The notes under the pieces were generated by a model that saw nothing but the letters and a program-made list of their open reading frames with translations, was not told where the DNA came from and did no database searches. From contig JAHQRK010000021.1 in NCBI GenBank assembly GCA_019828595.1, positions 124,001-188,000 on the forward strand: 64,000 nt of DNA. Reading direction: 5' to 3'. Positions 1-64,000 of this stretch are shown here, one piece after another. The position numbers were made by a program, and so were the translations under genes. This DNA comes from Aphanomyces cochlioides. Its lineage: Eukaryota > Oomycota > Saprolegniomycetes > Saprolegniales > Verrucalvaceae. Each line of letters starts with the position of its first letter. Within the stretch, counting starts at the first letter, position 1.

Positions 1-640
1 CAAACGGCAGTGTCATTTCGTGACGCATTGCAAATGTGTTGGTCTTAAAATCTCGTCGGCTAACTTGATGGAATTCCATCGTTTCGTTGTTGTAGAGCTG
101 TTGGAAATACGTTGCCGTCACTTGAACGTACTCGCCGAATGTAGTCCAAGTGGGAGGCATAATTGAAACGACTCCAACAGGCCGAGGCTCCGCGAGATAT
201 GCCATGAAAGGCTACATAGCACGTCAGACATGCAGACTGGCCGTAGCATAAGTACCGTCGGTGCTAAGTTAAGAACAAAGAAGATATTGTACACGACTGA
301 CCAACGTGTGCATGACGCTCTCGCCGATGGTTGTCGTATTTGCTCGACCTTGGTCATGCCCATGATAGCCAAATACTCGACTGTCCGAGATTCCAACGTC
401 TCAAGCAGGAGCAAGTAATTGGGTTGCTAAATTTGGGAACGCCCCGTGTCCCGTACTTCTTAACTCTGAATAGCATCACTGCAACCTACCACGACAAAAA
501 TGGCACCAACTTCCTTCGTGTAATCCTTGATGGTCTTTGGAACAAGATCAGATGACGAGGTTTTGAGCAAATTCGCCACTGTTCACAATGCGAGCGCAGT
601 CTCATACTTTGCAATTTAGGTCCAGAGCATCGCTACCAAC
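1..640 (-). CDS. Partial unknown gene, runs off the left edge
   Basis: Coding-like peptide is visible on the minus strand in pieces. One exon (about 555-488) reads DLVPKTIKDYTKEVGAIF; after a probable 63-nt GT-AG intron it continues from about 420 as QPNYLLLLETLE and later SVVYNIFFVLNLAPTVLML. At 222-212 the frame changes: an 11-nt GT...AG string (GTGCTATGTAG) sits between MSD and PFMAYLAEPRP, and removing it restores the frame to the window edge (WTTFGEYVQV, then YFQQLYNN). I do not recognise the family. The hydrophobic stretch around 330-260 could be a membrane segment. The upstream start is not resolved (an isolated MNAVGSDALDLNC lies near 640). It may be a decaying gene; a fragment at 21,190-21,355 shares its QQLYNN motif. 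Confidence 0.4.
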
Positions 641-850
641 GGCATTCATATCGCTTCTTAGATCTTAGAGATGAGACTCATCTGTAGTGTGCAAGTGCCA
701 AATGTAGATGCAAAAGTTTAACGATGAACTATAGCGTTAGCGAGGAGAGGAGCATGTCAAATGTGGTAAGAACTTGATAGATGTGATATTTGCTGTTGAT
801 ATGACTACCAAAGAAAATTTCCCAATGTTGGAGCCCTTGTGTGAGCAGAA

Positions 851-2879
851 TCATATTCGTTTTTCCATTTCCGTGGCAATTGTAATGTTGTAAGTCGGTC
901 GATTCCAATCCGTTTCGATTGTGTCGGGGTTATACGCACCAGGACCCTATCGCATTATGATATTGACTATTGAAATGGTCTCTAGCTTACCACATTGTCG
1001 AGAGGAGACAATTTCGTCTTGAATCGTGGCTCCTACAAAATCTCCGTTAATGACACAATGCAATGATGCTATTTACAGCAGAGACAAACACATCCTTACG
1101 ATGACTGGAAGGTTTAGCTTGGTGGAGAGCTTGGGGCGTAGAATATGATCCAGGGCCCTAAATATGTTCGTTTTAGTGAGATGAATTAATTTCAGAGTAA
1201 TATCCACCGGAAGATTTGCTGCTTGCTTGTTCATGTACGAGCCTCGATCCAAGTGTGATGCAAAGACAGCTTTACTTCCTGGTTTATCCCAGCGCATGGA
1301 AGTCTACAGCAGCAATTATAAGGACCTGTGGGATATCAGGGGTGTAACCTCATAGTCGCCTGGACATGGAACGCTATCATGATTTGACTGCGACCGAAAC
1401 CGATCTGTCGTCGAGGCAAACGACGAGCTCTTTGTCGCTTTGGGTGGCTCTTCTACTCGATTGTGATGAGAGACTTGTTTCTAGACACAGCTCAAACCTT
1501 GATTTGTTTTGTGAACTGGCGATGATTCTTGCTCGAGAAGTGTTTCAAGAAGTGATTGTGACTTCGGTGACTCGAACCGCTTGGTTGTCGATCCAAACGC
1601 ACCGGTACGGCCAGCCTATTTGTTGACTAACTAAGACCTAGACAGAGTGACGGCAGTACCAGACGATGTTGCAGTTCCTGCACTAGACTTGGCGCTTCAT
1701 ACGATCCAGGACCGACAACATCTCCAGCTTGGACGGATTTTTCAAAACGTGGGTTGGTCGACGCAAACCCAACTTTGGACTTGCTGCTTGGTATTGGAAC
1801 GTACCGGTGCGGTGTTTCAGCTGGAGTAGGTTGCGGTGGTGGTGGAGCAAACTTGTCTTGCTCAAACCGTGAGCTAGTGCTTCCGAAGAACTGGAGATGC
1901 TGTGGCTTTCTCTGTGGGGTCAAGCCCACCGTGTTGTTGTACGCTCCTGGGCCAGGCAAATTTGCTCCATTGGTGACGGGGTTTGCTGCACGGTCACGTG
2001 TAAGGCTCGATTTAAAAACTGCACTTGGTTTCGTGGTCAAAGGCGTTGGCTCGATGGCTGGATTGTACGAGCCAGGACCTGGTAGTTTAGCTGCTTTAGC
2101 CACTGTGGGGTTATCCCTAGTCGTTCTCGACTTGGAGAAATTCGCCGCGCGGGTCGAAGAGAGATTTTGAATTGCTTTCAAAGGGTCGTAGACCCCTGGC
2201 CCGAGCGCATCCCCCCCATGTGTCGTGATGGGTTTCTGAAGGACCATTTGACCTTTTGGACCTTGCTCGTAGCCAAAACTTTGCGCAGCAATTGGGATCG
2301 ACGGTGCCGTGGGGACTCGGACCCATTTTACTTTATTGCCAGGCGTTTTGTCCGATTCGCTGCGCCGCCTATAGCATAAAATAAGCTCCACTTGTACTTG
2401 TTTCTGTAAATCATACGTGCGCGTGGTCTTTTTAGTATTGAATGCGGAGCGAGTCGCTGCTGGATATGCCCCAGGACCTGGCGTATTCATCATCGTCTTG
2501 GCTTTTGTGCGCTCGGACGTGGATTTGAACATGGAAGAGGTTTCCATGACAGGATGGCTATGATGTGAATAATTGTATGCTCCAGGGCCTGGTGTATTGA
2601 GATTCATCTCTTTCGTATATGCATCTTTCACGTCTGTGGAACCAAACGCAGCAAATCCAGGCTTGGGTTTTTTAATACTGTCAAGATTTGAATGGTAGCT
2701 ACCAGGTCCAATCGATCCAGTAGCAGCTTGACGAGGCGCAGCATCTCGGGATGTTCGACTGCACCATGCCATAAGCACCGTCGAATGCGATTTACCCAAC
2801 GCTATAAATAGAAGACTTACGACTAAAATTAGAAGTTACCTGAACAACTTGATAGTACGCGGTCAGCATCGACCTTCAT
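851..2879 (-). CDS. Sperm-tail PG-rich (STPG/SHIPPO) repeat protein
   Basis: Predicted 572-residue protein from eight exons: 2879-2840, 2801-1660, 1615-1498, 1452-1349, 1303-1208, 1157-1077, 1032-991, 946-851; all introns are GT-AG and 38-50 nt, and exon lengths sum to 1,719. The ATG at 2879 lies in a 40-nt first exon. The protein carries about ten PGPGxY-type repeats (GPGSYHS, PGPGAYNY, PGPGAYPA, GPGVYDP, PGPGSYNP, PGPGAYNN, VGPGSYEA, CPGDYE, PGPGSYST, VGPGAYNP), interleaved with FGSTxxRFE-like segments. STPG/ODF3-type proteins bind axonemal or cortical microtubules, so a flagellar role in zoospores is inferred. The segment around residues 140-155 lacks the repeat pattern and could be a poorly conserved insertion. 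No partner genes are adjacent. Confidence 0.88.
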
Positions 2880-3079
2880 GTTGTGACGTGGATGGCTGAG
2901 CAATGGAATGATGGGCAGTAGACGGGTAGTAGAATAATGTTTTTCTGCAGGGATTCACAGACCAGTGGTGCTGTTGATCTGTGATGAGCCCATCCAAAGC
3001 TCATCGAATTGCACGAATATCAGCAGTACCAAAGAGCAGCTTCAGTGTTTTGGAGTAACTTCATGTTTGCACTGCTGTG

Positions 3080-3693
3080 TACTGCAAGCGTCAATATGCA
3101 ATTGAAACTACCGATATGCCATGTCGTGGTATCGACCTATTGATCCAAGTGAGCTCTGTCGCCGGGTGGTGTTTCAAGGTGGATTGCTATCACACAATAT
3201 ATACTAGTAACTTCTAAACCCCCGTCGTCATTGCAAGAATTGGCAAGGCATTGTGTGTCCCGACGGAATCATCATCAGCATGTTCGGCCCCGTTGAGGGA
3301 CGTCGGCATGATGCGACTGTCCTGTCCATGAGTCGTGTGCTGGAGCGAATGATGGATGATCCTATCCTGAAATCCTACTGTTTGTATGGCGATCCCGCGT
3401 ATGGTTGCCGTCAGTGCTTGTCGTGTCCCTTTGGAAATGCTTCCCCTGGCTCGTTTCAAGCGATATTCAACTCCTCTATGAGTTCTGTGAGGGAGTCAGT
3501 GGAATGGAGCTTTCATCTTGTGAAAAGCCTTTGGGGATTTGTGTCGTATGACAAGAAAATGAAGGTGCGTAACTCTCCAATTGGAATGTTTTGGCTTGTT
3601 GCAACATTGCTCACCAACTGCCACACCTGCATGAAGTCTCGCGGCAACCAAGTCTCGATGAATATTTGGCATGAAAGGATGTTAATCCATTGA
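3080..3693 (+). pseudogene. PIF/Harbinger transposase fragment (DDE_Tnp_4)
   Basis: From 3253 the frame encodes the C-terminal half of a Harbinger-type nuclease: GPVEGRRHDATVL, the second catalytic Asp in YGDPAYG, and the catalytic Glu in VEWSFHLVKSLWGF, followed by LLTNCHTC. HCKNWQGIVCPDG is readable just before it. The N-terminal half with the first Asp (xxIDGSxRPxxRP) is not intact, and only scraps remain between 3061 and 3253. It closely resembles in layout the more complete transposase at 52,059-53,098. The convergent Myb-like gene at 3991-4656 completes the pair. It is judged dead because of the missing N-terminus. Confidence 0.8.
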
Positions 3694-3990
3694 ATTGGTG
3701 ATTTTGTATAACAAAAGGATTTTCGTTTTGATTATACTAACGTTTGTATAATGCACGGTTCATAAAACCCTTGAACAGCAATAAAATGGAATAATATTAC
3801 TCAATCCGCAAACATTCTGTTTAAATAATCTTCAAAAGATACAAATTTTGCGATTTTGTTTCAAAATTGAATAATTATTACATATTTGTTGAAATTCTTA
3901 ACTAAATTTGTCCAAATTTTCATATTTTTGGCAAATATTGAACTTTAATTAGGGAAATTCATGAATGAATGTCAGTGTATATTTTTATTG

Positions 3991-4656
3991 TTAATTTGGT
4001 TGTCTTTGGAGAAGTGCAAGTATCATTTCTTGCATTGCAGCGTGCTGCTCAGCCTGCCGTGTCGCTTGCTCTCTGTCAAATTCAAGACGGTCTTGCATGA
4101 GTTGGACAAGTTTTGCCTCGTTTTCTTGTTTTTGCTGGATACCTCGTTGGATGGTGTCGAGCAGCGCGTTCGCGTCTGAAAGCGAAGGCTTTACACGTTG
4201 CTTGTTGTTGCTATCGCCTTGAATGATCTCTTTCATGGCCATTTGGCGCATGAGCAAGCCCGAGTTTTCGATGCCTTCGGCTTTGCGTTTAGCCCGCTCT
4301 TTCAGCGTTGCGGTTTGCGTTGCATGGTCATCCATTCGGCTCTTGATATCAGTCAGAACTTGATCACGCTCGTTGTATTCTTCCGTCGTACCAGACTTGC
4401 GCTTGGACCGCGTTTCATCGAGTTGGAAGCGCTTCAGCGGCATATCAAATTCTTGCCGCCGATTTAGGTCGTCAGCAATTCGTGACCACTTCTCCATGAC
4501 GAAGCCATGGTCAGCCTCCCATGGCTTCTCATGAACAACTTGACGGAGCAAGGCGATGTCGTGGCTGCACGCAAACTTGCCAAAGGATGGCTCAACATGT
4601 TCGGAGTCATGCGCTTCTTTGTCTTGTCTTGGCATGACTTCTACACTGGTCAACAC
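3991..4656 (-). CDS. Harbinger accessory Myb/SANT-like coiled-coil protein
   Basis: 221 residues. The N-terminal part fits a SANT-like helix pattern (HDIALLRQVVHEKPW ... VMEKWSRIADDLN). The C-terminal half is a charged, Gln-rich coiled coil (QQKQENEAKLVQLMQDRLE, then EQHAAMQEMILALLQRQ). PIF/Harbinger elements encode a transposase plus a Myb-like protein needed for DNA binding and nuclear import, and here the two are convergent. The same arrangement recurs at 52,059-53,748, where the HDxxLLxxV...W spacing of the protein matches within one residue. The reading frame is intact although its transposase partner is truncated. The element's terminal repeats were not found. Confidence 0.7.
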   Translation of the reverse strand: MLTSVEVMPRQDKEAHDSEHVEPSFGKFACSHDIALLRQVVHEKPWEADHGFVMEKWSRIADDLNRRQEFDMPLKRFQLDETRSKRKSGTTEEYNERDQVLTDIKSRMDDHATQTATLKERAKRKAEGIENSGLLMRQMAMKEIIQGDSNNKQRVKPSLSDANALLDTIQRGIQQKQENEAKLVQLMQDRLEFDREQATRQAEQHAAMQEMILALLQRQPN

Positions 4657-5479
4657 ACAAGAGCTTTTTCAATACGGATATGTATTAAATGCACGGATAC
4701 GACTTCTCTCCGAATCCCAACCAACGAACAAGATTTTTCCCTACGATCCAACATGACAACGATTTGGTGAAGCTTCGTCGTAGCGACTGCTGGAATCGAT
4801 GTGAAAGGAGCGAAATACCAGTCGTGAATACCAGGACAAGCTGACGACCAACCTGAACTTAGCACTTCAAACAAGTCCACGAATGAAAACCTGAAGTGAG
4901 TTCAGGTTTCACTCCTCCTTCAGGAATAATGTTTTAGAGGTTTATCATTTTATACAAGAAACCCAAAATTTGGTGCTTCGAAAACTCTCTATTAATAGAT
5001 GAGAATGTGGGCAAGAACATGGTCGGATGGATTGAAACCCACATCGTGGACTCCAAGACGCTGCCACACGTAGGCAAATTGAGAAGAGTTCAAGTTGCAC
5101 TTGGATGACGATCACCATACGGTGCAATAGAATAGAAATCAAGTGTTGCGTCGACTTCAAGGATCAGCTTCTATGACACATCTTGGATGGTGTCATGGCT
5201 TCGTTGTCGCGTCGTTGACGTCTTGGTCATCTCTCAGCGTGCCACGTCATGAATCGAACAAATATCATGCGTACACCAATCCAATCATTCCAATTCAAAT
5301 GCTTTTAGCCAATGAAAAGAGTCTAATTATAAATAGATGCAATAATTTTATCCAATCAAATGTGACTGAGATCTTATGAGCCAATGAAATATACTTTAAT
5401 ATCTCATTTCCACCAATCAGAGTTCGGGTGTAGAATATCGAAACCGCCGTTCCGCCATTTCGAGATTTCGGCTCAACCG
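4657..5479. other. Intergenic spacer with a CCAAT cluster
   Basis: No convincing gene. Between 5277 and 5416 there are seven CCAAT pentamers on the plus strand (for example AGCCAATGAA twice, ATCCAATCAAA, ACCAATCAG), all upstream of the kinase start at 5480. An inverted CCTGAA/TTCAGG pair lies around 4891-4923, next to the old Harbinger remains. Confidence 0.5.
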
Positions 5480-6654
5480 ATGGACGCGTACAAGATTGAG
5501 CGCGAGATTGCTCCGGCGTTGTTTGGATCAATACTGCTCTGTCTCGACAAAAACTCGGGTGACTATGTTGCGATCAAGCGCATGACGATTGAAAGCGGGA
5601 ATCAACACGTCGCACGGGATGGCACGTTGGTACGGGAGTGCCAGAAAGCTGGATTGATCGAAGTCAATGATCTAGGTACACGAAGACATGGATGTCGAAA
5701 AGCGCGTGTATCAATATATAAATAAGCGAGGAGGACATGCGAATGTACTGCGACTGCTCGATGCGTTTGAGCAAGATGGATCGCAATATTTTGTCCTCGA
5801 ATATTGCGCCCATGGCGATCTGTTCACGATCCTCCGAAACACACCACATCAACGGTTTGGAGCCAAGGAAGCTCTGCATTACTTTACCCAAGTCTGTCGT
5901 GGTCTGGAATACCTTCACTCGGGTCAATTGTCGTGTTAGGAGAATATCTGGTGACTTCAATACGTAGTTGGGATTGCCCATGGTGACGTCTCACTGGAAA
6001 ATGTCCTCGTTACGACTAGCGATCAATGCAAGCTTATGGACTTTGGTCTTGCAGCCGAATCATCGCACGGTAACGCGAAATATGAACTTGTAGCTCACCA
6101 TGGGCTAGTTCAACGCTCCACGGCAGTGGGAAAGTTCTTTTACATGCCACCTGAGATGTACCTTGGCGTCTCGTACGATGCTATGAAAGCCGACATGTGG
6201 TCGTTGGGGATTTTATTGATCATCATGTTGACTGGTATGCCACCGTTTGGACAAACCAACTCGACCGACAACGTATTTATCTCGTTTGGGACGTATGGCA
6301 TTCGAACAATACTACGTGGCTGGAAAGTCAGTCAATACTTTTCACACGAAGCGCTGGATTTGGTCGAGAAACTTTTGGTTGTCAATCCACTTGATCGTCC
6401 TTCCATATCCGAGGTACACTAACGCCATGTGCAAATAATCCCTAACGTTTTCCTAGGTTCTCCATCATCCGTTCTTTCCAAGAATGCCTGAGGCCAGACG
6501 GGATTCCGTCGGCTCCACGAGGAAGAGCATGCCCGAAGAACCTGCAAAGAAATCTCGTGGTGTGCGTAAGTTCTTCCAGAAAGTGTTTGGAAAAGCTTCA
6601 GACAAGCGCGATCCGAGTGAAGTGACCATCGACATGGATAACCAAGACACATAA
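5480..6654 (+). CDS. Protein kinase, divergent (copy 1 of a tandem pair)
   Basis: 346 residues from exons 5480-5629, 5676-5922, 5968-6413 and 6457-6654 (introns 43-46 nt). Kinase landmarks in order: VAIKRM (ATP-binding Lys), FVLEYCAHGDLF (hinge), the catalytic loop AHGDVSLENVL, MDFGLA, and MPPEMYLG as the APE-equivalent, then DMWSLGILL and a short basic tail. The HRD Arg is replaced by Gly, while the catalytic Asp, Asn and DFG Asp remain; an active but RD-negative kinase is inferred. The Gly-rich loop is poor (APALFGSILL). The 3' exon encodes a Lys/Arg-rich tail (KKSRGVRKFFQK). It is a paralogue of the kinase at 7585 in the same orientation. The substrate is unknown; the layout resembles CAMK/SNF1-like Ser/Thr kinases. 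Confidence 0.85.
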
Positions 6655-7584
6655 CTTATTCCAAGTCCATTCACCGCTTCAACTTGAATACTCTATTTTA
6701 ATTGGCTGTAAATATATCTTTTGAGCCAATCAACTACACAAATTACATAATAAAGCCATTGGATTGGATGAAAATAATTAAATTTAACCAATCAATTAGT
6801 ACCATGGATATTTTATTCGATTTGATTGGTTGGGTGACTATGAAACTAGCCAATCAAATGCATTACGATTGACACGTGTGATCAAACGTCAGCGTGGTGG
6901 GAACACACTCATGTCGTCATGCTTGTCTCCTGCGTTTGCAACATGGTTCTTGTCACAGATACCGTTTGTGTGTCGTGATTGTAATGGGCTCGATTGGTTC
7001 AAATTGATGCAGTCATGGGTCGAAAGCATCCAAGCACTGGTTGCACATCCTGAAGCTTTTCGAGCTTTGACGTGTCACAGTCCGCAGACGACCATCTCGC
7101 GGCACAATGGCGCCATCAAATCTGGACAGCACACACCTTGTGAGTGGAATTGTTTCGTTTCTCGCGACGCCCTGTCTTTAAACATCTCCGTTCGCAACCC
7201 ATGACAAAGTGTTGATTTGTCGTACACGTTACAACTCATGTGCACGACTTCAAGGCCCACCAATCAGCTGGGAAAAACACTCTCACCTGCATCCGACATT
7301 GTACGAAAATGGTGACGTCTTCGCATGGCCAAAATTTTACCCCACATTGCCCATTTATTTTATTCTATACAATTATTAAGTTTAAAATATATTCTATAAT
7401 ATTGTCCCGTGAATTTCCCACTTGGTCAAGAACTTTGGACACAAATCAGGCACTCACATTACTACCAACATAAACGGGGAGAATATCCGGATGATATTTC
7501 AGTTATCCGGATGTGTCGCACCGAAGTAACGATGGCAACATTCGAGCGCTGGCCTGAGAGTATTGAATCAGCGCCGCCTGCCGG
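6655..7584. other. Spacer between the two kinases
   Basis: An AT-rich stretch (6655-6870) holds six CCAAT/ATTGG motifs in both orientations. An open frame 6911-7204 (97 codons, with AFATWFLSQIPFVCRDC) has no recognisable family and may be a decayed gene; I give it little weight. Two TTATCCGGAT-like motifs sit at 7483-7512. Confidence 0.4.
7483..7512 (+). promoter_or_regulatory. TTATCCGGAT-like motif pair upstream of kinase 2
   Basis: ATATCCGGAT at 7483-7492 and TTATCCGGAT at 7503-7512, 73-100 bp before the ATG at 7585. The same decamer occurs upstream of GDH (19,667-19,709), the LPA1-like gene (22,451-22,501) and UGGT (38,930). A core promoter function is inferred from position only. Confidence 0.5.
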
Positions 7585-8624
7585 ATGGAACGGTACACCA
7601 AAGAAAGCGAGCTGGCCAAAGCTCTGTATGGCGAAGTCATGCTGGCCGTCGATACGGTCACCGGCAAGAAAGTCGCTATCAAGCGCATGCAATTGGATGC
7701 TGCGACGCGACGGACATCGTTGCAAGGTGCATCGATTGCCGAAGACATTGAGATGGAACGTGAAGTGAACCGCGTTGCAAGTGCCGGTGCAGGCCATCCA
7801 TATATCATGCGCATGCTCGATGACTTTGAGCAAGATGGCATGGGTTATTTCGTCTTTGAGTACTGTGAGGGAGGCGAACTCTTCCAACAGACATTGCCCA
7901 TGGAAATCATGACAACCGCCAAGTATTTTCGCCAGATTGTCCAAGCTATTGTGTTTCTTCACAGCAAAGGATATGCCCACCGCGATATTTCGCTTGAGAA
8001 TGTCTTACTCGACAGCCAAGGTAATCTCTTGATGTTTATTCTTTGTCTGAAAATGCAGCCATATAGGTAACACCAAGGTGTGCGACTTTGGTTTGGCCAC
8101 AATTCTCAACGAACGATCAACTGCTATTGTTGGCAAAGCGTTCTATATGGCTCCTGAAATGTACTTGCGACAAGGCTACATGCCAGCTCCAGTCGATGTG
8201 TGGGCTTTGGGCATTTTGCTCTTGATTCTCTTGACGGGTGCCCCACCGTTTGCCCGAGCAAACGATTCCGACACTGTCTTTGCTTATGTCAAGCAACATG
8301 GTATTACCTCAGTCTTGCGGGCGTGGAAAGTTCTCCATTTGATTCCACTGCCAGCTTTGGATCTGCTTGAAAAAATGTTGGTCGTGGATCCCTCCAAGCG
8401 GATTACCATGGACGAACTCGTCGTCCATCCATTCCTCAAAGAAAACATTCAGCTCGTGTCACTGCGGGGACGAAAACGAATGGTAATATCTTGCATCAAT
8501 CGAGTCAGGCATTGATGTTTTCCTCTAGATTCTTCGCAAATGGATCGTCAAGATGCGCCGCCGATTGCAGCAAATGGTGCGCAATGTGTTCCCAAAAATG
8601 AAGACACCTGCAGTCGGATTATGA
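7585..8624 (+). CDS. Protein kinase (copy 2 of a tandem pair)
   Basis: 315 residues from exons 7585-8020, 8067-8482 and 8529-8624, each intron 46 nt. Landmarks: VAIKRM, GYFVFEYCEGGELF (hinge), AHRDISLENVLL (a canonical HRD...N loop), VCDFGLAT, YMAPEMYL, and DVWALGILLLILLTG. The order and spacing match the neighbouring kinase at 5480 closely, but here HRD and APE are canonical, so this copy keeps all catalytic residues. The last exon adds a basic tail (RKWIVKMRRRLQQMVR) comparable to that of copy 1, perhaps for membrane or nucleic-acid contact. The start at 7585 aligns with the start of copy 1 (MERY versus MDAY). Family: CAMK/SNF1-like Ser/Thr kinase by overall pattern; pathway unknown. Confidence 0.88.
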
Positions 8625-8914
8625 TATTTCCGACTCGGTATACAAACTCTCATATAGAATTAAAATTTTATAAAATAGTATATTATAAGACACCCCTCAT
8701 CAAGAGTCGCGAACTGCCTTAAAAAGCTCACAACAGACAACAATCACATTGAATAACTCGAAAGAGAAGACCGACGAAGACAAACAAGCTAGAGAAACTC
8801 AACGGCGCACAGACTCTAGCATCGCAGCGAAATCAGGGTGGAAGGTGGGGTGGAGTAAGGGGGAGGAAGGCACAACAGACACTGAACAGACGGACGACTT
8901 CGCAAGATCGCAGC

Positions 8915-9427
8915 TCACTTGACAATCGAAAACAAGCGGCTCTCGGCCAAGAGTTCGTGCGGTCCTTCACCGTCTGCGCCGTAGATTTTGATAAAGTATT
9001 CGTCCTTGATAGGCATACCCCAGTAGACACGAGGCCACATGTAGTGACCAGTGTTGGGGGCAGTCAATGCGATGACTGTCGGGACATTCCACGCTTTGTT
9101 CCACACTTCAATCCGCACGAATAGAGGTGCAAAGTCGGTGCTGCCGTCGCTCATGCGCCATGTGATTTCTGTCGGCTCACCACGAGTACATGATTGCGGG
9201 GGTTCAATTTCCATCTTCCACTTGATCTCATCGAAGGTTGCATCGTTGTTTGGCGCGGGCGACAATGGGGCGGACAATCGCTGGACGCCGAGCGTTTGCA
9301 TGGTCTGTACTGTGTCTTCCCACGTGGACGACCGCGTACGTCGCAAAGGCGATACTCGTAGCGGAGATATCCGCCAGTATTCCCTATTATACGTGTCGAC
9401 GTTGCCGGACGCGAGCACATTTTGCAT
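8915..9427 (-). CDS. KRE9/KNH-like (Ser-Thr-rich GPI-anchor type) Ig-like domain protein
   Basis: 170 residues from the ATG at 9427. The C-terminal ~110 residues follow the KRE9/KNH N-terminal domain pattern: a start like EIEPPQSCTRGEPTEITWRM, a middle VRIEVWNKAW...VIALTAPNTGHYMW, and an end DEYFIKIYGADGEG...ESRLFSI. This domain is found in secreted or cell-wall-associated proteins of fungi and oomycetes. The family assignment is by pattern only. No signal peptide is visible at the chosen N-terminus (MQNVLASGNVD), so an upstream exon may be missing, or the protein is cytosolic. It ends four residues after FSI, so there is no GPI tail. Confidence 0.5.
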   Translation of the reverse strand: MQNVLASGNVDTYNREYWRISPLRVSPLRRTRSSTWEDTVQTMQTLGVQRLSAPLSPAPNNDATFDEIKWKMEIEPPQSCTRGEPTEITWRMSDGSTDFAPLFVRIEVWNKAWNVPTVIALTAPNTGHYMWPRVYWGMPIKDEYFIKIYGADGEGPHELLAESRLFSIVK

Positions 9428-9442
9428 GTTGTGGCAAGTCAA

Positions 9443-10217
9443 ACTATGCCTTTGTGGAAGTGCAGGTCTGGTCGGCCCTTCTGATTGGCTACAATTGAAT
9501 CAAACAATAAGATCTTAGTGGCTATAATCGAGATCTCCTACATCGAAAAGTGTAGGTGGCATCTGCGTGCCAAAAAAGGGTTAATTGAAGCCATCGAGAC
9601 GTACATGGAGCTGTACCTGAAATTGACACTGCGGCGGATAAATCACCTTGTTTTGTCACGAATCGATCCTGGGTCGATAGACTCGCACGCCACAGGCACG
9701 CAAGCGATAGTTTTTCGAACCACGTCCGTCTCATTTGCGTTAAAATAGGTCTTGCTTGCATTCGGAAACTATGGAGACTGGGGTCTACTCTAACGACATA
9801 GAGGACTATACTAACACAAAGAGTGAAGCAGAATATATGGACGAGATGGGTCTATTTTAACGCGATGTCCAGGCTGGAAACTCTGTCGACAGAGACGGCT
9901 TTCGCTGTTGGACATTTTGTTATTCCTTAGTGTGGATCAGTCCAATGTTATGATTTCCCATCAAAGCAGGCGCACGGCCAGCGCCATGCACGCATGGATG
10001 TGTATGCTTGACTCATGCAACATGGCAGTGTGTGTCTATGCGGTCTGCAGAGCTCAAAACCAGTTGGTCGATCGAGACCACTTGGTTCATTGATGTAGAA
10101 AAGCCAAGAGACATTTAAAACGCGTTTTAAATCGAAACTTTTTGTTTTAAATGTATTTCCAAATTTGCCGAACAGGCGTCACATCTCGCGTTGTGGCGTT
10201 TCAAGAAGCGAGGGCGA
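9443..10217. other. Spacer without a recognised gene
   Basis: Only short, non-conserved open frames on both strands. No repeats, RNA genes or transposon motifs were recognised. Confidence 0.45.
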
Positions 10218-10421
10218 TCACGGAGGTGTGTGGACGGACTCCATGTTCTCGTGCGTGATGTGTGGCTTCTTCTTCTTGAACCTTCCAGATGCGCCGGCTG
10301 ATACAGTCTTACCAACGACGACACGTGTGTGTCTGGTCTTACAGTACGTGCCGAAGACAACGATGTCGTCACTCTGATCCCAGCATTGCTTCGCGCGACC
10401 GTCGATGATGGCGACTGACAT
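10218..10421 (-). CDS. Small basic hypothetical ORF
   Basis: 67 residues from the ATG at 10421, beginning MSVAIIDGRAKQCWDQ and ending with a Lys-rich segment (RFKKKKPHITHENMESV). It reads like coding sequence (charged C-terminus, no low-complexity bias) but matches no family I know. A second frame just downstream (10217-10127) ends in HNARCDACSANLEIHLKQ and could be a spliced final exon. It may also be chance. Confidence 0.25.
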   Translation of the reverse strand: MSVAIIDGRAKQCWDQSDDIVVFGTYCKTRHTRVVVGKTVSAGASGRFKKKKPHITHENMESVHTPP

Positions 10422-10725
10422 TTGTTCTCTCTGGCGTTTGTGGATCATCTTTCTTTCTCTCACTCCTCTTGCTTTCGTCACTCTGTACGCATCGAACCGA
10501 GAACAATCGCGCAAGAATGGCCTTTCCTGGTTCGGCGTCAGAAAAGCGCGAGAATGTGATGTCACATCAAGCGATTTGATTTGTTGATGGTTTTGACATG
10601 CGATGATATGATTGGCCAATGGAAATCAAATATGACCTTCTCATTGGCTGGTAGCCTGGAAATACTGCAATTTGATTGGCTCTAAATATTTGTCTGAACT
10701 TTGCTTTCTCGGTGAAGAAGACAGG
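10422..10725. other. Upstream spacer of the channel gene
   Basis: Contains three ATTGGC/GATTGGCT motifs (around 10611, 10646 and 10673) within 110 bp of the channel gene's start codon; no gene seen. Confidence 0.4.
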
Positions 10726-13700
10726 ATGCCGACTGTGGACAAGTCTCTTGCCGAACTCGCCTGGATTGAAGATTGGCCCGCAATTCGGCTCCGAGTGGAA
10801 TCTAAGCATACTCCTGATCTCCATGAACTCTTTGTACGTATTTTTTGCGTTAGTCCTGGCTCGAATCGTGCAATAGTTTGGCATGACAGTGCTTCATTGG
10901 GCATGCTACTATGGCAACAGTGATGTCGTTGCGCTTCTCGTGCAGCAAACCAACATTGATATAAATGCACCAGATACTGAAGTACAGCCATGGCATGCGT
11001 CTTAACTCATGACAAGGTGATTTATGTAGAGTGGACAAACGCCTTTGCATTGGGCTGTCTTCAAAGGGAGCCTACCTTGTATTGAGGCTCTATTGGATGC
11101 TGGCGCGATCGTCCATTCAAGAACTAAGGTATTGGTATGACCACAGTTGACTTTGCTCACATTCCATTCTCAGGACGGGAGGACGCCACTTGATCTTGCT
11201 CGAACAACTCCACATACTGCGATAGTTCAGCGACTCATTCAAGCAGGGGGTGATCCTGGGGTAAGTGAACCCACAACAACGCCTTATACATGTGTGCAGC
11301 CCTCAGGTCGACGACCACCTGCAAGGTTGAGTTTCATCCAGCGGGGTGACGTTGTCAAAGTGCATGAGTGGCTGAGTATGGCGCCAACTTCAGTCGACGC
11401 CCGTGCAGAGGTTCGTGTGGACATTCTTTGGTGTATACATCTCTCTGTTTGCAGGAAGATCGAACTCCACTGATGCTGGCTGCTGATGGTGGTCATTTTA
11501 CTATAGTCGAACTGATTTTAAAGCGTTCTCCTGATCTGGATGCACAAGATAGTGTACTTCGAGTCGGCGAAACCTTGGCATTGAATGAAATCGTAGATGG
11601 GACGAACAGCGCTGATGTATGCTGCATTGGCAGGTCATCCCTTAATCGTGGATTTGTTACTGGGTCAGTTTGCTGATATTGATCTTCTTGACAACGTAAA
11701 CATCACGTTATTGGCAAGTTGTCTCACTAAATTGGTGTACAGGAGGGTCTAACTGTCCTCGGTATACTGGATCAAACCATAAAGAACATGATGAATGGAC
11801 CTGAGAAGGAAAAGCTTGAGCGTTGTGCGTCAATTATCCAAAAGGAGGCTAAGTATAGGGAAACATCATCCATCTATCGTTCCAAAGTCCGTGATCAAGT
11901 GTTGGAACGGCTTAAAGAAGGGTTTGAAAATTTGGATATTGCTTTCAATTCACGTATCACTAGATTTGATGAAAGCGTTTTCAAGATGGCAATCCAATGC
12001 GATCCGACATTGGGACGATGGATGCTCAACGACTGTTTGGTACCCTCACGCCATGCCCTCGCCTTCCATGAGGTACAGTCGCGTCTACGGCCGTAATATG
12101 ACTTGAAACCAAGCTGGATAAAGTTTACGGCCACAAAGGCATTCGTAAGAGCGCGTTGTACACAATTTTGAAGGTTTCAGACAACAGCTTTCTCACTAAG
12201 AAGCTGTGTCTTGACCACATTGTCATTCGAAGAATTCTTCAAATTAAGTGGGAATTATTTGGCAAACGAATGTACATTGAAAAGATCCTCATGTACTTGC
12301 TGCTTCTAACATGCATCACTGTATCAGCAACCACCTCCAGTACGAAATGTCACAATTTGATTTTCTGACGCTTAAACCTAGAGAACGATCTGGTGAAACC
12401 TACCGCAATGAATTCTGTTTTCCTCTTTTCAATTCTCAACTTCGCAGTCGTTTGCATTTTTCTCGTGTTTGGATGGCTCGCAGCCCAAATGCTGCGACCA
12501 AAACCTCTCTGGTGCTTTACAAGGTACAATGAATCTCGACATATTTGGAGATTTTATTCACTTCATCGTTAGATATCTCGTGGATGGTAAGGTAACATCA
12601 TTTGATGCTGGAGCATCAGTCACGGCATCCAATCGAAGTCGCGCACAATGGTACATATTAATCGGCGCGATTGTACTTTCAATTCTGGCTTGCATTCCTG
12701 CTGTCTGGTTTCTTTACGTCTATGCAACCAACGAGTGGTACCCACGATTTAACACTGTCAACATTGTACTCTTGGCGTGCACAACGGTCTACTTCCTTTA
12801 CCTTGAAATGAAGGGAATGGCAAATGATTACATGGCCGGTGCGTTTGATTGTGTGACAAATCTTGTTTGAAAAAGATTCCAGGCTTCAATCCATCCAAGG
12901 GTGGATACAGTTTGCGTGGAAGTTTATACTTTCGATCTGTGCTCAATTGGTGTCAAGTTACAGTTTATCTTATAATCTTGATTTTCTATGTGCCATGGGA
13001 ACTGGGCGCTTTCCCTGTCGATCCTTCTCATGTCGCTACCGTGCACATTTGCCTCGGTACATTTTTGTCCTTATCGCTATGGGCTATGTCTCTCCAGGTG
13101 CTTCCCCCCGTACTCGTGATGCTAACTTGGTTTTCTAGTACTTGCAAGTGCATCCTACTGCTGGCTATCTCTTGCCAATGCTGTCTGGTCTTTTGGGTGA
13201 TGTTTGGAACTTTATTCTACTCTACGGGGTTCTTCAGTGGGGTCTCTCATGTGCCTATATGCATATTATCAAACCTCCAGAGAATGGAGGTAATTTCCTC
13301 GGCTCTCTTTAATCTCAAACTATCATTGTTAGAGGCTGGTTACGAGACGTGGTTCCGCGCTTTTACGTTTGCATACTTTGTTCTCGTGGGCGAAGTGGAT
13401 GTCGAAGAGAAGTTTGGTCAATCTAATCATGTTGTTTATGCATACGGTCGTTTCATCGTCATGTTACAAGTGGCTATTTCGTCGGTCCTTTTACTCAACA
13501 TGCTTGTCGCTACGATGAACAAACGCGTCTTGGAAGGGTTGCAAGTTGCTAAAATTGAAGCATTGGCCAGCTATGCCCGCTTTGTCCTTCGGTAAATGCC
13601 CTCTTTGTTTTTGTGCTAAAATACATAAGGCTTGAGGGGACACTTAGTCCATCAGAACAATCGGAAATCAAGTACATGACAGATGCAACTGGCCATGCTT

Positions 13701-14518
13701 ATTTGCATCCTACCTTTTACGAATCGATCGTGAAGCCGTCGGTAATTACTCTTGAAATTATGAAACCATTTGATCATATTCTGTGCTAGGAGTTTAGTAG
13801 TCCTAGTGACATCGAGGTCGTTGAAGGCATCCAAGCCCAGCGTCAAGAGTGGATTTATGCTCTTGAAGAGCTCCAGTCCATAGTTCTAGCCGAGTACAAG
13901 GTTTGGTTTGCCATTTACAGTCAGCATGAAATGGATTTACGTACGTATGCTTGAAACATGTTGTACCGAATATTTCCGTAGAATCAAGTGAACAACTCGT
14001 GGCTGCACAATTCAACTTCGCTATGACAAAACCTCATGTGAACTTCCTCTGTGTTGATGAGACCCTGACTCAATTGGCGGCGTGGATTGAGTTGCATCTC
14101 AAGACGCTCCCTGTTGACGAAGCGCATATGTACAACATGTACACCCACGTATTGCCTCGATTTCATCAGGTACATGTGATCTCCTCTGACGTATATGACA
14201 TTGAGTTGGTAGATTGGCCAAGTATTAGCTGCAAAGGCTCGAGCTCGCGTTGCGCCGCAGCCTAAATCCTCTACAACAATTGAAGAAACGAAGCAAGAAA
14301 TGCTGGCACAGATCCAAGCTGCTGAAGCTCGTGGTCGTCAAAATGCACTTGCGACACAAGAATACATTTTGCAAGAAATGCAACGACAAAACAGCCAAAT
14401 GCAAATGAAATTGCTCGAGATGGAAGCTAGGTAAGCTGTTACCTCTCTGACTCGTTAAAACTGATGTTGTTTTAGACTAAGTCAGTTGATTCAACAACAA
14501 CTTACAACACGCAAATAA
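10726..14518 (+). CDS. Ankyrin-repeat TRP-like cation channel
   Basis: A multi-exon gene (about 16 short introns; for example exon 1 is 10726-10833 and exon 2 starts at 10877). The N-terminal part carries about six ankyrin repeats, each nearly one exon: GMTVLHWACYYGN, GQTPLHWAVFKG, GRTPLDLARTT, DRTPLMLAADGGH, GRTALMYAALAGH, GLTVLGILDQT. The membrane domain (12,280-13,600) shows several hydrophobic helices, such as ILMYLLLLTCITVSA, WYILIGAIVLSILACIP and VTVYLIILIFYVPWELGAF. A pore-like WFRAFTFAYFVLVGEVD follows, then an S6 with LLLNMLVATMNKR, the typical TRP-type end. The C-terminus is a Gln-rich coiled coil (14,270-14,518, ending LSQLIQQQLTTRK). Inferred role: plasma- or endomembrane cation channel, as in TRPA/TRPV-like proteins. 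The TM exon borders around 12,350-13,350 are the least certain part. Confidence 0.82.
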
Positions 14519-14529
14519 TATCTGGTCAA

Positions 14530-15997
14530 TTATTTCTTTTGTGCTGGATACTCGGCTGGAACAAAACCTACGTTAATATTGCGTCTGCCTGACGCCATAT
14601 AGGAAGGAGGTGTCGAATTTCCGATAGACTCCCAAGGCAAACCATGGTGCTGGACAGTGTCACGATGTAGGTTGACTGCATCCAGGCCGTCAACAGTCTC
14701 AGAGGATAGAAGAATGCGCTGTTTCACAGCTTCGAGCTCTCTAATTGAGAGTAGACTCGGACTGCTTGAAATACTATGAAGAGTTTGTGCTGCAGAACCT
14801 ATTCACACGACTTAAATATACAGTTTGATTCACGACGAACCATGTGGAGAGAAACAAGCATGGCAGATGAAAACGTTGACTGGAATATTTCCAGAGATCG
14901 GCAAACTCCACGTATGTCCGCAGTCATTGCAGATTGTCTGAAATACTCAGTTGTTGTTGTACAACAAATGCCATACCTGAAAACACATTCGGCAGTGAAA
15001 TTTGCGCATAAAGATGCCAAAATGTCTGCGGCATCTAGTACAGAAGGTACTATCGCTCACTGGCCTGGTAATGCTCATGTCCATGGAAGTTATGGTACGA
15101 ACAGCGCGTTGTAGCGAAAAGAATTCTTCCAAATTGAGTACCATTTGACATTGTCGCTTGGCCAAAGCCATGGTGAACGGCGTGATCAAATTGCCATGAG
15201 CGTTAGCGATGACGACGCTGTAGAGCTCAAGCACGCCTGGTACATCCGTCTCAAGAAAGATATGACCAGTCTATATGAAATCGAAGGATCAAGACGACAG
15301 GATTATCGGAATGTACCCGGGAAATGGAACCACGAACAATTCCATACGATGCTTTAAGTGGCGGACAACAGCGCAGATCAATCGAGTGCATACATCGAAC
15401 CCATCCATGTCGTCGGCATTGTGCTTCGTCGATCATTTCAATCTCGTTGTGGTACTATGTACTATGAGACCCAGTCAGTGCACTGACAACAAGAGCAAAG
15501 TATACTTCAAGGCAGCACATATCTCGCGGCGAGACAAGCTTGGGAATATCATGAAGGACCCAAGCGATGCCACAATAGTACGTTGGAACTTGGTTCACTT
15601 CTGGTTTGACCATCGTGTAGAGATTTCGCCTGTCGGCAATTTTTTGTCCTATTGTATAGGCGTAATGCTCTAGCTTTTGGGGCGAATCGAGGTAGAAAAA
15701 CCGCGCCACATCGTCGATGGAGGCCGAAATAAACGTCCGGGAGCACATGCCACGAAGTGATGGATCAACAACTACATCCCATCCTCGATGAATCTACACA
15801 AAAATCGTCCTGGATGAATTTTTAATGCAACTTACCGTCGCTCGACGCTGCGTTCGTGGATTCTGCACAACCGAAACCACTCATTCTTTTGACATGGTCA
15901 GTGCATTCTCGATCGTATCGCGGCATATAGTCTCTCCGAGCGCAATGAACGATGCTGTTTCTTCAGGCGAGAGCACAGGACAGTCAAATGTTGGCAT
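14530..15997 (-). CDS. START-FYVE lipid-binding protein with one in-frame stop
   Basis: Exons 15997-15836, 15793-15506, 15454-15317, 15270-14977, 14937-14841 and 14798-14530 sum to 416 codons with introns of 39-51 nt. The first two thirds resemble the START-like lipid-binding domain common in Saprolegniales (SIDDVARFFYLDSP, LYTMVKPE, PKLVSPRDMCCLE, RCMHSIDLRCCP, ETDVPGVLELYSVV). A FYVE-type zinc finger follows: CTRCRRHFGIFMRKFHCRMC, then ICNDCGHTW and FICHACF, split by an intron. The usual FYVE lipid-contact motif RRHHCR is only partly kept (RKFHCR). Codon 39 (15883-15881) is TGA where Trp is expected (SKE-stop-VVSVVQN). Either a nonsense mutation, an allele, or a sequence error; everything else is intact. 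Confidence 0.75.
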
Positions 15998-16221
15998 GCT
16001 TGTCAAAGGCAAAGTGAACCAGCTTCAATGTGCAAGTAATCTCTTGTCTTGTCTCATCTGGCTATTTTCATATTCGACCATTCTAACCCCGATGCTCCAT
16101 AAAAATAGATCACCAGATGCTCATTTAGACCAAAAAATTCGAGCAATGTGCGATGTCCTTTTTGCTGACTTGATTCTGCACAGGAATGGAGATGAAGATA
16201 TATCTAACAGAAGATTAGCAT

Positions 16222-19200
16222 TTATAACGTGGCAACGCCAGCTCGGACACCGCCACGGACCAAGAGATCGGCAATGTCGTCGCGGTGGGCCAAGTTGGAC
16301 GATTCGAGTTCCTTGACGAGGGCATCCACCTTCTTTTCTTGCTTCAAGTAAGCAAGCGCAATGTTGGACAAGTTGGAGGCAGGCAACGACTCGACGTATT
16401 GCAAACCTTCACGGTAGACAATCTTACTGGCCAAGCTGGCAGCCACAATAGATTTGATGTAAGCCAATGGCACTTGGGCAGCCACGCGGTCAAGAGCAAC
16501 TTCGCGGAGCTTGTTGGGCAAGTGCTCTTCGATCAAAGTGTACAAGAGATCGCGGTTGTCTTCAGCGAGGTTGTCAAAGTTGGCAACGATCGAATCGTGA
16601 AGTCGGGTGATCGCACGCGAGATGCGTTCAGACGAAGGAGGAAGAGCAGCTTGAGGGTTTTGCTTGTACTCACGGAAGAGCAATTCGGCTTCCACCAAGG
16701 CCAATTGACGCAATTTAGCGACGACGTCGGACACTAATTCGTCCTTGATGTCGAGGAATTCTTGCGGTTCGAGGAGCATCGAACTCACAATTTCGTAAGA
16801 ACTGCAGATGACACCGCACTTGTTGGCCGAACTGTCCTTGACAATGACAACACCAGCATTGTCAAAGAGCAATTGACGGGCTTCTGGAGTGACAAACAAG
16901 TTTGCACCTTCAACGATCAACGGAGAAGAAGCCTTGCCGTTGGCATCCAAGTAGTCACGCCAGTTGTTTTCGTTGATCGTGTTGGGGCGACCACCGGCAG
17001 GGATGAACAAATCCGACTTGACGCGGTTGTGCAATGTGTTACGAGCGCGGACACCGGCGGGGGTGTCAGCAAGTTGGAAGTTGCCTCCATGGGTCTTCGC
17101 TGGGTTGAAGCTCGACAATGGCAAGGATTCCTCAACCAAACGAAGGAGTTCACCCATGTCAATGCCCTCTTCGTTGTCGATCGAGGCCGTACCATCGCAA
17201 ATACCAACAACCTTGACGTTTGAGCCATATTCGCGAGCCAAGATCTTGATAATGTTGCCAGCAACATCACCATCAGTACCACCGGTGATCTTGACAGTAA
17301 ATGGTTGCTTCTTGGGGTCAATGTTTTGCGACTTCAATGCAACGTCAGCAAAGACGGCAACACCTTCAGAGGTGACACCGTAGACCTTGTGGTTGATACC
17401 CACATCAGGCTTGGAACTGATGAAAGCACGAGGGATGGGGTAGCCACGGTAGGCAGCGCGCTTGGTCATCCAGGTAATATCTTCAGGAATAATGTTCTCA
17501 TCGGGGCCCAAGTAGATGAGTTCGTCTTTGCCGTAGTAGTCCACAATTTGGCTCTTCACAGCTTCATCGGTCGTGTTCAAGTCCAACAGCGCATCGGAGA
17601 AGGCCTTCACACTCTTGCGAATGATGAAGTTACGGGTGGTAGCATCGTTGTTGTTCACACGAGGTTCAACCAAAACGACGGCCTTGGAACCACCTGAAAG
17701 GTGTGTTAATAAACGGCACATCATGTACATTTTGTACCTTCAGGGATATCCTTGTTCTTCAATTGTTGAGCGAACGCCAAGTTATAGGCTTCGTTGTATT
17801 GACGAGCGCTTTCAAGGGCATGGGCATCGGTACCAGCAGGGGCTACAACACGCAAACCACCTCGGGCAATATCACGGAATCGCACGTGGAAACCCTTGAA
17901 ACGACGGCCATGGATGAAGAAGACACCGTAAGGGGTTTCCTTGCCGACCTAATGTTCATAATCAGTATATCTTCGACAAAAATGTAGCATACCGTGCCGT
18001 ATCCAACAAAGTCAGGGTCCATACGCAAAGCCAAGGCATAACGAGTGCGGACGTACTTGTTGGTGCGCAAAGTGGCACCAACAGCATCGGCCATGGTGTT
18101 GAGGAGACGAATGGTGTCTTCGGCTTCAACGTTCTTGCGGATTTCAACCTTGATAGCTTCAATACGTTGCTTCAAAACTTCACCGGACATCTTCTTTGGT
18201 GCATTGGGGTCAAAGCGTTCCAAGAACAAGTCAGCAATCGAAGCCGCGAGGGTCACGTTGATGGGTTGGTTCAACAACTCAAAGATGCGGGGCAACGAGT
18301 AAGCGTAAGGATCGACCTTGGCGAGGATGCCATGCAACATATGCGCGTATGTGACGATGATTTCTGCATGGGGAATGTCGACGTTCTTGTGAGCCAAGGC
18401 GATGTTCAAGGGCTTGTCGTCCAACCACTTGAGGTAACGCAAATCGTACTCAATTTGCTTCCAGTCCAAAGGAGCGTTCTTGCGGTAGTCTTCTTCCGAA
18501 GGCGAAACCAAAATGCGAATCATCGAGACCTAAAGATTCACTTTCAGATCAAAGATGGCGAAATAAGAACTTACGGTGCCACTACCCTTCTTGCGGTCAT
18601 CGATGACATCCAAGTGCGCACGGCGCACATTCAAGTTCTTCAATCCCAAATAAGTGGCAGCGCGTTGAAGCATGTGCTTAGTCAACACATTAGCACAAGC
18701 CAAGGTGACCATAGTTTGAGGGATTTGTCCACCACTCAATTTGTTTTCTTCGCTCTTGGATTCCCAGCCATGTTCGACGCTGAAAGCCACACCTTCGGTG
18801 CCACGGATACGGTGGAAGAGAGCGATTTGAGAAGCCAAGCGGCGTGGACTACTGTACTTGATATACATCGAGTTGGACAAGGACAAAAATTCATCGACAG
18901 CTTCAGGCGAAAAGTATGGGGCTGGGGCTGGATGACCTTCAACGCCAGCGTACTTGCCGGCTTGAATGTCAGCAATATAAGCTTGAAGGGTATCACGAGC
19001 TTCCTTTTCTTCTGGGGTGTTGCCAAGGAAGGGTTCTTGACGGCCAAAACGGAACACGTCCACAGCCAAGGTTTCATCCAAAGACGAGAAAATCTTGACG
19101 CGGGCCAAGTTGCCGTTGTCGGTGGGCAATTGGTCCATGACATCAGAGAGCAGACCAGGGTACAATTCTACACACCGATGGCACTTAACTTCTGCACCCA

Positions 19201-19621
19201 TTCAGAAATTAATCATACCACCAGTGCGAATGTACGAGTAGACCTTCTTGTCTGGGGAGCTCAACATGACTTCTGGTTGTTGGGCGTTCACCAAGGCAGT
19301 GAGCGCATTCAAGTGTTGCAAGCGATCTTCCTGGGTGATCGCGCGGAAGTAAGCGGCAGGCATGTTGTCCAAGAACCATCTATCCATGCAATGTGAATAC
19401 ATAATTTTCTCTACAAAACACGGACGGGACAGTCTTGGCCGCAGATTCCTTTTGCAAATCGCTCAATGCTTTAGCGAGCGATTCCTTGGTCTCAATGTCG
19501 ACCTAAACCGGGAGGATACATACAGGGAGTCTTCAGGAGGTTAATATACCGTCGAGAAAGGACGGATAGACGAAGCAGTGACGGCTGCCGTGGAGCGCGC
19601 GCGCGAAATCCTTGAAAGCAT
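16222..19621 (-). CDS. GDH2: NAD-specific glutamate dehydrogenase, large mitochondrial type
   Basis: 1,040 residues from seven exons: 19621-19550, 19502-19426, 19379-19219, 19167-18575, 18529-17993, 17948-17738, 17693-16222. Catalyses NAD-dependent oxidative deamination of glutamate to 2-oxoglutarate. Residues 1-24 are Arg/Ser/Ala-rich without acids and end SIRPFST, a typical mitochondrial presequence. Catalytic-domain signatures: RDIARGGLRVV, GGSKAVVLVEP (substrate Lys), YLGPDENIIPEDI, KITGGTDGDVAGN (nucleotide-binding turn), FIPAGGRPNTINENNW, and GAN near LIVEGANLFV. Length fits the ~115-kDa fungal GDH2 class. The second intron (19425-19380) starts with GTCC, an unusual but GT-type donor. 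The upstream side carries two TTATCCGGA motifs. Long plus-strand frames within it are antisense shadows. Confidence 0.95.
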
Positions 19622-19666
19622 CGCAATCGCAAATTAAAAAATGACAGGTTTAGAGCGACGCCTTTC

Positions 19667-19709
19667 TTATCCGGAAGATCGCTCGTATCTGATTGGTCCT
19701 TATCCGGAT
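19667..19709 (-). promoter_or_regulatory. TTATCCGGAT-like motif pair upstream of GDH
   Basis: TTATCCGGAA at 19667-19676 and TTATCCGGAT at 19700-19709, 46-88 bp upstream of the GDH start codon (19621). On the gene's own strand the cores read TCCGGATAA. The cluster resembles the pairs before kinase 2 and the LPA1-like gene. Confidence 0.5.
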
Positions 19710-19721
19710 TATCGGTTGAAG

Positions 19722-22440
19722 TTCCGCAAGGAAGTCCGTGGATGGCCCTTGCCTCTCATCTGTCAGAGGCCACGCGGCGTCTCACGACCTGCTGACAACG
19801 CAGTGCCGCACCCAGCGGCGGCAAACCTCTGGGTCTTAACTTATTTGACCTTAGATGAAGCCTATGGCGCTAGTCTAGCGGCGAGCGCGCTCCCATCATC
19901 GTGCTAGAGGAAGTGGCTTGTCCAAGGCGGCGGTTTGTCACAGGTTGCGGGACGACCAAGAGGCGCCAATCAAGTGCTGATGAGGCACGCAGTCAGTTTA
20001 GTCTTGAAGAGAGGCTTGCAACGTAAGGCAACAATTACCCACACGTTGCATGTCGTAATGCGAATCTGCCAATGCGATGTGGCATTTTGAATAAGCCACC
20101 ATGTATAGTTGTATGGGTGCCCAATACAACGAGCAAGTCACAGTGTGCATTTCGGTGGCATCATTCGACTTGGTGAGGACGTGTCAGCGCTGGGACGTTA
20201 GGTGTCAAAGAGGAAGGAGCTCGTCAAAAGCCAGGATGGTCTGATGGTGATGCACGAGTTGATGCGCCGGTTGAAGCCTCTGACCGTACCAAGCTGAACA
20301 GAACATGGGTGCCTTCTCGGTGTGCCGCTCGAACTAGAGTTCGATTTGCATGGGAATCGCGCAAACGAAATGATGTGGACAGCGTGGCGTGATGTGTGTG
20401 TAAGGATGGATTGGTCCTCCGACGATTTGGAGTTTGCGCAATGAGTTGTGTCCAGGGGGGGCTGCTGCACCTAGACGATGCGTATACCGGTAGATCACTG
20501 AGAGATTTGGGTTGCACAAGATTCAACACTTGAACGCTCAACATGAATTGAGAAAGACACCCACGATCAACGGCCAAAGGCAGTCAAAATGTCGGTTGCA
20601 ATCTCCTAACACAGTGGGCTTGAAAACATGGAGAGCCATGGAGCCATTGACGTTCCCCTGCGTTTGAAGGTGTGGCTACGCGCTGAATTCGCAGTTTGAA
20701 CAGGACAATTGCTTCCTGAACAGAACCATTCATACCAGGGACTTTATGCCAATGGGGCGAAGAAATATATCCCCAAAATGGCACCCATACTGTTGTTAAT
20801 ATGGCCGCGCGTCGATCATCCCTGCTCCGTTTAATTGCGCTAAGCTTCATGGGGTGCACTAGAAAACATCAGTCGCGACAGTCTGCAACAAGTGTATGAT
20901 GCTCCACTGACGGGGACATAGGCTTGATCCGTTGTAGACCTGGGCGTGCGACTGGCGCAGTGTACTGGTGTGTCTACTTAGCCATGGAGACACTGGCTGT
21001 AGGGTGCTTCATTCCACTCCTCAAGCATAAGAAACCTACAAGCAGTATCAAAGTCCATTCTGTTGCCAGGGGGCCGAGCTCTTCTGTAAGAAGATGAAAC
21101 GACTTTGCACAGACACAACAGTCAAAACTGACAGTCTGCACTTGTTGGTCCTTTGCGTAGAATGTAATCTTTGCTCTCACTTGGTGTTTAGCCTCGACCT
21201 GGGGCCATTGTGGCAAACGACCTTCCAGCGTGGAATGGCATTCATGTGGACATTCATAGCACCACAACCTACCACCAACAGCTCTACAACAACGCGACCG
21301 TGGACGTTGATAATGCGATGTGTACTTGGCAATTTGCCAAGTAATCTTATCTTCTATTGAGGTCGATAAAAAACGAGGTAAGAGGGTAGCTGAGTCGCGA
21401 CGAATGTCCTCCCAGTGCGATAACTCGGAATCAGCGTCGTCGTGGGCACATGTGTCAACACAAGCGCATCTTGCCCATTAAGTTTGACGAATTGTGTTTG
21501 CGAATCGTCCACGAGCATGGGCCAAGTCAATATACCGCCTGGGGGTGGTCAAGCTCACGAATCGCTGTTGTTTTGCATGACCAAGTTTGACTTTCGTTGT
21601 GTATAGTTACAGTATAGCTTATGTGCTCTAGAGTCGCTACAACAGCATATTCGCCTGATGACCAACTTGCGCCATCTTGGGCTCTCTTCAGGCTACGTTC
21701 TATATGAAATCGTCGGTGGTGATCCAGCTTACATGTATGCGATTTTGAGCGATCCAGTCGTGACACTCGCTATGGTTCTCTAGTTTACCACATCCTAACA
21801 ATCATGCCCAAAACAGAATTCGACTTTATGCGGCTATACATCAAAGGTTGTCCTCTTCTCGAGCAATGTATCGGTGGCTTTCCACGGCTGAAGTAGACGT
21901 TGTGCGTTCAGATGTGGCTTTCTATCGTTTGTGATGAAGCACCGCAGATGGGGGGGGTACATGCCCCTGTGGATCCAGCTTTCTTAGCCATCGCAGCATT
22001 TATTCAATGTGGGCCTCTTATAAGTCTCATGTGATCGACGCCGATTGTGTGGGTATTTTACAGCATAGGTTGCTTCTTTCAACCTGCAACCAGGCTTTTG
22101 AATGCATTACAGGTACATTGTGCTTGAAGCCTTTCCGTAAAGTGGGATTTTGCAGCTAATTTTGTTGTGATGATGCTCATGTCAACGTTGTTTTTGCCAT
22201 ACTCTTGATTTGTCGTACGTAACGTGGCGGCGTTGGACACGGAAGATTCTTGATTTATGCAGACGAACATTAGCATTTGCTACCTCGCGGGGAACACAGC
22301 CACCTGATATATCTACGAATTAATACATTGTGTGGCAGCCGTCGAGTTGCATGAATTCCTCGAGGTCTGTTGGGCAAATTTGTCGTCCAATGCGTTGACA
22401 TTGGAACGTGTTGTTGGTCCAATTTCATTGATATCGGATA
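19722..22440. other. 2.7-kb stretch with only decayed fragments
   Basis: No intact gene, RNA gene or transposon end seen. Open frames are short and on random strands. Coding-like scraps occur at 21,190-21,355 (listed separately) and 21,650-22,035 (for example YVLYEIVGGDPAYMYAILSDP around 21,700 and VHAPVDPAFLAIAAFIQCGP near 21,960), suggesting one or more eroded genes on the plus strand. Confidence 0.45.
21190..21355 (+). pseudogene. Gene remnant with a QQLYNN motif
   Basis: The frame through 21,215-21,345 reads AIVANDLPAWNGIHVDI and then TYHQQLYNNATVDVD before a TAA. It has no start and no flanking exon that I can join. The TYxQQLYNNxT stretch is shared with the partial gene at the left window edge (minus strand, around 100-80), suggesting one dispersed family. 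Function unknown. Confidence 0.35.
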
Positions 22441-22450
22441 AATTTCTTAG

Positions 22451-22501
22451 TTATCCGGATGATCGATCAGACTTATTTGGAAATTTTCGATTTATCCGGA
22501 T
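22451..22501 (+). promoter_or_regulatory. TTATCCGGAT motif pair upstream of the LPA1-like gene
   Basis: Perfect TTATCCGGAT at 22451-22460 and 22492-22501. An ATG formed inside the second motif (22500) would open the same frame, but the motif position before other genes favours the next ATG at 22551 as the true start. Confidence 0.5.
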
Positions 22502-22550
22502 GGTGGTGATCCAAATCCAAAACGCAATTTGCTCTGGTGCGGACAAGCCG

Positions 22551-25045
22551 ATGGAGATAACCCATGACGGACAGGTGGATTTGGGCGATCCAATGGAGAA
22601 AATGGTAGTTGAGCACGCGCTGCTCGCCGGCAAGAAGCCTGCGATGGAAGAGTACACTCGATATAGGCTTCAGGAGACGCTCACACTCATGGGTTGCCGT
22701 CGTAATGACGCTATAAAAGTGACGGGACAGGTCTTTGATACGTATCATGCTCACGTCGTATCGAAGCCCTGGATGTTTGAGAACTTGCAAGAGAATGTAT
22801 ACGCTGAATTGGCCAAGTTGGATTATACCAAACCGACTCATTTGCTCGATTTTGACTTGGCCAAAGAGGTCACGCAACGAAACAAGTCATTTGTCGTCTT
22901 GCTTGGTGGAACCTCCGGGACCGGAAAGTCCACACTCGCGTCCTTGCTAGCATCTCGTCTGCGTCTTACAACGGTATATGACATACCTTGCATTTAAGTG
23001 ATGATTGCATGTAGGTGTTACCGACAGATTCAGTGCGCCATATTTCGCGCGCTTTTATGACCAAAGAAGAAAATCCATGCGCTTTTACATCGACATATCA
23101 AGCGGGGGATGCATTAACGCCAGATCAAATCGACGAGCTTGCACAAATTGCTGCTGGAGATATCAACAATCTCATGTCGGAGAAACGATTACACAAGCGC
23201 AAGGTATTGAAAGGATACACGCTGCAAAGCGACACCGTGTTGGAAAAGCTCGATTTGGTTTTGACCATGTTTGAAAGACGTAAGCAAAGTCTCGTTGTCG
23301 AAGGTGCTGGGCTTAAATTGTACACAGTTGAATTGAATTCTTTAGGTGTCCATCTCAACACGGATCAAATGGCTGAACTTGTACGACGCCATCCAAATTG
23401 CATTCCTTTTCTCATTTACATATCTAATGAGATGAAACACCGTGAGCGGTAGATTTATCCGCGAAGAGTTCGTGTTTATCAGAAAGCTGTAGATTCGCAG
23501 TAAGAGCAAAACACATGACGGTCGATCCACAAGAAAATAAGTACATCAAGTTCTTCGACAACATTCGCATTATCCAGCGGCATTTGTGCAAAAGTGCTGA
23601 CCAGTTCCTTATTCCCAAGATCGATAACACAAATGTCGACCGGTCTCTGGTAACAATCCAGACAACCTTGATCCGTGTACTGCGCAAAATGCTTCGAGGT
23701 TGAGCATTCTCCAATATTCTTGTTCATTTATCGTAGGTGAAAATATGATTGATGAAGCAACAGGCAAGTTCGTGCTCCTTTCGCAGCAGCATGAGAATGC
23801 AATCAATAAAGCCTGGTCAAGTAAAGGCGTAAGAACTCGCTACTCATTTTTAGTGTGTTAATTGCATTATTAGATGCGAAAAGCCATGCGGCCACTCATA
23901 AAACAGCGCGTATCTAAGCGCTTGCTTCTTCGGCGGTTGTTGGCCGAGCAGAAAATGCCCGACCAGTTCCATTTGTACCCAGATAGGTAAATATTTTTGA
24001 ATTGTTCGCCCTCATTAATAAATTTAGCAGTTCATCTAGCGATGGAGATGATGATGATGGTGAAAACAAAGGAAATGGTGACGATGAAGATGACGATGAT
24101 GGCGACGAAGAAACAACCGTTGTGGGTAGTTTGCTCAGCCTGCGTGATAAAAAGAACACACAAGAGGAGGTAGAAACCTTTATGATTCATTAACGACTAA
24201 GGTGTTATTCCAGGATACTGATCTCTCGACAGCAATCCAAAAAGTTGCGTTGTGGCGGGCCAGTTTACCCAGCCCATTTGGCCCAGGTAAGAAAATGACA
24301 ATGATTTTGGGTTATGTTTTACAGACGTGGCACTGGATGTAAATCCTGATTTGACATTTGAAGACACTGCGTCTGTTTCAGAAATGAAGGCACGCTGGCG
24401 GCGAAACGAGCGAACGCGATCTTGGTTTGGAACTGCAAGCCCGTCTATGGACAAAGGTGAAATGACTATCTGCACAACATGACGAAATATTTCGCACAGG
24501 CTCCAAGAGTGTCGTGTATGATGCCGCGACACGAGCATCCATGGTTAGTCGCAAAGCTACAAGAGTATGTGGTAGTCTTCTATACGTAATTGACACGCGG
24601 TGTAGCTTCGCCCATCTTCTTCCTCGCCAAAGAAAGATCGGTCACTCCCTCGAAAGAGTGCATCAGCGTTGATGACACCGAGGGAAGATCTTCGTCAGCT
24701 CCACACTCCACGCCAAGCAGCATCATCCCCTGTTGCTGCATCGCCGGCTAATTTGGGTACAATGGAACCAGACATGGAAATGTTTGGAGATTTTGTATTA
24801 GACTTCGACATTGACAGCGTCTCGGTTGTCGATGATGTCAACGATCGCGAGGATTGCATTTCAGAATCGTCTTCCCACGTCGAAAATGGTAGAAAGAGGT
24901 TGAAATGACATGGAATGAGTGGCACGTGCTAGGTACATCGCCTCTGGCATCACCTCTTGAGCGAAGCATGGATGAAGAATACAACTTTGGTTTGAGTTCT
25001 CAAAGTGGTGACGACAGTGATCACGACGATTTAGAGATGAGTTAA
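22551..25045 (+). CDS. LPA1/2-phosphoglycerate-kinase-like P-loop NTPase
   Basis: 691 residues from 11 exons: 22551-22973, 23015-23448, 23493-23698, 23737-23828, 23874-23986, 24028-24169, 24214-24286, 24325-24456, 24500-24564, 24606-24888, 24933-25045. The Walker A is LLGGTSGTGKSTLASLLA. It is followed by the family signatures VLPTDSVRHISRAFM, SLVVEGAGLKL, IPFLIYISNEMKHRERF, NKYIKFFDNIRIIQ and LIPKIDNTNVDRSL, the same order as in plant LOW PHYTIC ACID 1 proteins and archaeal 2-phosphoglycerate kinase. Members are linked to inositol-phosphate (phytate) metabolism in plants; the substrate here is unknown. A cold Asp/Glu stretch (24,028-24,110) and a Ser-rich, Asp-rich C-terminus follow, probably disordered. 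Tail-to-tail with the transporter at 25,065. Confidence 0.85.
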
Positions 25046-25064
25046 CCAAAGATACTGAAATTAG

Positions 25065-26236
25065 TTAGTATGCTTTGGGTTTGGTCGATGGAGAGTTGAT
25101 AACTTTTCGAAGACGCCATGGCTTTGTCACAGTGGAATGGGGCACAAAGAGCATGTTGTACTTGACGTACGAGAAGGTATACGCTCCAAGGAAGGACAAA
25201 GCGACTCCTAGAATGTTCCAAGGCGTGATTACAACGTCTGAAAACAACAGAAAGCCAGCCACAGTCGACGCGAGGTCTTTAATGTTGCCAGTGACAGATG
25301 TTGCAAGCGGCGACGTGCGTATCTTGAAGAAAAGTTTGGATTCAGTGCAATATTGAAAGTTCGTACCGTGCAAATATGAATTGCCACTTGATAGAGTAAA
25401 CAAACTGTGCTCATGACAACAAAAAGACCGTAAAACTCGGTTGGATGTTCCAAGTTTGCTAAGAAATCAACCACGTCATCATATTCAAAGTGCATTGCGA
25501 GCGGAACGCAGAACACCATCCCAATGGCATTGTTGACAAAAACCAGCATGAGTGGTGTCAAATTGGACTTCTTTGTCAAGACCAAATTCATCGCCGTGCA
25601 GCAATTTTGAAAGATCACGAGGAGGTACCTGGGTATGTGAGTCAGTCGAGGAGCATTTCGAGTTGATTTACCCATAGCCGTCGAAGGTTGCATCATTGCA
25701 GCCCGCGACGACACTGCCAATTGTTGTCACTAAATCCAACATGACAATCATGACCAGAAATATCATGTACCGAGTAGTGCAGCTTGCATAGCATCAGGGA
25801 TTTCTTGCTGAAGAAGGACGATTTCCATGAGCATAACTTTGAAAGTTGTCAATCGGCGTAGAACCAAATACCTAGTGGAAACCCGTCCGTAGGCAAAGCA
25901 AACGTGATGAAGTACTCACATGGGCATATTGACGAGTTGCATGCATACAAAGCCAATGAGGCCATTCAAAGAATTCAAAAGAGCCATTGGAACAACATTG
26001 TAGCAGAAGAAACGCCATGGCATCGGCTCAAGCCGCACAATTTGCATTGCCCAACCTCCCAGGACAAGCACGACTGTGAAGACTTGCTGACTTGCAGCCA
26101 ATGTGTACACGCTTCTCCAACCATACCCGGTCAAGAGTGTTTTCGTCAAGAGGTTCATGCTCAAGGAGCAGCAGAGGTACAAAGCACACGGCCATGTCAC
26201 ATTCACGATCCGACGAGCTAGGCTGACGTCGGTCAT
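25065..26236 (-). CDS. Nucleotide-sugar transporter-like protein (DMT/TPT superfamily)
   Basis: 331 residues from exons 26236-25920, 25871-25771, 25729-25672, 25628-25367 and 25322-25065. About ten hydrophobic segments. Family-like motifs are YLVLRRLTTFKVMLMEIVLL (the central LRR/K-R-T segment of SLC35D-like carriers) and SPLATSVTGNIKDLASTVAG with NILGVALSFLGAYTFSYVKY near the end. Such proteins exchange a nucleotide sugar for a nucleoside monophosphate across Golgi or ER membranes; GDP-mannose or UDP-sugar specificity cannot be told from the sequence. The stop codon is 20 bp from the end of the LPA1-like gene, so the two are convergent with almost no spacer. Confidence 0.82.
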
Positions 26237-26418
26237 CTTCACAATGTTGAAATGCCTTCTAGATTTTGTATATTTTGTCCCCTAATCTCCATTAATCTAT
26301 TAATTTCGATTGGATCAAATATAGAAGTTCTAAACTAATCCAATGCCAAGATTCATAGAATTGGCGAACTTTTATTGAATTAAGCCAATCAAATTATATC
26401 TTATGTCAATCAAAGGGC

Positions 26419-29400
26419 TCAGGATAAGTACAAGCTCGTTGCAAAGACAACATCGCGCTTGATCGACTCGGAGGCAATTTCCATTTTGCGGTACAAGCGA
26501 GGATCCCCAATAACCTAGTCAAAATGTAAATATGCGGGAAAGAGGAATCAAAAGAATTCATACGCGTGCAGCATTGCGCACTTCGCGACAGACTTCATCC
26601 AAGCGCGTAATGCACCGAACGATCGATCCTTCCGGCACGTCAGTCAAATCGCAAATAGATTTGAAAGGCATCCCTACGATAAAACATCATTCTGCTGCTT
26701 TTTTCAGGAGTAGATTGTACCTCGACTCCATTCATACACGACTTCCATCAATCCAAAGTTCAATGTGGATTTCACGTATTCGTTTGGATCGATTTCCAAA
26801 TGGGATTCCAGCTGGATCAAACCCAACGACGCAGCAATGGCTTGCACCTACCAGTAACGTGAGCAAGATAAATATAACAAACCTTACAGTCTTTTGCGCT
26901 TCGACCAATCGAGGCGTCAAAGTGATTTCATTTTGTGTCTTTTCCTGGAAGATCAACGCCGAGAGCACAGACACAATTTCTTCGGGCTCCAGGTTTGCCA
27001 AAACATTTTCAAAGATGATTTCAGTCAGAATCAGTTCTTCGCATGTATTGACTTCACAAGCCACTCGGCCTTTCACCTAACACATCCCGTGAGCTACAAA
27101 TTCACTATCCATGATTACTTGGACCGTGTTGTCTTCGGCAATGTATCCCAACCGCGTCAATACTTTTAGGCGTTGTTGAAAGTCAGGGAAGAGAGAAAGC
27201 GAATGATTCGAGAGTGCTACCGTCATGGCCGTCAAGTAATCACGTAATTTTGCAATCTGACGAGTGAGTTTAGATCAAGCGATCTAGGTGGAGACTAACC
27301 TTCGCAAATTGTGACAGCACGGGCAGCAAGAATGGAGAATTGAAACAGATATTTCGTTCCATGAGAGAATATTGGTACTGAATCTCCCGATAGACTTCAA
27401 CAGCGTCGATGTCACTCATTTTCAAGTCAGTGCGTGGATCCAACGAATACCTAAATGACCTGGTTAGATAAGGCGAATTGCGTATTGCCGACTTGATTTT
27501 GGGCTCCAAATCCACAAGTAATTCAATTGCACGCGAAAGAACAGATACGTCATTGACTTCCAGCAAATTGCGCACCCCAGTGCTTCCTTTGTGCTAGACG
27601 AATGGATTTATCATATATTTTATTTTCAGCAATGTTGTGTATACCTTGGTCATTAATTCCACGCACGATTCAGGAAGTTCCATGACAACATAGTGCTTGC
27701 CAAGTAAACTGCCCGAGTCGCCCACATTGAGACCTTCCGACTTTCCTCGAGGTGCATCGGCTTGCTTGGCTTCTGGTGGAGCATAGTTTGTTGGACAGAG
27801 TGCTAGAACGACAAAAGACTTCACCGTTGTTTTGTTTACTAGATGGCCATATCAGCAAATGACAATATAGCAACGGTAACCTTGCAATACAATGCCAAGC
27901 GCATCAGAGAGCCCAGAGGTAGAAATGATAACCACTCGGCCAATACACAAAGCAGCTGATGAATGTTTGGAGCCCAATATCATTTGAACAAGCTGTTGCT
28001 CGAGACGCTTCGTTGATTGGGTCAAGTTATAAAACAGCTGAACTTCGTGAAGATCCAATTGTCCCCCGTGGGATTGTTCTAACTCCTGCTCCAAATGAGC
28101 CAATACCTAATAAAAGAAAGTCATAAACAACCTCCGTGACATGGCTCTGAATAACCTTTTTAGCTTTTTGAATCGCATGTGGTATATTCTTCGATGCCAG
28201 CGCTTTTTGTGTTCGAAATTCGCTGAAGGAGCGCTTGATCATATCTTCGACTGTCATGTCTTCAACGCGCAATAAGTTGAGAATCATATTGTAGGTCAAA
28301 CGGAATTGACTTTCGAGCTTAGTAGGTTCCCCCAAGAGCATCCGCCGTAGCGATGTCGCGTCTGTGACTTCCCTACAAAAGTTTCATCTCCATAAAAATT
28401 CTCAAAACTACTGGACGTACCCCCAGCAAGCAATGATGACTGTACCGATTGCATCGAGACCACGTCGACCAGCCCGCCCAGCCATTTGAGTATATTCGCC
28501 GGGTAGCAAATCTCGAAATGCCTTGCCATCGTGCTTTCGAGTGCCGTTGAATACCACCTGTAAGAGAAAGAGCATAAAATATTGCTATCGGCTGGATGTC
28601 TACCGTGCGCGCTGGCATGTTTACACCCATAGCGAATGTTTCCGTAGAAAATAGAACTTTCACCAAGCCACGGCCAAACAAGATTTCAACCATTTCTTTA
28701 AGAATAGGCAAAAGCCCGCCATGATGGACACCAATCCCGCGAAGAAGCATATCTCGCACTTGTAGCACTTGAGGCAGTTGTTGGTCCGAGCCCTACATTT
28801 CAAATTTAAGATGAGAGAAAGTGAGGGTTTATACTGTACTTGTAAACGACTGATACTAGCTGCACAAAATACATGAATTTCAGAGCGCTCAGATGATGAG
28901 CTCAAATCCAACTACATAAAATTGAATCTTTTCAACATGATACAAGGAAAATGACGTACTCCAGCAAGACGATTCGCCGATTCTTCGCAAAGACGTTTAC
29001 TGAAGGCAAAAACAACGACGGGCAACAATTCTTTTTCTTGCAGCAAGCGGACCAGTTTAGTCCAATCTGCCTTGTCACCACCACCACGACCGCCTTTAGC
29101 CACAACTCCCCCTCGAGTCGCAGCGGTTTTTGTTTCTTTTGGTTTGCACTTCTGATTTGCCTTGGCATGGTTATTTGTGAGAAATTGGTTGGTATTGTCG
29201 ACTATGGGGATAATCTCTCCACCAGCTATGTTCTTCATGAGTTAATTTGCATTTAATCTAGTGGTGGTACCGTAAAGATGGTGGCCAAGGGGCACAGGCC
29301 GTTTGGTTGTCGAGATCACATGGATTTTTTTCTGTTTGGTTCGTCCAATCCAGTCTGAAAATTCAAAAGTGTTGGGAGTCGTCGCCGATAAAAAGACCAT

Positions 29401-31375
29401 CGATACATGTTCGGGTAACATAATAATTACCTACGCAGATATGTTTGAATGTATTCCTAAGCATACCACATACTTCTTCCCACACGACACCACGTTCACT
29501 GTCATTCAGGTAGTGGATTTCATCGAAGATAACCCATTCAATATCTCGAATCACATCTGCGCCACGATACAACATGGATCTTCCGAGAGATAAGTTAAAA
29601 TGGCCACTAGAACTAGCACTTACCGCAAGATTTCCGTCGTCATGACCAAACAGCTTGCTTCAGGGTTGATAGACACGTCGCCCGTAATAAGCCCAACATT
29701 GTCGACGCCAAATTTCGTTCGGAAATCACGGTACTTTTGGTTAGACAACGCTTTGATCGGCGAGGTATATACAGTTCTCGTCATGTGTTTCTGGGACATG
29801 GCAATAGCATATTCAGCCACAACCTAGAAGGAATTATATCCTTTACTATGATGTCGGCCTTGTCGTATTACCGTTTTTCCTGCGGACGTGTGCGCCGCAA
29901 TAAACACGCATTCGTGATTCTCAAGATGAACAATCGCTTGCTTTTGGAATGAATCCAGTTCGAACGGGAATTTGAGCGCCATGTCGGGAATTTTTGTGTG
30001 AAAGTCACTCACGTCAACTTCTGCCTTGCTAGCCCATTCCAGTACAGGCCCGCTTGTATTTGATCCTGATGTAGATGGTTGTAAATCCAATGACAGTTCG
30101 TTCTCGTCGAAATCAGGAACAGGGTTGCCAGAATCTTCAAATGCCAAGGGTTTCTAAGATATTCTTGTATTTCAGAAAGCAAAAAGTTCTTTGTACCTGA
30201 GGCTCTGGACTTTCGTCTTGCGGTGTAGCGTTGTCCTCTTCGTCGTCTACTTGAAAGCCCAAATCATCATTGTCAGCAGCACTAGCCAAGAGACTCTCGA
30301 TCGATATCGTGTTATTGTTCTTTGCTTCCATCGCTACACACAAGTTAAACTAGAAATATAGATGTAGAGTACCAAGTAGAGCCTTTTCATCCGCAATTGT
30401 CCGTGTGACGGCTTTGAGCGAGTCTTGGTCTGCCACGACGTCGTAGTATGGCTTAAGAAGATTAGATGGATTTACGCCAACTGTCTCTTGAGCGATAGAC
30501 TGCACGCCACTTAGGAAATCGCTTCAGTTAGGAACAAACCTCTAGTGGCTCTTCTGTTGAAGTTCCAGCCAAGCGATCAATATCATCGCGAGTGAATCCG
30601 TGAGGAAGGCCCGGCGCTCGAACGAGCAACGCATCCAACTACACATTGTATGAGCAACATGTGGCGAAAACGCTTCGTACTTCTTCTTCCCAAATCGAGC
30701 TGAGAGCTAGAGGAACCAACTCTTCAGTAGAGCTCTTCTTCATAGGGCGACCGATGGCAGCTGACTCATCAGCTGGCGATGACTGAACCAGTGAATCACC
30801 TCCAGGTGTGAAAGGTACATTTCCAATTTTGCCTCTAGCATAATCTTGTAGCTGTGTCGGTTTGCGAAGCATCAAGTTTGACGTTTCCGCCATTGTTTTT
30901 GCATCCACAGAGACAGATTCATACGCATACGACAAATCCGTTGGTTGGAGCACCTACGATATCTATGTCAATCTATAGCAAAGCGTCGAGGATGAGATAC
31001 CATCGTCGTTTTGACAGGTTTGATGTCCATGCGATTGATTGACAATGGGATTTCGATCAAAGTGCGATTGGGTTCGCCTTGCCACAAGAACGCAGACGCT
31101 TCATCTAACGACGCACGAGCCAAAATCTCTTCAGCTGACACCTCTTTGCTCTACCATCTTTTTGTCAGCATGCAATACATTGGAACGTCTACCTGGACAG
31201 GCGGAGGCGGAACTAAAGGCAGTGGAAGGGTCAGAGGATGCCCCGGTTTCGTATGTGGTACTAAGAGAGGCTCGTGCGACGTGTAGCTACTGAGATGCAC
31301 AGCGTACGACACTGGTGGAGTCGCTTGCGTCCTTTCTTGCGCGAGTAGTTGGTCCAATTCGTCCAAGACGTCCAT
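26419..31375 (-). CDS. SKI2: SKI2-type DExH RNA helicase (cytoplasmic exosome cofactor)
   Basis: A multi-exon gene of about 18 small introns. An N-terminal region (31,375-30,000) without strong motifs precedes the helicase core: [21 protein letters not shown] (partly split), Walker [46 protein letters not shown] (DEVH box), LSATTPN-equivalent, a Gly/Lys-rich insertion (GGRGGGDK), [21 protein letters not shown] and [10 protein letters not shown] (around 28,500). The C-terminus (27,100-26,419) fits the rRNA_proc-arch/DSHCT tail, ending FATSLYLS. With SKI3 and SKI8 it threads RNA into the cytoplasmic exosome. The AHTSAGKTV(V)AEYA motif is shared by SKI2 and MTR4; the acidic N-terminus and insertion favour SKI2. 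Confidence 0.9.
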
Positions 31376-31734
31376 CGTCCTTTATTCCAAACGAAAATGA
31401 TTGACGTGTGAGAAAATAAATAATCACAAAAATATATTGTACCACGCAGTACAAAATATATTTATTGTAAATACAAATCGAGGAACGCAAGGTGAAATAG
31501 CCTGAAGGAAGGGGCGGTAGCTATCAATTCTTCAGGGCTTTGTTACACTTTAGAGCAAAGAGTTGCGTTTGGAGGCCCCAGCTACGTCACATCGACTTTT
31601 CATATGCACCGAAGAATCCCGAGCCCCAAGACCCACACGCCTTCACTCATCAGTTTTGAGCACGGAAATCAAGGCCACAGCAGACGTGAACTCGATGTAA
31701 CATGAAACTCTTCCCCTTGTGGATGCAATATTAT
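31376..31734. other. Spacer between SKI2 and the Harbinger end
   Basis: AT-rich; no gene recognised. It contains the upstream region of SKI2. Confidence 0.4.
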
Positions 31735-32123
31735 AGAGAGGTTTCGCAACTGGTAGTATAGCATAAAATATCATATGAATTTATTAGTTCATAGAGTACT
31801 GCAAAACATTATCTCGATATGATATTTGCCTTGTGAAAATGTCATAAAAGCCTTCGTCTATATGACCTTGCTCTCTCATAGAAGAACCCGTAGAAACTTG
31901 TACGAACAATATAAAACATCGCAGTGCAGTTGTCGTACAGACAGTCGCGCAATACGCATGAGCAACGAGATGACAACAACGCAGGAATGCATCGATCACG
32001 AGGAGTTGCAGCTTAACAATGAAACAAAGGAGGATGCTCCGAAGAGGAAGAAGCGGTTTTCATTCAAGCCAGAGCACGACGAAAGGCTGCTTTTAGAAGT
32101 TCTCGGAGACGATGGCATCGCTC
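31735..32123 (+). mobile_element. Left part of a PIF/Harbinger element, cut at 32,123
   Basis: Begins with the inverted repeat AGAGAGGTTTCGCAA (31735-31749), the same as at 51934-51948. Holds the N-terminal third of a Myb-like gene (next entry), which stops abruptly where Gypsy sequence begins. The missing part lies 21.6 kb away on the other strand (51,934-53,748). No target-site duplication was identified. Confidence 0.8.
31958..32123 (+). CDS. Myb/SANT-like gene of Harbinger, N-terminal part
   Basis: Starts MSNEMTTTQE; a basic patch KRKKRF precedes the SANT-like start FKPEHDERLLLEVLGDD. After GDDGIA the frame leaves the Myb pattern and stops at 32,126-32,128 inside Gypsy sequence. Joined to 53,748-53,156 (minus) the total is 253 codons in frame, and the His-to-Trp distance then matches the Myb-like protein at 3991-4656. 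Confidence 0.75.
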
Positions 32124-32738
32124 TTTGACCTTTATGGCACCGTCGAACGTAGCCACGTAGCCTTCATCTTGGTCGGTGAATGTTGGCATTTGGACTTGGC
32201 GTGGCTGCAGTCCGACTTTGGATCGATTGGACTCAAACAAGGCCAGTTTCTCGTGAGTGGACTCGTCGGGAGGATGAAGGGTTTCGGTCAACATAATGGA
32301 TAAATTCCATCGCCCGTCAAGTTCATCAACAGAAACCACTTTGATTGTCCAGGGAGCCAACATTGCTGCCCAGTGGAGGTTCTCAGCCTTCGCCTGCTTG
32401 TCTTTTAGCAACCATTTCATCAATCCGAATCGCGTATAGACCACAACGACACGACCACGCACTTCAAATCAGCATGTCTTGAGCACGCGGAGCAAGGCAA
32501 GGATCTCTTTCGTCCAACCTTCGTAACGAGTTTCGCCGCCTTTGAGCACGCGTCCACAGAACCGAATGGGAAACAAAACGCCGTCGTCCTCTTGACATAC
32601 TGTTGCAGAGATTGCCCAACTTGTTGTGTAGATCAAGATGTGGGCTTCCTTGTCGGGAGCTGCATGCTTCAGGGTTGACAGGTTAGCAAAGTCTGACTTC
32701 AACTTCTCGAAGGCCATCTTGGCAGTCTCAGAGATCAC
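32124..32738 (-). pseudogene. Gypsy RNase H region, first part
   Basis: Two frames: 32738-32469 (RT-connected RNase H: KEAHILIYTTSWAISATVCQ, FCGRVLKGGETRYEGWTKEI) and 32462-32124 (second RNase H, YVATFDGAIKVK with the first catalytic Asp). A stop separates them at about 32,465. The frame is severed at 32,124. Confidence 0.75.
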
Positions 32739-33649
32739 TCCAGCTTCAATTTCTTCGTGTGATATCTCGTAGAGGCGCTTGCTTTGATTGAGTAATTCTC
32801 CACAAACCTCGAGTAGAAGTTTAGAGACCCAAGGAACGACTGAATGCCTTGCCGGGAATCTGGGAACTCGAGGTTAGCCAGCTTTTCCAAACCTTTTGGT
32901 CGTGCTGCAACGCCTCGCCGTGAGATCCAATGACCCAAGAATTCAATCTCTCGCTTGCCAAACTTGCTCTTGGATGCGCTTATGCTCACGTTGAAGTATG
33001 TCAGGCGTCTTAGGATTCGATCTGTCAGCTCGACGATACCATCCCAAATTTCTGCACCGTCGCTGATGTCATCCGCGAAGGATGTTCGGTTGGCGACAGG
33101 GGGCATGCTCTCTTCAGGGTATTTGTAATTGATCTTGAACATGTCCCTCGGTTCTCCGTCCTCATCAAGCTCGGCAGCACCGGGGGGTAAGTCGACAAAG
33201 CCAAACAACGCATTCGTGATCGTCCTCTGATAGATCATGGGCGCGTTTTTGAGACCTTGAGCCATCCTGGTCCACTCGAAGTGGCCTAGGGGGCAAATAA
33301 ACGAACTGATCAACCTTGCTCGACGTGTGGAACGCACAACCCAGAATCCACTCGCGTTGTCAAGGGATAGGAACCATTGTACAGCATCAAAATTGGCCAG
33401 AATACTATCCAGTGTGGGCATTGGCGACAGGAGTAGAGATTGCAGATCGTTGATGGCTCGATAATCAATGCAAAGACGGATGTCCTTGCCACCTTTCTTG
33501 AGCACTATAACGATCGGGGAGGCCCATGGGGATTTGGAATAGGTAATGAGGCCATACTCAAGGAGACCCTTCAGCAATTCAAACAGCTGCTTCAGGTGCT
33601 CAGGTCGCACCCGTCGAGCCCGTTGAGCTATAGGTCGGGCGTTCCCCAT
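32735..33649 (-). pseudogene. Gypsy reverse transcriptase
   Basis: 304 codons. RT motifs: GLLEYGLITYSKSPWASPIV, DIRLCIDYRAIND, FLSLDNASGFW (first catalytic Asp), FEWTRMAQGLKNAPMIYQ, and the catalytic pair as FADD rather than YxDD. Then KFGKREIEFLGHWIS and the GSLNFYSRF thumb region. The frame is lost at both ends, so the polyprotein is not continuous. Confidence 0.85.
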
Positions 33650-34382
33650 ATCAATATCGCAGACAGCCCCTCTGGCTGCAGGCCAGATTGGATGAAAAAG
33701 GGCATGTACTTGGAGAGCACAGCTTTCATCTTTGCTCGCTCTTCCTCAGGTTGGCCAGGCTCGCCAAAGTCGAGATCGTCGACGTGGATCGATGTTGGGC
33801 CAGGTGTAATCTCCGGTATAAAAGCTAGTTGGCTTTCCATCTCCTCGGTTGTCATGTCGATTCCTTCACGCACAATCACCTCAGGCTCTAGCTTGCTCTG
33901 ATCAATGTCGGGGACAGTCTGAAAGAGAATATCTGTGGGCAAGGAGGTTCGAGGTGATCTTCACCACTCTCTTCGAGTTGTCCTGGCGGCTTGGCATCAG
34001 TGGGGGATATCGAGCTAGCAATAACCATCGCGTCCTGCTTGTTTAAGGGTAATTCGCCCAGGCGCGTCATGACAGCCTTTGGCCAACCTTCTATCGTGGG
34101 AGGTTGGTGGACAGGGGGCTCGAATTTGTCTTCCTTCTTCAAGAAGCGGCTTGAGTAAGTGCCCTCGAAGACCTCATCTTCCCAGACTTTGTAGCGATTG
34201 CTGCTGGTTCGGATCATCCGCACGTCCAGTGGTCGTTCCCCTCGCACTGTAATAGCTCCAACAATTGTTCTTGGGAGAAGACTGATGCTGTACGCGCTCA
34301 CGTTGGTGATCTTAACTGCGACTGGATTGCTGTCCACCCCAGAGACAAACGTAGCGATCCATCGTGTGCCACGATGAACCAA
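33628..34382 (-). pseudogene. Gypsy protease-RT linker, two frames
   Basis: 34382-33888 and 33942-33628 encode the hydrophobic/acidic region between protease and RT (GWPKAVMTRLGELPLNKQDA; then GPTSIHVDDLDFGEPGQPEE and LSKYMPFFIQSGL). The frames shift against each other around 33,930. Confidence 0.6.
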
Positions 34383-34867
34383 TGTTCACATTCTTGAGGG
34401 TCTGCAGCCAAGATTCGCCAAATGGTTATCACGGTTGATTCACCCGGAGCAATCCAGGTTTGCTTCGAGGTTTCCAAGTACTGCACGTCGCCCCGATGAT
34501 ATCTTGTCGGTTGATAGAGCAATGCTACACGCTCTCCATCGGGCAAGCTGATTTCTCGACGCTCCGTATCAATGGTCACACATGCTCGAGAGAGGAAATC
34601 CATGCCAAGCACGGCATTGAACCCGACATTGCCCAGGTCGCAGACGTCTAACTCAAGGTAATAGGCAATGCCATTTCCAATGACAAGTTTGACAGGAACA
34701 GTGCCCAACGTACGGATGGAGTTTGATCCCAATCCATTGATCTTGGTAGATTTTCCTCTGTCGATTGGTAAGTTGAGCCACTCAAAAGCTCGTAGGTGTA
34801 CGACACTCATGTCAGCTCCCGTGTCAGCCAGAACAATGGCGTCACGGTCCATGAGTTTCGCACTCAA
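34298..34867 (-). CDS. Gypsy aspartic protease
   Basis: 189 codons. The catalytic motif is IVLADTGADMSVVH; the flap-side pattern IVLGMDFL appears as NAVLGMDFLSRACVTID, the usual second signature of retroviral-type proteases. A frameshift near 34,370 separates it from the linker. Confidence 0.8.
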   Translation of the reverse strand: MSAKLMDRDAIVLADTGADMSVVHLRAFEWLNLPIDRGKSTKINGLGSNSIRTLGTVPVKLVIGNGIAYYLELDVCDLGNVGFNAVLGMDFLSRACVTIDTERREISLPDGERVALLYQPTRYHRGDVQYLETSKQTWIAPGESTVITIWRILAADPQECEHWFIVAHDGSLRLSLGWTAIQSQLRSPT

Positions 34868-35225
34868 CTAGGCCTGATGGTTCCCTTCTTCGCCGAGTTT
34901 CGGTTCGTTGAGGAAACCAAGCTGCACCCCATCCTTCAGGTCGAATTCCCAAGGCGTGATCGTGTGGTCCTTGGTCGCATAATGTATCATGGGGGAGACA
35001 GTGTTGGAATCTTGAGATGTATTCCAGATTACGGGCTGCTTGTTGTCTACGGTGGCTAGCTTTGTGAAAGTTGTTTGTTGTTGGAATGGTTCTTGATATG
35101 TATCCACCGGGGCTCTTATGGCTGGTGGGTTGATTTTTCTTAGGTTTTCTTGTTTTTTGCTTTTTCTGGCGATGATTTGCGCGCGTTGTGTCCGACACGA
35201 TCGGGGTTTCGCGGGACCCCCGGAC

Positions 35226-36323
35226 TTAGAAGTTTAAACACTCCAAGGAAGGCAAGCCTTCCACGGGGTTTGCTTCAAGGAAAGCCTTCAACGCTGCGAT
35301 CTTCTCCCGCTTTTCGCATCTCTCAAATTTATTATGTGGCGGGGTGCAGATTGCACAGGCTTTGAAACAGTTGGTCTCTGGATGACCCATCTTGTTACAG
35401 AGGGTGCAGTAGATGTTGGACCAACACTGACCGTCAATGGTGAAATGTTCACGGCCACATTCATGGCATTGAACTCGCTTGGCTGAGCCGTATGATCGAC
35501 CAAGAGCAAATATCTCGGCTTGTAGGTCGTCCCACGATGCGCCCACGGACTCGGCTGAGTCCATGAATTGGACTGTCGGTTTTCGTGTCTTGGCTCGGTC
35601 ACTCACAGGAATGTGGGCATGACTCGGAGCCGACTGTGCCGACTTTGCTCGAGCTTGGAAACGATCAATGGCCTCTTGTTGTTGTTGCTTGTCGAGGTAC
35701 TCTTCTAGGTCATCGATCGTTCGGAACTGTTGTAGATTGATTGCTTGCGCCAGCATTCGATTCGTTAGCGTTCGAGCAAACCGATCAATATGGGCTGCCA
35801 AGTTTTCTCGATGTCTTCTATAGTCGAGCTTGATTCGTAATGCGGCCGCATTGAATCGCACAAAATATACCTTGAGGTGTTCGCCTGGCCCTTGTGTCAT
35901 GCTGTAATATACTTCGGTTTTCGGGATAGGGCTCTTGACGTACTCCTTGACAAATCTTGCTCTCAACTTTGTCCAACTTGACAGGAACTCGGGATTGACT
36001 TGGAGCAACCAGTCGTGAACTGGCTTGTCAGAATGCAAACGGAATCGACGGAGAATCTCTCTATCAGACCAGCCACAAGCGATGGCTGTTTCTTCAAAGC
36101 GCTGCAACCAAGAGGCAGCAGTATCTCGATTGTCGCGGTCACCGTCAAAGTTCACGATGGATTCCACAGACATTAATAGCATCGCGCTTGCTGCAGCAAA
36201 GTCTCCGATGGGAGACGAGTCCGAGTCATAGGAATCAGCTTCTTCGTTTGCTTTAGGCTCTGCGCGTAGCAAGGCCATCAGCGTTTTGACCAAATCGTCA
36301 TTGTTTCGTTTGAGCATAGACAT
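35226..36323 (-). CDS. Gypsy gag protein
   Basis: 365 codons. A capsid-like region (WLQRFEETAIACGWSDREI, ARFVKEYV, YYSMTQGPGEHLKVYF) is followed by zinc-knuckle-like CTLCNKMGHPETNC and a nearby CxxC...H. A second frame (36556-36278, starting MSAASTNYGDLPP) overlaps its 5' end and suggests that gag originally began at 36,556 with a 1-nt frameshift since. Confidence 0.8.
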   Translation of the reverse strand: MSMLKRNNDDLVKTLMALLRAEPKANEEADSYDSDSSPIGDFAAASAMLLMSVESIVNFDGDRDNRDTAASWLQRFEETAIACGWSDREILRRFRLHSDKPVHDWLLQVNPEFLSSWTKLRARFVKEYVKSPIPKTEVYYSMTQGPGEHLKVYFVRFNAAALRIKLDYRRHRENLAAHIDRFARTLTNRMLAQAINLQQFRTIDDLEEYLDKQQQQEAIDRFQARAKSAQSAPSHAHIPVSDRAKTRKPTVQFMDSAESVGASWDDLQAEIFALGRSYGSAKRVQCHECGREHFTIDGQCWSNIYCTLCNKMGHPETNCFKACAICTPPHNKFERCEKREKIAALKAFLEANPVEGLPSLECLNF

Positions 36324-36570
36324 CGTGACAACATCGTCAGACGCGGTGACTTGCTCGGAGGTAGGTCTCGAACCGTGGGAACGGCTAAAGGCCCACGTCT
36401 GGCCGAATGATGTGAGCCGCCAGATTGGCCCAAGTTTTCGTCATTCGGTGACCAAGAGGGTGTTCGATTAGTCGCGGCTTTGCGAACTTCATCGTCTTGG
36501 TGGATGCTTGCGGCTCGAGGCGGCAAGTCTCCATAGTTCGTTGATGCAGCGCTCATACTAAAAGATCAGA

Positions 36571-36587
36571 CCCGGTCTGGCGCTCCA
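36571..36587 (-). other. Possible primer-binding site of the Gypsy element
   Basis: On the minus strand the 17-mer starts TGG and reads TGGAGCGCCAGACCGGG, just 14 nt before the 36,556 gag ATG and after ACCACA, as expected for a tRNA-3'-end complement behind a 5' LTR. The tRNA was not identified and no second LTR copy was found. Confidence 0.3.
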
Positions 36588-37431
36588 CTTGTGGTAGGGG
36601 GGATGAGTGCGGAAGGAAACTCACACTCGCACAAGAATTTGTCGGTCAAAAGCTCTTTGTGAGATTTTCGACTTATAGAATTGAGGTGCACAGGAGGCAA
36701 CGAACGAACCCGACGGTTGCAAGTCATAGGGTGGCACAAGATGGAAAACGATGGGGAAGGTGGGGTGTCTTTGGCCCAAAAAGACGTGCGCCGCCGCGCG
36801 GTGAAGGGCTATTGGCAAGGGAAACAGTACAGGGGGGGTGTTGTCGGTACGCGGTGGGTACGACAACCAAACACAGGATCACGCCGCCGCAAATAAAGTC
36901 GGTCGGTCGCTCCAAACACGCTGTCTTAGACTTGGTTACTTCACAACAATGAAGCAGATGACCTCGGGGTCATACACAACAAAAGCGGAAGTGAATTCAA
37001 ACTTACTCTATCTACTCTAATCTGGTCTGTACCTGCTTGCCAGTCTCGGTGCACAAACACACGAGTTCCTCTTGCATTTTCCACTCGAAACTCTTCGGTA
37101 TTGGTCAAATGTCTCTTGTAGCGTTCTGGTCTCCGTCGTCGGCCGCATGTTCCGAATCTGCGGGATCGCGCTGGAGCTTGGACTGTATCTTCTTCATTCT
37201 TGCTCATGCTCTGTCACAATTTCATCATTTCCTCACAAGTACTCAAGACAAGTCATGGACTTTCGACATTTGGTCTATCAAGTCAAGTCAAGATTTAAGA
37301 CTTTGTTACTCGTCAAGCTTGCGTCGCTTTACTGTAGCACGAACATCCCGAACGATGGACATGAACTTGAGTTGTGGCACGCGTCGCTGCCTTGGATGGC
37401 TTCTCCGCGCACACTTGGAGAAGGTACTCTG
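36588..37431. other. Presumed 5' LTR/flank of the Gypsy element
   Basis: No gene. If 36,571-36,587 is a primer-binding site, the 5' LTR must begin here (minus strand). A minus frame around 37,207-36,941 (KRHLTNTEEFRVENARGTRV) reads like a transposon scrap. Long plus-strand frames here look like shadows. Confidence 0.35.
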
Positions 37432-38323
37432 CTATACGTCGTGTTGATGCAACTGTACCATATCGTCGTCACTAGGATTTTTTGTCATTCGAATTCCAGC
37501 TTCGCCGCAAATGACTACGAAATGATTCATGACAAACTTCCAATCGACAAATTGGTTCGTTTGGACACACATCTGGTTCAAAGGGATGTGCATAAATGTG
37601 TTTGGGATCTTTGTGTTTCGTGCCCCCTTGGTCTGTTTTGCTCTTGTAGAATACGACGCCAATTGAATCATCTTCGAAAGACAAGTGTTCCATTCGTATC
37701 GTCTGGGTTGATTTTGAGCGACACATGAGATTCCACGAGAGTGCAAGATAGAGGTGACAGAATCCGCCATCGAGTAAAGCAAGCGAATTCTTGGCAGCTG
37801 TTGCATAAGTTGAATACATCATGGGCCTTTTCCCACTCTCTTTAAGATCACCCGACCGAGTCGATTCAGCGTAGATTCTCCTTATTCCTAATCGAGGATA
37901 TGAGACATTGGCATGCACGTGGCTTACCTTGAAAGATTTCCTTCATGTCATCATCAAATTCAATGGGATATTGCACGCGTTTTTGCTTATAATAATCTCG
38001 TAAAGCTGACCGATATCCACACAATGTTCGAGGTTTATTGTTTGTGTTGCGAATCATCCATTCAATAAACGCAAGAAAGCCATCATAGCCAAAGTTTTCC
38101 AAGTCGATCTCACCGTTTTTGTCGCCGATCGGAGTAAGCATGTTTGGTTGACGTGATCGGCAATCCACTTCTTTATAACGTTTAAACCACTGCGATACAT
38201 CTTCTTGGTTGACTTTGAAACCCTGCTATCCCTGAGCTCTTGGATGCTTGTCATGCGTTGCTGGCGATCAATGTCCATGGCGTTTCTGTCCAATGACGAA
38301 GTGATGGGCAGGCGACCAAGCAA
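37432..38323 (-). pseudogene. Degenerate Crypton-like tyrosine recombinase
   Basis: Three overlapping frames on the minus strand: 38323-38054 (STKKMYRSGLNVIKKWI, core-binding domain), 38168-37866 (GYDGFLAFIEWMI, TLCGYRSALRDYYKQKRV, DDDMKEIFQGK) and 37918-37472 (LALSWNLMCRSKSTQTI with the first catalytic Arg; KTDQGGTKHKDPKHIYAHP). The arrangement matches the better-preserved Crypton at 46,076-48,228 residue block for residue block. The C-terminal HxxR and Tyr part is missing, so it is inactive. Confidence 0.7.
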
Positions 38324-38376
38324 ATTCAGTCAGTTCAATATTGAATGCAACTGTATAGAGAATTTGTATAGAATAA

Positions 38377-38884
38377 GGGCGGGTCTGGATGCCCATCAAT
38401 TTTTTATTCCATAAAACTGAAATGGCATTTTGCAAAAAATTTCCAAAGTTCCAAATTCACAATTTAAAATGGAATAGTTGGAGAATTTGTTATTTGTCTG
38501 GATGCCACAACTTGAGGCCCACAAGAAACTTCAACATTTCCGGTACAGACGAACTACTATGTCAGTCTCTTCCGACCGGAAACTTTGAAATGAGCCAGAG
38601 ATGAGCAAGGCTCGATCACTGTCGCTTCTCAGAGTGTTAGAATATGCAACAGTGATAATATATAGTGTGTGCGTGTATTTTTGTAGAGATGACAAGCTGA
38701 ATCTCAAGCTTGACTCGATCACTGCGTTCATGACGAAAATATGTCATAATTTGGCGAAAATTGTGACAAAAAATTCTTTGAGAAGGTGGCATCCAGACAG
38801 TCAAAATTGAAAATTATGGCATATTTCGAATTATGGCATTTTTTGGCATTTTTATGCCATTTTTGGTGGCATCCAGACCCGCCC
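38377..38884. mobile_element. 508-bp MITE, Harbinger/Tourist type
   Basis: Ends in perfect inverted repeats GGGCGGGTCTGGATGCC (38377-38393) and its complement (38868-38884), flanked by TAA on both sides (38374-38376 and 38885-38887), the 3-bp TWA duplication typical of PIF/Harbinger. An inner inverted pair GTCTGGATGCCAC/GTGGCATCCAGAC lies near 38,507 and 38,787. No coding capacity. Its right end is 86 bp from the UGGT start codon. Confidence 0.8.
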
Positions 38885-38929
38885 TAAACTTATTTAGAAC
38901 CCCTGCACCCCCACCTATCAGAAATGTGT

Positions 38930-38939
38930 TTATCCGGAC
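38930..38939 (+). promoter_or_regulatory. TTATCCGGA motif upstream of UGGT
   Basis: TTATCCGGAC, 33 bp before the ATG at 38973. Same core as in front of three other genes of this window. Confidence 0.45.
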
Positions 38940-38972
38940 AGGGTCATTTCGCCACGTAAGTGATCAAGCAGG

Positions 38973-41900
38973 ATGAGGATGACAGGACTCAGCCCCTTCC
39001 TCGGGCTTGCTTGCGCCTATCTGGGCCTAGTAGATGGACACCGTCATGTCCAAGTCAATCTTACGACGCCATACTTGGCGTCTCCATTGTTTCCCGTCTT
39101 GGAGACGTCGGAATTCCTCTCGCAGGAAGATCCCAAGTTGTTCTACTCGTATATCGATGCCGTCCAAATGCGCTTCCAAGCGATTCGAGACAAGGATGCA
39201 GTTAATTACACGCGTATTGCGTTGGAAGCAGCTGGAGACGTGTTGCCTGACCAGTCATCCGTTGCTCGCATGCTGCCATTTGTCCTGGAGACGCGAGCGT
39301 ACTCCCCAGCAGTAGAAATGTTCAATCAGGTACTCTATATCCCCGACCCGATCTTCAGATTTTTAAACTGACTGCGTTTAAGCTTGCGATCGAGTCTGCG
39401 TACAAGTCGTGTCCGAATCAAACTGTTGAAGCTTGGGCTATTATTTACCGTGAGATTGGATGCGCCGACTATATTATCTGCGATATCAAAGAATTTACCG
39501 ATGCAATGCTGGAGAAGCGTCCAGAAGATGAGCAATCTGTAAACCACTAGCCTTATAGTGTATGGTCCCTGAATTGTTTACGTAGACTTGTGCTGCTTCA
39601 GGACAGCATGATTTCCAATTTCATGTTGATCACGTGTATCCAAGCTTGAAACTTCGCGGAAGTACCCAAGTTATTGTGTATGGAGCCGTGACAACTCCGG
39701 CATTTCAAGCCTTTCATTCAAAATTCCTTCCCTTGGCCGTGTCCGGTGACATTGGCTACATTGTGCGCCATGCCCCTCAAGGAAACACGTTGCCCGTCCT
39801 CGTACAGGGTTATGGGGTCTCGTTGAACATTAAGAACATGGAATACAAGACGATTGATGACTCAAAAGAAACCAAGGCACATTCCAGTAGCCATGACGAT
39901 GAAGAAGGTCGACTTCTCTTTATGTCAAGGTTATTCAAGTGTTTGTAGATGACTTCATCGTGTCGGTTATGACTAAAAAGACTGATCAAGTTGGCAAAGC
40001 ATTGCGTGAGTACCAAAAGGAATTTGAAGATGCTGAAGATGAAGGAGCAGAGGATGAAGAAGAAAATTCAGTGGTAACTAGCCTTACGACCGTGAAAACG
40101 TGTTCTTAACGTCTGTTTAGCCTTGGCAATTGTCTGAATTGGGTTATTTGGCGACGGAAAAAATCCTAGCAGATGAAAATCCGCTCAAGCGATTGCAACT
40201 CATTTCACAAGATTTTCCGAAGTATGCTGCGTCGTTGGCATTGACCCAGACGCGCCCTTCACCTGAAAACATTACAGAGATAAAAAAGGCTAGAGCCCAA
40301 GTGATTTCCAAGGTAATATTTATCGTCACTTGACAAATAACATTAATACGACAACTTGTAGCGGTTGCACAACCGCATCGTGGTCAATGGCTTGGCATTC
40401 GATTTCAATGAATACGGCTTTAATGCGTTTGATTATCTCAAAACTTTGTCCAAGGAGCTCCGTTTAGCAGATACTTTGAAGCATGTGGATCCATCAGGAG
40501 CCATCAAGGCCGCTCTCTCCTCCCTCGCGAGCCAAAAAGAAGACGTGCGTGTTGCCGTTCGTGGCACTGTTGATGGCCTGGCGCCGTTGTATTTGAATTC
40601 AATTGAGACTGACGAAGATACAAAAGACTGGTCTACAGACATGTCAGCGTTGCGAGGCCCTAGTTGGAATTTAATCTTTTTGCGCAAAGTCATGTATGAA
40701 ATCATCTTGGTGGTAGATCCTACGACGTATGTTGGTGTCGAAGCCATGCGACAGGTACATTTCTTCTTGGTAAATATCTGAAAAAGTATCTCAGGTTAAT
40801 TATTTGCGTATGCGTCAAGCTCCAGTACAATTTGGCGTTTTGTGGACTTCTCCTGAATTTCTGAAAATGAGTCGTGAGGTATGACTTGTACTTTTTGTTT
40901 CCCCGTGACTCTAAACCGTAGGAACGACAAACTTACATCCCAACGACCGATGAAAAAGCTCCTGCCACTGTGTTCCATGTGTCAAAATTGTTTTATGCAG
41001 CTCGCAAGCGCAACACCGAGGCTGGCGACCAATTACTGCGTGAACTATACAGTCTTAACGGCGATGTGACCGTCAAAGAAATATTGCTTATGTACAGCCA
41101 AGCCGTTGGCGAGCGCTATTCCAAGGACGATTGGCTCGAGGTAACATTCCCAGCCTTGATTCGAAAGAAGAATAATGTTTTGGATTGATTTAGGAAGCTA
41201 AGAAAGTTATGCTCAGTGAAAACAACGAAGTCGTTTGGGCGATGACTGATTTAGTCTTGAGCAAAAATTTACCATTGAACTCGCACCTTTTTAATGGTGT
41301 TGTCCAGACAAATTTGAATATTCAAGAAGGCATCATGGGTCATTTTGGACGAGATCAAGCAATCTATCAAGCTCTGGTGCGTGAAGACGTTATCACAGAC
41401 GATTCCGACATGCTCAATGAACTCCTCGCAAGCGAAGGCGCTTATTCAATTTATTGCCCATGGTTTGACAGCGACTTCATCGAGCCAAAGCATTCTCTCA
41501 ATTGGAAGGATCTTGTGCGAAAGCATACCACTGATGTTTTCCTCATGAAGTGAATTGTAGGCATGGCAAAGTGTTGGATCCTTCCATGCTGCTGGCACTG
41601 CTCAAAAACCCAAGCGCCAAAATATACTTTTGGTATTGATGAGCCGCTTTTAGTAAAATTGACAAACCTCTGGAATAGTTTGCCAATTTAGATAAGCATT
41701 TTGGAGCCCAAAGTGCGTACCAAGCTTTAAGGAGCATTGCGGACTACCCAGACCTCCGCTTGAGTATAATCCACAATGGCAAAGACGGCGACAATAATTC
41801 TTTGGGCAAGCGAATGGCATATATTTTGTCCCAACTCGGTCACACAGATTCGCCAGTCTATAGGGGTGTCGTGTTGGAGGTAAAGCGAACTTACTCGAAG

Positions 41901-44254
41901 AGATCACAACCATATTTAATTAGATCTTGCGCATGATGGGCAAGAAAACCCCGGAAGAAGTACTCACACACAGTCGATTATTTCTGCAATTGCATTTGGA
42001 TGCAAACCCCGAGGATGCTGTATTGCCTCAAATTGGCAAATGGTTGGTAGATGCTCCAATTCATGTCAATCCATTTCGAAACCTCGTGGACGACGAGCAT
42101 CTAATCTTGATCAATGGTCGGCCATTGGATTTGGAAGACTCTCCATTGACTGCTCACCTGTTGGACGGCTTAATTCAATTTGAGGCGAACTCACGCTCGA
42201 AAACTGTTTCGAAAGCCTATGTGTCACAATTCAAACACGACAATTTCTCGGTCGAAGAAGCGGCGGAGAAGAGTCATGCGTTGTATCACGTGATGGAAAT
42301 GGTCGATGAATACTTAAAGACCCCACGTGTTTCGCCAGTGTTTTCTCAACTCAATCCTGCCTTTTCCTACCATACAAACGACTCTGAAAATGCCATCATG
42401 GATATCATTGCGTACTTGGATCCTCTGAGCGAAACTGCACAAAGAGCTAGTGGCATATTGCGCATGTTGGAGTCAGTCCTCGGTGCTAAAATCACGTTAG
42501 TCTTGTTGCCTTCGCACGATTATGAAGAATTCCCGCTAAAGCGATTTTACCGCTTTCTTTGGGGAACAGGCACTACTCAAACTATCCATTTCAACAATTT
42601 GCCACGACAACCTGTGTTGACAATGAACTTGGAAACTCCAGAGTCTTGGAATGTCCAGATGATAAAATCTGATACCGACGTTGACAATATTCAGCGTAAT
42701 GCATCTGCGACTTACTACATCAAAGATGTTTTGGTCTATGGCCAATGCATGGACCGAACAATGCCACATTACCCGTCTTTGCCAAATGGCTTGCAGCTTG
42801 TCTTGGAACGAACAGCCGCAACGCAACATTTCCACAAAGACACTGTCGTGATGAAGAATTTAGGTTATTTCCAATTGCAAGCTGCTCCTGGTGTGTGGCA
42901 ATTGCACGTGGCCAAAGGTCGTCATGCCTCCATTTACGAACTGATGCTCAAGGTTTGCTCATGCAGTATTTTCAACCTTAATGTTGAACAAATTAGGATT
43001 CAAGAGTCGAGTCGGTGCCGGTCGTAGTGTACGACTTCTTGTCATCAATCATGCAGCTCGAAGTGAAAAAGCGAGTCGGTCAGGAATCGGCTCATCTCTT
43101 GGACGACTCAGCAATCTCTCAAGACGAAGAGGAAGAAAAGAAATCGGACGAAGACAAGTCATATTGGAGCTCTTTGATGAATTGGGGCAAACCCACACCA
43201 GCAACAGTGCGCAAAGGAGATACAATTCATGTCTTTTCGCTCGCTACGGGTACACCATTCACCAAGAAAGTCACAAATTTCGAAACTTTTCTTAGGACAT
43301 TTATACGAACGCATGCTTAAATTGATGATGCTCAGTGTATTGAAGAGAACGAAAAATCCCGTCACTTTTTGGCTTCTCGAAAACTTTCTATCACCTGGTA
43401 TGACATGCATGCTGTTGTTCAGTTGAACTTGATGACCTTTAGATTTCAAGAACAGTGTGCCAGCACTGCAAGCTGAATTTGGAATGGATATTCGCCTTGT
43501 CACGTACAAATGGCCCAACTGGTTGCGTCGCCAAACAGAAAAGCAGCGCATTATTTGGGGCTACAAAATTCTCTTTTTGGATGTGCTATTCCCCCTTGGT
43601 GTCGAGAAAATCATCTATGTCGATGCGGATCAAATTGTCCGTGCCGATTTGAACGAGCTATGGACAATGGATTTGCAAGGACGTCCCTACGGCTACACTC
43701 CATTTTGCGATTCCCGAAACGTTGGCTTTCAATTCTGGCGCCAAGGGTGCTTCATTCCAATTTTCATGACGGTCCTCATTTCTATGCGTCGTAGGTATTG
43801 GAAGGATCATTTGCGTGGCAAACCATATCACATCAGTGCTTTGTACGTTGTGGATTTGGTCAAGTTTAAGCGAATGGCTGCTGGTGATACGTTGCGTGCG
43901 ATCTACGATCAGCTGAGTGCTGACCCGAATTCGCTGTCGAACTTGGATCAAGACTTGCCGAATTATGCCCAGCACCAAATTCCAATTTTCTCCTTGCCTC
44001 AGGTATTTCATGTGAAAAGAATAAAGTTGAAAACGCTGTGACAGGAATGGCTGTGGTGTGAAAGCTGGTGCAGTGACGAGACGAAAGAGAATGCTAAGAC
44101 CATCGATTTGTGCAACAACCCCAAGCACAAAGAACCTAAACTTGACATGGCCAAGCGTGTCATCTCAGGTGATCTCTTTCCCGAGAGCTGGCTCGAACTC
44201 GACAGCCAAGTCAAAGCCGCAGAAGCTCGCTATGCACAAACAGCTACAGCGTAG
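38973..44254 (+). CDS. UGGT: UDP-glucose:glycoprotein glucosyltransferase (ER folding sensor)
   Basis: About 1,540 residues in 15-16 exons. Reglucosylates misfolded N-glycoproteins in the ER lumen for calnexin-type retention. A signal peptide is visible ([16 protein letters not shown]), then the long thioredoxin-like/β-sandwich sensor and an acidic patch ([12 protein letters not shown]). The C-terminal GT24 domain (42,997-44,254) carries [47 protein letters not shown], the DxD motif in [34 protein letters not shown] and [21 protein letters not shown]. No HDEL-like ER signal ends the protein (QTATA). The reading frame breaks between 41,550 and 41,678 (see findings); if real, the allele is damaged. 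Convergent with the mannosyltransferase at 44,413. Confidence 0.93.
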
Positions 44255-44412
44255 CGTCGATTGCATACTTTGTTGTACAAACTCTTGAGGCAGAATAACC
44301 AAGACAAGGATATCCCCATTCGTGCCATCGAATTGTAACATTTCCACGCAACTATAGCCTGCCAAAAGGCAGACAAGAGGAAGAGAAGAAGGAGGAGTTG
44401 TTAGCATCCCAA

Positions 44413-45323
44413 TTAGACAAACAGGATGAGGAAAATCGTAAAGAGGATGATGAAGATGCACCACAAGAGCGACGGGTAGGCAAAGTTGTACAAGTCGACA
44501 AGGTGCTGCAAGTACAGTACAATCACTTTGCTCGAGAGCTTGCTTTCGCCATGGACACGCACGCCAAAATGGATCGGCACTTCTGCGTGCTTTTTCACGC
44601 GGCACTTCACGTACAATTCGAGCGCAATCTTGAAACCGACGGGGTTCACTTCGCTCTTTCTTGCACGGTGCGCGACAGACTTTGGCAGACCGAAAAAGCC
44701 CGTCATTGGATCAGACAAACCGCTCAATGGACGAGCGAGCATGCGAGCACCTTTGGAAATCACTTGGCGATACACCGGCCAATCCTTGTCGACTGAAAAA
44801 CCTTCACCGCCATATCGCGTGCCAATGACAAACTCTGCGTTGCCTTTCTCAGGGTCAATTGCATCGATAAGCTGGGGTACGCTCTCGGGTGGGTGTTGCA
44901 AGTCGGCATCCATGCACAACAACAACGATCCTTTGGACTATCGGGAATATCAGCATCTTTCAATTGTTTTCTCAACCGTACCTCTTCAAATCCACGCAAG
45001 ACTGCACTACTAAGTCCTCGTTCGGTCGTTCGTACAATGATACGAACGTTCAAGCCTGTGGCAGCAAGGGATTTAATCACATCTTCCGATCCGTCGTTTG
45101 AATTGTCGTCCACAACGATGATTTCCGTCGTCTTGGCACTATCTCCAAGCGCCTTAAAGACTCGAGTCACTAATTCCTTCAAGTTTGCACATTCTTTGTA
45201 CGTAGGAACGACAATCGACGCCTTAACAGCGCCTTCAGCGCCACGGGATCGCAAATCAGCCATCAATAAGTTTTTTTGAATGTGTTGCTCACCCGTCGTT
45301 TCTGTTGATCCGATACGTAGCAT
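44413..45323 (-). CDS. DPM1: Dolichol-phosphate mannosyltransferase (GT2), C-terminally anchored
   Basis: 288 residues from exons 45323-44982 and 44937-44413. Transfers mannose from GDP-mannose to dolichol phosphate on the ER membrane. GT2 landmarks: ASIVVPTYKECANL, IIVVDDNSNDGSEDVI, SAVLRGFEE, LLLCMDADLQHPPESVP (DxD), VIGTRYGGEG, VYRQVISKGARMLARPL, GLSDPMTGFFGL, FKIALELYVKC, and HGESKL. It ends with a hydrophobic helix (LWCIFIILFTIFLILFV), like yeast-type DPM1, rather than the short human form that needs DPM2/3. It sits tail-to-tail with UGGT, 158 bp apart. Confidence 0.85.
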
Positions 45324-45870
45324 TTAAATTATAATTAAAATACACATTTTATGTTCGAAATGCATTTAATACATATTTCAAACAGCTTTCTGGTTGAAAT
45401 TGTGTGAGATGGACACTATTTTAAATATATTTAAAAATTAAATTTCCAAAATCGCAGAATCCAGCTGGACAAAGTTTTAAATGCATTCTTAATTAAATCC
45501 GAAAATACTATAATAATAATAATGAGTAATATTTTCATATTGTTCCGTATCTCCTGGAGCCAGGACATTCTGAAACTCCGTTCCAGCGCGATTGCCCATC
45601 AGATCATGTGGATAAATCGTACTCTACTGACAACAGTATTTGGTAGCTGCAATCTATTTTAAAATAGGGTTCATATTGCAGGTTTTGTTTTCAATTATTT
45701 TGAAACTCATTTGACAAGAATACTAGTACAGTACTAGTAGATTCTTTATTAAATGTCAATAATTAATTGGTTGAAAAATTGCAGAAGTTGTAGAAATTGA
45801 ATATTTCAAAATAGTTTAAAATTAAATCTTATTGTCGTTTTGGTACAAAACTGGAAATTTGATATATCTG
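45324..45870. other. AT-rich spacer left of the Crypton
   Basis: Strongly AT-rich with homopolymer-like runs; no gene. It includes the upstream side of DPM1. Confidence 0.45.
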
Positions 45871-45908
45871 CTGCATGTGTGATTATTCAATTCAGAATTT
45901 GTATTGGA

Positions 45909-45929
45909 TGTGATATTTCTTCAATCACA
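45909..45929. repeat. Palindromic site 1 of the Crypton
   Basis: Arms TGTGAT and ATCACA separated by 9 bp. A degenerate relative (TGTGATT...AATTCA) lies just left, at 45878-45894. Confidence 0.55.
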
Positions 45930-46012
45930 CTTGACGTGAATCTAGATTCGATACGTCTCCAAATGACTTAATTTAAGTGTACTCTTGTTCGGGTTGTAAG
46001 ATTCTTGCCATG

Positions 46013-46032
46013 TGTGATTTCGTTGAATCACG
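46013..46032. repeat. Palindromic site 2 of the Crypton
   Basis: Arms GTGATT and AATCAC with a 6-bp spacer, immediately upstream of the recombinase start. Confidence 0.5.
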
Positions 46033-46075
46033 GATCTACCGGGGTGTCTCATTGGCCATTTTTGTTTTACAGGCA

Positions 46076-48228
46076 ATGCCAAGAGGTCAGAAGAGACATC
46101 CCGTAGCATTCGAGGCGACAGAAGATCCGTCTGCGGTCGCTCTGAAGCTCAAGCAAAAGAGAACAAATGACAGTACAAAGCTTACGTACAAGTCTAAGAC
46201 CAATCGCATGATGACGTGGTTGAGCAGTAATTATCCTGATACAGTCGACGAGCTCGAGAATCGCGTTAAAATTCCGCTGCCGAACGATGCTGTCTTAGGT
46301 TTTTTTGGCCACATATGTAAGGATGCATCGCAATGCGACGAAAGCAACACAAACACGGTTACACCTTTGTCATCATCATATATTAAGGGATATCGCAGTG
46401 CTTTAGTTGATTTGTACAGAGCCCAGTCACTTGAGTTGGATCCTACATTGAATACTGAATTGAAAATTATGCTTGATGGCTATGAAAAATTGATAAATGA
46501 CTTGAAAAAACGTGGCTTGATGGACATCATGGAAGGAAAGCGCCATTTGAAGTCGACAGGATATTCCTTTTTGGCTCTACACTTGATGCAGCTTTGTCCA
46601 GAGAACAGTGGTCAATCATGGTCAACTACCCTTTTTGCATGGCCCTATTTTGTTTTAATGTGGAATTTGATGAGCCGAAGTGAATCCGTTGATTCTATTA
46701 TGCTCCAGCATTTAGATTGGCAAGAAGATGCATTAATTATTGAGGAGCAGGGCCATAAAGGCGACCAAACTGGTGCAGATAAATTTGGAAAGCATATTTA
46801 CGCTAACCCATACGAGCCACATCAATGTCCTATCCTTGCCCTTGCTGTTTTGCTATTTTGCCGTGAAAATCATTCATCGAAAGTTCTCCATCAGTTGTTT
46901 TGTGGCACTGACAGCAAAAATAGATTTGGCAAAATACTTCGACGCGTTCTTGATAATTTGGGAGATGATGGCAGGCATGCTCTAGGCTGTCCAGCAAATG
47001 AAATTGGCACACACAGTTTACGCAAAGGAAGTAGCACTTATGCCTTGGGCAGATCAATGGCCCCAATCCTGTTTCTGTATTTTTGCGCATGGGGCAAAGC
47101 TTAGGAAAATTAAAAGACAAATACATTCACTTTGGAGAAGGCGCAGATCAATTATGTGGTCGCATGGTGTGTGGACTACCATTTAACGATGAGAGTTTTG
47201 CTTGTTTACCTCCACACTTTTCTAACGAACTTCTATCTCTTATGGATCTTAAATATTGGTGTACGATTGTCCCCGGCTTTGATAATTATCCACATGGAGT
47301 AAAAACGGCATGTCCATTCTTGTTGGCATCGCTCATTCATCATGAAGATTACCTTAGGTCAAAGCTGGAATTATCGCATCCTTTGTTTTCATCAAGAGTC
47401 TTTACACACAACAATTTGCTCAATAGTTTGCGCCACAAAACAAGTATTTACATTGGGATATCTCCAGAATTGGCAATTAAATCTACTGGTGTACCACCAC
47501 ATTTAGCTATTGCTGCCAAAGTAAATGCGCTAGTATGTGAATTAAACTCTCTCAAGTCAAGTCTATCTACGTTTGTTTCCGATCTTTCTGAATCAATGCC
47601 AAATTTGATTGCATCGAGGGTGGTTGAAGAGATTAAGCAAAACTTCGTTGTGGATGGAGTTGCACCAATAGCTATCAGAGACATTGATTCGAGATTTGCA
47701 GAACTAAGACAAAGCTTACTTGAGAGTATGCGGCAATTCAATACGGCTGGCAATACTGTTGCCCCTACACAAATTGAGTCACCTGTCGTTGATAAATGGA
47801 AAACCTGGTGCTGGAATGACGGACTCATCTGTCATTTTGTGCCCCCAGGATGGAATTTTCCTTCACACTTGACCGTGAAAAAACTTTGGGAGCTTTGGCA
47901 TTTTGGAGACGAATGTGCTCATATTCGTCCCTGTAAGAATTTGGTAAAAAGGGCTGATATAAAGAAACCACACCACATGCGATATAGTCTCGCCAAGGCC
48001 GTGGTGGCCTTCGTTGACAGCAAAATCAAGCTCCCACTCGGTAAATCGGGCATAAATAGCCTACACGTTGGTCAGGTTGATGGAATATATGAGATTGCAT
48101 ACCCTGAAGTGATAAGCCTGCTCTACGGATCCAAACCCACTCGGCGAGTCGACGACATCACTTACGGCAGATTGTACAATGTCCTCTGTGCGTTCAAAAA
48201 GCAACAAGTCGTTTCCATTCGTCAGTAA
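46076..48228 (+). CDS. Crypton tyrosine recombinase with GCR1_C-like DNA-binding tail, one frameshift
   Basis: Two frames: 46076-47104 and 47083-48228, joined by one missing G near 47,057. The core-binding domain (TYKSKTNRMMTWLSSNYPD) is followed by the catalytic R of NLMSRSESVD, a Lys-containing β-region (EEQGHKGDQ), HSLRKGSSTYAL (HxxR) and the nucleophile Tyr in LGKLKDKYIHFGEG. After a spacer with coiled-coil character, the C-terminal domain reads WNDGLICHFVPPGWNFPSHL and LWELWHFGDECAHIRPCKNL, matching the GCR1_C DNA-binding fold carried by fungal and oomycete Cryptons. Only the single frameshift separates it from an intact 700-residue gene. Confidence 0.85.
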
Positions 48229-48265
48229 TAAGAGCATAATTAACCAATGAACTTTCCTGATTGTT

Positions 48266-48286
48266 TGTGATTTCAAGTCAATCACA
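48266..48286. repeat. Palindromic site 3 of the Crypton
   Basis: Perfect 7-bp arms TGTGATT and AATCACA with a 7-bp spacer, 38 bp downstream of the recombinase stop; the best of the set. Confidence 0.55.
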
Positions 48287-48647
48287 CATGCCGTCATTAT
48301 ATATGTTTGAAAATGTTTCAATTAATTGACGCTTACACTATTTAAAGTTTACGCAACATTTTCTTATATTGACCTCGATCGTGACCATTAAATAATGTAA
48401 TTTCAAACGTTTTGCATGTTTGGAAACATGTTCGAAACATTCAATTTCTTTTCACTTGAAATTTGTATGAGTCAATTTGCTTGCGTCAAAATTTATTCCG
48501 CACGACTCCAGTTTTTTATTAAAACGACAATACTGGAAAAATATTTTTAAATGTCGGAATTTATTTGATATATACGTGTGAGACACCATCAAGTCGGTTC
48601 CAAGCATACTGAAACCAAGTCCAAGAAGAATCGTCATCTCCCACAAG

Positions 48648-49345
48648 ATGGGATTCCATCGAGCCAAGTTGATCGTCGCGGAGCTAGTGCACAAGTGCAT
48701 AGACAGCGAAAGAAGGATACGGCGTCTCCTCTTTGTCGACACACGTCGACTGCAAAGCTCGTCGTCGTCATCGTCGCTCTCCATCGGTGCCATCGTTGGC
48801 ATTGTCGTCGGTGTGCTGGTACTCGTCGTCATTGCGTGCATTTGCATCCGGCGCGCGCGTCTCGAGTCACGACGAAAACAAATGCAGAAACGAGTCGATC
48901 TAGCGTTCAATGAAGGCGCGCAGCAGCAAAAGCTTGGCCTCCAGGAGACACTCTTGGTTCCCACTGCCCGTTTATCCCAAGCACCGCATGGTGAAGTGCC
49001 AACACCGATCGAACACGTCGTGGGAAGCACAGACTCGGACGACTTTGTCATTATGGGTGGCGGCAAAGCCACAGGTGCCGCTGGCGCGCCTGATTTTGCC
49101 AAGATGAACAAAGTTGGCATGAACATGAAAACCAACGTCAAACCTCCATTGCCGCCGTCGAAGCTTGGTTTGATCTCCTCTACATTGACAAGTATTAACG
49201 AAAATGTGTAGGTGTGCTCGAAGATATCCACAGTGCAGCATCAGGTGACTTTGTAGCGAGTTATGTGAGCGACGACATTGCAATTTTGCAGTCGGCACGA
49301 GGTGGCAGCTTTGACATGGAGAATCCCAAGTGGAAAAACGTATAG
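48648..49345 (+). CDS. Single-pass membrane protein, unknown
   Basis: 217 residues from exons 48648-49167 and 49212-49345 (44-nt intron). A serine run (about residues 41-47) precedes one strong transmembrane helix (IGAIVGIVVGVLVLVVIACI), then a positively charged stop-transfer stretch (RRARLESRRKQMQKR) and a 130-residue Ser/Asp/Gly-rich cytosolic tail ending FDMENPKWKNV. The layout suggests a type I membrane protein. The N-terminus before the helix is doubtful: no signal peptide is seen and the Crypton and AT-rich DNA lie just upstream, so the true first exons may be lost or displaced. No known domain recognised. Confidence 0.6.
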
Positions 49346-50077
49346 CGACGATGCAATGCTGCGCATACCTTTTTATTTTGTGGCCAATGTTTATTGTTGT
49401 CAGGTGTTCTCTCAATCTATCTCTTTTTAGCTAGCAACCCCCATTCCCGCATTTACCCCTGTCTCGACTGCTGCACTGACGTTAGAAACTATGTCTGGAG
49501 CTCAACAAGCTTTGTTTCCCAAACTTTGTTTTGGTTGACTCATCGTGCAATCGGCCATGGCTTTCTTGTGCAATCTCCTTGTTTCTGTGGATTTAGTCCG
49601 TGTCAAAATCCCTTGGCAAATGAGAAGAATTGAGCTGCCTGCCTGCTCTATGGACCGAAGCAATCGTTGCTTTGGCCCCTCGCTTGCACAGAATCTACTT
49701 GTGGAACCGCTGGGAACTATGTCATTACTTGCAAACGAAAAAAATAACCCTTTTCAAAGATATATTTTTTAGTGGCAAAAAATAATTTATTTTTATTGCA
49801 TGTGGTTACGAGTAAATTATTTTAAGCAAATATAAAAAAATAGGTTACTCGAACACAATGCATAGAAAAATAAATAAAAAAAATTGAGAATATTTTTCAA
49901 TATTTTGCTCACTAAAAATGATTAAAAAAACGCACAAAAATACCCCAAAATTCTTTTCAATTTTTCACTATTTACAGGATTTTTTTAATGAGTGGTTAGC
50001 ATTCCGTAAGCCACTACAGCCATTCAAATAGCACGGTAAAAATCCAGTGTCGAGTTTTCATTTTCAATTTCTCGTCC
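49346..50077. other. AT-rich spacer
   Basis: No gene; 49,740-50,000 is almost pure A/T. It probably includes the left part of the hAT element. Confidence 0.4.
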
Positions 50078-51554
50078 ATGGCACCGAAAGAAACTTACTC
50101 CGTTGAAGGCAAAGAGCTCACCCTGCTCTTTTTTAAGCGCGACTCCCCTACTGGTGACACTTGGACATGTAAATGCGGAAAAGTGCGAGTCCAATCAAGC
50201 TCGGGGTACTCGAACCTGACAGGGCACATCCATCGCTTTCACCCCGAGTATGTGAATCTACGTCCTAACGACCCCGCTAATGAGCTTACTGTGCTGGACA
50301 TGCTTGTTTCGCCTACGACGCGAAAAGTGTATGGTTGGTTGCAATGGGTGTCCAAGTCCCTTCTGCCATTTTCATTCGTTGAAAATGAAATGACGAAAAG
50401 ATACAGTAGTTTGCCCCCCATATGTGGAAAAACATTGATTAACAGTAAGTACATGCACTTGGTCACGCAAGCCCTGGAAAAAAGATTTGCGCGATGCTGC
50501 CGTCGAAATTTGCTCTTATCTTTGATGGTTGGTCGTCTGGATCGTCCCATTTTGTGGCCATTTTGCAACTTTTCCATCCTTGAATTCTATTGGCTATAAA
50601 AGGGTGTTATTATCTTTTTCACCAATCAACGACGAGACAAGTTTGGATGCAAGAGCCCATATCGATTATACGGATTATGTTTTGGAATTATACGGAAAAA
50701 CGTGGAACAATGTGGTGGCGCTCGTTGGTGACAATTGCTCGACGAATGGTGCTTTTGCGCGTGAAGCTCGTGTTCCGCTAGTTGGCTGTGCAAGCCATCG
50801 CTTCAATCTCATTGTTGTGGACTATCTGAGTCAATTTGAAGACGTTCTAACACTAATTAACACCCTTATGAAGAAGCTAAGTGGTCTAATCCTATCGGCA
50901 AAGCTCCGCCGCCACACCTTCCTTGTGCCAAAGATGCGCCAGCAAACGCGCTGGAGTTCGTGCTACGATATGGTGAAACGTTTCGGCGAGCTCAATGAGT
51001 ACCTGGTTGAAATGGGTGACGCGACGGTGGACTCAATGATGCCGACTGTGGCGCAACGCCGCGAGCTCGAGCGCCTCCAAGTCGAAATGGAGCGATTGAA
51101 TGAGGTTACATTGTATCTACAAGGTGAGGATGTCAGTGTGAGTGATCTCCGCCGTGTGTTCGATACCGTTATTGAGCAGTACCCGTCCGCCGCTCGATAC
51201 TTGTCAACGTCCGCGCACGTCGTGCACAACGAGAATTTTGAGAATGGGGTTGTGAAAATTTTGAGCCAATCAGAGGCAAGTATGAGTGATGACGAGTGTC
51301 AGAGTGTATGTCATCTGTTGGATGACTCTGCAACAAGTGCGGAAAGCGATGAAGGCATGTCGATTGTGCAGCGATCCAAGCGCCGCAAGACCAATACAGG
51401 TATGTATATTGATTGCCGATTTATTCGGCCAACGTCGAATGTGTGTGAGAGATTTTTCTTGTCAGCGAAATTTGCGCTCAGCGACCGGCGCCGATCGATT
51501 TTGCCACGCAATTTTGAAGCTCAAATGTTTCTCTACGCCAACAATGAGTACTAG
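50078..51554 (+). pseudogene. hAT-family transposase with BED zinc finger, frameshifted
   Basis: Frame 1 (50,078-50,480) begins MAPKETYSVEGKEL, with a BED-finger pattern TWTCKCGKVRV...LTGHIHRFHPEY (CxC...HxxxxH). Frame 2 (from about 50,495) carries the catalytic FDGWSSGS, VVALVGDNCSTN, VGCASHRFNLIV, TRWSSCYDMV and the C-terminal dimerisation signature NVCERFFLSAKFALSDRRRS. A 1-nt shift in an A-run near 50,480 separates them. The order matches oomycete hAT transposases. Terminal repeats and the 8-bp duplication were not found. Confidence 0.8.
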
Positions 51555-51933
51555 GGTCTCTCAGACGTTTCTGATGCCCTACGTATTGACCAACAAGCCC
51601 AGTGATTCATGTAGTAGCTGATTATAATGATGAATACATTTTGCATGAGTTCACCAAAGTTATTTGAGTAATAAATCGTCAGTGCCGATCGCGATGAATA
51701 AGTTATTCTTTGACCTTGCCCGAGAAAGTTATTTATCGCGGCGGCGATGGTTTTGAATAAGTTATCTCCTCCATGTTGAGCTATGAGTAGGTTTGAAGTT
51801 TTATTTTTCCAAGGTCTGATTACTTGAGACTACCACCAAGTTGTGCATCGTCGATTTGGCGGTTAAGTGTCTGTACCTCGATGAGTCTGTAGTTCTTGTC
51901 TGTAGCTCACCAAAGTCATGACGGTGATACATT
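51555..51933. other. Spacer between hAT and Harbinger
   Basis: No gene. GAATAAGTTAT occurs twice (around 51,694 and 51,757) near short GC-rich stretches; it could be the right subterminal part of the hAT element. Confidence 0.35.
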
Positions 51934-52058
51934 AGAGAGGTTTCGCAAATATGTAGTATAGTTCCCGAATGTACTATGGATATGCTATACTAGATGCATG
52001 TATGACAGGAAGAGAAAGCGTTTTGCGACCTCTTTGTAGTATAGGTTTCAGTTCTACA

Positions 52059-53098
52059 ATGGATGCATCATGGGCGGTCGCTCTCTTTGCCTACTCTGAA
52101 GGATACGATGCCCTTGTCTATGCGCTGCTGGACAGATCGATTCGTGAACGTATCAGCATCCCAGTCCTTCGCTTTGACATTGATTCGTACAGTGAGACCA
52201 GCTTTATGGATTTATTCCGATTCCGAAAGGCAGACTTTTTTCTTTGGTCAACAAACTAGGATTGAGCTCGGTCCTGATCCTGCCATGTCAAACAAGAGTG
52301 ACTCATGTTGAAGCGTGTTTGATCCTTTTACGCCGGCTCACGTATTCCAATCGATGGTTCGACTTGGCGCTAATATTTGGACGCTCCAAACCTGCACTTT
52401 GTCGTATATTCATGTTTATGGTAAAGCATTTGTATGATAGATATCACTCCAAAGTAGCGTTTGATCGACATGTACTACAAATGTATGGCCAAGAGTCTGT
52501 AAGAGCGATCACCAACAAGTCTGGTGTTCCATTGAACTGCACTGGATTTATAGATGGCAGCGTTCGTCCAATCTCACGACCAAGTCGACATCAACGCCAG
52601 GCATATAATGGCCACAAGAGGGTTCATGCTATAAAGTTTCAAAGCGTCGTCCTTGCAAACGGTCTCATCGCGTCATTGTATGGACCCATCGAGGGTCGTC
52701 GCCATGACGTTGCACTCCTACGCGAGAGTGGACTTGGCGCTAAAATGCGTTCCCTTGGAGAGAATTTCAAGCTGTATGGTGACCCAGCGTACCCCTTGCT
52801 CAATTGGCTTATTGGTCCATACAAGTCATCCAATCTTAGCCGTGGACAATCTGAATTCAACCGGCGTATGAGCCGCGTTCGAGTTTGTGTTGAATGGTGT
52901 TTTGGAGACGTCATTCGATCATGGGCATTTCTCGATTACAAGAAAAATTTGAAAGTTTTCCTATCCCCAGTGGGAAAGCTATACATTATTGGAGCCTTCT
53001 TAACAAACTGTTTGGCATGTACTCGAGGTGGAAACTTGACAAGCAAGTTCTTTGGTACTCCAACACCAACGCTGGATGAATATCTTGATGACATTTAA
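52059..53098 (+). CDS. PIF/Harbinger transposase, one frameshift
   Basis: The first frame (52,059-52,259) gives MDASWAVALF and FRFRKADFF; a 1-nt shift in a T-run near 52,230 leads into VNKLGLSSVLILP and the rest of the protein. Full DDE set: CTGFIDGSVRPISRPSR (D), LYGDPAYPLL (D) and VCVEWCFGDVIRSW (E), with GPIEGRRHDV between. Length and order fit DDE_Tnp_4. Of the two Harbinger transposases in this window it is the better preserved. Convergent with its Myb-like partner. Confidence 0.85.
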
Positions 53099-53155
53099 TC
53101 ATGATTAAGTAATGGAAGAGTCTAAATGTGAATTATGAATTTATCATGTACCGTT

Positions 53156-53748
53156 CTAGCCCTTTGAAGTGAATTGCTTCATGATTTCCATCATGCTGTT
53201 CTGGAGCTGAAGTGCCTTGGCGTCGTTTTCAGCCTTTCGCAATTCCAATTCAAGGCTTTTTGCTTCATTCTCCATCATCCGTTTCTTGTATGCCGCGTCC
53301 TCTGTTATTTGGATTTCTTTCAACTCCAACTCACGTTGTCGAATTTTGAGCTCGGCATCTTTCGCGTCTGTCATTGCTCGTAGGACCGTGTTGATATCGA
53401 TCTTTTCAGACTTCTTTATTTGTTCCTTCACCATTCCACACAGTGCAGCTTCACGAAGAGCTGCTCCACCTACTGCGTTAGCTTCTTCGATAGTGTCCAT
53501 TTTTGAGCGCTTTCTCTTTTTTTCCTCCTTTGCATCCTCCAAAGCTTCATGATACTCTGTGAGGAGCCGCTTGATTTCCGTCATGTCTTCGGCGACTCCA
53601 CTCGCAGCCTTCGATACCTTTTCTTCTTCAAGGTGGCCTTCGTGCAGCAAACGAAGACGACACTGTAAGCTGTGACTGGACGCATCAATTCCAAGGCCAC
53701 GTAAAGTCTTCTCTATGGTCGTCCAAGCTTGAGCTTTCGTAGTCGATT
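53156..53748 (-). CDS. Myb/SANT-like gene of Harbinger, C-terminal part
   Basis: From 53,748 the frame reads STTKAQAWTTIEKTLRGLG, the second half of a SANT-like repeat, then a long charged coiled coil (KRLLTEYHEALEDAKEEKKR; RELELKEIQITEDAAYKKR) ending MEIMKQFTSKG. It lacks its own start because the N-terminal part is at 31,958-32,123. Confidence 0.75.
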
Positions 53749-54516
53749 TGTGGAAGTTGGGGCGCCATTATATGGAAATTGCCCGAGTGGGCTATCGTCT
53801 GGGCTGGAGCAGGATGTTGCAGTGACGCCACGGTCAATGTTGCTGAGTATGAAGGAGCCAAAGCGGCCCTGCGAGCGGCCATCCAGAAGAATATCAAGTC
53901 CATCCACGTCTTTGGAGACTCCAAGTTGGTGATTCACCAAGCTTTGGAGTGGATGCAGTGTAAGCAGGAGCACCTCCAAGCTCAATTGAAAGACCTTCGA
54001 GCACTCGAGCGACAGCTCTCGAGCGTCGAATATCACCACATCCTTCGACGATGGAACGGCAGTGCCGATCATCTTGCATCCATGGGCCTTGCCTTGCGAC
54101 GAGAGATCACGGAGCTATCCACAACCGATCTTGACGATATCCAAGAGAATAATCTCCTGGCCGAGCTTATCCAACCTCCGCCAGAAACCAATGATCTCCT
54201 GGATAATGAACAGTCTGCAAAATCCATCCTGGCGTACACTCACCCAAAGCCGACTTCAAGGGTAGTGGGGCTGAATAGCCAGATACGACTGCACAGAGTG
54301 AGTGAAGCCCAGGACCAAGAGCGAAAATGGTCGATTATCAAGCGATTTATACGAGGAGAAGTGGACGAATTGACGCCAGAAGAGTGCTCGAAGGCCAGCA
54401 AGGAAGCTGGAATGTACGAAATCGGCGAGGAAGGAGCACTCTTCGCCTCAACTGGTCGACCAAGAGATGTCATTTGCCCATTTTCATCTGGACCTTGGTT
54501 ATCCCTACCGAGCTGA
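53749..54516 (+). pseudogene. Gypsy RNase H, second part
   Basis: Reads AEYEGAKAALRAAI (catalytic Glu), HVFGDSKLVIHQALEW (Asp) and RRWNGSADHLASMGLAL (last Asp), the usual RNase H order, then an integrase N-terminal linker. The frame ends at 54,516; the integrase is in another frame. Confidence 0.8.
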
Positions 54517-55967
54517 TCCGAACGATATTGCATCATTGTCACGACAGTGTCGAAGGGGATCATTTCAAGATCCACAACACGTACGGCGGCTGCGCAAGCA
54601 TTTTTACTGGGGTGGTATGTACACCGATGCCAAGAACTACGTGACAGCTTGTGAAACTTGTGCATCGGGTGGACCTCCACCGACGGTCCAAGCTCGTTCG
54701 CCAGGAAACTTGATATCTCACGAGCCATTGGAGCTGGTCAATTACGACATTGCCACCGACCTTCCTCGATCTTTTGGCGATAATACCCAACTAGTTGTCT
54801 TCGTGGACAACTTCACTGGGTTTGTCATGTGCAAACTGACCCCAGATAGGTCAGCACGCACCCTGGCAAAAGCCTTCGAAGAGACAGTGTTTGTACGATT
54901 TGGTGCTTGTAAAGAAGTCCGCCATGACCGCGAACCATCGTTCATGAGCGAAGTGTTCACCCATTTCATGAAAATGATCGGCCAGAGCCCTATGCCGACT
55001 TTTGCCTATCGTCCCCAAGCAAACGGTACAGCTGAAAGGGCTATCCAAACTGGTCCGATCAGTCAAGCTCTATGTGACGGACCCTCGACAGAGAGATTGC
55101 GACGAATGTGCAGTGAGGCTGACATTTGCTATCAACACTACACCGTCAGCCACTCGCGGAGATACACCTTTCTACCTTATGCATGGATGGGACCCCTTTA
55201 CAACAATTACGGCAAGTCTCCCCGCTACCAAGAGTGGCGATCATGAGGCGAATCGATGGCGATCCCAACTGCATCAACAGCACGCGTTCTGTAAGGCAAT
55301 GGCTCACGATTTATTATGTCAAGCTGTGAAAAGACGAGCCGAAGCCCACAACGCCCAATTATCCCCCGCTGTTGACGAACGCATTAAAATTGGCGACTTG
55401 GTGTGGGTCTATATAGACCAAGTGAAGTCTGGCGTGAAGAAAAAGTTGGCGCACCTTTGGCATGGCCCATTTTGTGTGTTGGAAAAGAAACACAACTATG
55501 CGAGTGTCTTAGAAATTCAAGGAAGGTCGGCTCTGAGGAACCATCGGTTCCACGCCGAGGTGCACGACTCCAGGCTGAAGCTACAGCGTGTGTTCCAACT
55601 CCGACCCACTGAAAGGATGGACAACCAGCCTCCTGTAGACTTTGACGAAGGTCTTTACCTTCCACCAGACTCCTTTGAACCCGATCCAGATGAGCCACAA
55701 GTGTTTGGGATTCGAGCAGTACGCTACATCGATCACATCAAAGAATACGAAGTACAGCTCGAACCAAATGGCGCGTGGACATGGGTTGCTGCGATTTCCC
55801 TCCCTGCCTCGACCTTGGTTTACGAATTTGAGCGCGATCGTCTGCATCTTGACAGGTTGGATATGATGGTTCAAACCGACTTTGTCCCTCCGAATGACGA
55901 CGAGGATGAAGAAGAAACAAAGAGCGAAGCTGGGGAAGGCGAAGAGGACGATTCGTCTCAGGCTTAG
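54467..55967 (+). pseudogene. Gypsy integrase and C-terminal tail, two frames
   Basis: 54,467-55,246 carries the zinc-binding H2C2 (FYWGGMYTDAKNYVTACETC), the core NYDIATDLPRSFGDNTQLVV (D), VRHDREPSFMSEVF (D) and FAYRPQANGTAERAIQ (E). After a frameshift near 55,030 the rest (55,002-55,967) reads AINTTPSATRGDTPFYLMHG, IKIGDLVWVY, and a chromodomain-like FGIRAVRYIDHIKEYEVQL ... WTWVAA, with an acidic end. All catalytic residues are present but not in one frame. Confidence 0.8.
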
Positions 55968-56161
55968 CCCACTTATCTGGTTTGACATCACTTTGGTTTG
56001 CCAACTTTGGTTTGATGATTGGATTTACCCTTGGGCTTACCTGATGGATTGGAATGGAACTGATTGTGGATTGATTTGTTTGCACTGTAGGCGGATCAAT
56101 CTTGTGCTGGAATGGATTTATATGATTATACGTTTGCATGTTGAACAGCAAGTGAAATGCA

Positions 56162-56405
56162 TTATGAATTATCAGTCAACCGACTCTGACTTGGATTGAG
56201 GCTGACAATTGCGCTACACAGAGTAAATAGCGCTTGGCCCACCGACGGACGTTGGTGCTGGGGGTGGTTCAGGAGGATTTGGAGAAGGACCCCGTGGCCC
56301 TGGATGCTGGCTTGGTGGACCCGAATGACCCTGGGAGTCGACGTTTGGCTCATTCAAGGGATCCAATTGAGTGTCGAGATCTTGAAAGCGACGAAAGACC
56401 ACCAC
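56162..56405 (-). pseudogene. Pro-rich scrap, gag-like
   Basis: 63 codons starting MVVFRRFQDLDTQLD and then a Pro/Gly-rich stretch (HPGPRGPSPNPPEPPPAPTS). It looks like a truncated gag N-terminus. Weak evidence. Confidence 0.3.
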
Positions 56406-56664
56406 CTTGTCATTTGGAACAATCGGGGCACAGCGCCATTGCGAGACTGGGTGCTTGGTGGAGTATTTTGAGTTGATCCTTGTGGACCCACGGATGGCTT
56501 GCTCGCAGTACGTTTGTCTTATTGGACATAATATCTACCCAATCAAAATCCACTATACTGTAATTAGTGTGAGTTGGTGTCGTGATCTCCTTGACAATCC
56601 CACGGCAACAACGCCGACAAAAGGTCCGATAACCAGCGGTCGTACTAATGCTCTTAATAGCGTT

Positions 56665-56769
56665 GTTTCGACCGCTATATGCAGCGCTACAAGTAGCGCT
56701 CTCAACAGCGTAGAAAGCAACGCTGCGTATAGCGCTGAATATAGCGCTGAAAGCAGCGCTGCTCCAATG
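56665..56769 (+). repeat. 12-bp AGCGCTN6 array in the left MULE arm
   Basis: Units AGCGCT-ACAAGT, AGCGCT-CTCAAC, AGCG-TAGAAAGC, AACGCT-GCGTAT, AGCGCT-GAATAT, AGCGCT-GAAAGC, AGCGCT-GCTCC. The hexamer is palindromic. Confidence 0.8.
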
Positions 56770-56854
56770 AACTGACTACTGTAACTTGAATTAGCGTAGC
56801 CAATCATAGTACTGGGGGATATTGACTGCAAACATTCGTCATTTTGTAATAGGC

Positions 56855-57718
56855 ATGATTGTTGACGAAGAAGAGAGCAGTCTCCATAGGCTGAAATGCG
56901 CAAGATGCAAGAAGAACCTCCTTTGGGAATGCTTTGTAGATGCCTCAACAAATGTTCCCTTCAGGACTTGTCTTGAACGCAAATGCAAGTATAGCTCCAA
57001 AGGCGCGATAGACAATGAAGCGAATATCAAGCACGTTGTAAACAATTTTACTTCGATGAAAGATTTTGAGAACGATATTTGCTCTGTCTTTTTACACAGT
57101 GGTCAACGTGTTCACGTGTTTATCCAGACGAAATGTCAGACCGATTTTGTGAAGCATGATGTTTGCATCAAAGAAATTTTAGGTTTATTGCTTGAAAATC
57201 TCGGATACAGCTATTGGTATTATATATGCAGGAATCGTTGTCATTTATTTGGTTTAGGAATATGAAAAAGGCATCAAATTTGAAGTACCCTTACACAATT
57301 ATTCAGAGTACATTCCGCTGTAAGCAGCGAAAGGATTATAAAAACTCGAAAACGGCATTTTACAAGGAAACATCATCACAAATATCTCTCAGCAAAAGGA
57401 GAAACATTGCGACGAAATCCACGTACGATTGCAGACGTACATCTTACCTAGACTTAGACTTTTCTACAGTTACACGTAGGAAATTTGTCAATTGCATCAA
57501 TCGATGAGGGGATACATATATATTCTTACCATGAGGTCGAGCACCCTGGGGAATGTGAAATATCTACGCCATTGGAAGGCGAGATTTTGAAGTTTATAGA
57601 GGAAAACGCAAACTACATGACACCATCTAAGCTGCGCGATTGTTTGCTGCACAGAAAGAACGATTTTAATTTGCGTAGTGTACCGTCAGTGGATCAAGTG
57701 TCATATTTTTGGCGACGG
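56855..57718 (+). CDS. MULE transposase, N-terminal part
   Basis: Exons 56855-57216, 57258-57436 and 57480-57718 give 260 codons in frame with 41-43-nt introns. A zinc-finger-like start (CARCKKNLLWECFVDA...CLERKCKYSS) is followed by a FLYWCH/WRKY-like block (YPYTIIQSTFRCKQRKDYKN ... TYDCRRNLSIA) and the MULE-specific EVEHPGECEISTPLEGEILK and MTPSKLRDCLLHRKN ... VDQVSYFWRR. The gene stops at a consensus donor (CGG|GTAAG at 57,719); the MULE catalytic domain and SWIM finger that should follow are gone and a 12-bp array begins 18 bp further. A basic tail at 58,061-58,243 (RKRKRPRTNSDFKK) may be its old C-terminus. Confidence 0.6.
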
Positions 57719-57736
57719 GTAAGTTTATGAGAATGG

Positions 57737-57930
57737 ATGAATTTCGACGTTGCTTTCGCCGTTATATTCACGGTTGTTGTCAACGGTGTGATGAACGGTG
57801 ATATCAACGGTCTTTTATACGTTGAGTTTAACGGCGTTTTCACCGTTGTATTCACGGGTGTTTTCGACGGTGAGAAGCCCGGTGATATCAACGATTGTAT
57901 ATTTGTTGATTCTAGCGGCTGTTTCACCGG
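57737..57930 (+). repeat. Third 12-bp array, AACGGT/ACCGTT core
   Basis: Sixteen 12-bp units with cores such as AACGGT, AACGGC, ACCGTT and GACGTT. The first two variable hexamers (GCTTTC then ATATTC) are the same, in the same order, as the first two of the right MULE arm at 59,501-59,524, so it is a diverged copy of that arm. Confidence 0.75.
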
Positions 57931-58060
57931 TGAAAACGAATTAAAATTAACGTTTTGTCTTCACTTGCCTTTTGTCATTTCAAAATGTGAAAAACAAAGA
58001 TTCCAGGCATTTGGAAACTGTTACAGATTTATCATCACATATTCTTAAACCTGCTCAAAA

Positions 58061-58243
58061 GTGACACGGTTGTGTGCACAGCAAAATACTAACTACGACA
58101 TCCTCAAGGAGATACAGCACCTACTCCAACCAGTTGAGAATTTTTTGTTAAATACGGAGAAGATCAACAGAAAAAGAAAAAGGCCAAGAACAAATAGTGA
58201 CTTCAAGAAAAGCTTGCGTACATGTGAGACTAGTTTGGATTAG
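58061..58243 (+). pseudogene. Basic C-terminal tail of a transposon protein
   Basis: 60 codons (LKEIQHLLQPVENFLL, then RKRKRPRTNSDFKKSLR). No start context; possibly the C-terminal end of the MULE transposase. Confidence 0.3.
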
Positions 58244-58317
58244 TCTATAATGAATATGATATCTATTTACTAGTGTAAACAATACAAACTCGGAAAACCA
58301 AAAAATACATTTTTAGC

Positions 58318-58848
58318 TTAAAATAAACTCTTCTTTCTACCTCGTTTCTTTTGCGGTTTCGGAGCAGAACATGAACTGGCAACTTTGCGCTTGGGACGGG
58401 AGGTTTCGCCTAAAGTGCTGGTAATAATTGCATCATTTTCAGTTCGCGCTCACCCGATTTGCTCGCTTTGTGAAACATGCTGGCTAATATCGGGAACTTC
58501 ATCATGAGAAGGGCTCAGACCTAAGATGCCATCATTGGGGAAGGACGATAACATCGAAGTGATCCTATTTTCCACGGCATCCATTCGCTGCGTAAGCTCG
58601 TGAATGAGCTCACGCAGCTCGCCATGCTCGCTAATGCTTGTGTCTTGACGAGCCTCGGAGAGAAAAATCGTACGACCTTGTAAGCGTTTTTTCAACAGTA
58701 AACTCTTTTCACGGTTGTACGACTTCCTCTCCGAGTCTGTCATTGACTCGAAGCTTGCTAGGTCGTCACCTACGTGAACAGTTTAGGTTGGGATAATGTC
58801 GGTAGATTTACCTTCAAGATAGGTGTAGACCTCGCCGTCCTGGTGCAT
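58318..58848 (-). CDS. Small coiled-coil nuclear protein inside the MULE
   Basis: Exon 1 58848-58812 (MHQDGEVYTYLE) and exon 2 58769-58454 (GDDLASFESMTDSERKSYN; ELRELIHELTQRMDAVENR), joined in frame by a 42-nt intron. A likely last exon (58409-58318) encodes a nuclear-localisation-like tail (RPKRKVASSCSAPKPQKK RGRKK), but its frame is one base off with the obvious 44-nt intron. Function unknown; either an accessory gene or a captured host gene. Confidence 0.4.
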
Positions 58849-59163
58849 TGATTTCTTCCAAGGCCCTTGCTCACTGTGGTAGGAGCGCTAGTGCGATATA
58901 TAGTGACCCACAGTGAGAAGGGCCTCGCATTGCATCACGTTGCAGCGCACGGCTAGGGACTTTCTCTCTTCGTGTCTTTCACCGCTCATTTCGTCGAATG
59001 GTGTGATAAAATACTTTGAAATCAAATATTTAAAAGTTTGATGTTGTCATTTTCAACCAAATTTGTGGTTTTGACCAAAATGCGAATTCATTTTCAAATC
59101 GATTTCATAATACTGAAGTGGTGTGTGTCAGTGTGTGTTTTGCGTGAGTCAGGTGGGATCGAT

Positions 59164-59349
59164 TCTGATTGGCTGACTATTTTTAATTTTTAATTCTAGC
59201 CAATCAAAGAAGCCCGTTCGATTCGGAATCGATTCCAAACCTCGGTCGATTCAAACCGTTCCTCACAATTTTGTATCAAAAGCACAATATATTTAGCCAA
59301 TTAAAGTTCATATTATTAATATTACATTATCCGGAAATGTTATCCGAAT
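59164..59349 (+). promoter_or_regulatory. Host-type promoter block inside the MULE
   Basis: GATTGGCTG (59,168), AGCCAATCAAAG (59,200), AGCCAATTAAA (59,295), TTATCCGGAA (59,327-59,336) and TTATCCGAAT (59,340-59,349), the combination seen upstream of host genes here. It is followed by an ATG at 59,383 whose frame runs into the repeat arm after about 25 codons. Confidence 0.4.
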
Positions 59350-59494
59350 ATTTCTGGTGGTCACTTCTTCGACGCCGATCCAATGCTCGGCTTCAGCACT
59401 AGACATGGCGCTGTTACGAGCGCTATTCATCCTCTCCTCGCCTCACTGACGCTTCATACAGTAAATATACTCAGACCCATGATAGTAAGTGTCG

Positions 59495-59770
59495 TTGGAG
59501 CAGCGCTGCTTTCAGCGCTATATTCAGCGTTATACGCAGCGTTGCTTTCTACGCTGTTGAGAGCGCTACTTGTAGCGCTTCTTCTAGCGTTTACTTCATC
59601 GCTGGTAGCAGCGCTCAGACCAGCGCTGCTTATAGCGCTGCATATAGCGGTCGAAACAACGCTATTAAGAGCGTTAGTACGACCGCTGGTTATCGGACCT
59701 TTTGTCGGCGTTGTTGCCGTGGGATTGTCAAGGAGATCACGACACCAACTCACACTAATTACAGTATAGT
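59495..59770 (-). repeat. 12-bp AGCGCTN6 array in the right MULE arm
   Basis: About 16 units. It reads through as a 4-residue-periodic Ala/Leu peptide in the plus frame from 59,383, which is not a gene. Five units are extra relative to the left arm. Confidence 0.8.
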
Positions 59771-60018
59771 AGATTTTGATTGGGTAGATATTATGTCCAA
59801 TAAGAATTGCGTATTGGCCTTTTCAGAGGGTTAGGTCGTCGCTTGTGCGGTCAATTAATGGGCTCTCCTCAGCATTTCGAAGAGGATCAGTTTTGCGACA
59901 TTTTAACGAAAATTTCGAAGCATACCAAACATATGGGGTTCTGCAGAGCCCATTACGAAAGAGTTAAGTGAGGAAAGGCTTTTTCCCCAGCATTACCAGT
60001 TCGTCTTCACCACAAACC

Positions 60019-61634
60019 ATGGGGAGCGAGCAAGACGTCAAATTTGAAGAAAAATTGCTCTTCGAAGTCGAAGACCAAATTCGCGTGCAACGCAACCAAG
60101 CCAAGGCCATAGTGAGCCTGGCTCGCAGAGCCGAACTCGAGCTCAAGGAGGCAGAAGATATGCCCAACACCGACTATCGTCAAGTCAAAAATTCCGACGG
60201 TCAACTCACCGTCAAACGCAAGCCAACAAGCCGTGAAGAAGCTCTGTTGGCCATTGCACCACAACGCCGATTGGCACTTACCAGGGCTAGAGGAAACTCG
60301 GCACCAACGGAATTGGCACTCATGGCAAACCAAGCCCCTGACGAAACAGCACCAATTAAAGAAAGGATTATTTCCAAAATCTATCAATCTATGTCAACCC
60401 AAGCTAAAGTCAAAGCCAGGGTATAAGCACATGTGGGAACTATTGGAACTCAACTAGCGGCAACTGCAACCGCGGTTCAAACCCAGATCGCATCGACTGC
60501 CTTCACCCAGCAGCAACTGGAAGAGCGACTGGCAATCGAGTTTGACATCCACAAGTACCATTTGGAAGGCATGGCAGCTCGCAGCGACGCCATAGAGAAC
60601 GAATTGGTCACCCAGCGCTCGAACACGGAAGGGCAAATTACTCGTCTGTCGGACCAATTGAAGACAAGCGAAACCAAAATGGCTGGAGATCTTGATCGCC
60701 TCGCCATCAACATCGACGCTACTCTAAAGAAAAGTCAGACTTTGACGGACAATCTGTACCTTGAGCAAAAGAAGCAAGGCGACAAGATTGACGAGTTTAT
60801 GGAGCGCCAAGAGCAACAAAACCAAAACTTACTAACCTTGATTCAACAAACCGCGGAAACTCAACGACAGATTGTGCTACAGTCAAAACAGCATGAGATT
60901 GAAATCAACAATCGGTTGTCTAACAAGGATACACATTTGGAGAACTACGTTACGGAGCAGGCACGCACGTTAGGGCAAACATCGCAAAACCAAATTGACA
61001 AGTTGCAGCCTGTCGAGAAGATTCGTCTTGACCTAACGGCGGCCGTGGACGATGGTCAACACTTGTCGCAACAAACCCAGTTGATTTTGAAAAGAGACTT
61101 GCTGAGTCGCGTACCCAAGCCCAGCTGGAGTTCGAGCAGCGGGTGAATGATTCCGCAGCCCAAGCACAACTGGCCCACGAGAAGGCAATGAAAGACGCGT
61201 CCGACGTGGCCATGGCACGCCAAGAAGCTTGGCAACGAGAAATGCAGGCAACACAAGCGTCGGATATGACCAAGATCAACGGATTGCTCCAAACGAAACT
61301 AGTTGAGATAACGAGAGTGGCCACGCAATTGACACCTTCCACGGACACACCGGCGAAAAAGACAGCCGGCTCAACGACGAAAACCACCACCAAAATGTCA
61401 ACCAAGACCAAGCCACAACCACCAGCTGCTGCAAAACAACTCAACTTCGACGATGACGAAGATGAGGACATGGAGGAAAAACGGCCTTTCAAACCACCCG
61501 CCAACAGATCAGGCGGCGGAGGTGACCATGGAAGCGCAGGTGGAGATGGCGACGACGACAACGACGATGGTGGGGACGATGGCGACGACGGTGATGACTC
61601 AGACTACACAGAAGATGAACAAGACGAAGTGTAA
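60019..61634 (+). CDS. Copia 5' coiled-coil ORF (gag extension)
   Basis: MGSEQDVKFEEKLLFEVEDQ starts an acidic/basic helical region; an in-frame TAA at 60,424 interrupts it and the same frame continues (GTIGTQLAATATAVQTQIAS) as a Gln-rich coiled coil to about 61,080, where a frameshift leads into FEKRLAESRTQAQLEFEQR. It ends in a Gly/Asp-rich stretch (61,510-61,630). No known domain. Such a 500-residue coiled-coil region before a Copia gag is unusual. Confidence 0.6.
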
Positions 61635-61673
61635 GTAAATCAGCCTCGTCAAAAATCATCCAAGGCGCCAAAA

Positions 61674-64000
61674 TTGAAAGATTTCAAAGTCCAACCTCTA
61701 TTTGACGGCAAGGAAAAGTACCCGGGACTGGGCAGCAACTTTCCCAACTGGGTTCGTACATTTGAGGATGCCATCGAAGCGGACAAGGCATTCAATGGTA
61801 CCACGTGGTCTGATGAGCAACGTTTCCACGCGTTAATGCAAAGCATAACTGGGAACGCCAAGACATTCGATCAAGATTCAAAGTCCCAACAACCAACTAC
61901 TTCCTACAAGGAAATGGTGAAGAGGCTCAGCAAAAATTACTCAACGCACCTGACGCAGTTACAATTGACCCAACTCATGCAAAAGTCAAAACGTTGGGAG
62001 ATGACGTGGAATGACCATCTCACCTATCTCCACCACGTACAGAGCATGGCGAACGTCTCGAACGAGTTTGTACTTGATTGCTTGGCAATCCATGCCTGCC
62101 CAAGCAAGAAAGACGAGTTGTTGGCCCACATCAACCCAGTTAACAAAAATACAGTCGAAGAGCAAACCAAGTTGATTGGCATTTTGACTCGAACTGCTGG
62201 CACCGGGATCAACCAAGGAAAACGCAAACATCCACCACCAGCCGCGGCAAACTCGGCCTTGACCAATAAACCCAAAGACAACAAAAAACCAGCGAGCAAA
62301 AGCAAGGACAAAGCCAAAGACAAACCAGCAGCGAAGGCCACACGCATCTGTGGCATTTGCAAGGATGGAAACTCGCATTTCTTCTCAGACTGTCCAATTG
62401 TCAAGATGGGACAAAAAGCAAAAGCCAAACAAGGACAAATGACTGGTTCTACAAACCTAGCTTCCGCAATGTCAAAAAAAGGTGACGTGGTTATCAAAAG
62501 AAACCCCGCGATAGCATCATACGTGATTGAAGAAATGGTCGCTGACGACGACGACGACTTCAATGTTGTCGCAGAAGGGTACCACACCGAAGACGAAGCT
62601 ATAGCACATCGGTGTACCAACCCTGGAAGTGTGGCCTCTACAGAGTGGATTTGTGACTCTGGATGTACCCACCATCTTACCAATGATGAAGCATGGATTT
62701 CCGACCCTGTGCCGTCAAACTTGCGCGTCCGCGTAGCAAACTCGACCGTCATCAAAGCAGCGAGCAAAGGATCGGCAACGTTGACTCTATTGGATGGTCG
62801 ACAAATAAGGCTCCAAGATGTACACTATGTACCCTCACTCCAATCCAACTTGATGTCCATCTCGACACTAAACCGGAGCAAGATTGATGTTAAATTTGGC
62901 GCCACAATCGACTTTGTGGACCGCTCCACCGGCGCAACATTGCTCCATGGATCACGCAACCAACGCCTTCCTGTCCTTGAACGCATGGCACCACCGACAC
63001 AGGTGGCGGAACCAACCGCTTTAACCTTCCACGTGTCACAATCCAAACGCACACTGGCCGAATGGCACGCCGCTCTGGGACACGTCTCCAAGCAAGCCTT
63101 GGTCAAATTGGCCGAGAAACTTGGCCCCGATGAAATGGATGTGACTCGTATCGTCCACGACTTGAAGGAGCCTTGTCTTGATTGCGCTTGCGGGAAACAA
63201 ACGCGAAATGCACAGCCAAAGGAGAATCTGCACCAACCGGTGAGCCAGGCGCAGTGATATGCGCTGACTTACTTGGACCGATCACGCCCAGTGATCGAAA
63301 TAAGAACCGCTGGGTAGCCGTGTACGTCGACCACAATACCAAGTCCAAAGTAGCAGTGCCTATGAAGTTGAAGTCCCAACAACTTGAGGAGTTTATTACT
63401 TTCAAGAATCGTATCGAAAAACAGTTCGGCGTGCAGGTGAAAGTCCTACGTACTGACGGCGGTGGCGAATTCGTCTCTGAGGCCATGGACGCCTATTTGA
63501 AAGCAAATGGCATCAGAAAACAAACGGCACAACCGCATACCTCGGCCAGCAACGGAGAAGCCGAGAACGCAATTCGCACAATGGCAAACGACGCTCGCAC
63601 CTTCATGATGGGTTGTGATATCCCCATGAGCTTATGGGGATACGCCTTTCGCCACGCTACGTATAGCCGCAACAGCGTTCCCTGCAAAGGAAACGACGAC
63701 TGGGAATCTCCTCTCTTCAAACTTACGGGAAAGCACCCAAAGGTCAGTCATATCCTGCCATTTGGCAGCAATTGCACCGTCTACCAAGCGCCACAAGATA
63801 AGTCAATCGCACGTCGTGCCGACCTAGGCATCATTCTTGGTGTAAATGACGAGATCAAAGGATATGACGTATATATACCCCAACAGAACAAGGTCATTGC
63901 AACAAGAGACGTTCGCAACATCACGGCACCAACACCACGGCGCGACGTCGCCGAGTTTCTTGTGGGAACAAGCTTACCAAAAGCAAGCCAAATGACAAAT
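61674..64000 (+). CDS. Copia gag-protease-integrase, partial
   Basis: In frame with the upstream ORF except for a TAA at 61,632. The capsid-like region (YPGLGSNFPNWVRTFEDAIE, LTQLQLTQLMQKSKRWEMTW) is followed by the zinc knuckle CGICKDGNSHFFSDCP, the protease WICDSGCTHHLTND, VPSLQSNLMSISTL, and the GAG-pre-integrase block EWHAALGHVSKQALVKL...CLDCACGKQ. A frameshift near 63,240 leads to the integrase: ICADLLGP (D), VLRTDGGGEF (D), ASNGEAENAIRTMAN (E). Runs off the window. Confidence 0.85.

What the first reader, a model, noticed from the sequence alone, without database searches (positions are those of the whole stretch)
32124..53748. A 21.6-kb inversion that splits and swaps a Harbinger and a Gypsy element
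At 32,123/32,124 a Harbinger Myb-like gene (plus) is joined to Gypsy RNase H (minus); at 53,748/53,749 the other part of the same Myb-like gene (minus) is joined to the rest of Gypsy RNase H (plus). Cutting at exactly these points and flipping the segment makes the Myb-like gene 253 codons in frame, joins TFDGAIKVK to CGSWGAIIW in frame in RNase H, and brings together the two AGAGAGGTTTCGCAA termini as inverted repeats. Two unrelated elements healed by one flip is strong evidence for a single inversion with breaks inside both. It carried UGGT, DPM1 and the membrane-protein gene. A misassembly or a heterozygous inversion would look the same.
Basis: partly seen in the sequence, partly recalled or inferred. 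Interest (0 to 1): 0.9.

Follow-up and report, generated by a model that had tools for sequence, protein, structure and literature searches.

The report
Small DNA inversion inside two transposons
A 21.6-kb stretch of this genome assembly appears flipped around, cutting one DNA transposon and one retrotransposon in two; the flip is well supported by sequence but is an ordinary kind of chromosome rearrangement.

Summary
The inversion is well supported from the assembly. Uninterrupted relatives in the same genome show that both elements were cut and their halves exchanged by one flip. The breakpoints are slightly off from those given: 32,119/32,120 and 53,751/53,752. At the corrected points 4 Harbinger and 5 Gypsy bases are missing, so a flip back keeps neither frame; the in-frame joins are coincidence. 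Three bases at the left junction fit either element; the right junction shares none. This suggests two double-strand breaks repaired by end joining with the segment turned round. No long shared sequence sits at the junctions, which argues against overlap misassembly and against recombination between inverted repeats. Two probed regions are single-copy, so no second haplotype was seen, but no reads were available and heterozygosity stays open. That each element was one insertion is not proven: Harbinger target duplications agree at 2 of 3 bases, and the Gypsy 3' LTR is missing, cut away at a third junction (56,516/56,517). Ordinary structural variation; low interest.

The parts
32120..53751 (.). 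Inverted segment (21,632 bp) with corrected breakpoints; carries the Gypsy 5' part, UGGT and DPM1 genes, and the larger part of the Harbinger element
   Evidence: Spacing and sequence of uninterrupted copies; length
32117..32123 (.). Left junction: 32,117-32,119 fit both elements (3-bp microhomology); 32,120-32,123 are Gypsy, not Harbinger
   Evidence: Short comparison with Harbinger copies on C1 and C12 and with Gypsy copies
53749..53752 (.). Right junction at 53,751/53,752, no shared base; 53,749-53,751 belong to Harbinger
31735..32119 (+). Harbinger left part: terminal repeat and first 54 codons of the Myb-like gene (31,958-32,119)
51934..53751 (-). Harbinger right part: rest of the Myb-like gene (from 53,156) and the other terminal repeat
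   Evidence: 22 substitutions and 2 gap columns in 1,820 aligned columns against the C1 copy
52196..53098 (+). Harbinger transposase ORF (DDE_Tnp_4)
   Evidence: PF13359, E 1.6e-23
32120..37218 (-). Gypsy 5' part: 5' LTR at 36,590-37,218, reverse transcriptase at 32,735-33,745, start of RNase H
   Evidence: 33,101-37,218 is 95.7-97.0% identical to four copies; 32,124-33,100 is 94-96% identical to the four nearest full-length copies; RVT_1 E 3.6e-17
53752..56516 (+). Gypsy 3' part: rest of RNase H and integrase; its 3' end and 3' LTR are missing
   Evidence: From 54,701 on 94.8-97.0% identical to four copies; RVT_3 E 2.1e-14, Integrase_H2C2 E 2.7e-8, rve E 1.1e-6 but under its curated cut-off
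41924..43027 (+). Piece of a UGGT gene inside the segment
   Evidence: PF06427 E 1.4e-18
44413..45323 (-). DPM1-like glycosyltransferase gene inside the segment
   Evidence: PF00535 E 1.7e-18 on 44,760-45,323; one genome match to 44,300-45,400

Best explanation
A Harbinger DNA transposon and a Gypsy LTR retrotransposon lay about 14.7 kb apart with UGGT, DPM1 and other genes between them. Two double-strand breaks, one in each element and 21.6 kb apart, released the segment, and end joining sealed it back in reverse, with a 3-bp microhomology on the left, none on the right, and a loss of 4 and 5 bases. Shown from the assembly: the reciprocal halves, the junctions and the missing bases. Inferred: that each element was one insertion, that one event made both junctions, and the break-and-join mechanism.
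For: Harbinger copies on C1 and C12 run straight through the point with 4 bases between the places where the two window halves end (2 of 2); three more distant copies also continue through it. Gypsy copies at four places measured directly show 5 bases between the halves, and 12 of 12 copies that match both sides keep one spacing. The Harbinger halves diverge alike from their relatives: 2 of 387 and 22 of 1,820 substitutions against C1, 4 of 387 and 22 of 1,819 against C12. The two exact termini become inverted by the flip. The left flank and the DPM1 region each match one place.
Against: The 3-bp duplications that should flank one Harbinger insertion read TAT on the left and AAT on the right after the flip, 2 of 3 alike; the C1 and C12 copies have 3 of 3. 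The Gypsy 3' LTR is absent, so its 4-bp duplication cannot be compared. No reads and no related genome with gene order were available.
Confidence: 0.85

Rival explanations
1. Assembly artefact: the contig was misjoined at both points.
For: No reads could be examined; both elements belong to multicopy families, where misjoins happen.
Against: Overlap misjoins need long shared sequence; here it is 3 bp on one side and none on the other. Two independent chimeras would have to complement each other to within 4 and 5 bases in two unrelated elements.
Confidence: 0.06
2. The inversion is real but heterozygous or confined to the sequenced strain, the assembly showing one of two arrangements. This is compatible with the main explanation.
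For: Harbinger copies differ by about 1.1-1.5%, so this insertion, and the inversion after it, look recent; nothing here shows fixation.
Against: No alternative haplotype was seen: the left flank and the DPM1 region each match one place only. A collapsed assembly would also look like this.
Confidence: 0.3
3. Replication-based template switching (FoSTeS/MMBIR type) rather than two breaks and end joining made the inversion.
For: A short microhomology at one junction, and a third junction 2.8 kb from the right one, would suit a multi-step event.
Against: No duplicated or inserted bases were seen at either junction; a microhomology of 3 bp or more is expected by chance at about 5% of junctions.
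Confidence: 0.12
4. Site-specific or transposase-driven inversion, by the Harbinger transposase or by a tyrosine-recombinase-like element in the segment (45,977-48,228).
For: A DDE transposase ORF and recombinase-like ORFs (name recalled) lie in the segment.
Against: The breaks lie 385 bp inside the Harbinger end and inside Gypsy, not at termini; the two junctions share no core and bases are lost, whereas conservative recombination loses none (the rule is general knowledge).
Confidence: 0.02
5. Chance: the four half-elements are unrelated truncations.
For: Target duplications do not confirm single insertions.
Against: Complementary to within 4 and 5 bases in two elements at once, about 7 in a million on a rough model.
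Confidence: 0.01

Closest known systems
Small chromosomal inversions formed by end joining (general knowledge, recalled)
   Same: Two reciprocal junctions, small deletions, short or no microhomology
   Different: Nothing essential; both breaks happen to fall in two unrelated mobile elements
PIF/Harbinger DNA transposons
   Same: DDE_Tnp_4 transposase, short terminal inverted repeats and 3-bp duplications in the C1 and C12 copies
   Different: The window copy is split by the inversion; its duplication matches at 2 of 3 bases
Ty3/Gypsy LTR retrotransposons
   Same: LTRs, reverse transcriptase, RNase H, integrase; 4-bp duplications in two relatives (4 of 4 bases in the C14 and C15 copies, 3 of 4 in C89)
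   Different: The window copy is split and lacks its 3' LTR

Membership tests
End-joining inversion | Two reciprocal junctions explained by one flip | tested here: met
   Halves complement to within 4 and 5 bases on uninterrupted copies
End-joining inversion | No extended homology at the junctions; small loss or short microhomology | tested here: met
   3 bp at the left junction, none at the right, 9 bases lost in all
End-joining inversion | Junctions present in the organism's DNA | not testable with these tools
   No reads held
Inversion by recombination between inverted repeats (NAHR) | Inverted repeats at the two ends | tested here: not met
   Four inverted pairs of 25 bases or more were found in 30,000-60,000, none at the breakpoints; each junction joins unlike sequences
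PIF/Harbinger | DDE transposase of the DDE_Tnp_4 kind | tested here: met
   PF13359 E 1.6e-23
PIF/Harbinger | Terminal inverted repeats with 3-bp target duplication | tested here: inconclusive
   C1 and C12 copies: repeats and 3 of 3 bases; window copy: repeats exact after the flip but 2 of 3 bases
PIF/Harbinger | Myb/SANT-like second protein | tested here: inconclusive
   Neither piece gave a Myb match in Pfam; the longer piece gave only a CwsA match under the curated cut-off
Ty3/Gypsy | Reverse transcriptase, RNase H, then integrase between two LTRs | tested here: inconclusive
   Domains found in this order over the two parts; LTR pairs in 3 of 4 fetched copies, one LTR only in the window copy

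The most novel reading that the evidence does not exclude
The inversion and the nearby third junction at 56,516/56,517 (Gypsy fused to a terminal-repeat element whose outer tip is missing) arose together in one local multi-break event, a small chromothripsis-like or template-switching rearrangement focused on a transposon cluster.
Probability: 0.1. Interest if true: 0.4.

Novelty: new member of a known kind. Interest (0 to 1): 0.25.

Why it matters
It is a base-resolved, probably recent inversion that turned round housekeeping genes without cutting them, because both breaks fell in mobile elements. Multicopy elements act as a ruler: their uninterrupted copies give the breakpoints without a second genome. 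It also warns that an in-frame join is not proof of an exact breakpoint. Wider consequences, such as local suppression of recombination or changed expression of UGGT and DPM1, are untested.

Tried and rejected
In one search, 16 Gypsy rows were printed; 7 of them (loci on the other strand) showed the wrong stretch and were dropped, leaving 9 rows from 6 places. In one search, 2 of 9 Gypsy rows failed the pattern match and were not measured; the other 7 are 4 distinct places. A test by target duplications gave 2 of 3 bases for Harbinger and could not be made for Gypsy, whose 3' LTR was not found in the window or in C14:104,001-124,000 and 188,001-238,000. A search for an orphaned Gypsy 3' end as partner of the third junction (33 matches): of 7 full or nearly full matches, 5 have the preceding Gypsy sequence next to them and one is the C14 copy seen; C15:572,662 and the partial match at C12:191,105 were not checked, so an orphan is not excluded. 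A fifth Harbinger-like copy (C13:1,222,372) at first looked as if it stopped near the left point; it continues 22 bases beyond and then has a deletion of its own. Recombination between inverted repeats and site-specific recombination were rejected on junction sequence. Synteny elsewhere could not be tested: the genome tool has no relatives for this assembly. The organism was not identified. A paper on Aphanomyces euteiches (PMC8780586, passages seen) describes a 72-Mb long-read assembly; ours is 76.2 Mb. Paper searches (listings seen) showed no title or abstract start about this inversion; the library lacks most subscription papers.

Full report
What was checked. The window is C14:124,001-188,000 of a 76.2-Mb assembly in 94 contigs.

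Breakpoints from uninterrupted copies. Searches of the same genome with each of the four flanks found relatives that run through both points. For Harbinger, the copies on C1 and C12 (about 1.1-1.5% different from the window copy and from each other) have 4 bases between the places where the two window halves end (2 of 2). More distant copies on C7 and C13 keep the same spacing, so 4 of 4 copies that match both sides agree. A fifth, C13:1,222,372, continues 22 bases past the point and then has a deletion of its own. The other matches among the 8 and 7, the window's own included, do not reach the point. For Gypsy, 12 places match both sides and 12 of 12 have the same spacing; 29 of the 42 matches, besides these and the window, are partial or distant and were not used. 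Four distinct places measured directly give 5 missing bases. Short comparisons place the breakpoints at 32,119/32,120 and 53,751/53,752.

What this changes. At the corrected breakpoints 4 and 5 bases are missing and neither frame is kept. The argument 'healed in frame' therefore fails, but 'two unrelated elements complemented by one flip' now rests on copies and not on reading frames.

Mechanism. Three bases at the left junction fit both elements; the right junction shares none; nine bases are lost in all. No inverted repeat of 25 bases or more sits at the two ends. This points to breakage and end joining (inference). A microhomology of 3 bp or more occurs by chance at about 5% of junctions, so it does not separate classical from alternative end joining. 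By logic the inversion is younger than both insertions. The two elements would have stood 14,715 bp apart before the flip.

Weak points. If each element was one insertion, its outer flanks should carry the same short duplication. For Harbinger they agree at 2 of 3 bases, whereas the C1 and C12 copies agree at 3 of 3. For Gypsy the 3' LTR is gone. Two relatives have 4 of 4 matching bases and a third has 3 of 4, so a one-base mismatch is not unheard of in young copies here. At 56,516/56,517 Gypsy is fused to a terminal-repeat element whose other end, and whose ends on C5, C9, C15 and one end on C56, extend about 20 bases further (7 of 8 stretches; the other C56 stretch, L070, does not show it). 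A third rearrangement, probably a deletion, seems to have removed the Gypsy 3' end. It lies 2.8 kb from the right breakpoint and may or may not be connected.

Artefact or haplotype. Neither junction offers the shared sequence that an assembler would need, and the left flank and DPM1 region each match one place, so no second haplotype was seen; other parts of the segment were not tested for this. Without reads, heterozygosity and error cannot be excluded.

Verdict. A well-supported, probably recent, base-resolved inversion of an ordinary kind, with both breaks inside mobile elements. The paper listings showed no earlier report of it, but the library is partial and the organism is not identified.

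Noticed in passing
56,516/56,517: Third junction: Gypsy fused to a terminal-repeat element (56,517 to at least about 59,826) that lacks about 20 outer bases of its left end; the Gypsy 3' end and LTR are missing.
   Followed up: partly
45,977-48,228 and 37,472-37,942: ORFs that resemble Crypton-type tyrosine recombinases (name recalled; no Pfam match for 45,977-47,104); 26-base inverted arms at 45,830-45,855 and 48,507-48,532 flank the larger one.
   Followed up: no
3,211-4,668: A second Harbinger-like pair of ORFs in the same convergent arrangement (resemblance judged by eye).
   Followed up: no
G000:C23:3,838,640, 3,840,137 and 3,841,634: Three LTR matches evenly spaced by 1,497 bases near a Gypsy copy, suggesting a tandem duplication.
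   Followed up: no
G000:C14:101,854-102,023: A 170-base fragment of the same LTR about 22 kb upstream of the window.
   Followed up: partly
57,754-57,929: An 84-base tandem repeat, 2.1 copies, inside the terminal-repeat element.
   Followed up: no
L010:729-743 and 1107-1121: In the C1 locus a second Harbinger terminus in the same direction lies 378 bases outside the element.
   Followed up: no
G000:C13:1,222,372 (L004): A distant Harbinger-like copy with an internal deletion that begins 22 bases past the window copy's breakpoint.
   Followed up: partly
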